DNA from: a virus
Direction: 5' to 3' (one strand)
DNA: 30,570 nt
IMG/VR virus record: IMGVR_UViG_3300037088_000791
Coordinates: 1 to 30,570 of that record
The notes beneath the pieces are model-generated. The model had not been told where the DNA came from and ran no database searches. It was given only the letters and a program-made list of their open reading frames with translations. The position numbers were made by a program, and so were the translations under genes. Positions 1-30,570 of the stretch are shown in pieces; the stretch's first letter is position 1, and the number at the start of each line of letters is the position of its first letter.

Positions 1-7
1 GGTTCCG

Positions 8-147
8 TGAAGGGGTCATGAAGGGGAATGCAGCCAGACCAGACCTGGTTGAAATTCGGTGAAAGAGGGCGAAAGATGGGCAAATACAGTGGCTTATGGA
101 AGGGAAACGCGGCGGGGCGAGGTTTGAGAAAAACAGGGCTGAAAGGG
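8..147. repeat. Cluster of TGAA(A)GGG repeats, possible phage-end transposase sites
   Basis: TGAAGGGG occurs at 8-15 and 19-26, TGAAAGAGGG at 60-69, CGAAAGATGGG at 70-80 and TGAAAGGG at 140-147, with spacings near one helical turn between the first two and between the third and fourth. There is no gene in 1-205. Mu ends begin with TG and carry repeated MuA-binding sites containing a CGAAA core, so these repeats could be the transposase sites at the end of this phage next to its last early gene. That role is inference; the phage boundary is not proven. Confidence 0.3.
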
Positions 148-183
148 CTCTTTTGAATTGGTTTGATATGGGTTTTGACCAGA

Positions 184-202
184 TTAACGCGGGGGTTAAC
201 CC
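184..202. promoter_or_regulatory. TTAAC direct repeat and GGGTTAACCC palindrome
   Basis: Two TTAAC boxes start 12 bases apart (184-188 and 196-200), and the second lies in a perfect ten-base palindrome at 193-202, just after the stop codon of the leftmost early gene. Similar TTAAC-N6-TTAAC pairs occur at 7827-7842, 19042-19057 and 25354-25369. It may be a protein-binding site or part of a weak terminator. Confidence 0.3.
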
Positions 203-205
203 ATG

Positions 206-733
206 TCAAAACGGGCATTCGGCGGGGGCGGAATCGGGCTGGGATTCGACCTGGTCGGGGAACTGTTCCTCGCTGGTCAAACTGGCGTTTTTGGAAGATC
301 GGCGCTTCGACAGCAGGCGAGACCAAAGGGTCATCATCAATTGGCGCAATTGCTCGGTGGTGAGGTCCTCAATTACGCTGAAACCTTCAGCGATGTGGAA
401 CTTGTCCCGGGCTACGGCGAGGACGTATTCTCCATGCGGAGAGAGGGCGCGGCCATGGCGGTGGATTAGCCATAGGTAGCGGCGGCGGGCGCCGGGGTCG
501 GGGTTGCCGGACTCGGAGGCGCCGTCCAGGTCGTCGGTGAGTGCTTTTAGGTGGGCTTTGACCTGGTCGATGTCGGCAGCGTTGTCCAGATCGCTCATAG
601 TGCTTATTGGGCGGCCGACGGCCTGCGAGACGGTTTCGAGGCGGAGGGACCGGTCGTTCCGGTCCCAGCGCTGGGTTTCGCAGGCGGCGGGCCACCAGTC
701 GCCCATAATTGCGATGCGCTGTTTTGTGGTCAT
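206..733 (-). CDS. Mu gp16/GemA-like early phage protein
   Basis: The 175-residue product fits the general layout of the Mu gp16/GemA early regulatory family. An N-terminal helical part contains a V-x-R-x-I...DLDNAADIDQVKAHLKAL pattern, like the family's 'tGk.S..DL...e.d.Vl.HL' region. A C-terminal part (about 110-155) carries a KFHIAEGFSVIEDLTTEQL segment, typical of a domain that ends in 'dLt..el..li'. The start chosen is the ATG at 733, which overlaps the upstream stop as ATGA; a TTG at 739 is possible. It is the last early gene before the leftmost repeats. GemA-type proteins modulate host gene expression and supercoiling in Mu. The assignment rests on pattern similarity, not on a catalytic motif. 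Confidence 0.5.
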   Translation of the reverse strand: MTTKQRIAIMGDWWPAACETQRWDRNDRSLRLETVSQAVGRPISTMSDLDNAADIDQVKAHLKALTDDLDGASESGNPDPGARRRYLWLIHRHGRALSPHGEYVLAVARDKFHIAEGFSVIEDLTTEQLRQLMMTLWSRLLSKRRSSKNASLTSEEQFPDQVESQPDSAPAECPF

Positions 734-993
734 AGACAATATTTTAGGATCAAGCCGATGGCCTTGGCTGCCTGGCGGCCGCTGACCAATGGGCGAAAAT
801 GGGTTTCACCAGTGACGGTATCGCGGATGCCGTATTCGAAGCGGTGCCACCGCACCATTTTTGGTTCTGGCTCAGGTCTGTTCTCGGAATTAGCGCGCCA
901 TCTGTCCCATCGTGCTTTTGCCATACGGCGTCCGCGCGCTGATAAAGAGCGCTTAACTCGCTGGCTGTAGCGACCTTGAAACTCGTGCAGCAT
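730..993 (-). CDS. Hypothetical basic early phage protein
   Basis: This is an 87-residue, strongly basic protein with no family I recognise. Residues about 15-35 (SLSARGRRMAKARWDRW) form an Arg/Lys-rich amphipathic stretch suited to nucleic-acid binding. The C-terminal half contains a short beta-like segment (MVRWHRFEYGIRDTVTGET) followed by a helix. Its stop overlaps the ATG of the gp16-like gene as ATGA, so the two are translationally coupled. It is the first gene to the left of the cassette array and has no complete attC before it, which argues that it belongs to the phage backbone rather than to a cassette. Confidence 0.55.
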   Translation of the reverse strand: MLHEFQGRYSQRVKRSLSARGRRMAKARWDRWRANSENRPEPEPKMVRWHRFEYGIRDTVTGETHFRPLVSGRQAAKAIGLILKYCL

Positions 994-1013
994 AGGCTTT
1001 GGACTGTATGCAC

Positions 1014-1040
1014 TGACGCATAATTACTTGTTCGGCGTCA
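1014..1040 (-). repeat. Truncated terminal attC (attC15, R'' box only) at the left end of the array
   Basis: An R''-like box, GCCGAAC on the minus strand (1030-1036), ends the last cassette, but no L' or R' half follows within 100 bases. A small TGACGC/GCGTCA inverted repeat (1014-1019 with 1035-1040) replaces it. The box matches six of eight bases of its own cassette's 5' box (GTTCGGAG in attC14). The array therefore appears cut off here and phage sequence resumes. Confidence 0.5.
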
Positions 1041-1239
1041 GCGGTGCATAGCCATTTGGGTTGTGATTCACGACCACTTCCCTGATCTCTCCCGATTCCG
1101 TGTCGAGCCACGCATCCGCCGCATAGTCGTCACCGCGTTTGAATCGTTTGTCGTGTTCCGGTCTCCGGATGTATCGCTCCGAACCAGCCGCTGGAGTTCC
1201 TGTCAGTTCGAGCGTCGGTTGCAGATTCACGGTTTCCAT
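1024..1239 (-). CDS. Cassette N: hypothetical protein, N-terminus encoded by attC14
   Basis: This is a 71-residue acidic protein with no recognised family. The ATG at 1239 lies inside attC14, so about the first 19 residues (METVNLQPTLELTGTPAAG) come from the recombination site and the rest from the cassette. The body (from about 20) has charged and aromatic residues and an EIREVVVNHNPNGYAP segment near its end. A longer reading frame reaches 1428, but that part is the shadow of cassette M in another frame. The start overlaps the stop of cassette M by 13 bases. This is the last cassette, and its attC is truncated. Confidence 0.55.
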   Translation of the reverse strand: METVNLQPTLELTGTPAAGSERYIRRPEHDKRFKRGDDYAADAWLDTESGEIREVVVNHNPNGYAPLTPNK

Positions 1240-1272
1240 AGTTCGCGCCTGTGGCTCCGCTCTGTGTTCTGC
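1178..1272 (-). repeat. attC14 (95 bp)
   Basis: R'' is GCAGAAC (complement at 1266-1272) and R' is GTTCGGA (complement at 1178-1184). The R'' is complementary to the 5' box of cassette M (GTTCTGC in attC13) over seven bases. It contains the stop of cassette M (1227) and the start of cassette N (1239). Confidence 0.7.
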
Positions 1273-1490
1273 TTGCACCCGATTATGTGTGTGATGGTTC
1301 CCCCATTCGGGCCTGGGTCGTTGTGGCATTCGGGGCACCACACGGCCATCTTGTCCGCGCAGGTCTTTCCCGGCGCATACGTTGCACAGTTCGGGCATTC
1401 GCCGAGCAGATACCATCCGCACCAGCACTTGGCTAATGGCGGCAGCAGGCTCAGGCTGTCCATGTATGCTTGTTGGTCAGAGTTGAACAT
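1227..1490 (-). CDS. Cassette M: Cys-rich, probable zinc-ribbon protein
   Basis: This 87-residue protein has two CxxC-type clusters in its middle (KCWCGW..GECPNC and, after a spacer, CADKMAVWCPEC), plus a CKQN and a histidine, which suggests one or two zinc ribbons. The ATG at 1490 is three bases after the R' box of attC13. A GTG at 1505 inside attC13 would add five residues. The gene is tightly spaced after cassette L (stop at 1502) and ends inside attC14. No enzymatic domain is visible; a small metal-binding or nucleic-acid-binding role is likely. Confidence 0.6.
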   Translation of the reverse strand: MFNSDQQAYMDSLSLLPPLAKCWCGWYLLGECPNCATYAPGKTCADKMAVWCPECHNDPGPNGGTITHIIGCKQNTERSHRRELWKP

Positions 1491-1491
1491 C

Positions 1492-1580
1492 GCAGAACCA
1501 GTCACTCCAGCGGACGGCGGGATTCCGCTTCAGTCATTTTGTTGCTCAGTGGCCCGCCGCCGCTGAGTTCTGCGTTATGC
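1492..1580 (-). repeat. attC13 (89 bp)
   Basis: R'' is GCATAAC (complement at 1574-1580) and R' is GTTCTGC (complement at 1492-1498). It belongs to the same size and sequence class as attC1: both share a central CGGCGGG and a TTGTTGCTCAG segment. R'' does not match the 5' box of its own cassette L (GTTAGAA) beyond GTTA, so L may be a fused cassette. Confidence 0.75.
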
Positions 1581-1885
1581 CTCCACGGCACGATCTTCTC
1601 GCCCGTGCATTCCAGTAGCGCCTCGGGAAGCGGTTGCTCCGCGCTCTTGGGTTGCGCGAAGCCGTCCTTTTCGAGTTCGATGATCTCGATTCTGGTTTTG
1701 ACAATGCAGGCGTCGAGCGCCTTGTTCACTTCTTCTTCGCTGGTGAACCCTTGCGGCCAATGACACTTTGAACCCAGGCACCAACCCTCATGCGCTCCCT
1801 TGTGCCCCAGGTCCAGGTGGCAGCGCGATACAAACTCGCCGTTGGCAAGCTCGAATTTGGCGCGGCATTGCGGTTTGGGTGTCAT
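1502..1885 (-). CDS. Cassette L gene 3: Cys/His-rich protein, duplicate of cassette G gene 2
   Basis: The 127-residue product contains PQCRAKFELANGEF, then a CHLDLGHKGAHEG segment and CLGSKCHWP, so four Cys and several His suggest a zinc-binding fold like those of small zinc-finger proteins. From residue 4 to about 74 it is identical to the protein at 4360-4647, and the underlying DNA is almost unchanged, which shows a recent duplication. After that the C-termini differ: here an extra 50 residues, the last part of which is encoded by attC13. The ATG overlaps the preceding stop as ATGA. It is the third gene of a three-gene cassette. Confidence 0.65.
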   Translation of the reverse strand: MTPKPQCRAKFELANGEFVSRCHLDLGHKGAHEGWCLGSKCHWPQGFTSEEEVNKALDACIVKTRIEIIELEKDGFAQPKSAEQPLPEALLECTGEKIVPWRHNAELSGGGPLSNKMTEAESRRPLE

Positions 1886-2181
1886 AATCCCAACGTCCTG
1901 TCTGATGCCTTAATCCCGGCATCCGCTAATTCTCTCAATTGGCCCGGCTTAAATGGTCCGAGGTTGAAATGGCTGTCGGCTACGAAGGAACAATTATAGT
2001 CGAGCCAATCAAGCCTCGCCCGCTCTCGGTCAAGCTGTCTCCTGTGGCTATTGAGGCCGTCAGCCCCGCTACGCAGTCCATCACTGAAAGCCTCAGCCTG
2101 GAAAGCGTTAAGCGCGGCGACAAACTCCTTGTCATCGCCGTAAATCTTCCACTCGGCTATAAATTCACCAACGGTTTTCAT
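1882..2181 (-). CDS. Cassette L gene 2: hypothetical protein
   Basis: This is a 99-residue, mostly helical protein of unknown function. The first half is acidic and helical (about 1-45), the centre is Arg-rich (SHRRQLDRERARLDWLDYN, about 44-63) and the end contains a short GQLRELADAGIKASDRT helix. A pattern of 'RARLDWLD' followed by a short hydrophobic strand is common in small phage and cassette proteins that never receive a function. Its start overlaps gene 1 of the cassette by ATGA and its stop overlaps gene 3 by ATGA, so the three form one translational unit. Confidence 0.6.
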   Translation of the reverse strand: MKTVGEFIAEWKIYGDDKEFVAALNAFQAEAFSDGLRSGADGLNSHRRQLDRERARLDWLDYNCSFVADSHFNLGPFKPGQLRELADAGIKASDRTLGL

Positions 2182-2297
2182 AGTTCGTCTGGTTCAGTTT
2201 CTTGCTCGTCTGGGTCGTCAAGTTCGCGCCCCATGTGCAGGTCGTCGCACAGCCCGCCCGCCAGCAGCCCGCCGCTAAAGTTCACGATGTATTCCAT
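2178..2297 (-). CDS. Cassette L gene 1: small acidic protein related to cassette G gene 1
   Basis: This 39-residue open frame starts 13 bases after the R' box of attC12 and ends with an ATGA overlap into the next gene. Its segment GGLLAGGLCDDLHMGREL, followed by an acidic tail ending EPDEL, closely matches the C-terminal half of the 76-residue protein at 4644-4874 (LLAGGLCDDLHMEREI and an acidic tail ending EPDDL). The two cassettes therefore share a first gene and a zinc-binding gene, and this copy lacks the first half. Function is unknown. Confidence 0.55.
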   Translation of the reverse strand: MEYIVNFSGGLLAGGLCDDLHMGRELDDPDEQETEPDEL

Positions 2298-2306
2298 ATT
2301 CGAGTC

Positions 2307-2365
2307 TTCTAACCAATCACTTCACCGAACCGGCTCCGCGCCGGTCGGTGAGTTCTGTGTTCGCC
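2307..2365 (-). repeat. attC12 (59 bp)
   Basis: R'' is GGCGAAC (complement at 2359-2365) and R' is GTTAGAA (complement at 2307-2313). The R'' exactly complements the 5' box of its own cassette K (GTTCGCC in attC11). The core, with CACCG, CCGG...CCGG and CGGTG arms, is identical to attC7 over about 45 bases. Confidence 0.85.
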
Positions 2366-2583
2366 ATGACGAGGAATCCATCCTTGCTCACCAGGATGCC
2401 GGCAGCGATCAGGCAGTCCAGATGGTTCCATCGGCCTCTGAGCAGGGTTTGTGACTCGTCATTCCTGGCGGTTTTCCCACAAAGAGGGCAGATCCACCGT
2501 TTTTTGGCGACTTGCTTGGCGAACAAGTCGCTTGAGGACAACGGCGGGATCGCTGGCAGTTGGGTAGTCCGTTCAGTGCTCAT
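2317..2583 (-). CDS. Cassette K: small zinc-ribbon-like protein, N-terminus encoded by attC11
   Basis: This is an 88-residue protein. The first about 20 residues (MSTERTTQLPAIPPLSSSDL) are encoded within attC11 and closely match the leader of cassette I. The body has CPLCGK at about 32-37 and HLDC about 20 residues later, a CxxC...HxxC arrangement suggesting a small zinc finger or HNH-like metal site. No HNH catalytic motif is evident. The last 14 residues (LTDRRGAGSVK) are encoded by attC12, as for cassette A. Function is unknown; a nucleic-acid-binding role is possible. Confidence 0.6.
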   Translation of the reverse strand: MSTERTTQLPAIPPLSSSDLFAKQVAKKRWICPLCGKTARNDESQTLLRGRWNHLDCLIAAGILVSKDGFLVMANTELTDRRGAGSVK

Positions 2584-2625
2584 GCTAGGGAGTTTTCGCG
2601 CCGTGCCTCAGCTCTGGCGTTAGGG
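2518..2625 (-). repeat. attC11 (108 bp)
   Basis: R'' is CCCTAAC (complement at 2619-2625) and R' is GTTCGCC (complement at 2518-2524). R'' extended by one base (CCCCTAAC) exactly complements the 5' box of its own cassette J (GTTAGGGG in attC10). The site contains the start codon of cassette K at 2583. Confidence 0.85.
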
Positions 2626-2626
2626 G

Positions 2627-3430
2627 TCACAGCATCACCCCTTGTTGTAGTTCGCGCCGGATTCGGTCGCAGGCAGTCTCGAAGTGGCGCTTGTCCTTCT
2701 CGATGCCAATGAATTTACGTTTGCCCTTGATGCAGGCTATCGCCGTTGTCCCGCTGCCCATAAATGGATCGAGCACGGTTGCACCCTCGGGAGTCACTCC
2801 GACGAGGTTCTGCATTAGTTCGACGGGCTTCTCGGCTACGTGTTCCTTTTCCTCGCCTCCGACTGGCTGGTATTGCAGGACGTTTTGCGGCGACTTTTCG
2901 CCCGCCACCGGCACGCCGATGGACCCATAGACGATGTATTCAGATGATGACGAGAATCGGCCACGCTGCATCCTCACGCCCGGCTTCCACCACGTCACCA
3001 GGTTGCGCCACACCCAGCCGCCGCACTGGATTGCATCGGTCATCGTCGGCAGTTGCCGCCAGTCCGTGAATACCATGATGACCGCCCCGGCATTGCAGCA
3101 TCCGTGGCAGTCCCGCAGCCACATGGATGCCCACGCGAGGAAGGCGCGCTGGTCGCGGTTGTCGCCGCTGAACTCCACACGGCAGGTTATTTCGCTGTCG
3201 GTGTTCACGTATTTCGAGGACGGCGCTTGCGCTCGGTCGCCCCGGAATTGCCCTCCGCTGCTGTATGGTGGATCGGTGATGACTGCATCCACGCCGGTGA
3301 TTTGCGGGAGCACGTCCTCGGCGTTGGCATTGTAGAGGGTGCATGGGCCGATAATGACCCCTAACAAATCAGTCGAGCAGACGGCGGGCTCGCCGGTCAG
3401 TCGAGAGGTTTCTGGCATGCTGGTAGTCAT
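2627..3430 (-). CDS. Cassette J: DNA adenine or N4-cytosine methyltransferase (beta class, orphan)
   Basis: This 267-residue protein transfers a methyl group from S-adenosylmethionine to an amino group in DNA. The catalytic motif IV, TDPPYSSGG, is at about 52-60, and the AdoMet-binding motif I, LDPFMGSGTT, is at about 220-229, followed by an IGIEKD motif II. This order (catalytic motif first) is that of beta-group amino-methyltransferases. The central region should hold the target recognition part. The first about 23 residues come from attC10; a later start near residue 24 would leave the domain intact. No restriction endonuclease lies nearby, so it is an orphan, plausibly protecting phage DNA from host restriction. 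The stop abuts attC11. Confidence 0.9.
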   Translation of the reverse strand: MTTSMPETSRLTGEPAVCSTDLLGVIIGPCTLYNANAEDVLPQITGVDAVITDPPYSSGGQFRGDRAQAPSSKYVNTDSEITCRVEFSGDNRDQRAFLAWASMWLRDCHGCCNAGAVIMVFTDWRQLPTMTDAIQCGGWVWRNLVTWWKPGVRMQRGRFSSSSEYIVYGSIGVPVAGEKSPQNVLQYQPVGGEEKEHVAEKPVELMQNLVGVTPEGATVLDPFMGSGTTAIACIKGKRKFIGIEKDKRHFETACDRIRRELQQGVML

Positions 3431-3466
3431 GGGGTTTTCGCGCCGCTGCTCACTTCGGTGTTATAC
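3359..3466 (-). repeat. attC10 (108 bp)
   Basis: R'' is GTATAAC (complement at 3460-3466) and R' is GTTAGGG (complement at 3359-3365). R'' exactly complements the 5' box of its own cassette I (GTTATACC in attC9). It holds the stop codon of cassette I at its R'' end and the start codon of the methyltransferase at 3430. Confidence 0.85.
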
Positions 3467-3745
3467 CGCTCCGCTCTCGAACATTTCATTCGCACAGTCA
3501 TCGGTCAGTGCCGCCTCCAGGTTGATGAGTGCGTCGAGCGTGCTCATCGCTATTTTGCCACGCACCGGCTTTTCACCCGGCCAGTCCATTTGCGCTCGGA
3601 ATATCGTCTTGCCCTTCATGACTTGTTCGACGGTTAGGCGTCCCCCTGCGTTGAGCGCACACGTTGTCCACGTTCCCCGGTATAACAAGTCGCTGGAGGA
3701 CAACGGCGGGATCGCCGGTAGTTTTGTGGTCGTTTTAGTGCTCAT
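3461..3745 (-). CDS. Cassette I: hypothetical protein, N-terminus encoded by attC9
   Basis: This 94-residue protein is of unknown function. The leader MSTKTTTKLPAIPPLSSSDL is encoded by attC9 and differs by only three residues from the leader of cassette K, although the bodies are unrelated. The body (from about 24) contains short beta-like segments (TIFRAQMDWPGEKPVRGKIAM) and then a helical, acidic end (LDALINLEAALTDDCANEMF). The stop TAA lies within the R'' box of attC10 (GTATAAC). No metal or catalytic motif is visible. Confidence 0.55.
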   Translation of the reverse strand: MSTKTTTKLPAIPPLSSSDLLYRGTWTTCALNAGGRLTVEQVMKGKTIFRAQMDWPGEKPVRGKIAMSTLDALINLEAALTDDCANEMFESGAV

Positions 3746-3787
3746 GCTTTGGGGTTGTCGCGCCGCGCCTCAGCTCTGGCGTTGGGC
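3680..3787 (-). repeat. attC9 (108 bp)
   Basis: R'' is GCCCAAC (complement at 3781-3787) and R' is GTTATAC (complement at 3680-3686). R'' with its flanking base exactly complements the 5' box of its own cassette H (GTTGGGCA in attC8). It contains the start codon of cassette I at 3745. Confidence 0.85.
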
Positions 3788-3788
3788 A

Positions 3789-4013
3789 TTACCATAGTTC
3801 GTCCTCGGTGCATGTCCATGTTTTGAGTTTCCGTTTGGGGCTTCCTTTGGGCGCGAGCAGCCCGTCGCATACGTCGCAGCAGCGCGCCACGATTAGTTTC
3901 TTGCCTTTGGTGGCGATCACCGAGACTTCGCAGCCAGACCAGTCATGGTTTTCGCGCACGAATGCCCAGGATGTCCCAATTTGTGGTTTATACTTCAGGT
4001 GTTTTGTTTTCAT
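3789..4013 (-). CDS. Cassette H: small basic Cys-containing protein
   Basis: This is a 74-residue, Lys-rich protein. Residues about 12-42 look like a small beta-barrel (GTSWAFVRENHDWSGCEVSV followed by KGKKLIVARC), and CCDVCDG at about 45-51 provides clustered cysteines, so metal binding is possible. The ATG at 4013 lies about 30 bases after the R' box of attC8 and needs no attC-encoded leader. The stop codon is two bases before the R'' box of attC9. No known family is recognised. Confidence 0.55.
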   Translation of the reverse strand: MKTKHLKYKPQIGTSWAFVRENHDWSGCEVSVIATKGKKLIVARCCDVCDGLLAPKGSPKRKLKTWTCTEDELW

Positions 4014-4043
4014 GTATTTATGTCAGTTACAGTTGTCCGTGAT

Positions 4044-4141
4044 GCCCAACCAATCGCTGCACACAATGAGGGCCGCGCTTGGCTCGGAGGCAATTCGGAT
4101 GTTGTTTGGGCGGCCCTCATGTGTGAGCTTGATCGTTATGT
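4044..4141 (-). repeat. attC8 (98 bp)
   Basis: R'' is ACATAAC (complement at 4135-4141) and R' is GTTGGGC (complement at 4044-4050). The arms GAGGGCCGC and GCGGCCCTC pair perfectly with extra unpaired bases outside, as in classical attC folds. R'' matches the 5' box of cassette G (GTTATGC) in six of seven positions. Confidence 0.85.
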
Positions 4142-4357
4142 AAAGTTCGCGTCATCTCGCTCCTCTGTCAGTTTCCTGACTTCTTCCCGTAGGCGGTCAT
4201 TCCGTCGCTTTAGTTCGTCCACCTTCTCTGAGAAGGCGCGTTGCAGGCCGACCCGCGTTTTTCGCAAGTGTTCAGCAACCCGTTTTTCTATGCGGAGCTT
4301 GTCCCGGCAGTCGGTCAAATGCTCCATCAGGATAAGTTCTTTCTTGGCCAACTTCAC
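4136..4357 (-). CDS. Cassette G gene 3: coiled-coil protein
   Basis: This protein of 73 residues from a GTG start (or 63 from an ATG at 4327) consists almost wholly of charged heptad-like helix. The stretch KVDELKRRNDRLREEVRKL near the C-terminus has hydrophobic residues at a/d spacing typical of a parallel coiled coil, so it probably forms dimers or binds a partner. It follows gene 2 of the same cassette after a two-base gap (stop at 4360, GTG at 4357), with no attC between them. The stop lies in the R'' box of attC8. Specific function is unknown. Confidence 0.55.
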   Translation of the reverse strand: MKLAKKELILMEHLTDCRDKLRIEKRVAEHLRKTRVGLQRAFSEKVDELKRRNDRLREEVRKLTEERDDANFT

Positions 4358-4359
4358 GG

Positions 4360-4647
4360 TTACAAGTCTTTCTCAAGTTCGATGATCTCGATTCTGGTTT
4401 TGACAATGCAGGCGTCGAGCGCCTTGTTCACTTCTTCTTCGCTGGTGAACCCTTGCGGCCAATGACACTTTGAACCCAGGCACCAACCCTCATGCGCTCC
4501 CTTGTGCCCCAGGTCCAGGTGGCAGCGCGATACAAACTCGCCATTGGCAAGCTCGAATTTGGCGCGGCATTGGGGAGTCGGGAGTCCTTTGTAATCGGGA
4601 TATGGGATTCCTGCCTCAGCACAGGTGTATTTCGGTTGCTTGCTCAT
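4360..4647 (-). CDS. Cassette G gene 2: Cys/His-rich protein, duplicate of cassette L gene 3
   Basis: This is a 95-residue protein with the same Cys/His pattern as the protein at 1502-1885: PQCRAKFELANGEF, CHLDLGHKGAHEG and CLGSKCHWP. About 70 consecutive residues are identical. This copy has a different N-terminus with one more Cys (YTCAEAGIPYPDYKG) and ends at the point where the other copy continues. A zinc-binding fold is likely; the target is unknown. The ATG overlaps the stop of gene 1 by four bases. The DNA identity (about 4378-4565 against 1679-1866) points to a recent copy event within the array. Confidence 0.65.
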   Translation of the reverse strand: MSKQPKYTCAEAGIPYPDYKGLPTPQCRAKFELANGEFVSRCHLDLGHKGAHEGWCLGSKCHWPQGFTSEEEVNKALDACIVKTRIEIIELEKDL

Positions 4648-4874
4648 AAATCGTCTGGTTCAGTGTCATCGTCTTCGTCTGTTATCTCGCGCTCCATGTG
4701 CAGGTCGTCACAGAGCCCGCCCGCCAGAAGTCCGGCGCATGGCCGGTCGCTCTCGGGCGTGCAGGTGCATTGTCCCGCGAGTTCGGCCACAAGCTCTTGG
4801 TAGCTCGGGTCATCGTGCATGTTGTCGTAGCGCCGTTGCGCCCGATCAAATCTCGTTCCAAATCCACTTGGCAT
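4644..4874 (-). CDS. Cassette G gene 1: acidic hypothetical protein
   Basis: This is a 76-residue protein whose ATG is part of the R' box of attC7 (GTTATGCC), so the recombination point itself supplies the start codon. It has a helical charged N-terminus, a central CTCTPESDRPCAG segment with three Cys, and an acidic C-terminus. The C-terminal half (from LLAGGLCDDLHMEREI) matches the 39-residue protein of cassette L. It is translationally coupled (ATGA) to the Cys/His-rich gene that follows, as in cassette L. Function is unknown. Confidence 0.55.
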   Translation of the reverse strand: MPSGFGTRFDRAQRRYDNMHDDPSYQELVAELAGQCTCTPESDRPCAGLLAGGLCDDLHMEREITDEDDDTEPDDL

Positions 4875-5118
4875 AACAAATCACTTCACCGAACCGGCTC
4901 CGCGCCGGTCGGTGAGTTCTGTGTTGGGCATTAGTATAGAAGGCGGCACAAATTCTGCGCCCCCAAAGCATTCGATGGAGGAGCTTCCGAAAGCCCTCCG
5001 GATTGTTTTTGCAGCTCTGAATGAAGGCCATTTGGTATGGGAGGAGCGGGAACGCCGAACCAGGCGGTGCAGGCAACGGCGGGCTCGCTGGCAGTTGGGT
5101 GGTCGGTTTCGTGTTCAT
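4846..5118 (-). CDS. Cassette F: hypothetical protein running through attC7
   Basis: The frame is 90 residues. Its first about 20 residues (MNTKPTTQLPASPPLPAPPG) come from attC6 and resemble the leaders of cassettes I and K. The middle (about 24-65) is a short helical, basic protein. The last 28 residues read through the whole of attC7 and into the next cassette, overlapping its start. Cassette F is only about 180 bp long, so it may encode a minimal protein or be a cassette whose gene has been trimmed. The start overlaps the stop of cassette E as ATGA within attC6. Coding status is uncertain. Confidence 0.4.
   Translation of the reverse strand: MNTKPTTQLPASPPLPAPPGSAFPLLPYQMAFIQSCKNNPEGFRKLLHRMLWGRRICAAFYTNAQHRTHRPARSRFGEVICYAKWIWNEI
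4871..4929 (-). repeat. attC7 (59 bp)
   Basis: R'' is GCCCAAC (complement at 4923-4929) and R' is GTTATGC (complement at 4871-4877). It has the classical 59-base length and is nearly identical to attC12. R'' does not exactly complement the 5' box of cassette F (GTTCGGC). The R' supplies the ATG of cassette G. Confidence 0.85.
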
Positions 5119-5160
5119 GCTTTGGGGTTTTCGCGCCGTGCCTGACCTTGGTCGTTCTGC
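5054..5160 (-). repeat. attC6 (107 bp)
   Basis: R'' is GCAGAAC (complement at 5154-5160) and R' is GTTCGGC (complement at 5054-5060). R'' exactly complements the 5' box of its own cassette E (GTTCTGCG in attC5). The stop of cassette E and the start of cassette F overlap here as ATGA (5115-5118). Confidence 0.85.
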
Positions 5161-5354
5161 GCCACGTCGTACGCTGCGAGCATCCTGTCGTACTCCCTTC
5201 CGAGTCTTTGATAGTCGGCCCCACCCGTCCAGAAGGCTGCGGCGTACTCGCGGAATTTGGCCTCACACTGTTCCCAGGTCGGCGCAGAACAAGACGGTGG
5301 AGAGGACGGCGGGCGTCCCGGTCTGTCAGCAGCTTCTGGCATGTCGATAGTCAT
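5115..5354 (-). CDS. Cassette E: hypothetical helical protein, N-terminus encoded by attC5
   Basis: This is a 79-residue protein of unknown function. Residues 1-22 (MTIDMPEAADRPGRPPSS and on) are encoded by attC5. The remainder (WEQCEAKFREYAAAFWTGG, then DYQRLGREYDRMLAAYDVA) forms two amphipathic helices rich in aromatic residues, as in small helical-hairpin proteins. It is coupled at both ends through attC sites: its ATG overlaps the stop of cassette D (ATGA) and its stop overlaps the ATG of cassette F (ATGA). Confidence 0.5.
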   Translation of the reverse strand: MTIDMPEAADRPGRPPSSPPSCSAPTWEQCEAKFREYAAAFWTGGADYQRLGREYDRMLAAYDVAQNDQGQARRENPKA

Positions 5355-5390
5355 GGGTTCTTCGCGCCGCCTCTCACCTTGGCGTTGGGC
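5284..5390 (-). repeat. attC5 (107 bp)
   Basis: R'' is GCCCAAC (complement at 5384-5390) and R' is GTTCTGC (complement at 5284-5290). R'' plus the flanking base exactly complements the 5' box of its own cassette D (GTTGGGCG in attC4). The stop of cassette D and the start of cassette E overlap inside it (5351-5354). Confidence 0.85.
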
Positions 5391-5584
5391 GATATGCGAC
5401 CCTCTGCTATTGTGCCGTCAGCCCAGATGACTTTCACCCAGTCCTTGGTTTTCAATACCCAGGATGGGAACGCGTCCACCCATCCTTCGCGGCGGCATGA
5501 TTCTGCTATTTCCAGGCCGGAGCGCCCAACCAAGCGGGTCGAGCCAACAGCCGGATCGCTGGTCTTTGAGTGGTCGTCGGGCAT
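5351..5584 (-). CDS. Cassette D: small hypothetical protein, N-terminus encoded by attC4
   Basis: This is a 77-residue protein. The first about 18 residues come from attC4. The body contains CRREGWVDAFPSWVLKTKDW followed by VKVIWADGTIAEGRISPNAKV, a Trp-rich segment with a beta-hairpin pattern similar to small SH3-like barrels. No catalytic motif is visible and no family is recognised. The ATG is three bases after the stop of cassette C, and its own stop overlaps the next start by ATGA. Function is unknown. Confidence 0.5.
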   Translation of the reverse strand: MPDDHSKTSDPAVGSTRLVGRSGLEIAESCRREGWVDAFPSWVLKTKDWVKVIWADGTIAEGRISPNAKVRGGAKNP

Positions 5585-5632
5585 AGTTACGTCCTTAGTT
5601 TTCTCGGCTGTGGCTCACCCGCCGCGTTATGC
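5524..5632 (-). repeat. attC4 (109 bp)
   Basis: R'' is GCATAAC (complement at 5626-5632) and R' is GTTGGGC (complement at 5524-5530). R'' with one more base exactly complements the 5' box of its own cassette C (GTTATGCC in attC3). It contains the stop of cassette C (5587-5589) and the start of cassette D (5584). Confidence 0.85.
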
Positions 5633-5937
5633 CTGAGCCGTCGCCTGATCTTCTTGCAGGTTCGCAGGTCCACCATCATTTCGCGCATACAGTTGTGCCA
5701 TCGCGCCCAGGGCTGCCGGTAGCGCACCTTGGCGTAGTTACCAGTGATGCTCAGGATTTCCCCGGCGCCGTTGTATTCTCGGTTGTTTGTGATGCCTTTA
5801 ATCACGAGGCGGACTTCATCGCCAACGGCATAACCAGCCGCTAGAGCCAATGAGGACTGAGCCTCCTTGTTTTGGATCATCGTAGCTTCGGCGCTGCCGC
5901 AGTGCTCATCGCGCATGATTTGTCGTATCGTCCTCAT
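5587..5937 (-). CDS. Cassette C: hypothetical beta-barrel-like protein
   Basis: The frame is 116 residues from the ATG at 5937, which lies inside attC3; an ATG at 5880 is another start inside the same site. From about residue 37 (YAVGDEVRLVIKGITNNREY...GEILSITGNYAKVRY) the pattern of alternating beta strands with a 'VGDEVRL...GEI.SI.G.YAKVRY' layout resembles SH3/KOW-like barrels. A basic segment with Cys follows (MVDLRTCKKIRRRLRHN). The ATG in the R' box (GTTATGCC) is in another frame and gives only nine codons, so translation must begin in the attC. Function is unknown. Confidence 0.5.
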   Translation of the reverse strand: MRTIRQIMRDEHCGSAEATMIQNKEAQSSLALAAGYAVGDEVRLVIKGITNNREYNGAGEILSITGNYAKVRYRQPWARWHNCMREMMVDLRTCKKIRRRLRHNAAGEPQPRKLRT

Positions 5938-5958
5938 GGCTCAGCTTGTGTGTTATGC
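5828..5958 (-). repeat. attC3 (131 bp)
   Basis: R'' is GCATAAC (complement at 5952-5958) and R' is GTTATGC (complement at 5828-5834). The arms GAGCC-ATGAGGAC and GTCCTCAT-TGGCTC pair with a single-base bulge, as in known attC folds. R'' exactly complements the 5' box of its own cassette B (GTTATGCT in attC2). It is the longest site of the array. Confidence 0.85.
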
Positions 5959-6468
5959 TTCATAGCCGTCCTTGGGCCATTGCCGGGCAACTGGTTTGGG
6001 TTCATTCCTCAAACGGATAAATGATGGTTTCGCGCGGGCCAGCGCGTCCTTCAGGCAATAGCTTGCGTCTTCACCATTCGTCGGCTGCGTCCAATAGGTG
6101 TTCTTGAGCAACTTCACCAGCGATTCCGCCTCCGGGCATCGGTGCGTCGGGCCGTCCTTTGGATAATCGTCGAACCCGACCAAGACGACGGGCAGGTTCT
6201 GCTCATCGACATCAAGTACGATCTGCTCGTAAGCACGCCGGACCAAAAATGGCGTGATGGTGTAAACCACGGGGCGCATCCCCGCAATGGCCATTCCGGC
6301 AGCGATTCCCACCATGCTCTGCTCGGCCACACCGCAGTTGATGTATTGCAGCGGGCGCTCGGCCTTCAACTGGTTGAACATCCCGAAACAGAAATCGCCA
6401 GTTAGCAGGACGATGCGCTTGTCTTTTAGCGCAAGCTCTGTGAGGGTCTTTGCAAAAGTTGTTTTCAT
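5953..6468 (-). CDS. Cassette B gene 2: transketolase-like pyrimidine-binding subunit
   Basis: This 171-residue protein corresponds to the Pyr (transketolase C-terminal subunit) domain of thiamine-diphosphate enzymes. It carries VLLTGDFCFGMFNQLK at about 20-35, YINCGVAEQSMVGIAAGMAIAG at about 42-63 (the conserved glutamate that activates thiamine diphosphate lies in GVAEQ), and PTHRCPEAES near 108. Usual split subunits are about 300 residues, so the C-terminal transketolase domain is absent and only the pyrimidine domain remains. It overlaps gene 1 by ATGA, and its stop is inside the R'' box of attC3. Together the pair should form one ThDP active site in the cytoplasm; the sugar substrate is unknown. 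Confidence 0.85.
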   Translation of the reverse strand: MKTTFAKTLTELALKDKRIVLLTGDFCFGMFNQLKAERPLQYINCGVAEQSMVGIAAGMAIAGMRPVVYTITPFLVRRAYEQIVLDVDEQNLPVVLVGFDDYPKDGPTHRCPEAESLVKLLKNTYWTQPTNGEDASYCLKDALARAKPSFIRLRNEPKPVARQWPKDGYEA

Positions 6469-7112
6469 TTCAGTTCCTCCGTTGCCTCTTGATACTCGGC
6501 TTCTGTGAGCACCCGCTTGTGGTCCTTGGTGCCGACCAAGAATGACACACCCTGACCTTTCTTGGTAGCATGATACGTCACGAAGTCTGGAAACAGAATG
6601 CGGAGTCCCGGCGCGACGTTCACCGGCAGATCGCCGAGGGCGCCGACGCCATTGCCATCCACATGAATCTCAAGACCGGGGGCAAGCCGCCATTCCCGCG
6701 CCAAGGATAATGATTCCCATGTCGTGCCTTCCAGACATTCACCGTCGCCCACGAGAACATAAACATGACCGCACTGGCCGAGTATCCGCTTCGCCAGCGC
6801 AATGCCCAGTGCCATCGGCAGGCCATGCCCAAGGCTCCCGGTCGTGCAGGTGATACCATTGAGCGGGTCGCGCTCAGGGTGAGTCTTTTGCAGGTCTGGC
6901 TTGTAGCCCCGTTCTAGAGACTCCAGACATGCGTAGAGCGCAACCGCCGCGTGGCCCTTGCTCAATATGAACACGTCGCCCCTTTGTGGGTCGAGGTGCG
7001 CGAAGATTGGGGCCATGACCTGCAACGCGCTCAAAGTGCCAGGCAGGTGTGCATGGCCGTGGTCGCGGCAGATTTCCAGGACTCGTTTTACAAGAGGCTT
7101 GAAGTTAAGCAT
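6465..7112 (-). CDS. Cassette B gene 1: transketolase-like ThDP-binding subunit
   Basis: This 215-residue protein matches the N-terminal (pyrophosphate-binding) subunit of split transketolases. SKGHAAVALYACL is at about 50-62, TGSLGHGLPMALGIALAKR at about 91-109, and the ThDP motif VGDGECLEGTTWE, followed by an Asn in HVDGNG, at about 120-154. The usual N-subunit is about 270 residues, so this is compact. The ATG is part of the R' box of attC2. These split enzymes often take part in making unusual sugars, but a two-carbon transfer reaction on a specific sugar cannot be deduced. It is cotranscribed with the pyrimidine subunit downstream. Confidence 0.88.
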   Translation of the reverse strand: MLNFKPLVKRVLEICRDHGHAHLPGTLSALQVMAPIFAHLDPQRGDVFILSKGHAAVALYACLESLERGYKPDLQKTHPERDPLNGITCTTGSLGHGLPMALGIALAKRILGQCGHVYVLVGDGECLEGTTWESLSLAREWRLAPGLEIHVDGNGVGALGDLPVNVAPGLRILFPDFVTYHATKKGQGVSFLVGTKDHKRVLTEAEYQEATEELK

Positions 7113-7167
7113 AACGATTCACTTCACCGAACCGGCTCCGCGCCGGTCGCTGAGCAAGGTGTTATGA
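7109..7167 (-). repeat. attC2 (59 bp)
   Basis: R'' is TCATAAC (complement at 7161-7167) and R' is GTTATGC (complement at 7109-7115). R'' with its flanking base (CTCATAAC) exactly complements the 5' box of its own cassette A (GTTATGAG in attC1). The core matches attC7 and attC12 apart from a few bases near the R'' side. Confidence 0.85.
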
Positions 7168-7325
7168 GTGACCGCAGCCTCCGCACTATTCATGGTTTCG
7201 ACGATCTTCTTGTTCCCGTCTTCCACGGTCAGTCGGCAAACCGCTGTCAAGTGCGCTTCGAGTTCTTTGACTCGGACTTCCAGTTCGTTCACCCGTTCCA
7301 ACAATTCAGTGTTCGTTGCGCTCAT
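7119..7325 (-). CDS. Cassette A: coiled-coil protein
   Basis: This is a 68-residue protein. Residues 5-28 (NTELLERVNELEVRVKELEA) form an ideal leucine-zipper-like coiled coil; a polar middle follows, and the last 11 residues (LSDRRGAGSVK) are encoded by attC2. The ATG at 7325 is part of the R' box of attC1, six bases after the stop of the DnaA-like gene, so the pair is probably coupled in translation. It may dimerise with or modulate a partner protein. No known family is recognised. Confidence 0.55.
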   Translation of the reverse strand: MSATNTELLERVNELEVRVKELEAHLTAVCRLTVEDGNKKIVETMNSAEAAVTHNTLLSDRRGAGSVK

Positions 7326-7412
7326 AACAATCACTTCAGCAGACGGCGGGCGTCCGCTCCTGTTTGTTGTTGTTGCTCAGCGGCCCGCTCGCTGCTGAGT
7401 TTGGTGTTGAAT
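7322..7412 (-). repeat. attC1 (91 bp), at the right end of the array
   Basis: R'' is ATTCAAC (complement at 7406-7412) and R' is GTTATGA (complement at 7322-7328). It resembles attC13 in length and in its central sequence. It is fused to the 3' end of the DnaA-like gene, whose last 27 or so codons are encoded by the site. No GTTGAAT partner box is seen before that gene. Confidence 0.75.
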
Positions 7413-7813
7413 GTCAAAGCGGAAACCAGGGAGGCGTATTCGTTGCAGGATTGGGGGTACGAGTCGAGGCGGTCCTGGAGGGCGCGCGAGCAGTAGCAGA
7501 TCGATCCGATGTGCCGGTTGAATAGGAGCCCCAAATGGCGAAGGCTGGCCGTGGTTTCGCGGCAGGACAGACCAATGGCCAGGAGACGTGGCCAGAGCAG
7601 GCGCTCGCGGCGGTCATGGGATTCCAGGTCCTCAAATGTCACGTGGTAGCGGTCGCAGATGAGGTCCGCGATCTGAACGATTCGGTCTAGGTCCTTGGGA
7701 TTGAGGGCCGGGCGGTGCTCGCCGCGGGTGCGGACGCGTGGGGGGAACTGGGATACATCCCGGCCGGCCTGTTCCGCGCGCCGCCGGGCGGTGCAGATGG
7801 TGCTGGAAATCAT
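7331..7813 (-). CDS. DnaA domain IV-like DNA-binding protein
   Basis: This is a 160-residue protein whose centre (about 38-118) matches the C-terminal DNA-binding domain of the replication initiator DnaA: a helix with IVQIADLICDRYHVTFEDL, a basic turn ESHDRRERLLWPRLLAIGL, and the helix-turn-helix end (LGLLFNRHIGSICYCSRAL). There is no AAA+ domain. The N-terminus is basic. It follows the small membrane protein by 13 bases. Its last about 27 residues are encoded by attC1, so the original end was probably lost when the array joined. It may bind DnaA-box-like sites to guide replication or regulate genes. It could be a phage gene or the first cassette gene. Confidence 0.65.
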   Translation of the reverse strand: MISSTICTARRRAEQAGRDVSQFPPRVRTRGEHRPALNPKDLDRIVQIADLICDRYHVTFEDLESHDRRERLLWPRLLAIGLSCRETTASLRHLGLLFNRHIGSICYCSRALQDRLDSYPQSCNEYASLVSALTFNTKLSSERAAEQQQQTGADARRLLK

Positions 7814-7826
7814 AGCCGATAGGCGA

Positions 7827-7842
7827 TTAACGGCGGGTTAAC
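7827..7842. promoter_or_regulatory. TTAAC-N6-TTAAC direct repeat
   Basis: Two TTAAC boxes start 11 bases apart at the 3' end of the membrane-protein gene, just before the DnaA-like gene. The same spacing is seen at 19042-19057 and 25354-25369. It may be an operator, but it lies partly in a stop codon and could be chance. Confidence 0.3.
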
Positions 7843-8096
7843 AGGTATCGTGCTGATTCGATGCCCAACAGTGCGGACAGACCGGCGCCGATGGCGCACC
7901 AGGTGTTTGGGCAGGAGGCCAATAAGCAGCCGAGGCCGACACACCAGGTGGTAAAACCGGTCAAGGCAAAGAGCCAGGCCAGGTCGCGCTTGATCTGATG
8001 GGCCTGGACTTCGCGGCGCTTGGCTTGGCGGGCGGCGGCGAGTTCGGCGTTGATTTCGCGGGCGTAATCGAGAGATATGTGATTGATGGGAATCAT
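7827..8096 (-). CDS. Small membrane protein, early operon
   Basis: This is an 89-residue protein. Residues about 1-40 are charged and helical with a run of Arg/Lys (RQAKRREVQAHQIKRDL), followed by two hydrophobic segments (about 41-62 and 66-82, WLFALTGFTTWCVGLGCLLA and then GAGLSALLGIESARYLL) that should span the inner membrane as a hairpin. No enzyme motif is present. Mu early regions carry small genes of unknown function between gam and mor, and this occupies that place. A 7-bp repeat (8101-8133) precedes its start. Confidence 0.5.
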   Translation of the reverse strand: MIPINHISLDYAREINAELAAARQAKRREVQAHQIKRDLAWLFALTGFTTWCVGLGCLLASCPNTWCAIGAGLSALLGIESARYLLTRR

Positions 8097-8100
8097 GCGA

Positions 8101-8133
8101 ATTATGAAGGATGAATTATGAATGATGAATGAC
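8101..8133. repeat. 7-bp tandem repeat (ATGAATN type)
   Basis: About four to five degenerate heptamers (attatga, aggatga, attatga, atgatga) lie between the Gam gene and the membrane protein gene. Confidence 0.75.
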
Positions 8134-8681
8134 TAGGCGGCGGCGGGCTTCTTGGCGGGCTTGTCGGTTTTCATGGCGAAGGGCTTGATCTTGAAATTGT
8201 CGGTGTGGACGCGACGCACGCCGAAGAGGTGAAGTATCCCGTCGGGCAGCGTTTCCAGGGCTTCAATGTTCGGGGTTACTTTCACGCGCAGAAGCTGTTT
8301 AGCGGTGAAGAGAGGCGCGCGTTTTTCGCTGGCGGCATAGGCTTCTTCTTCGTCACCTGCGCGGTCGATCCGGAGGGAGACTTCATCTGGGTCATCAAAA
8401 TCCAGCGTGGTGGACTTGGTATAAGCGATTTCCCCGAATGGCGTTTTGTGGGAGCGCTTGTCGGCGGGAAATAGCTCGACGTAGAGGGTGTCGCTCAGCT
8501 TTCGGATTTGGGATTCCAGGTTGGCGAGGGCGACTTTGGCAGCGGCATGTTTGGGGAGCAGCTCCTGGGCGGCGGCGAGTTGGACGGTTTTGATCTCGGC
8601 TTCAGCTCCTTCGAGCGCGGCGGTGAGGGTCGAGAATTGGGAGAGGAGGTCGTTGAGTTTATTGTATTCGGTGGCAGTCAT
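8133..8681 (-). CDS. gam: Mu Gam-like host-nuclease inhibitor
   Basis: This is a 182-residue protein, close to the usual 170-180 residues of Mu Gam, which binds DNA ends as a Ku-like dimer and shields them from host exonucleases. The N-terminal 80 residues form a long helix (LSQFSTLTAALEGAEAEIKTV and on), typical of the family. The TPFGEIAYTKSTTLDF stretch at about 80-95 matches the family's 'tp.G.i.wr.t..v' strand region, and a C-terminal RVKVTPNIEALETLPDGI region matches the end of the fold. Its place after the transposase and ATPase genes matches Mu. The last residues are Lys/Pro/Ala-rich. Confidence 0.8.
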   Translation of the reverse strand: MTATEYNKLNDLLSQFSTLTAALEGAEAEIKTVQLAAAQELLPKHAAAKVALANLESQIRKLSDTLYVELFPADKRSHKTPFGEIAYTKSTTLDFDDPDEVSLRIDRAGDEEEAYAASEKRAPLFTAKQLLRVKVTPNIEALETLPDGILHLFGVRRVHTDNFKIKPFAMKTDKPAKKPAAA

Positions 8682-8686
8682 ATTTC

Positions 8687-8714
8687 GTTGAGTGTTGAGT
8701 GTTTAGTGCTAAGT
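8687..8714. repeat. 7-bp tandem repeat (GTTGAGT type)
   Basis: Four heptamer units (gttgagt, gttgagt, gtttagt, gctaagt) lie immediately upstream of the Gam gene in its direction of transcription. Confidence 0.8.
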
Positions 8715-9050
8715 GGTGAGGCCGAGGAAAGCGGCGATCAGTTGTTTATCCTTTTTGCGCGGGCCGATGCCGAGAGTGTCGCTGCCGATGTCCGGAACGG
8801 AGAGGAGATCGTCGAGGGTAAGGATGAAGCCGGCGGCGACGGTCGCGCAATCGTAGTGGACCATGGCACTGTGTTGGATGGCGGCGCTGAAAATGATGAT
8901 GTGTTCGGCGCCGGTGGCGTCGCGAAGAATGACGTATTTGAGGAGCGAAGATGCAACCCCTTCAGGGTTGGGATTTGTTTTGGTGGCAGCACGGGCGACG
9001 TGTCGGTGAAGGGCGGCAGTGGTTGGAGCGATAGCGGAGAGAGCGGTCAT
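8709..9050 (-). CDS. Hypothetical early phage protein
   Basis: This is a 113-residue protein with no recognised family. Its start follows the usual early-operon direction. The middle (about 38-75) has beta strands (YVILRDATGAEHIIIFSAAI) and an HYDCATVAAGF segment, then a helical C-terminus. The pattern of a short strand pair followed by 'H..va' is compatible with a small alpha/beta domain. It lies between the MuB-like ATPase and Gam genes. A role in replication is only a guess from position. Confidence 0.5.
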   Translation of the reverse strand: MTALSAIAPTTAALHRHVARAATKTNPNPEGVASSLLKYVILRDATGAEHIIIFSAAIQHSAMVHYDCATVAAGFILTLDDLLSVPDIGSDTLGIGPRKKDKQLIAAFLGLTT

Positions 9051-9054
9051 TAGT

Positions 9055-9082
9055 TTTAAGTGTTGAGTGTTGAGTGTTTAGT
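9055..9082. repeat. 7-bp tandem repeat (GTTGAGT type)
   Basis: Four heptamers (tttaagt, gttgagt, gttgagt, gtttagt) lie between the MuB-like gene and the next early gene. The motif is the same as at 8687-8714. Confidence 0.8.
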
Positions 9083-10064
9083 TGAGGGTATAGGAGCGCA
9101 GCAAGCGCTTGTGGGCGGCGCGGAAGGCGGCGGGCCAGGTGCGGTCGGAATTCTTCTTGCGGGCGCGGGCGGCGTATTGAAGCTGTTTCTCGACGGCGCG
9201 GAAGGCTCCGTCGTGCGCGACGACCTGGAGGCACAGGCTGATCAGCGCGTCGCGGTCTCCATTGGCGTCGGGGGCTAGTTCTTTGACGAGGTGCTCAATG
9301 AGGGGGCGCGGGTCTTTGAGGGGGATCTCGGGGGCTTCGTCGGCGCGGCTGGCGCGGCGCGCATCGGTCAGGAGCCGCTTCTTTAGGACGGGCAGGCCGA
9401 GTAGGACAACCGGGTTGCCGGTTTGCTCGTGAAAATCGACGCAGCATTGCAGAGCGGGGGGCCCGAGTTCGTGGGCATCGTCCACGATCAATAGGCGGTC
9501 GCTGTTGGTGCATTTTTCCACGATCAAATCCCAGCGGCGTTTGCGGGGTTCGGCGGGGCCTTTGGCATTTTTGCTCCGGCGGCGCTGGGGCTGGATGTCG
9601 GCAGCCTGGCAGAGGTCGTCTGCGAGAGCGCAGAGGCCCGTGTGCATGGCGGTGACTCGGAACGCAATGGCGAGGGTATGAGTCTGGAGGTACAGGCCGA
9701 GGCCGCGCGACTTGCCGGTGCCAGCCGGGCTGGTGATGACGGCCAGGGCGCGGTTGAGGCGCACCTCTTCGAGTTTCCGGCAAAGGTAGCGGCTGGCCTC
9801 AGTGTCGACCGTCGTGACTCCGGTAGTGCGGGTGAGGTTGCGGTCGCGGAGCCATTCGCGGATGCGCGCTTCGATAGCCGGCAGGTCGCCGTTGAACTTA
9901 TTGTTGAGGTAAATATTGACGTAGCCGGCGCTGTAACCGATGCCGCGGCCGAGTTCGGCATTGCTGAGGCCGGTGGCTTTGAGGGCGGAGATGAGAGCAG
10001 GGTCGCAGTCGGGGGTTTCGTCGCGGTCGCTGGGGGGGAGAGATTTTTCGGCGAAGGAGTTCAT
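9078..10064 (-). CDS. MuB-like AAA+ transposition ATPase
   Basis: This is a 328-residue protein that should bind ATP and target DNA and activate the transposase for replicative transposition. An N-terminal helix-turn-helix (about 25-57, LISALKATGLSNAELGRGIG and on) matches the MuB DNA-binding domain. The Walker A motif SPAGTGKS is at about 112-119, Walker B LLIVDDAHEL at about 191-200, and an NPVVLLGLP sensor-like strand follows. The C-terminal helical domain ends near 328. The chosen ATG overlaps the stop of the preceding gene as ATGA; a longer frame to 10136 would overlap it too far. It lies two genes after the transposase, like Mu A and B. Confidence 0.85.
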   Translation of the reverse strand: MNSFAEKSLPPSDRDETPDCDPALISALKATGLSNAELGRGIGYSAGYVNIYLNNKFNGDLPAIEARIREWLRDRNLTRTTGVTTVDTEASRYLCRKLEEVRLNRALAVITSPAGTGKSRGLGLYLQTHTLAIAFRVTAMHTGLCALADDLCQAADIQPQRRRSKNAKGPAEPRKRRWDLIVEKCTNSDRLLIVDDAHELGPPALQCCVDFHEQTGNPVVLLGLPVLKKRLLTDARRASRADEAPEIPLKDPRPLIEHLVKELAPDANGDRDALISLCLQVVAHDGAFRAVEKQLQYAARARKKNSDRTWPAAFRAAHKRLLRSYTLN

Positions 10065-10267
10065 GCTATTTGACAGTTGGGGGAGATGACAGTTGGGGGA
10101 GTTGCTCGTTGGCGAGTGATGAATAGGACTGGACAATTGTATAGCTTCGAGAAAGGGACTAAGGCCTCGCGCACGTCGTCAATTGTCTGGGCGCTGATGA
10201 CCAATTCTGGTCCATCTTCTTGCAACTTACCGGCCTCTTCCGTATAGGACCGTGTGATGAAGTCCAT
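10061..10267 (-). CDS. Hypothetical protein between transposase and ATPase
   Basis: This is a 68-residue protein with no recognised family. The chosen ATG at 10267 has an AGAAAGG ribosome-binding site about six bases ahead. An upstream TTG at 10303 overlapping the transposase stop is less likely. Residues 1-45 look like a small helical and strand region (EEAGKLQEDGPELVISAQTI). Close to the 3' end the DNA contains a 16-bp direct repeat (10071-10102), so the last codons may be recent. It is coupled to the MuB-like gene by ATGA. Confidence 0.5.
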   Translation of the reverse strand: MDFITRSYTEEAGKLQEDGPELVISAQTIDDVREALVPFSKLYNCPVLFITRQRATPPTVISPNCQIA

Positions 10268-10299
10268 GTGATGCCCTTTCTGTGGTGTTTGTTTGGTGG

Positions 10300-12222
10300 T
10301 CAATCCGCGTCGATGGACGCGGCTAAAGCTTCGTCGGGGTCGCGCGCGGCGGCGAGGACGGCCAGGTTGTTATCGAGGCGGCGATTCTGTTCGCGGACCA
10401 GCTCGGCATGGCGCCTGAGCAGTGGGCGCTTCATTTCGGCCAGGCGCTGGTTGCGATGGCCGAAGGCGCGTTTCAGGGCTTCCTCGTCAGAGCGGTCAAC
10501 GCGGGCGGCGCGGGGGGCGGCGCCAAGGCAGATGCCGCGCGCGTCGGAGACGAAAATCGCGGACGGGTCAAAGGGGTTGACGGTGACCTGGAAGGTGTCC
10601 TCGGGGAGTTGCTGGCGCGTGCCGTCGGGTGCGGTGATGGCGGACTCGTAAAGCAAGGGTTCGGGAGCGATTTCGGCGTCCTGAAACGGAGCGAAATACG
10701 CACCTTCGACTTTCAATTCGCGGGCGAAGTCGGGACCCAGCAACTCGGCGACGATGGGCGAGGGGAGAGTGGTGAGGGAGCCGCGATCGCGCGCGCGCAC
10801 CTGGTGCGGGGAAAGTTTGCGGGTGTAGAGGTAGCGGGGATCGGATTGGGCGGCGAGCTTGAGGATTTCCTGGGCGGGGGCCGGCAGGGCGCGGAATTGC
10901 TGGTCGGTGAGTTCGGAGTGGTTGACCTGGTCGGATGGATCGGAGGTGCCGAGGGCCGGGGTGGTGCGGTACCCGGTAACGATGTTGCCGGCGGCGTGCC
11001 AGCCTTCGAGGGTGTGCCAGGTGCGCCGGTTAATGGCGTCGTAAACGGTGATTAATATGGGCAAAAAATGGGCGTGGTAGTCGAGGAGATTGAGCTGGAT
11101 CTGGGCGGCGCGGGCGGGATTATCCTGGCCGAGGACGGTGATGATCTTGAGCCACTCGCTGCATTCGCGCAACTGCCCGTGGGTGTGCTCGGGACGGTGC
11201 TCGACATCTTTTCCGGTCTGGGCGGGGATTTGGGCCTGGTTGGCAAGCTCGTTGTGTTTGAGGTTGCGGAGTGATTCGAGCGGGGCTTTGAACCGGAAGT
11301 TGCCACGGCCTTCACCGGACCAGCCGATAATGGCTTGTTCGTGGCCGACGATGCCAGAGCGGCGGACGGTGACGAGACCGCCAGTGGCGTTGTGGAGGAT
11401 GGCCGCGACGCGCTCGTTGACGGCGGCGGTGCCGTGCTCCGCGACGATCTCGGTCCCGCGCGGGGAATAGCCTTCGCTCCAGAGGACTTTTGCGACCAGC
11501 AGGCGGGCGTACTTCTCTTTGAGGTTGTCGAAGGTGCCGTCTTCGCGCTGGAACCGGGGCTTGCAGCCGAAGTTGACGAGGGCGCCGCTGAACACGTCGA
11601 GTAGGTCAAGCTCCAGGACGCGGACGATTTGTTTGCCGAAGACGACGAAATTATCGTGCCACAAGTCATCAATCATGTAGTGGCTGCCATACCAGAGGTC
11701 GGCCCGCGTGGTGAAGATCTTGGGGCCGTGCTCGGAGATGGCGCAGGCGAGGCCGCGACGCATGGCGGCGACTTCAAAGCGGGTGGGTTTGAAGCGCATG
11801 AGGTTGTGGTAGCCATAGCCGGTGGGGATGGATCCGCGGTTGAGATCGGGACTCAGGCCAGGGATGTGCTCGCGAGCGAGATAGCGGCGGCAGAACTCCC
11901 TGTACGCGGCCTTGGCGTTGCGCTGGTACATACTATATAGGTCGCGCCACCATTCGAGGAACTCTTCAGTATGGGTCGGGGTGCGCTGCGGCAAGCGCGA
12001 GCGGTTGATGAGGCCGCGCCAGCCGTGGTGGTGGAGAGCGTCATATTTGCGGCGGGCAGTTTCCGGGCTGGTGCCGAACTGCGCCGCAATAGCCGCGAGG
12101 GATTTGCCGACGCCGGGCGGGGAGATGTCCAGAAGTGCTCGGTGCCAAAGATTGACCTCGGTGCGGACGCCCTCGGGCAGCCCGAGGTAAAGGTTGATAT
12201 CGGCGTTGGGTATTAGGTCCAT
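10300..12222 (-). CDS. MuA-like DDE transposase
   Basis: This is a 640-residue enzyme that should cut and join the phage ends for integration and replicative transposition. The N-terminal region has helix-turn-helix-like segments (about 40-70). The RNase H-like catalytic core begins near 180: the first acidic pair is HYMIDDLWHD (D185/D186), the second position reads EIVAEHGTAAV (E262, where most MuA-like proteins have Asp), and the third is FKAPLESL (E316). A C-terminal region (about 400-640) follows, as in MuA, and probably contacts the MuB-like partner. An ATG at 12222 follows the upstream stop by four bases; the longer open frame to 12453 overlaps another gene and is a shadow. Confidence 0.88.
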   Translation of the reverse strand: MDLIPNADINLYLGLPEGVRTEVNLWHRALLDISPPGVGKSLAAIAAQFGTSPETARRKYDALHHHGWRGLINRSRLPQRTPTHTEEFLEWWRDLYSMYQRNAKAAYREFCRRYLAREHIPGLSPDLNRGSIPTGYGYHNLMRFKPTRFEVAAMRRGLACAISEHGPKIFTTRADLWYGSHYMIDDLWHDNFVVFGKQIVRVLELDLLDVFSGALVNFGCKPRFQREDGTFDNLKEKYARLLVAKVLWSEGYSPRGTEIVAEHGTAAVNERVAAILHNATGGLVTVRRSGIVGHEQAIIGWSGEGRGNFRFKAPLESLRNLKHNELANQAQIPAQTGKDVEHRPEHTHGQLRECSEWLKIITVLGQDNPARAAQIQLNLLDYHAHFLPILITVYDAINRRTWHTLEGWHAAGNIVTGYRTTPALGTSDPSDQVNHSELTDQQFRALPAPAQEILKLAAQSDPRYLYTRKLSPHQVRARDRGSLTTLPSPIVAELLGPDFARELKVEGAYFAPFQDAEIAPEPLLYESAITAPDGTRQQLPEDTFQVTVNPFDPSAIFVSDARGICLGAAPRAARVDRSDEEALKRAFGHRNQRLAEMKRPLLRRHAELVREQNRRLDNNLAVLAAARDPDEALAASIDAD

Positions 12223-12226
12223 AGGA

Positions 12227-12925
12227 TCAAAGTGTTCTCCGGAGTTGATCGAGGAAAGTGGCGTCGCGTTTGGCGGCCGGGGTGTTGAGCCAGGTTCGGC
12301 GGATCCGGAGATGCTTTTTGAGGACGGCGGCCTGAGCTTCGATGCGATGTTCGTCGGGGAGGAAGGTGAAGTTTGCGCCGTAAGCTGCGAGGGACATTTC
12401 GAGCTTGTTCCAATCTTTGACAGCCGCCTTTCGGAACGCCGCGGCGGTCTCATCTATGGTGAGGGCGCGGCGGCCACCTTCGCCGCGGCGGCGGCCGGCG
12501 CAGGGATGGGATTCGTCGTCATCGTCGAGTTTACCCTGTTTGAATTCGAGGCAAAGTTGGCGCTGGGTCTTGCCTTCTATTAGCTTTTCTACGTTTGCAG
12601 GAAGTTTACCATCATGGGCAAATAACGGATAATCCCTTATTTTGAACATCCTGGTTTCGATGATTCCGCGCCCAATGGACAGATAGACAGTAACGGTGTC
12701 ATAGTTCAGTTGCGGCAGATTGCGGGAGACCCAGGGACGAAATGCTCCGTGTGGAATGGAGCCATCTTCTTTACCGCGCTGCTTGATGTACTGGAGGAAG
12801 ATGCCGAGAAATACAGCTTTACGGGTGGCATCGAGGAAAAGGGTATGTGTGGCGGCGAACATGGTGCCGAGCTGGACGGCGGCTTCGGAGTGCCAGGCGG
12901 GCGGGAGTTTCGTGAGTCTGTTCAT
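12227..12925 (-). CDS. Helical early phage protein (DUF3102-like)
   Basis: This 232-residue protein starts at the ATG at 12925, which overlaps the upstream stop codon as TAATG; a longer open frame to 13183 is the shadow of the previous gene. The first 90 residues contain a helical ATHTLFLDATRKAVFLGIFLQYIKQ stretch and PHGAFRPWVSRNLPQLNYDT, the pattern of phage proteins that read 'L..GE.L...K..L.HG.F..W....l..s.rTa..Y'. The middle is charged (KQGKLDDDDESHPCAGRRR) and the end is helical. Its exact role is unknown; such proteins often sit beside replication genes. It lies directly upstream of the transposase. Confidence 0.55.
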   Translation of the reverse strand: MNRLTKLPPAWHSEAAVQLGTMFAATHTLFLDATRKAVFLGIFLQYIKQRGKEDGSIPHGAFRPWVSRNLPQLNYDTVTVYLSIGRGIIETRMFKIRDYPLFAHDGKLPANVEKLIEGKTQRQLCLEFKQGKLDDDDESHPCAGRRRGEGGRRALTIDETAAAFRKAAVKDWNKLEMSLAAYGANFTFLPDEHRIEAQAAVLKKHLRIRRTWLNTPAAKRDATFLDQLRRTL

Positions 12926-13422
12926 TAGATGGAGCCTTCGAGGCGGTGGGTTAGGAACTGGACGAAGTCGGGGCGCGGAATCAGGGCGTAGCCTTTGGGG
13001 CCGCGGCGGTATTTGGTGCCGGGCATTTGCGGGAGAACTTTGCTCGATACGAGGTTGACGCCGTGCTGGCGGCCACAGTTTAACACGGCTTTGATTTCCT
13101 TGCCGGTCACGTACGGCTTGTCGGTCTTGAAGCCGCGCATCACCAGGGCAACGGCCTGGGCGGGGGTGATAGTCGAAACCCAATCTTCGCTGCCGCTGTC
13201 GCGGTTGAACTCGCTGATGCTGGCGGTGAGGATGCGCAAATCGCGCCGGGCGGCGCCGGGGCTGCGAATGTCGAAGGCGACCACCTGGCCACCGTCAACC
13301 AACAGACCGATCTCATCTTCGCTGCGGCCCAGGAGGTCCTTCGCCGTCTCGATGGCGCAAAGCGGACCCTTGTAACGCGGGTCGGCGAGGCGAGGGAGGG
13401 GGAGTTGCACGGGAGCGATCAC
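12925..13422 (-). CDS. Hypothetical early phage protein
   Basis: This is a 165-residue protein starting with a GTG at 13422 that overlaps the preceding stop (GTGA). The longer frame to 13515 would read through a 7-bp repeat. The body has mixed alpha/beta character, with TAKDLLGRSEDEIGLLVDGG, a VVAFDIRSPGAARRDLRIL segment, and a C-terminal region (GYALIPRPDFVQFLTHRL) suggesting a small DNA-binding or excisionase-like fold. No certain family is recognised. It is coupled at both ends to its neighbours, so it belongs to the early operon, just before the helical protein and the transposase. Confidence 0.5.
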   Translation of the reverse strand: MIAPVQLPLPRLADPRYKGPLCAIETAKDLLGRSEDEIGLLVDGGQVVAFDIRSPGAARRDLRILTASISEFNRDSGSEDWVSTITPAQAVALVMRGFKTDKPYVTGKEIKAVLNCGRQHGVNLVSSKVLPQMPGTKYRRGPKGYALIPRPDFVQFLTHRLEGSI

Positions 13423-13571
13423 GGGACGTGGAGCGTGGAGCGTGGAGCGTGGAGCGTGGAGCGTGAAAGGGAAGGGGCGCGCGCGGCGGAGAGTTCTATA
13501 GGTAGGTCCATCCAAGCCACCCGTCCGGAGATTTCTTCCGGCACCATCAAGGCCCGCGCGCGCACAATCAT
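13419..13571 (-). CDS. Small protein ending in a 7-bp repeat-encoded tail
   Basis: This is a 50-residue frame with an ATGA overlap to the ribbon-helix-helix gene and a GTGA overlap to the next gene. Residues 1-30 (MIVRARALMVPEEISGRVAW and on) look like ordinary coding sequence, while residues 36-50 (RSTLHAPRSTLHVP) are encoded by five copies of a 7-bp repeat. The tight spacing on both sides argues that it is real. No family is recognised; the repeat seems to have inserted into the 3' end. Confidence 0.5.
   Translation of the reverse strand: MIVRARALMVPEEISGRVAWMDLPIELSAARAPSLSRSTLHAPRSTLHVP
13428..13469. repeat. 7-bp tandem repeat (GTGGAGC, five copies)
   Basis: Five perfect copies of GTGGAGC run from 13428 to 13462, and a degenerate one follows. 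The reverse complement of this motif occurs again at 26467-26501 inside another gene. Confidence 0.9.
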
Positions 13572-13756
13572 GCAGGCTCCTTCTTTCCGTTGCGCAGCTT
13601 TTCCTCCAGCGCTCTTCGAATTAGCTTCGACCGATCCGAATCCTGGGTGCGGATAAAATCATCCATAAGGCCCAGCAACTCGACCGGAATCCAAGCGCCA
13701 ATAAAGGCGTAATCAGTCTTTCGGTAGGCCCCGCGTTTCACTGTTCGCTGTATCAT
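13568..13756 (-). CDS. Ribbon-helix-helix (Arc/CopG-type) regulator
   Basis: This is a 62-residue protein, first of the early operon. It has a short strand (AFIGAWIPVEL, about 17-27) then two helices, LGLMDDFIRTQDSDRSKLIRRALEEKL (about 28-55). The 'DRSKLIRRAL' helix after a loop is typical of ribbon-helix-helix dimeric repressors, which bind short inverted repeats. It reads away from a palindromic site at 13792-13833, so it may control its own operon. An AGGAG lies some 16 bases upstream of the ATG, which is far, so the start may be imperfectly known. It could be the phage repressor or a transcription modulator. Confidence 0.65.
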   Translation of the reverse strand: MIQRTVKRGAYRKTDYAFIGAWIPVELLGLMDDFIRTQDSDRSKLIRRALEEKLRNGKKEPA

Positions 13757-13776
13757 TGGCCACGGTATTAAACTCC

Positions 13777-13838
13777 TTTTAACATCGTGTCAACACTTTG
13801 CGAAAATAGTTGCATTTATTTTCGAGGGGTGTTAAAAC
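13777..13838. promoter_or_regulatory. Candidate operator between the early and late blocks
   Basis: An imperfect palindrome spans 13792-13833: AACAC and CGAAAATA on the left mirror TATTTTCG and GTGTT on the right around an eight-base spacer (13 of 17 arm positions pair). An outer TTTTAACA/TGTTAAAA pair (13777 and 13830) overlaps it. It sits between the ribbon-helix-helix gene and the divergent rightward region, where the early promoter is expected. Binding protein and promoters are inferred. Confidence 0.5.
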
Positions 13839-13845
13839 GATTTCC

Positions 13846-13972
13846 ATGCCAGGCAAACATGCGGAAGGAACGAAGTTGATCGGCCTCTATGCGGAGGCTC
13901 AGCTTGTTCAGAACAGAGAAAGAGGGGAATGCCACCATAGCCTTTGAGCGCCTGCTAACTTTTCACGCGTGA
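13846..13972 (+). pseudogene. Broken ribbon-helix-helix gene (frameshift)
   Basis: The plus strand opens with ATG at 13846 and reads MPGKHAEGTKLIGLYAEAQL, like the N-terminus of small ribbon-helix-helix proteins, then stops at 13947. A +1 shift near 13907 continues into KEGNATIAFERLLTFHA and stops at 13972, which fits the missing second part (helix of such proteins). It lies opposite the early operon, facing the operator, where a repressor gene could sit. Programmed frameshifting is possible but less likely than decay. Confidence 0.35.
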
Positions 13973-14009
13973 ATCTGCGGCATCCAGAAGCAACGAAAAA
14001 CACGGTGAA

Positions 14010-14078
14010 GGCTGAGGGCGCAAAGCCGGGCAGTTCGCAATTAACTCTGGGGGGCCGGACGGCCAAACTACTGCCGGG
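14010..14078 (+). ncRNA. Candidate structured leader of the late operon
   Basis: Two nested stems are visible: GGCT pairs with AGCC (14010-14013 with 14024-14027) around a GAGGGCGCAA loop, and CCGGGCAG (14026-14033) pairs perfectly with CTGCCGGG (14071-14078), enclosing a GGCC-GGAC-GGCC hairpin (14053-14064). The two outer stems share two bases, so they could be alternatives. GCAAAGCC followed later by CTGCCGGG recalls the c-di-GMP-I (GEMM) riboswitch core, but its other conserved GCAAACC segment is not seen. It lies 75 bases before the first late gene. Confidence 0.3.
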
Positions 14079-14152
14079 AGAGATGCCCTTCTGTGGTGGT
14101 GGTGGTGGTCGCCGGAACCCCTTTTTCCAAATGCTGAAAATCTGAAATCAAA

Positions 14153-14605
14153 ATGAAGACAAGAATAAGACAGATGGGAACGGTGGTTGGAATCGTGGCG
14201 GCGGCGGCGGCGCTGTTCATTGGGTGTGTGGCGCTTAGTCCCGGCGCCGATCCCTTCGTCGTCCGCGTCGAGCAATCCCAGACGGCCGCCGCTGCCACCT
14301 TTGACATGATCCTTAACGTCGAACTCGCCAGCCCCGCCTACTGGAAAACGAATGCCGCCCCCTTCTACCAGTTCTGTGAGTGGCTCAAGACCCCAGTCAC
14401 TTATTGCGCCGCGGCAAGCGGGACGTGCATTCCCTGCCCGCGCTGCGTCGTCATGCAGTTGAACGTGGACGACCTCAAAGTCGCCTATAAACTATCCAAA
14501 ACAACGGGTAACTCCAACGCCCTTTGGTCCGCGTGGTCCGTCCTCAACACGGCCATCGGACAATCCACCAGTTGGTCCAACATCGTAACGACCGCAACTC
14601 ACTAA
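14153..14605 (+). CDS. Probable lipoprotein, start of late block
   Basis: This is a 150-residue protein. A charged start (MKTRIRQMG) is followed by a hydrophobic segment (about 10-26) ending in ALFIGC, a lipobox for signal peptidase II, so Cys25 would be lipidated. The mature part contains several Cys (TYCAAASGTCIPCPRC at about 83-98), a possible small disulfide or metal cluster. It is the first late gene, in a probable lysis module, where an outer-membrane spanin-like lipoprotein would be expected, but the mature region is longer than usual for one. Function is unknown. Confidence 0.55.
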   Translation: MKTRIRQMGTVVGIVAAAAALFIGCVALSPGADPFVVRVEQSQTAAAATFDMILNVELASPAYWKTNAAPFYQFCEWLKTPVTYCAAASGTCIPCPRCVVMQLNVDDLKVAYKLSKTTGNSNALWSAWSVLNTAIGQSTSWSNIVTTATH

Positions 14606-14609
14606 ATTT

Positions 14610-14807
14610 ATGGGAACAGCAGCAGCCATCCAACTCGGCCTCGCCCTCCTACCGCTCATCGAGCAGGGAGTTCCTCAATTCATCGCCTGGATCACAAGCC
14701 TCAAAGCCGCCGCCCAGCAAGCCGGCGAATGGACTGACGCCCAGGAAACCGCTTATCGCGCGGCCCTTCTGGCGAAAACGGGCGACCCGGCTTACCAGCC
14801 GAATTGA
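14610..14807 (+). CDS. Small hydrophobic protein, probable holin-like
   Basis: This is a 65-residue protein with an N-terminal hydrophobic, amphipathic stretch (about 4-30, AIQLGLALLPLIEQGVPQFI and on) and a charged C-terminus. A Gly-Thr-Ala start, an amphipathic helix and a charged tail would fit a class of small phage membrane proteins near lysis genes. A full transmembrane span is not certain. It follows the lipoprotein gene by four bases. Confidence 0.4.
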   Translation: MGTAAAIQLGLALLPLIEQGVPQFIAWITSLKAAAQQAGEWTDAQETAYRAALLAKTGDPAYQPN

Positions 14808-14831
14808 ACAGCGAAGGCGAAACAAACTGTT

Positions 14832-15095
14832 ATGAACATACAACGAACGATAACACTCAAGCGCGGGCTCAATGTCTGGAATCCGAAGCTGGGGACGCTG
14901 GTGCAGCTCCAAGCCGCCTGGGCGCAGGGGAATTATGTGCAGGCCTCGGTCCTGACCGACCCGGCAACGATTCCGACGGACCCATGCAGCATCTTTGTGG
15001 CTGGGAACGGTGACAGCGTGGATCCTGAGCTAGGGATCGCGATTCTCTCGGTCGGGCCGTTGTCACTTTACTCAAGCTGCATCGGGCGGGTATGA
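14832..15095 (+). CDS. Hypothetical protein, lysis region
   Basis: This is an 87-residue protein with no recognised family. Residues 1-35 are beta-like (TITLKRGLNVWNPKLGTLVQ) and a Cys appears at about 52. The stop codon TGA at 15093-15095 overlaps the ATG of the next small gene. It lies between the small hydrophobic protein and the lipase. It may be a virion or lysis accessory protein, but only position suggests this. Confidence 0.5.
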   Translation: MNIQRTITLKRGLNVWNPKLGTLVQLQAAWAQGNYVQASVLTDPATIPTDPCSIFVAGNGDSVDPELGIAILSVGPLSLYSSCIGRV

Positions 15096-15214
15096 GCTTT
15101 TGCGGGCACTGGAAATGGCGGGCCTGGGGGTTGCTGTCGTACCTCCGATGTACCTTCGGTCCCGCCCTTTTTCTGGTGGGAGTGATGGGAGTGATGGGAC
15201 GGATAGGGCCGTGA
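15092..15214 (+). CDS. Very small membrane protein coupled to the lipase gene
   Basis: This is a 40-residue open frame with one hydrophobic segment (WGLLSYLRCTFGPALFLVGV, about 12-31) that should span the membrane. Its ATG overlaps the previous stop as ATGA and its stop overlaps the lipase GTG as GTGA, so it is tightly packed in the operon. It could be a small holin or pinholin-like partner that opens the membrane, a role suggested only by size, hydrophobicity and context. Confidence 0.5.
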   Translation: MSFCGHWKWRAWGLLSYLRCTFGPALFLVGVMGVMGRIGP

Positions 15215-15975
15215 AACGTGAGCTGACAACGCAGGATTTAGAGCTGGCCTGGCAATGCGTGGGGGCGGCGGCGCGCAGTTACTCGATGGTGACCATCGAG
15301 AATAACCTCTGCCACGTCCTCCAGGTCCCGCTGGTGATGGGGCCGCCGTGGTGGAAAAAGGTCAATATCATCGCCTGCCGAGGATCGGATTCACTGCGGG
15401 ATGTGGTGACGGATTTGGAAATCGGGCTGGTGGATTTGGGGATCGCCCGGGTACACGCGGGGTTTTGGAAGAGTGCGAATTCCATCCTCGACCAGGTGCT
15501 GAAGCTGGATCAAACGGCGCTGCCGGCGCCCGTGGTGCTTTGCGGACACAGCAAGGGCGCCGACGAGGCGAAGATCCTGGCGTGGCAGTTGGCGCGGTGC
15601 GGGCGGCCGGTGGCGGCGGTGCACACGTTCGGCGGCCCACGGATCGGGGACGCGGGCTGGCGGCGGACCTACAACGCGCAGAAGGCGAATTTTGATCTGC
15701 AAACGCTGGGCGACATCACCACGCGCTGGGTGCATGAGGAAGACATCGTCGCGCGACTGCTGGCCTGGATTACGGGCTACCGGCACGTGGGGCATGAGGC
15801 GTTTATGTCCAGCTTTGGCGGGGTGGAAATGGATCCGCCGCTGTGGGCGAAGGGGCTGTCAGACCTTTGGGGGACGTTTTGGGGCTATGAGCGGGGACAC
15901 ATTGAGCTGATCGAGGATCATCCGGTGAGCCGGTACGTCGAGCACCTAAAGGGATTAACCGAAAAGAACGCATAG
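15211..15975 (+). CDS. Class 3 lipase (alpha/beta hydrolase), probable lysis or exit enzyme
   Basis: This is a 254-residue serine hydrolase that should cleave ester bonds in lipids. The GHSKGA nucleophile elbow places Ser114; TFGGPRIGD (about 139-147) is typical of the class 3 lipase family; the acid is probably D178 (HEEDIVARL) and the histidine H192 or H195. CRGSDSLRD at about 57-64 matches the oxyanion region. The start is a GTG at 15211 overlapping the small membrane protein stop. No signal peptide is present, so it would need a holin to cross the membrane. A lipase beside lysis genes may help break the host outer membrane or membranes, as known for LysB-like esterases of other phages. 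Confidence 0.8.
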   Translation: MKRELTTQDLELAWQCVGAAARSYSMVTIENNLCHVLQVPLVMGPPWWKKVNIIACRGSDSLRDVVTDLEIGLVDLGIARVHAGFWKSANSILDQVLKLDQTALPAPVVLCGHSKGADEAKILAWQLARCGRPVAAVHTFGGPRIGDAGWRRTYNAQKANFDLQTLGDITTRWVHEEDIVARLLAWITGYRHVGHEAFMSSFGGVEMDPPLWAKGLSDLWGTFWGYERGHIELIEDHPVSRYVEHLKGLTEKNA

Positions 15976-15984
15976 GGCACAAAG

Positions 15985-16446
15985 ATGACTAACACACTTT
16001 CTTCTGTTGCAGCGACTGTGGGCGATTCGATTCCGCTGGCGATTGCCTCCTGGCTAGCCTGTCTCGTGGTCATAATAATGACCGCACTCCTATTCATTAA
16101 GTTGATTAAGGAGTTGCGAGGGAAGCCGGCAGCGTCGGAAGTCGCGGCGGAGGCGGCGGACCGGTATGTGACAAAGACGGCCTGCGAGCGCCAGCATGAC
16201 CAGATGACGACGGGGTTTCGTGATTTGTTCGCCAAAATGGGCGGAATCGAGCGGGGAGCGGCGGCGGCACTAAGCACGGAGGTGCGGGACCTGAGAAGGG
16301 AAAGGAAGGAGGATGCGACCGTCCTCCAAGCCCAGCTCACCGCATTCTCGGGAATCGTCGGCGGCCTGAAACAGGCATCGGCGCTGCATACCGATAAGCT
16401 CAATAGGATGGATGAGAAACTCGACTATCTACTGCAACACCGATGA
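15985..16446 (+). CDS. Membrane-anchored coiled-coil protein, spanin-like
   Basis: This is a 153-residue protein with one N-terminal transmembrane segment (about 18-40, LAIASWLACLVVIIMTALLF) followed by a long charged helix to the end (EVRDLRRERKEDATVLQAQL). This topology, inner-membrane anchor and periplasmic coiled coil, matches i-spanins that fuse inner and outer membranes at lysis, with the lipoprotein encoded at 14153 as a possible partner. The next ATG overlaps its stop as ATGA. Sequence similarity to Rz is not evident; the call rests on layout. Confidence 0.5.
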   Translation: MTNTLSSVAATVGDSIPLAIASWLACLVVIIMTALLFIKLIKELRGKPAASEVAAEAADRYVTKTACERQHDQMTTGFRDLFAKMGGIERGAAAALSTEVRDLRRERKEDATVLQAQLTAFSGIVGGLKQASALHTDKLNRMDEKLDYLLQHR

Positions 16447-16694
16447 ACCCAATCATTAATTATAAGCGTTTTATTCTGAAGGCCCTCCTGGAGGCAGGGG
16501 GGACCCCCCAACTGGACGCTCTGCTTGAGGATTGGTGCCGTAGGGTGCAGCCGTCGCTGCTGTTGAGTGATTTTCACCAGGCCTTGCGCGAGCTGGAGAG
16601 CGATAAGTTCACGATCGGCATCGAAGACGGGCTGGATAAGAGCGTATCGTGGGCTCTGACGGTCAAAGGGGAGGCACGAGCGAAGCAACTCTGA
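16443..16694 (+). CDS. Hypothetical protein before the terminase genes (winged-helix-like)
   Basis: This is an 83-residue protein, mainly helical, with a helix-turn-helix-like arrangement (FILKALLEAGGTPQLDALLEDW, then SDFHQALRELESDKFTIG) that ends in beta strands (SWALTVKGEARA). Mu and related phages carry small DNA-binding genes (gp25-gp27 area) before terminase, and this would fit as a winged-helix protein. Its start overlaps the preceding stop as ATGA. The exact role is unknown. Confidence 0.5.
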   Translation: MNPIINYKRFILKALLEAGGTPQLDALLEDWCRRVQPSLLLSDFHQALRELESDKFTIGIEDGLDKSVSWALTVKGEARAKQL

Positions 16695-16720
16695 AACATG
16701 AAACGTGAAGCGTGAAGACC
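16693..16720. repeat. 7-bp tandem repeat (GAAACGT type)
   Basis: Four degenerate heptamers (gaaacat, gaaacgt, gaagcgt, gaagacc) run into the start of the small terminase gene. Confidence 0.7.
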
Positions 16721-17266
16721 AAAGCGAGCAAACTGGATGCCTACGCCGAAAGGTTGCAGGAATGGTTTCTGGCGGGCAAGACGCTGGCCGAGGCGCAGGA
16801 ATTGCTGGCGGCGGAGGGATGCGGCGTTTCATTGGGGCGGTTGTCTGTGTGGTGGGCTTCGCGGCAGCGGGCGCGAATGGAGGAGGGATTGCTCGCCCAG
16901 ATTGCGAGCGGGGCGCGGGCTTGCAAGATCGTCGAGGCGGAGTACGAGAAGAACCCGGAGCCTCGGCTCAAGACGATTATCGCGCTGCTCAAGACGCTGA
17001 TCATGAAGGTCTCGACGCAGCCGGACTGCGATCCCTCGTTGCTCAAGCTGGTGGTGCAGTTGCTTCAGCCGGTGCTGGAATTCTCGAAGCTGGAAGCCAA
17101 GAACCAGGACCTATCGCTGGCGCGGGAGAAATTCGAGTTCAATGCCGCGTCGGCATGCCTGGCGGTGCTGCCCTCGCTGAAGGTGATCGCGACCGATACG
17201 GGGCTGAGCGAGGTGGAGAAGGTGCAGCAGATACGGCTGAAGCTGTTTGGAGCGGCTCCGGGTTGA
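16712..17266 (+). CDS. Mu gp27-like small terminase subunit
   Basis: This is a 184-residue helical protein that starts with a GTG. It has an N-terminal helix-turn-helix (LQEWFLAGKTLAEAQELLAA, about 14-34) that should recognise phage DNA. The long C-terminal helices contain LSLAREKFEFNAASACLAVL, typical of Mu gp27-family proteins, which read 'l...R.k....a'. It precedes the large terminase as in Mu. Small terminase sets the packaging start and activates the motor. Confidence 0.7.
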   Translation: MKTKASKLDAYAERLQEWFLAGKTLAEAQELLAAEGCGVSLGRLSVWWASRQRARMEEGLLAQIASGARACKIVEAEYEKNPEPRLKTIIALLKTLIMKVSTQPDCDPSLLKLVVQLLQPVLEFSKLEAKNQDLSLAREKFEFNAASACLAVLPSLKVIATDTGLSEVEKVQQIRLKLFGAAPG

Positions 17267-17295
17267 CCACGGATTACACGGATTTCACGGATACA
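17263..17295. repeat. ACGGATTACACGGATTTCACGGATA-type degenerate repeat
   Basis: Three near-copies of CACGGATT at 17268-17292 lie between the terminase genes and would translate as TDYTDFTD if the terminase began at the TTG at 17263. Such repeats are common in intergenic DNA of many environmental genomes and suggest non-coding sequence. Confidence 0.5.
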
Positions 17296-18903
17296 GTGAA
17301 AAAGAACTCTAAAAAAAGAGCGGGGGCGGTCGCGGGTGAGGCGACGGCCGGCGGCTTATTGGTGATAGTACCAAACGCCCCCGTGGAATTTGGCGTGCCG
17401 GGGCTGATCAAGTTCCGGCGCTACCAGTTGCCAGCGTTCATGGATCGCGAGTCGGGCATCCTGATTCTCCACTGGTCGCGGCAGATCGGGAAGAGTTTCA
17501 CGCTGGCATCGTGGGCGGTGGATCGGCTGCTGTCGCAGTTGCAGCGGTACGATTCCTGGCTGATTACGGTGCTGTCCAACTCGAGGGACAACGGGGCGGA
17601 GTTCAATATCAAGTGCGCGGAGGTATGCAATAAGATGGGGTTGATGATGGTGAGCGAGGACACCTCACCGGACATCACGTACGAAAACATGCGCATGGAA
17701 TGCCGGGTCACCCTGACCGTGGGCGGGCGGACGCGGACGGGGCGCATCAAGGTTCTGGCGGCAAATCCACGGACCGCGCGCGGGTTCAGCGGGGATTTGA
17801 TCCTGGATGAATTCGCGTTCCATGAGGACAGCAACGCGATTTGGGAGGCAGCGGAGCCGATTCTGTCGAGCAACCCGGAGTTTCTGTGCCGCATCGCGAG
17901 CACGGGGAACGGGAAGCACAATATGTTTTACCGGATGTCGGCTGGCGACGGGCCGAATGACGGGACGGTGTTTATCTCGGCGCTGGGCTTCCGGGTGTGC
18001 CGCGTGACACGGTCGGAGGCGCACAAGATGGGGGTGAAGGTGTATGACCCGAACACGCGCAAGCCAATTACGCCAGAGCAGGCGCGGGCTAAGGCATTGG
18101 ACAAGCGGGCCTATGACCAAAACTACGAGTGCAAGTTCAATGATGAGAACATGGCGCTGCTGACGAATGAGCTGATCCAGCAGGCGCAGCGTGAGGGGAT
18201 ACCGATCGACGACCAGAAGTGGAGCGCAGTCTCGATGGCGCGAATGTTCCGGGCCCGGGGCGAGCTTTTCCTGGGCGGGGATATTGGTCGCAACCGGGAC
18301 ATATCAGTTTTCGCGGTGATCGAGCGCGAGGGGCTGAGCCGGAGGATTATCGCGATGCTGCGAATGTCCGGGATGCGTTTGCCGGCGCAACAAACCCAGC
18401 TCGACATGGTGTGCGCGCTGCCGAAATACCGGAAGTGCTGCATTGATATGACGGGCATCGGGCTCGGCCTGGTGGAGTACGCACAGGAGAAGTGGGGCGA
18501 CTACCGGGTCCAGGGGATAAACTTTTCCACGACGGAACCGATTAGCGACCGGATCCGGGCCGAGGGGCGCAAGACGGAAACGGCCCGAGTGACCGAGATC
18601 ATGGCGACGGACCTGCTGGGAGTGTTCGAGGACCGGACGATCACCATCGAGGTCGAGTTGGACATCGAGGCGGTGGACGATTTGCGCAAGCCGGAGAAGA
18701 TGACCTCGCCGGGCGGACGGGTGAGCATCGCGGCGGTGCGGGATGAGGCGGGGCATGCGGATCATTTCTGGGCGTTTGCGCTGGCGATCCGGGCGGCGGG
18801 AGCGGGAACGGGGCCGGCGCAGTTTTCGCGGCCCAGGAATATCTCGCAGCGGCCAATGTCGGGGATGGGAATGGGAAAGTATTCCGGGAAGGTGCTGTTG
18901 TGA
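17296..18903 (+). CDS. Large terminase (Mu gp28-like)
   Basis: This is a 535-residue packaging motor from the GTG at 17296; a TTG at 17263 would add 11 residues, and the longer open frame upstream is a shadow of the small subunit. The ATPase domain has Walker A SRQIGKS at about 61-67, Walker B LILDEFAF at about 168-175, and the coupling motif STGN at about 202-205. The nuclease domain (RNase H-like) carries GGDIGRNRD (D329), CCIDMTGIG (D384) and a late acidic/His cluster (DEAGHADHFW). It pumps DNA into the head and cuts at the ends. The order small terminase, large terminase, portal matches Mu. Confidence 0.9.
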   Translation: MKKNSKKRAGAVAGEATAGGLLVIVPNAPVEFGVPGLIKFRRYQLPAFMDRESGILILHWSRQIGKSFTLASWAVDRLLSQLQRYDSWLITVLSNSRDNGAEFNIKCAEVCNKMGLMMVSEDTSPDITYENMRMECRVTLTVGGRTRTGRIKVLAANPRTARGFSGDLILDEFAFHEDSNAIWEAAEPILSSNPEFLCRIASTGNGKHNMFYRMSAGDGPNDGTVFISALGFRVCRVTRSEAHKMGVKVYDPNTRKPITPEQARAKALDKRAYDQNYECKFNDENMALLTNELIQQAQREGIPIDDQKWSAVSMARMFRARGELFLGGDIGRNRDISVFAVIEREGLSRRIIAMLRMSGMRLPAQQTQLDMVCALPKYRKCCIDMTGIGLGLVEYAQEKWGDYRVQGINFSTTEPISDRIRAEGRKTETARVTEIMATDLLGVFEDRTITIEVELDIEAVDDLRKPEKMTSPGGRVSIAAVRDEAGHADHFWAFALAIRAAGAGTGPAQFSRPRNISQRPMSGMGMGKYSGKVLL

Positions 18904-18965
18904 GGTCCGAAGTCCGAAGTCCGAAGTCCGAAAGAAGGCCGAAGGCCGAAATCCGAAGGCCGATG
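18903..18965. repeat. 7-bp tandem repeat (GTCCGAA type)
   Basis: Four perfect copies of GTCCGAA and then about four degenerate copies (aaggccg, aaatccg and similar) follow the large terminase stop codon. Confidence 0.9.
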
Positions 18966-18973
18966 GAGGCGCT

Positions 18974-19065
18974 AGGACGCGTTGGGGGGCGTTTGGGGTG
19001 CAATCCATGCCGGGAGGGGTTCCGACGCAGCACATCGAGCGTTAAACGGGTATTAACAAGTGTTG
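18974..19065 (+). promoter_or_regulatory. 92-bp repeated element, copy A, before the portal gene
   Basis: This element is repeated at 25286-25377 without gaps and about 80 percent alike. The most conserved part is GGGGTGCAATCCATGCC, followed by a GACGC and a TTAAA-N6-TTAAC pair (19042-19057). The only two copies lie before structural gene groups, so it may hold a late promoter or activator site, or a structured RNA. Confidence 0.6.
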
Positions 19066-19071
19066 AGAAGA

Positions 19072-19106
19072 CAGTCCAAAGTCCAATGTCCCGCGTCCAA
19101 AGTCTT
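19072..19106. repeat. 7-bp tandem repeat (AAGTCCA type)
   Basis: Five heptamers (cagtcca, aagtcca, atgtccc, gcgtcca, aagtctt) precede the portal gene. Confidence 0.8.
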
Positions 19107-19110
19107 CTGG

Positions 19111-20982
19111 GTGCGGGATGGCGGAATTTCAACCTTTGGGAGGCCTGTGAACCTTAACGGCACCAGCCAATTCAACCAGGCGCGGATCGAATGGGCGATT
19201 CGGCTGAAATATTCGCCGATGCCGGAGCTGGACATGGAGATGCTGGCCTCGCAGCTCAATGCGTTCCGGATCGGCGAGATGCGCGTCGTGGGCAAGACGT
19301 GGGAAGTAATGATGGAGCGGGACGGGGAACTGGCCGTCAATGCCGACAAACGGGCGGCGGACCTGGCCGGCATGAGCTGGAAAGTGGTCAGCGATGGCAG
19401 TCCGGACGGGGATAAGCACGCGGCGGCGCTGCAATACTTCTACGACCACCTGAAAGTGACTGAGGCGCTGGATCAGGACGTTTGCGGGAATGCCGACCAT
19501 TTGATTTACCAGATGGCGTCGGCGCACTCTTACCGCTACAGCGTGCACGAGATGCTGATGCGGGTGGATAATCCGGCGGCCATGGAAGTGACGGCGGAGT
19601 TCCGGCATACGCCGGTTTGGTTTTTCGAGTCGCGTCGGGGTTACCTCGGCTATTTGCAGCACATTTTCGACATGTACGGGGTGCCCTGCGTGTCGGGGGA
19701 ATGGCTGACCTGCGTGGGGCTGGGCTGGATGCGGCCGCTTTCGATGGCCTTTGCGATGAAACATTTCGCGCTGCGGGATTGGCTGCTGTTCTGCACGCGC
19801 TATGGCAGCGGGTTCCTCGAGGGAATCACGGACGCGCAAAAGGACTCGCCGGAATGGGGCCAGGCCGTGGAAGCGCTCGAGGCCATCGCGAATGACGGCG
19901 TGGTGCTCCATAACCGCGGGGTGGATTTCAAGTTCCTCGACCAGGCGGCCAAGAATGCGCTGCCTTTCCAGCCGATTATCGAGATGATCAACGGGCTGTA
20001 CGCGAAGTGTTACCGGGGAGTGGATCTGGCGACGGGCTCGCGGTCAAGCGCCAGCCAGCCGGGGCAATCGTCTAAGAGCCCGGTCGGGGCGAGCGTGCAG
20101 AAGGAAGAGAGCGGGATCTACCTGGTGCGGGACTGCAAGTGGCTGACGGGGTATGCGAATGACCGGATTGATGTGCCGGTGATCCGCTACCTGTTCAACC
20201 AGCAGCCGCGGGCCTGGTTCGCGCTCATGCCGCCGCTCGAAGACATGACGAGCGACGACCTGGCCAGCGCGCAAGCCCTGGTGCCGATGGGTCTGAGGCT
20301 CGCTCTGAGCGAAGTCTATGGCCGTTTCCGCTGGCGCCAGCCCGAGGCGGGCGAGCCGGTGCTGATCCCGGCCCAGGCGCCCGCCATGCCCGGCGAAGAC
20401 CCGGAGGCGAAACCCGCCGGCCCGAATGGCAAGCAGCCCAATGCCGGACAGCAGAAACCGAAGCCGAATCCGCCGCCCGCGCCCGCCAACGGCGGCAAGG
20501 TCAAAGGCGCCAAAGGCCCGCCCGCCGCGGCGGACCGCAAGACGCAGCCGGCTTTGGAGGAAGCTCCCATCGCCGCGGGCGCTGATCCGGATAAGAATCC
20601 CGAAAGCCAAACGGCCAGCACGGCCATGCCGGATACGCAGGTGGATGCCGGCGGCTTCTGGAGCCGGGCCGGCCTGCTGCCGAAAGGTGCGGACGGCCAG
20701 ACGCTGCCGATGCCATCGCTCGGCTACGCCCTCCCGCAAGACAAGACGCAGCCGGAAGTAAAGGTATTTGCGGCCGCGGTCGCACACGACATCGAGCCGA
20801 TGCTGGCGCGGCTGGCGAAGGTCAGCGGGATCAAAGACGACGGGATTTTCAAGACGAAGCTGCACGATCTGATGCGCGACTGGGATGCGCTGGCTAATGA
20901 CATCCAGGCGGATCCCCGCTCGCTACGGGTGCTCGAACAGATCCTGCAACAGGGGGTTTTACGGGGAGTGACAAAAACATGA
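19111..20982 (+). CDS. Mu gp29-like portal protein (DUF935)
   Basis: This protein of about 623 residues forms the dodecameric ring through which DNA enters the head. The segment RDGGISTFGRPVN near the start matches the family's '..D.fGRpi' opening, and the body (helices at 90-330) follows DUF935, with RYGSGFLEG and LPFQPIIEMINGLYAKCYRG. The C-terminal 200 residues are Pro/Ala/Lys-rich linker followed by a helical end. The GTG at 19111 is my best start; a TTG at 19060 and a GTG at 19147 are alternatives. Its stop overlaps the protease ATG. Confidence 0.85.
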   Translation: MRDGGISTFGRPVNLNGTSQFNQARIEWAIRLKYSPMPELDMEMLASQLNAFRIGEMRVVGKTWEVMMERDGELAVNADKRAADLAGMSWKVVSDGSPDGDKHAAALQYFYDHLKVTEALDQDVCGNADHLIYQMASAHSYRYSVHEMLMRVDNPAAMEVTAEFRHTPVWFFESRRGYLGYLQHIFDMYGVPCVSGEWLTCVGLGWMRPLSMAFAMKHFALRDWLLFCTRYGSGFLEGITDAQKDSPEWGQAVEALEAIANDGVVLHNRGVDFKFLDQAAKNALPFQPIIEMINGLYAKCYRGVDLATGSRSSASQPGQSSKSPVGASVQKEESGIYLVRDCKWLTGYANDRIDVPVIRYLFNQQPRAWFALMPPLEDMTSDDLASAQALVPMGLRLALSEVYGRFRWRQPEAGEPVLIPAQAPAMPGEDPEAKPAGPNGKQPNAGQQKPKPNPPPAPANGGKVKGAKGPPAAADRKTQPALEEAPIAAGADPDKNPESQTASTAMPDTQVDAGGFWSRAGLLPKGADGQTLPMPSLGYALPQDKTQPEVKVFAAAVAHDIEPMLARLAKVSGIKDDGIFKTKLHDLMRDWDALANDIQADPRSLRVLEQILQQGVLRGVTKT

Positions 20983-21920
20983 AATCAACAAATCCTGACA
21001 TCGTCCTGCAACTAGCCCTGGGGAACGGGGAAATCGACGCGGATGGCTGGGCGCTGATCGCGCCGTTTGGCGAGCATCCGAAGACGCGGGTTTACCGCGA
21101 GGACGGGCAGATTAAGGAGCAGCAGTTTATCCAGGTGCTGGATAACGAATCGGCGGACGCGCTGCTGGCCAAGGAGAATTCATTTTTCCGCAAGCTGCGC
21201 CGGGCGCTGGTGGGGATTCCCACGTTCAAGGGGCACGGCGACCTGAATGATGCCGATCCGGCGGCGGTATCGAACGAGGCGCAAAAGATCAAGATTGGCG
21301 TCGTGGACCAGGTGCGCAAGGGCGAGCGTGGCATCGAGGCGCACTTTGCCCTGGATAACGAGGGGGCGGAGGCAGTCGAGGCGGGTTTCAAGTATCCCAG
21401 CGCATTCTGGTGGGTCTTACCCATCGCCAATGGCCAATCAGATGGCAAGGCGATCCGCTGCCGGCCCTTCAAGCTGATTTCGGTGGCGTTGACGCCTTAT
21501 CCAAACATTTCGGGGGTTGAGAGCCTTGCCAATGCAGCCCCCGAGGAACAATCAGGGCAAGAAAAACAATCAAACGACAAGGAAAACATGTTACGCGAAC
21601 AGATCATTGGGTGCCTGATTGCCAAGGGCGTGCCCATTCAGAACGAAATGACGGATGGGCAGCTGCTGGCCGTGCTGGCGAACGAGTTTCACGGGAATCA
21701 ATCCACGGGCGCCGAAGTGCATGGCTCGCATAACGAAGCGAGCCGCAGTGCGCACACGGCATCGGCGGATGCGAACAGCAAGGGTGGCCATGAAGCGGCT
21801 GCGAAGGCGCATTTGAAGGCCGCCGCGGCGCAGGACAAGGCTGGGAACGGCGAGACGGCGGAGATGCACCGGAAGATGGCGCAGTATCACGCGAGCCGGG
21901 CGGGCCGATTCGGCAAGTAA
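20979..21920 (+). CDS. Mu gpI-like head maturation protease and scaffold
   Basis: This 313-residue protein begins with an ATGA overlap to the portal gene. The first 190 residues (IAPFGEHPKTRVYREDGQIK, then PTFKGHGDLN with a conserved His, and KLISVALTPYPNISGVESL) fit the Mu gpI family of head proteases, in which a His and a downstream Ser (in SVALTPYPN) build the active site. The C-terminal part is Ala/His/Lys-rich and helical, the usual scaffold region; in Mu the scaffold (gpZ) is a shorter product of the same gene. An internal ATG at 21589 could serve similarly. Confidence 0.75.
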   Translation: MKSTNPDIVLQLALGNGEIDADGWALIAPFGEHPKTRVYREDGQIKEQQFIQVLDNESADALLAKENSFFRKLRRALVGIPTFKGHGDLNDADPAAVSNEAQKIKIGVVDQVRKGERGIEAHFALDNEGAEAVEAGFKYPSAFWWVLPIANGQSDGKAIRCRPFKLISVALTPYPNISGVESLANAAPEEQSGQEKQSNDKENMLREQIIGCLIAKGVPIQNEMTDGQLLAVLANEFHGNQSTGAEVHGSHNEASRSAHTASADANSKGGHEAAAKAHLKAAAAQDKAGNGETAEMHRKMAQYHASRAGRFGK

Positions 21921-21978
21921 TGATTTTGGCGGCGTCTGAGCGCAGCCAGAGAACACAAACAACAACGAAAGATAAAGC

Positions 21979-22590
21979 ATGAAGAATATAATGATTGGAT
22001 GGCTGGCGGGCCGGGGTGTCACCCTGAGTCCTGACAGCAGCGACCAGGTCGTCATGAGCGCGGTGCAAACCGCGGCCACGGCGGCGCAGGGTCAAATCAG
22101 CGCGCTCGGCAACGAAAAGAGCGAGCTGGGCGGGCGCATCACGGCGCTGGAAAACGAGCGCAACACGGAGAAGAGCCGGGCGGACCAGGCGACGACGGCG
22201 CTGGCAAACGAGCAATCGGCGCGCAAGGCCGAGCGCAAGGGCCGGGCCGAGGCGACGACGGACCTGGCGATTCATCGCGGGATCCTGACCATGGCGGAGC
22301 GCGAGGGGCAAGTGACGGCGCTGGAGAATTCGGCGGACTTCGATAAGGACGCCGAGGCGTTGCTCGCCAAACAGCCGGCCACCAAGACGACCAGCAACAA
22401 TACGTCGGTAAGTGGCAAGCAGTCGGCTGCCCTCAGCAATGAGGAGCAGGAGACGCGGGCGCAGTACGACACGGCGTTCAAGGCCGAACTCATCGCCAAC
22501 GGGCAGGACCCGGTGCGGGCGCATGCGGCGGTCATGAAGAAGCCGGAATACAAGGGGCTGGCGCAGAAGCTGACGCCGAAGAAAGGTTAA
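21979..22590 (+). CDS. Coiled-coil scaffold-like head protein
   Basis: This is a 203-residue protein with an N-terminal short hydrophobic part and a long coiled-coil (about 40-100, KSELGGRITALENERNTEKS and on). The end is Lys/Gln-rich (EYKGLAQKLTPKKG). It sits between the protease and the decoration and capsid genes, where a scaffold or capsid assembly factor is usual. It is not a close relative of a named family, so the role is inferred from position and coiled-coil content. Confidence 0.5.
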   Translation: MKNIMIGWLAGRGVTLSPDSSDQVVMSAVQTAATAAQGQISALGNEKSELGGRITALENERNTEKSRADQATTALANEQSARKAERKGRAEATTDLAIHRGILTMAEREGQVTALENSADFDKDAEALLAKQPATKTTSNNTSVSGKQSAALSNEEQETRAQYDTAFKAELIANGQDPVRAHAAVMKKPEYKGLAQKLTPKKG

Positions 22591-22608
22591 AGGCTAAAGG
22601 CTAAAGTC
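22581..22608. repeat. 7-bp tandem repeat (TAAAGGC type)
   Basis: Four heptamers (gaaaggt, taaaggc, taaaggc, taaagtc) cross the stop codon of the scaffold-like gene. Confidence 0.75.
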
Positions 22609-22625
22609 GAACAGGAATCAAAAAT

Positions 22626-22934
22626 ATGGGTGAGAAACAAACACAGACGCCGGCGGCGGACCTGGCGCCCGAGAATGCGGGGGTTCAAGCGCTCGGAAAC
22701 AGCCGCCGCGTGGCACGGACGCCGCCGGTGGACATGGCACACGAGAACATGGGGCTGAAGGCGCGGGTGGCCGTGCTGGAGGCGGAGAAGACGCAACGGA
22801 CCGCGGATGAGGGATTGATCTCGGCCAAGATGGCGCGGGGGCTTTCGCGGGGGCAGGCAGTCGCGGTGATCACACGGCAGCGGGAGTACGACACGGCTAA
22901 GAAGGCGGCGGAGGCTAAAACCAAAACGAAGTAA
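22626..22934 (+). CDS. Hypothetical head-region protein
   Basis: This is a 102-residue charged helical protein (LKARVAVLEAEKTQRTADEG at about 45-64, then GLSRGQAVAVITRQREYDTA) with a Pro/Ala-rich start and a Lys-rich end. Such small charged proteins are common between scaffold and capsid genes. No known family is recognised. It may help assembly or be a minor internal component. Confidence 0.5.
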   Translation: MGEKQTQTPAADLAPENAGVQALGNSRRVARTPPVDMAHENMGLKARVAVLEAEKTQRTADEGLISAKMARGLSRGQAVAVITRQREYDTAKKAAEAKTKTK

Positions 22935-22978
22935 CAGCAGACAAAAGCAGAAAACAGAAAGCAGAAAACAGAAAGCAA
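22935..22978. repeat. 7-bp tandem repeat (AGAAAGC type)
   Basis: About six heptamers alternating agaaaac and agaaagc precede the start of the decoration protein gene at 22989. Confidence 0.85.
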
Positions 22979-22988
22979 GAATCGAAAC

Positions 22989-23534
22989 ATGAAGAGAATC
23001 AAACAATTAATGGTGGCCGTGCTTGGCACGCTGGCCGCGACCTGGGATCGCCTGACGAAGCCGGCGGGGTTCGCCCTGCCGAATGAATTGGCCCTGATGA
23101 ACGAACATGGGGTCGAGACGCTGATCATCAACGCTGGCACAGCGCCGGTGTCCAGCCGCTACCTGCTCTATAAGCGCGGGTCGGGCGGGGCGAATTTCTG
23201 CGACATCTGCACGGCGAGCGATCTGCCGATGGGCATTTCGAGCGATTCACCTTACCAGGACGCGGATCTGGTGAACGTGCGTCGCCTCGGGCTCCGGAAA
23301 GGGTTCGAGATCGGGATGGCCGCAACAGCCATCACGATCGATCACTTGGTGACACCGGCGGCAGCGGGCAAGGTCCAGGACCTGTCGCTCATTTCCGCGG
23401 GCGCGAATTACTACGTGATTGGCCGGTGCAATAAAACCGTCGCCGCCCTGGCGGAGGTCTCCTTCGTCCCGTGCACGCCTTACCTGGTGACCGTGGCGTC
23501 GCTGGGAAGCTGGTCGCTCGCCAATCCGGCATAA
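22989..23534 (+). CDS. Head decoration-like protein
   Basis: This is a 181-residue protein just before the major capsid gene. An N-terminal positively charged segment (MKRIKQLMVAVLGTLAATWD) with a mildly hydrophobic helix precedes a beta-rich body ending LITPAAAG-like: TIDHLVTPAAAGKVQDLSL, then GANYYVIGRCNKTVAALAEV, the typical pattern of small capsid decoration proteins (DUF2190-like, 'g.v.g.a..aa.aG..v.v'). It probably sits on the capsid surface as cement. The N-terminal hydrophobic part is unusual for one. Confidence 0.55.
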   Translation: MKRIKQLMVAVLGTLAATWDRLTKPAGFALPNELALMNEHGVETLIINAGTAPVSSRYLLYKRGSGGANFCDICTASDLPMGISSDSPYQDADLVNVRRLGLRKGFEIGMAATAITIDHLVTPAAAGKVQDLSLISAGANYYVIGRCNKTVAALAEVSFVPCTPYLVTVASLGSWSLANPA

Positions 23535-23540
23535 CCCCCG

Positions 23541-23575
23541 AAGTCTAAAGTCTAAAGTCTGAAGTCTAAAGTCGA
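23541..23575. repeat. 7-bp tandem repeat (AAGTCTA type)
   Basis: Five heptamers (aagtcta, aagtcta, aagtctg, aagtcta, aagtcga) precede the major capsid gene. Confidence 0.9.
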
Positions 23576-23589
23576 AGAAAGAAAAGAAC

Positions 23590-24627
23590 ATGAATAGAAT
23601 TGACATACCCCTGGCACTGGCGAACACGCGCGCGGGCCTGGCGTTTATGCAGAGCGGCGTGGTGCTGAGCAACGACTGGGCGGGAATGCCGAGTGGCACG
23701 ATCTGTCTGCCCAATGATTCGTTGCTGCGGCAGACGGAAAACATCGAAGAGCTGACGGCTTTTGCCGCGAGCTACGATTCAATGGTCGGCAACGGGCTGG
23801 CGCGGTTGCGGGATTTCCTGGCACCGCCGAGGCCGAGCAGCAGCCGGATTTTCCGGTTGACGACCTATAACGAAAACGAGCCGTGGGAAACGGTGGATTA
23901 CAACCGGATTAAACGCGGCATCCTGGCGGATTTTGCCGAAGTGCGGCAGCGCACGGCGGCCAAGAGCGACCTGCAAGCGCCGAATCGCGGGTTGTCCGTG
24001 ATTCTGGACCGGGATGAGCTGAAGGACAAGCCGGAGTGGCAGCAGACGCACACGAAATGGCTGATTGACCTGCTCAACCGGGCGACCGTGCTCGAAGCGG
24101 TGGATACCTTCACGGCGGCGGCGACGGCGGACGCGGTCACCTGGGATGCGGCAAGCAACCCAGACCTGGACATCAGGACGCGGGTCATCACGCTGGCGAA
24201 CACGACGGGCTTCTACCCGCAGAACGTGGCCTATGGCGACGCGGCTCATCTGGCGCGGCAGACAGCCTACGAGAACCAGCTCACGGCTGGGTCACTGGCG
24301 CGGGCGGGGCAGTTCACCGAAGCGGAGATCGCCACAGCGCTCGGCATTTCCAATGTGCTCATCAATGCGGAGCGCTATCAGAGCAGCTCGACGGCGAAGT
24401 CGGAAATCCTGGGTAAGAACGTCCTCATCTTCACGGGGATCAAGGACGCCGGCCCGATGGATCCGAGCAACATCGTGCGGCATGTCGTCGGCGGCCAATA
24501 CGGCAGCGGCGAATACGCGGTCTATGTCACCGACCTGGGCGTCAAGAAGATCGCCATCACCGTGGAGAATTACGAATACCTCCACACGCAGCACACGACG
24601 GGGATCATGAAGCTGGCCATCAACTAG
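23590..24627 (+). CDS. Major capsid protein
   Basis: This is a 345-residue protein following protease, scaffold-like and decoration genes. It fits a HK97-fold coat protein: a helical N-arm, a central spine-helix region (LIDLLNRATVLEAVDTFTAA) and late strands (NVLIFTGIKDAGPMDPSNI, then HVVGGQYGSGEYAVYVTDLG) and a C-terminal strand region (KIAITVENYEY). It most resembles phage coat proteins with a GSGEY-like ending that form the T=7 shell, although the exact family is not certain. It is one of the larger late genes and is probably the most abundant product. Confidence 0.7.
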   Translation: MNRIDIPLALANTRAGLAFMQSGVVLSNDWAGMPSGTICLPNDSLLRQTENIEELTAFAASYDSMVGNGLARLRDFLAPPRPSSSRIFRLTTYNENEPWETVDYNRIKRGILADFAEVRQRTAAKSDLQAPNRGLSVILDRDELKDKPEWQQTHTKWLIDLLNRATVLEAVDTFTAAATADAVTWDAASNPDLDIRTRVITLANTTGFYPQNVAYGDAAHLARQTAYENQLTAGSLARAGQFTEAEIATALGISNVLINAERYQSSSTAKSEILGKNVLIFTGIKDAGPMDPSNIVRHVVGGQYGSGEYAVYVTDLGVKKIAITVENYEYLHTQHTTGIMKLAIN

Positions 24628-24635
24628 CTGTAATC

Positions 24636-24663
24636 AAAGCAGAAAGCAGAAAGCAGAAAGCAA
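24636..24663. repeat. 7-bp tandem repeat (AAAGCAG type)
   Basis: Four heptamers (aaagcag x3 and aaagcaa) precede the secreted protein gene. The same motif returns at 29358-29385 and 30179-30199. Confidence 0.9.
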
Positions 24664-24667
24664 AGAC

Positions 24668-25186
24668 ATGAATACGATCAAGAAAATCAAGGCGCGGGTG
24701 CTGGTGGGGTTGGCCGTGCTGGTGGCGATGGCGCTGCCGGCAATGGGCCAGACGCTCAGTCCGCGTATTTCCACGCTGGCATTGGCGCTGAGCTGCACGA
24801 ACGGCTCGACGCTGACGATCGGCACCTCGACTAACATAGTGCAGGGATTCGCGGCGACGCACCGGATGCAGTTATGCGCGGTCATCGCGCCGTTGGGAAC
24901 GACGGCGCTGACGAAGGCGAACTTCTGCACCAACCTGGTGATGACGTTCCAATACCTGGTGGGAACGAACGTGACGACCGATACGCCGTTCACGTGGACC
25001 ATCGACAATAACCAGCTCGCGGGCGGGGCACTGGCGGCCGGGAACACGAACGCCATCACGGTGCGGACAAATCTGCCCGTCGAGGCTTGTGACAGCCTCT
25101 CGGGGATAAAGTTGGGCACGGCGCTGGGATCGAGCACAAACGCGGCTGGATTCTCGCTGACCGTGCTGACGGCGCAAACGCCATAG
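24668..25186 (+). CDS. Protein with Sec signal peptide, head region
   Basis: This is a 172-residue protein with a clear Sec signal peptide: basic start (MNTIKKIKAR), hydrophobic core (VLVGLAVLVAMALPAMG) and a likely cleavage after AMG or ending AMGQ. The mature part is beta-rich and Thr/Asn-rich with several Cys (about 43, 71, 88, 140), compatible with disulfides. An exported protein between capsid and connector genes is unusual, since virion assembly is cytoplasmic. It could be a host-surface or exclusion factor rather than a structural protein. Confidence 0.6.
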   Translation: MNTIKKIKARVLVGLAVLVAMALPAMGQTLSPRISTLALALSCTNGSTLTIGTSTNIVQGFAATHRMQLCAVIAPLGTTALTKANFCTNLVMTFQYLVGTNVTTDTPFTWTIDNNQLAGGALAAGNTNAITVRTNLPVEACDSLSGIKLGTALGSSTNAAGFSLTVLTAQTP

Positions 25187-25202
25187 CCTTTAGTGCACAG
25201 AG

Positions 25203-25235
25203 CCCGGCCGCCGTCTGTAGGGGGCGGCGGCCGGG
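25203..25235 (+). terminator. Strong GC hairpin, possible terminator
   Basis: CCCGGCCGCC (25203-25212) pairs perfectly with GGCGGCCGGG (25226-25235) around a 13-base loop, 17 bases after the stop codon of the secreted protein gene. It lacks a T-run, so it may be a factor-dependent or processing hairpin. Confidence 0.6.
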
Positions 25236-25246
25236 ACTCCTCTCAC

Positions 25247-25274
25247 GAATGATGAAGGATGAATGATGAAGGAT
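25247..25274. repeat. 7-bp tandem repeat (GAATGAT type)
   Basis: Four heptamers (gaatgat, gaaggat, gaatgat, gaaggat) follow the hairpin and precede the 92-bp element. Confidence 0.85.
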
Positions 25275-25285
25275 GAAATGGGCGC

Positions 25286-25377
25286 AGGACGCGTTGGGGG
25301 ACGGTTGGGGTGCAATCCATGCCCGGAGGGCGTGCGACGCCACCAGCGAAGCGTTAACAGGCTATTAACAGGTGTTT
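25286..25377 (+). promoter_or_regulatory. 92-bp repeated element, copy B, before the connector genes
   Basis: It aligns without gaps with 18974-19065. The TTAAC pair (25354-25369) has an 11-base period. It follows the hairpin and precedes the small gene at 25396, so it may restart transcription after a terminator. Its sequence shows no clear standard -35/-10 pair; a TATTAA-like box is present near 25363. Confidence 0.6.
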
Positions 25378-25395
25378 GGTACAGAGTCTAAAGTT

Positions 25396-25593
25396 ATGCC
25401 GCGTGAATTGTTGCCCCTTAGAAAAAACCGGGAGACGCACACGAAAGCGGAGTTGTTTCCACGGACGGAGGCGCGAGTGGTGGCCGGATACGGTGGGAGG
25501 GCGTGGGACCGGCGGATCGTGAAGTGGGAGCTGCGGGAGATGGCGGCGGACGGGATCGGTAGGGAAGAGGGGAAAGCGCTAAGCACGGAGTGA
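25396..25593 (+). CDS. Hypothetical small basic protein
   Basis: This is a 65-residue protein with a basic N-terminus (MPRELLPLRKNRETHTKAEL) and a charged helical end (IVKWELREMAADGIGREEG). No known family is recognised. The ATG is 19 bases after the 92-bp element. It may be a small head-tail connector or regulatory protein. A 7-bp type repeat follows its stop. Confidence 0.45.
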   Translation: MPRELLPLRKNRETHTKAELFPRTEARVVAGYGGRAWDRRIVKWELREMAADGIGREEGKALSTE

Positions 25594-25611
25594 AGCGTGG
25601 AGCGTGAAATG
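25591..25611. repeat. Short 7-bp repeat (TGAAGCG type)
   Basis: Three heptamers (tgaagcg, tggagcg, tgaaatg) bridge the two connector-region genes and include the stop codon of the first. Confidence 0.5.
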
Positions 25612-25613
25612 AT

Positions 25614-26051
25614 ATGAGCTGGATCACCGTAACAGACGAAGAGGCCATGCCGGTGGCATCGCCGGAGCGGCAGTCAATCGCCGGCATCAAACGGGCCGAT
25701 GACCTCTCGGATAAAGTCGCGGAGGCGACCGAAACATTCCGCGACGCGATACGGTCCAGCGGCCAGCCTCTGGACGTTGACGGGACGGTACCGCTCTCGC
25801 TGAAGAGGTATGTGATTGCCTGGGCCATATGGGCCTTTGTCTCGCAGGGCATGCCGAAAGTGCCATCGATTCAAACCGAGGCGCGAAAGTCGGAAAATGA
25901 CAAGGCCGAAAAGATGCTGGAGCGAGTTATTGACGGCAAATTGAAGGTCAGCGCTCCGGACCCGAACCAGACAATCAGTCACGGGGTCAGCCTCGTGCGG
26001 CGCGGGCGGCGCGTGAGGACCGATAGCTTCGACAAGCTGGGTGCGACGTGA
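25614..26051 (+). CDS. Mu gp36-like head-tail connector (DUF1320-like)
   Basis: This is a 145-residue protein. TVTDEEAM near the start matches the 'vt..e' opening of gp36-like connectors. The helical middle has DKVAEATETFRDAIRSSGQP, an LSLKRYVIAWAIWAFV helix and SENDKAEKMLERVIDGKLKV, which fits the layout 'l...a..iA.y.L......e....Y..ai..L..i..G....'. Such proteins attach to the portal ring. The stop overlaps the start of the next gene. Confidence 0.6.
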   Translation: MSWITVTDEEAMPVASPERQSIAGIKRADDLSDKVAEATETFRDAIRSSGQPLDVDGTVPLSLKRYVIAWAIWAFVSQGMPKVPSIQTEARKSENDKAEKMLERVIDGKLKVSAPDPNQTISHGVSLVRRGRRVRTDSFDKLGAT

Positions 26052-27162
26052 CGTGAAAGGCGCGGAACCCAATTACCTGGGGAAGTTGCTGGCGGATATG
26101 AAATCCGAGGTCGCCGGCCTGTCGGCTGATCCGGTGCGGGCGCGGGCGCGGATCCGGCAGTTGCTGGACCAGCTGGGTCACTGGGCTCTGGTGAACTCGA
26201 ACGACGATAGCGAGGATTCATGTCCGGCAGGAACTATTGAGCGGCTATTCGGCGAGGAAGAGCCAGCCGCCGATCGCAGCGAGCCGGATTCCAAACGGAA
26301 ACCGGCAGAGTTGGCTGAGTGGCGCCGCCACATGCGGTCGCGCGTGCCCGCTGTGAGGCGCTATCTAGCTGCCATCCATGAAGCGCTGTTGCCAGCGCGA
26401 TTGGAGATGCAGGCCAAGATCCTCAGCAAATCCGCCTTGGCGAACGAACCGGCTCCGTGCTCATTCGCTCCACGCTCCACGCTCCACGCTCCACGCTCCA
26501 CACCCCTGGCGAACAGCGAAGGCTCCGGCGCGGCGATGGATTTCATGTTCGACCTGCGCAAGTTCAAGCTCAACTTCGAGAGCGTAATGCGAGTGGCCGG
26601 GTTGGATGCTTTCCAGGCGGCCGGGGCGCAGGCTCTCGTCGAGATGGGCAAGGACGATCCGTTCAAGGCGACGCCAGCGGCGGTGCAGCGATTTCTTGCG
26701 GATCGGGAGAATAAGATGGCGGATACGCCGCAGGACATCTTTGACCAGGTGAAAAGCGGGCTGGCTGAGGGGTTCGATAAGGGCGAGACGATGTCTGAGC
26801 TGGCGGGGCGGGTAAAGGCAGCGTTTGGCGACATCGAAAAGGGCCGCGCCATGACCATCGCCATGACCGAGACGAGCGCGGCATACGGGCAGGGGCGCAA
26901 CGATGCTCAGAAGCAAGCCGGGGCCAAATGGAAGCGATGGATGACCTCCGGCAACGCGAATGTGCGGGCGGCGCACCGCATGGTCAACGGCGAGGTTATT
27001 CCGTTTGACGACTCGTTCACGATGGTTGACGAGCGGACGGGGGAATCGGATGAAATCCGGTTCCCGGGCGACCCCGATGGCGAGCCGTGGAATGTCATCA
27101 ACTGTCATTGTAAGTGCGGGGTGGTGCTCAAGGGGCCGCCGGAGGAAGACGCCGTCGAATGA
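26041..27162 (+). CDS. Mu gpF-like minor head protein with a repeat-encoded insert
   Basis: This 373-residue protein (369 if the GTG at 26053 is used) has a C-terminal Mu F/SPP1 gp7 domain: TSGNANVRAAHRMVNGEVIP, a conserved FPGDPDGEPWNVINCHCKC (about 340-358) with Cys and His that probably bind a metal. The N-terminal 140 residues are helical. Residues about 140-157 (FAPRSTLHAPRSTPLA) are encoded by five copies of a 7-bp repeat inserted in frame. In Mu the F gene follows portal directly; here it stands after the capsid and connector genes. It is a minor head protein injected or placed near the portal. Confidence 0.75.
   Translation: MRRDVKGAEPNYLGKLLADMKSEVAGLSADPVRARARIRQLLDQLGHWALVNSNDDSEDSCPAGTIERLFGEEEPAADRSEPDSKRKPAELAEWRRHMRSRVPAVRRYLAAIHEALLPARLEMQAKILSKSALANEPAPCSFAPRSTLHAPRSTPLANSEGSGAAMDFMFDLRKFKLNFESVMRVAGLDAFQAAGAQALVEMGKDDPFKATPAAVQRFLADRENKMADTPQDIFDQVKSGLAEGFDKGETMSELAGRVKAAFGDIEKGRAMTIAMTETSAAYGQGRNDAQKQAGAKWKRWMTSGNANVRAAHRMVNGEVIPFDDSFTMVDERTGESDEIRFPGDPDGEPWNVINCHCKCGVVLKGPPEEDAVE
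26467..26501. repeat. 7-bp tandem repeat (GCTCCAC, five copies) inside a gene
   Basis: Five perfect copies of GCTCCAC encode a STLHAPR-type peptide in the gpF-like gene. The motif is the reverse complement of the one at 13428-13462. Confidence 0.9.
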
Positions 27163-27680
27163 ACTTTGAATTCACCATTCCAGCGGGGGCGGCGAAGGCA
27201 GCGGCGCGCTGCCGGGACCAGGCGGGGCTCCTGGGGGCGCTGGCGGCGCGGATGGATCTGCTCAATGAAGCGGCAGTGACTGAGATCCAACTGAAACGGT
27301 TCAGTAAGAGCGGGCCGGAATCGCTGGGAATAAGGACGAACAGATTAAGCCTCTCAATCCGGCCCAGCAAAGCGGTCGTTTCGGGCGACGCGGTCCTCTC
27401 CACGATTGGCAGCAACGTGAAGTATCTGGGGGTGCATGAGGAGGGATACAAAGGAACAGTACAGGTGAGGCGCCATGTCCGACAGCGGTTTGCGAAGGAA
27501 AAGTTCTTTGGCAAATGGCGACTAAACCGGAAGGCGGACGTGGAGGTGGGTACGTTTATGCGGAAGATGAATATTCCCGCGCGGGCGCCTCTGCGGCGCG
27601 GGATCGAAGATTGCCGCGAGATGTATCGCGCCGGCCTGGCGTCGGTGGCAAGCGACTTCTACGCGGGAAAGGCGGCATGA
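27159..27680 (+). CDS. Phage virion morphogenesis protein (Mu gpG-like)
   Basis: This is a 173-residue protein from an ATGA start at 27159 overlapping the gpF-like stop. The earlier open frame is a shadow. The segment NEAAVTEIQLKRFSKSGPES, followed by an RTNRLSLSI strand and GSNVKYLGVHEEGY, matches the gpG/HK97 gp10 type, ending in NIPARAPLRRGIEDCREMY, where 'iPaRpfLg' is typical. Such proteins complete or bind the tail interface. The context beside F fits Mu. Confidence 0.7.
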   Translation: MNFEFTIPAGAAKAAARCRDQAGLLGALAARMDLLNEAAVTEIQLKRFSKSGPESLGIRTNRLSLSIRPSKAVVSGDAVLSTIGSNVKYLGVHEEGYKGTVQVRRHVRQRFAKEKFFGKWRLNRKADVEVGTFMRKMNIPARAPLRRGIEDCREMYRAGLASVASDFYAGKAA

Positions 27681-28390
27681 GCGACATCCTACAACTCCAG
27701 GAATACCTGTTTAAGGGGCTGTTAAGCTGCGGTTTATTCGACCGGTTTAACGTGGTGTTGGAGCGTCAGTTTCTGGCGCAATCGGAGCTGGCGGTCGAGA
27801 CGCTTTGGCTGACGGCGCGCCAACCGGACGGCCCGGTGGGAGCAGGACTGTATGTCGAGATGCCGCGCTTGCAGGTGCCTAAGCCGAATTCGCTTCAGCG
27901 GAACCTGCTCGCTTCAATCGTGGCGATTGAGAACCGGAATATCAATCTGCTGAGCACGGGCACAGGGACATCCTGCGAAGAGTTGGCGGAGTTGGCGCTG
28001 GATTTCATGTTTGGCTGGGTGCTGGGGTTCAGCAGCGGATTGACTCCGGACGCGGGAGCGATTACGCCGGCTACGGATCTCTTGCAGGGCGACGGCCTGG
28101 TCGTGTTGCGGGCCTCGGTGTCGATGAGGCGCGAGCATCGGCCTTGGATGAGATGCGATATACCCCTGGTGAGTGATGGGAATGATGGGACCTATGGGTT
28201 GGTGAATGGGGCCAATTCACCCGACGCGGATATTTACTATACTTTCGACCGGTCGCTGCCGGGAAAGGCTAACACGAAGGCAAAGCTTTATCAGGGGCCC
28301 CTGGCTTTGCAGGTGGGGCAGATCATCACTTTTGCGGCTTGGCGGCCCAATCTGCTGCCGTCGCACATATCGGTCAAAATAATTACGTAG
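27677..28390 (+). CDS. Tail completion-type protein with chitobiase-like C-terminal domain
   Basis: This is a 237-residue protein from an ATGA overlap at 27677; the frame before it is a shadow. The first 150 residues are alpha/beta and fit tail terminator or neck proteins by position only. The C-terminal about 75 residues (ADIYYTFDRSLPGKANTKAK, then LYQGPLALQVGQIITFAAWR and LLPSHISVKI) follow the pattern of chitobiase/beta-hexosaminidase C-terminal Ig-like domains ('iyYT.DGs.P....lY.gPi.l..g..i.a.A...g..pS'). It could bind sugars on the cell surface. The two parts appear fused. Confidence 0.55.
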   Translation: MSDILQLQEYLFKGLLSCGLFDRFNVVLERQFLAQSELAVETLWLTARQPDGPVGAGLYVEMPRLQVPKPNSLQRNLLASIVAIENRNINLLSTGTGTSCEELAELALDFMFGWVLGFSSGLTPDAGAITPATDLLQGDGLVVLRASVSMRREHRPWMRCDIPLVSDGNDGTYGLVNGANSPDADIYYTFDRSLPGKANTKAKLYQGPLALQVGQIITFAAWRPNLLPSHISVKIIT

Positions 28391-28426
28391 AGCGTGAAGA
28401 AAATTAGAACATAGAAAGAAAACAAT

Positions 28427-29353
28427 ATGCCAGCACTGGATCTAACAACCATCAACGTGGGGGGACCTTGCAAAATCGTCGATGTCGCCCAGGTCATTTA
28501 CACGGAGGGCGACGTGAAGCTCGAACCGAAGCCGGTCTATCGGGAGATTCCATCATCGCTGGGCGGGGCGCTGGATTCGGTCCTGGTTGACCTGGTCTGG
28601 ACGATCAGCGGGGTGCCGAAGTCGGTGTGGGATTCCGGGACCCGGGCGTCGCTGTTGCCGGCGGCATTGACGAATTTCGTGACGGCGGGCGGGCGCGTTT
28701 GCGGGTCGGCTAACCGGGCGGTGACGGTCCAGGGAAGCGACGGCGAGCAATTCGCGTTCACGCGGTCGGCGCTGTCGAAGATGCCGGACGTATTCATGGG
28801 CCTCGGGAAGTCGCTCTATACCGGGTTCGAATACACGGGCTGGATTGGCACGGGGAAGTCTCCGACAGACCCCGATGCGTTCTACACGCAATCGACAGGC
28901 GTGGCGTGGACGCAGGCGGACTATCCGGTCACTCACCAGGAGGCGCTGTGCACGGCGGCCTGGGGCGCGGTCGCCGGCTGGGGCACTGTGTTTGCCGAGG
29001 AAGGCTTCACGCTGACACACGAGCTGAAGTTGAACCCGGTGAAGATGGGCAACATCACCGTGGACCAACGGGTCGAGAGCTACCGCGCGATGGTGGGGTT
29101 CAAGCCGCAGGGACCAACGACGGCGCAATTGCTGGCGGCCATTGGCCTGCAGGGAACGGCGATGGGCATCGGAACGCGGCTGTCGGCCCTGGCGCATAGC
29201 TTCGTCGTGACCGGGACGGGGTTATCGGTGACCGTGCCGGGCGCGGCACTGAATAAGGGGGCGTTCGAGTTTGACTCGAAACTGAACCGGCATGGGGATT
29301 TCGGCATGATTACGGCGCTTTCAGCGCCGGGAGCAAGGCTAACCCTGGCTTGA
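28427..29353 (+). CDS. Tail tube or major tail protein-like
   Basis: This is a 308-residue beta-rich protein. The N-terminus (NVGGPCKIVDVAQVIYTEGD) starts like phage tail tube proteins that begin with a small strand and 'G.....' turn, and the body has many strands with a FEYTGWIGTGKSP and a C-terminal VRSYRAMVGFKP-like segment. It is the largest protein of the tail region, and the position, after connectors and terminators, fits a tail tube. No catalytic motif is present. Confidence 0.55.
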   Translation: MPALDLTTINVGGPCKIVDVAQVIYTEGDVKLEPKPVYREIPSSLGGALDSVLVDLVWTISGVPKSVWDSGTRASLLPAALTNFVTAGGRVCGSANRAVTVQGSDGEQFAFTRSALSKMPDVFMGLGKSLYTGFEYTGWIGTGKSPTDPDAFYTQSTGVAWTQADYPVTHQEALCTAAWGAVAGWGTVFAEEGFTLTHELKLNPVKMGNITVDQRVESYRAMVGFKPQGPTTAQLLAAIGLQGTAMGIGTRLSALAHSFVVTGTGLSVTVPGAALNKGAFEFDSKLNRHGDFGMITALSAPGARLTLA

Positions 29354-29357
29354 CCAA

Positions 29358-29385
29358 AAAGCAGAAAGCAGAAAGCAGAAAGCAA
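29358..29385. repeat. 7-bp tandem repeat (AAAGCAG type)
   Basis: Four heptamers (aaagcag x3, aaagcaa) lie before the next virion gene, with the same motif as at 24636-24663. Confidence 0.9.
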
Positions 29386-29389
29386 AAAT

Positions 29390-29779
29390 ATGATCATACA
29401 CACAATAACACAGACCTATCAGACCAGCCCGAGCCAACAGCTTTCGGGGCAGACGGCGGTGACCGGGGATACGGAGATGAATTCCGATGTCCTGCTGCCC
29501 CCGGCATCAGTGGACGTGGTGCTGAGCCAGGCGCTGACATTGGCGAAGGTGCAATCGCTGGCGCTGGCCTGTACGGGGGCGACCACGGTGCACACCTATA
29601 ACGAAATTACGCTGAGGGATACGATCACCTTCGCGGCTGCGGGGACGATCGTGTGCGCGTCAACGGCCGCGGTGGCCGCGCTGTTTCCGGGGGGCGACTT
29701 CACCTCCATCAAACTAACGAGCACGCCGGGCGCCCTGTTCTCGCTGCGCAGCCTGGTGATGGATACGATGTTCCACTAA
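29390..29779 (+). CDS. Hypothetical virion protein, beta-rich
   Basis: This is a 129-residue protein. It starts 5 bases after a 7-bp repeat and has a Thr/Gln-rich N-terminus (TITQTYQTSPSQQLSGQTAV) and a beta-rich, alanine-rich body. It contains no Cys cluster apart from two Cys in LACTGATT and VCAST. Repeated Thr/Ser/Ala strands suggest a small structural protein of the tail. No known family is recognised. Confidence 0.5.
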   Translation: MIIHTITQTYQTSPSQQLSGQTAVTGDTEMNSDVLLPPASVDVVLSQALTLAKVQSLALACTGATTVHTYNEITLRDTITFAAAGTIVCASTAAVAALFPGGDFTSIKLTSTPGALFSLRSLVMDTMFH

Positions 29780-29788
29780 GCGATTCAG

Positions 29789-30178
29789 GTGAAGATCGAA
29801 TACCGAACGCCGACCGGGACCGGGACGTACTCGGTCCTGGCCGATGAAGGGGCCGGCTCCCTGGGCGAGCGTATCTCCGGCTACTCGGCGCGGCCGGGGC
29901 AATCGGCACTCTTCCGCGGGGGGCTCTGGGTCGTGTCGTTCATGGTGGATCGGGTGCACGCGAGCGCGGACGCGGCGGCGCTGTTCGTTTCGACGCAGGG
30001 GGCGATCTTCGCCGTGCCGGGAGTGTTTGGGCGGGTAAACTTCTTCGATCTCAAGATCACGATCGGGAGCCAGGTGCTTTACTCGTTGATGGCTGGTTGC
30101 ACGGGGTTTTCGCCCGCGCCGGCCAGCGACCAGACTTCGCTGATTAGTTACACGTTTAGCTGGGGCAGCTATGGCTGA
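29789..30178 (+). CDS. Hypothetical virion protein
   Basis: This is a 129-residue protein starting with a GTG at 29789, eight bases after the previous stop. It is beta-rich (GTGTYSVLADEGAGSLGERI, FRGGLWVVSFMVDRVHASAD, NFFDLKITIGSQVLYSL), compatible with a small tail or baseplate protein. No enzyme motif is present. The stop is immediately followed by a 7-bp repeat. Confidence 0.5.
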   Translation: MKIEYRTPTGTGTYSVLADEGAGSLGERISGYSARPGQSALFRGGLWVVSFMVDRVHASADAAALFVSTQGAIFAVPGVFGRVNFFDLKITIGSQVLYSLMAGCTGFSPAPASDQTSLISYTFSWGSYG

Positions 30179-30199
30179 AAAGCAGAAAGCAGAAAGCAG
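30179..30199. repeat. 7-bp tandem repeat (AAAGCAG type)
   Basis: Three perfect AAAGCAG copies precede the final gene of the window, the same motif as at 24636 and 29358. Confidence 0.9.
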
Positions 30200-30201
30200 A
30201 A

Positions 30202-30570
30202 ATGAAGACGCGAATTGGACTGATTGGGCTGGTGACGTTGATGTGCCTGACGGCGCGGGCGACAACGGTCAATTTCTCGACCAAGGCGATGATCGGGGGC
30301 GGCCAGTTGAATGCGCGCCTGACGATCTCGCCGGCTCCGGGGTATGCGCTGTCGGTTTCTGGCACGAATAACATGGTCGGCTGGACGCAGACGGTGCCGA
30401 TGACCAATGGACTGGCGAGCTGCTGGATTGAGCCGGGTCGCTATGAGGTGCGGATTGCGGGGCTCAATGGCTACTGGACGATCAGCGTCTGGGATTCGCC
30501 AGACCCGTTGACGGGTGCGGAAGTGACGGTGGATCTGCTGGCCTATTATTACCCCGGGCAGTCGGCGACG
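30202..30570 (+). CDS. Partial gene: secreted protein with Sec signal peptide (cut by window end)
   Basis: The frame starts at ATG 30202 and is open to the window end (123 codons, no stop). It begins with a signal peptide (MKTRIGLIGLVTLMCLTARA, with a likely cleavage after ARA), followed by a beta-rich domain (NARLTISPAPGYALSVSGTN and on) and a VTVDLLAYYYPGQ end. It is the second protein with a signal peptide in the late block besides the lipoprotein. It may be a virion or cell-surface protein; the C-terminal part is not visible. Confidence 0.6.
   Translation, partial: MKTRIGLIGLVTLMCLTARATTVNFSTKAMIGGGQLNARLTISPAPGYALSVSGTNNMVGWTQTVPMTNGLASCWIEPGRYEVRIAGLNGYWTISVWDSPDPLTGAEVTVDLLAYYYPGQSAT

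Follow-up and report, generated by a model that had tools for sequence, protein, structure and literature searches.

Integrons are usually regarded as bacterial devices, and phages as their occasional carriers. Clusters of attC sites without an integrase gene (CALINs) are already known from phage genomes, an example being Tetrasphaera phage TJE1 (Qi et al. 2023, PMC9892861). The locus described here resembles these phage CALINs in being an integrase-less attC cluster in a phage genome, with methyltransferase cargo and GTTRRRY border motifs. It differs from TJE1, which has three attC sites and co-directional genes, in having 14 sites with antisense genes, a Mu-like carrier and a shared attI-like border. 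Our preferred reading of the window (the whole stretch of 30,570 nucleotides analysed), to which we assign a probability of about 0.72 from sequence evidence, is that a Mu-like phage bears, within its early operon, an integron platform lacking an integrase of its own, and that an integron integrase from the host or a co-resident element would exchange the cassettes.

Results

A covariance model trained on 17 bacterial attC sites only was used to search the whole 30.6 kb window. Thirteen sites reached E ≤ 2e-4, with scores of 65 to 22 bits (E 2e-17 to 2e-4), and one further, weak match had E = 0.05. All 14 lie within 1178-7412; the rest of the 30.6 kb gave none, except two far weaker mirror-strand matches of the array's own sites. 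Strand preference is illustrated by the site at 1492-1580, which scored 65.1 bits on the + strand vs 16.6 bits on the mirror strand. A structure-only scan (score ≥ 12) found nine sites in the array and one in the remaining 23 kb, with a maximum of three sites in any of 60 dinucleotide shuffles. The sites fold into a bulged hairpin with R'' and R' boxes, one arm of which leaves two bases unpaired at a spacing of six, as published for attC sites (PMC3053210). Rfam, which holds no family reporting sites of this kind, returned no match. Complementarity between R'' and the start of its own cassette averaged 6.6 nt, as compared to 2.8 nt in mismatched pairs, reached at least 6 nt in 10 of the 14 pairs, and was equalled in none of 20,000 permutations; such pairing is the pattern expected of real circular cassettes. 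At the level of sequence, a genuine 14-site integron cassette array is confirmed. The original prediction had described 14 attC-like sites in a single orientation, and the covariance-model scan, a check that it had proposed, bears this out, with matches confined to the array; its limits of 1030-7412 are narrowed to 1031-7406 for the array proper. Having at least two attC sites and no intI (no TIGR02249 match in the record), the window falls into the CALIN class.

Table 1. Features of the array and its phage surroundings (attC sites are on the + strand and, except where given otherwise, coincide with covariance-model matches)
Feature	Position	Strand	Content and evidence	attC
177-aa ORF beyond gene X	206-739	-	ORF call	
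Gene X, 87 aa, conserved early gene adjoining attI-like element	730-993	-		
attI-like border element	956-1030	+	Ends TGTATGCACTGACGCATAATTACTTG|TTCGG, cut 1030|1031	
Whole array, 14 cassettes	1031-7406	attC top strand +, genes -		
Cassette 1	1031-1266	-	ORF 1024-1242, starts within own attC; stop codon supplied by attI-like element	1177-1271 (weakest site; model match 1178-1220, E=0.046)
Cassette 2	1267-1574	-	Cys-rich ORF 1227-1505	1492-1580 (E=2e-17)
Cassette 3	1575-2359	-	Short ORF; 1882-2181 and 1502-1885	2307-2365
Cassette 4	2360-2619	-	Zinc-ribbon-like ORF 2317-2583, start codon within own attC	2518-2625
Cassette 5	2620-3460	-	N6/N4 DNA methyltransferase 2627-3430 (Pfam PF01555 E=9e-31; PADLOC type II MTase), start codon within own attC	3359-3466
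Cassette 6	3461-3781	-	ORF 3461-3745	3680-3787
Cassette 7	3782-4135	-	ORF 3789-4013	4044-4141 (site type also in G003, G019, G021)
Cassette 8	4136-4923	-	ORFs 4136-4357, 4360-4647, 4644-4874	4871-4929
Cassette 9	4924-5154	-	ORF from 5118	5054-5160
Cassette 10	5155-5384	-	ORF 5115-5354	5284-5390
Cassette 11	5385-5626	-	ORF 5351-5584	5524-5632
Cassette 12	5627-5952	-	ORF 5587-5937	5828-5958
Cassette 13	5953-7161	-	Split transketolase-like pair: N part 6465-7112 (PF00456 4e-12), pyrimidine-binding part 5953-6468 (PF02779 7e-27)	7109-7167
Cassette 14	7162-7406	-	Coiled-coil ORF 7119-7334	7322-7412
DnaA C-terminal-domain early gene	7407-7813 (found as ORF 7331-7813)	-	PF08299 E=4.5e-8	
Mu Gam-like	8133-8681	-	PF07352 E=4.1e-12	
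MuB-like transposition ATPase	9078-10136	-	phrog_296 E=2.1e-33	
MuA-like transposase	10300-12453	-	phrog_310 E=3.6e-10	

Cargo of the DNA methyltransferase type suggests a role in shielding incoming phage DNA. Within the array, cassettes 3 and 8 are paralogous.

With attC sites on the top strand and cassette genes on the other, the genes of the window are antisense to their own attC, a departure from the co-directional arrangement that is usual in cassettes, if not strictly defining. Application of the attC model to G002/G003, G019, G020, G021 and G022 gave one direction per phage, weak mirror matches aside, and antisense polarity was found both in the window and in these IMG/VR phages, five in number and for the most part unrelated. 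Gene homology backs this polarity in four of the six: the methyltransferase and transketolase genes of the window, a methyltransferase in G003, an RNA-ligase-like gene in G020, and an MT-A70 methyltransferase and a helicase in G022. For several small cassettes, the ORF direction is set by reading frame alone. Among bacterial attC sites, 28 lie on the same strand as their gene, one is antisense and five are undecided (28/29 callable sites in the usual orientation), and the sites of TJE1, known to be experimentally active, were assigned canonical polarity by the identical caller. Several window cassette genes have their start codon within their own attC, a property used here descriptively only, as it is non-discriminating in GC-rich phages (27/40 vs 24/40 on the opposite strand). 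A modular leader system deduced from reading frames across R' was dropped, because genes start in their own attC once borders follow the true attC orientation; the phases were also mixed. Arrays inverted by accident, without functional meaning, might also produce antisense genes, and the polarity has been seen in six phages only, which have attC types in common and are possibly not independent cases, while TJE1 is canonical. We nevertheless find this unlikely, given that polarity is fixed per cassette relative to its attC, independent of the direction of array insertion, and that the six phages are concordant, with genes starting in their own attC.

The carrier has a MuA-type transposase, MuB, Gam and, in its late region, terminase and MuF, and is a Mu-like phage. 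Pfam or PHROG matches were obtained for all four genes (DnaA-like, Gam, MuB, MuA) that had been proposed for the right flank. The array lies downstream of MuA, MuB and Gam, and the right-hand early genes share the strand of the array genes; together with a phage-associated gene (gene X) on the left, this supports the predicted placement of the array within the early operon. No inverted repeat was found between the record ends, and MuA and MuB had no match among 50,697 phage records. The sole sister contig (G001), found by its MuB, is 99.9% identical over 21 kb and represents the same phage; by combining the two records, we infer that the phage is complete. MuA matches occurred in 32 of 388 Verrucomicrobiota genomes and in 0 of 199 Planctomycetota, and the host phylum is probably Verrucomicrobiota. 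The MuA prophages of that phylum are too diverged at the array position for an empty-site comparison, and do not keep the synteny from MuB to gene X; a search for a bacterial host by exact attC pattern found none, and the integrase of the host species was not found either.

At the left border, a conserved, putatively attI-like element stands at the correct end of the array, with a G|TT cut. Its limit is identical in G019 (two copies), whereas the element is shorter in G003/G002 and diverged in G020, and the order of array, attI-like element and small gene X was found in four phages. This conservation may be mere conservation of the gene X leader. Among 289 Verrucomicrobiota genomes, the attI-like pattern had two matches, which is chance level, and none was convincing. 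Homologues of gene X occupy the same position in G019 (63% identical) and G020 (47%), both viral contigs with phage hallmark genes in which the gene adjoins an array, and a third contig, G003, has a truncated copy. Its predicted fold is helix-hairpin-helix, at low confidence, and in bacteria the search gave a single spurious match to a repeated element. The two genes left of the array had been taken for a gp16-like pair, a view that our results do not sustain: neither has a family match in Pfam, PHROG or NCBIfam, and the one nearer the array is instead a conserved neighbor of arrays in other phages.

At the opposite border, the array breaks the 3' end of the DnaA-like gene at the + strand motif GTTGAAT, a GTTRRRY core. 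Joining the flanks without the array yields an intact DnaA-like ORF ending in SALTFNK*, 33 nt before gene X, which is supportive only, because the stop codon belongs to the attI-like element. No relatives were found via the DnaA-like gene. We consider it highly improbable that the array is a chimera of the assembly or a piece of a host chromosomal integron lying beside a phage terminus, even though bacterial attC sites of the same structural family exist, the left flank is just 1 kb, and the array is spanned by one assembly, the sister contig stopping short of it at window position 9187. In such a case, gene X would not be expected beside arrays in viral contigs with hallmark phage genes, gene polarity is opposite in bacterial arrays, and the junctions lie at integron cut points, with joined flanks restoring an early gene. 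Moreover, the G|TT junction and the layout of array, attI-like element and gene X are repeated in several independent assemblies.

No tyrosine recombinase (PF00589) was found in the window record (G000), G001, G002, G003, G019, G021 or G023. The phages G022 and G024 encode one of 349 aa near some attC sites, which does not match the IntI model, while IntI is present in Chthoniobacterales genomes with attC of such type (G005, G006). Movement of the cassettes by a phage- or satellite-encoded recombinase absent from the records, in a separate system merely resembling an integron, would accommodate this 349-aa protein, the fragmentary nature of the phage records, and an attI-like element and reversed polarity that are common to phages and not seen in bacteria. 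It seems very unlikely to us, as the protein fails the IntI model and is absent from most other phages, and the attC geometry is very close to that of bacterial sites.

G022 and G024 have near-identical genomes with different cassettes, and the breakpoint between them falls exactly at G|TT (one shared base to the left, 5,076 identical bases to the right). A one-cassette difference between G002 and G003 was considered as IntI excision and dropped, its breakpoints lying in the attC arms with one mismatch; homology-driven deletion appears at least as likely. That deletion, the paralogy of cassettes 3 and 8 and the lack of an integrase in the phage would also suit an array captured once, now fixed and immobile, and evolving as phage operon genes by homologous recombination. 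Such a history is fairly unlikely in view of the exact G|TT replacement in G022/G024 (another phage), and of R''/cassette-start complementarity retained in most cassettes and attC structure in nearly all sites.

Discussion

Under our preferred reading of an integrase-less platform served by a borrowed integrase, the attI-like element beside gene X, together with the 14 cassettes at the 3' end of the DnaA-like gene, would constitute the phage platform. An integron integrase from the host or a co-resident element would act on the attI-like element and attC, capturing and exchanging cassettes. Transcription would enter from the phage early promoter, at the end opposite attI, and each cassette would supply its own translation start, its gene beginning in its own attC. 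Reversed polarity would make cassettes expressible in the phage operon and antisense to the bacterial integron promoter, which may separate the two pools; spread of the array by phage transposition is something we only infer. A broader proposal, which we advance tentatively and at somewhat less than even odds, is that phages maintain their own cassette economy, in which a reversed-polarity pool and a phage attI allow exchange among unrelated phages by borrowed host integrase, with polarity separating phage and bacterial pools. Phages would then be active integron users with their own cassette pool, given a layout repeated in several of them that combines reversed genes, a common attI-like border, the lack of an integrase and replacement at the cut point. 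It would also explain the rapid swapping of anti-restriction and other early genes by phages.

Similar to sedentary chromosomal integrons, the locus has a long one-orientation array of small cassettes with attC structure, and in G022/G024 there seems to be turnover at the end next to attI; it differs in having no intI and no Pc, in its antisense genes, and in being enclosed in a phage early operon. Odd polarity within an integron is shared with the Treponema integrons (PMC3607928), but there it is the integrase gene that is reversed, whereas our phage lacks an integrase and its cassette genes are the ones that run against attC. The carrier has MuA, MuB, Gam, MuF and divergent early and late genes in common with Mu-like phages of the B3 and BcepMu group, and its terminase is 26-32% identical to those of B3 and relatives; what sets it apart is an early operon with an integron array. 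As far as could be found, the reversed polarity, the common attI-like platform and the Mu-like carrier are new.

Results

The cassette array in the window is genuine. Its attC sites were listed from the minus strand, folded, structurally scanned and compared with shuffles, and then searched with a covariance model built from only 17 bacterial attC sites, in attC-top-strand orientation and with a co-directional ORF beside each. On the linear, 30,570-base record this bacterial-only model matched 14 sites and otherwise gave just two weak mirror matches, recovering all 14 attC sites that the original prediction had placed between Mu-like early genes. The array borders enclose 14 units of ~230 to 1,210 bases each. 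The R'' box and the opening bases of a genuine cassette are complementary, because the two ends were joined in the circular form; here this match averages 6.6 nt (maximum 10) versus 2.8 for wrong pairs, with 0 of 20,000 permutations as high. Family-matched cargo comprises an N6/N4 DNA methyltransferase and a split transketolase-like pair, the remaining products being small and without family. A near-identical Cys/His-rich gene in cassettes 3 and 8 suggests cassette duplication and re-assembly.

Extra unpaired bases on one arm of the attC hairpin guide the integrase to the bottom strand (PMC3053210). The window's sites have these bases on the 5' arm of the + strand, the strand that the covariance model also matches by a large margin. 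The coding strand, by methyltransferase and transketolase homology, is minus, and the cassette genes are therefore antisense to their own attC. As a control, the same polarity caller returned canonical polarity for the attC of Tetrasphaera phage TJE1, for which recombination with bottom-strand preference has been shown (Qi et al., PMC9892861). At bacterial loci with the same attC pattern, the gene lay on the attC strand at 28 confirmed sites and on the opposite strand at 1, with 5 undecided; at least one protein exceeded the IntI cut-off in 9 of the 15 genomes holding these loci, so that the pattern marks true integrons.

Three attC patterns run against IMG/VR yielded eight further contigs; seven of these bear arrays and represent five phages: G002/G003, G019 (head protease, portal, terminase), G020 (terminase, major head protein), G021 and the 74.5-kb G022/G024 (helicase). 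All strong covariance-model matches run in a single direction within each, and homology-supported cassette genes lie opposite to the attC direction in G003 (MTase), G020 (RNA-ligase-like) and G022 (MT-A70 MTase and helicase); gene direction in G019 and G021 is based on reading frames. The G020 gene resembles RNA ligase 1 (PF17720, E=8.5e-17) and is possibly a counter to RNA-cleaving defence. The 838-aa helicase ORF of G022, flanked by attC sites and starting inside one, represents a replication gene carried as a cassette.

Read on the + strand, the array is preceded by ...GCATAATTACTTG, ending at 1030. This border sequence precedes both G019 arrays, conserved to exactly G|TT, the integrase cut point; G003/G002 have a shorter match, TAATTACTTG, and G020 a diverged version, and between phages 15 to 23 of 27 bases are alike. 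All four phages have gene X, a conserved early gene, directly behind the element in reading direction, the G003 copy being truncated. The position of the shared element is that expected of attI. G019 also has a second, truncated gene X; its attI-like element is intact and again precedes an array. The opposite border of the array is marked by its last R', GTTGAAT; this GTTRRRY core is located 3'-terminally in the DnaA-like gene. When the flanks are joined in silico this gene ends SALTFNK*, with gene X 33 nt further, which is only mild support because the stop codon is part of the attI-like element.

G022 and G024, from different metagenomes, are near-identical over 38 kb except for a block of cassettes that measures 1,697 bases in one genome and 674 in the other. 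One edge of this block coincides exactly with G|TT: a single shared base is followed by 5,076 identical ones. This is the integrase cut predicted from the attC orientation used, in a phage other than the window's; the sole relative of the latter, its sister contig G001, starts at window position 9187. G002 and G003 (99.9% identical) show one 250-base gene-plus-site difference, with breakpoints within attC arms.

Features of the window and of other array-bearing phages (L numbers denote stretches taken from the contigs)
Contig	Position	Strand	Feature
Window	1502-1885; 4360-4647		Cys/His-rich gene
Window	2317-2583		ORF with start at attC
Window	8098-8129; 25246-25277		short intergenic repeat
Window	13428-13463; 26466-26501		intergenic repeat, 36 bp, inverted, identical
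Window	13788-13837		inverted repeat TTTTAACACCCCTCGAAAATA...TATTTTCGCAAAGTGTTGACA, between divergent early and late genes
Window	18968-19082; 25281-25394		intergenic repeat, 81% over 115 bp
G002/G003	L014 1077-1433; L016 6143-6231		gene-plus-site difference
G019	23640-23727 (L094 3640-3727)		second gene X
G020	L096 16057-16719	+	RNA ligase 1-like gene
G022	1054|1055 (L100/L105)		break against G024
G022	L100 2960-5476	-	helicase ORF
G022	L103 2658-3707	-	tyrosine recombinase

Discussion

How are these cassettes mobilised? The IntI model matched nothing in the eight further contigs. The 349-aa tyrosine recombinase encoded by G022/G024 is not IntI-like; in G022 it lies near several attC sites and has just weak XerA/XerC similarity. 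G020 gave a weak, sub-threshold tyrosine recombinase match, and the window and G001, together ~39 kb, the usual size of a Mu-like phage, hold none. Of 388 Verrucomicrobiota genomes, 32 contain MuA relatives (in the best, ~30-37% identity across most of the protein, E to 1e-90), against 0 of 199 Planctomycetota genomes and none of 50,697 phage records; Verrucomicrobiota are the probable host phylum. Since these ~39 kb of the phage have no tyrosine recombinase, and both IntI and attC of the window's structural family occur among Chthoniobacterales genomes, we infer that host IntI acts in trans on the phage cassettes.

The array is most likely transcribed from the early promoter, entering at the DnaA-like gene and running towards gene X. 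By sequence, each gene has a start codon within or beside its own attC; ORF 2317-2583, for example, starts MSTERTTQLPAIPPLSSSD-, its cassette body having no in-frame start near the beginning. Insertion of new cassettes would take place next to the attI-like element, where transcription arrives last. A reversed cassette placed in a bacterial integron would be silent, as would a bacterial cassette placed in the phage; we hypothesise that this mutual silence could separate phage and bacterial pools. Elsewhere in the phage genome, short intergenic repeats recur in regions far apart, and the inverted repeat between early and late genes is possibly an operator.

In the open-licence literature we found no reversed cassettes, phage attI-like element or Mu-like-phage array, an absence that is weak evidence; integrase-less cassette clusters in phages, with methyltransferase cargo, were already known (Qi et al. 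2023).
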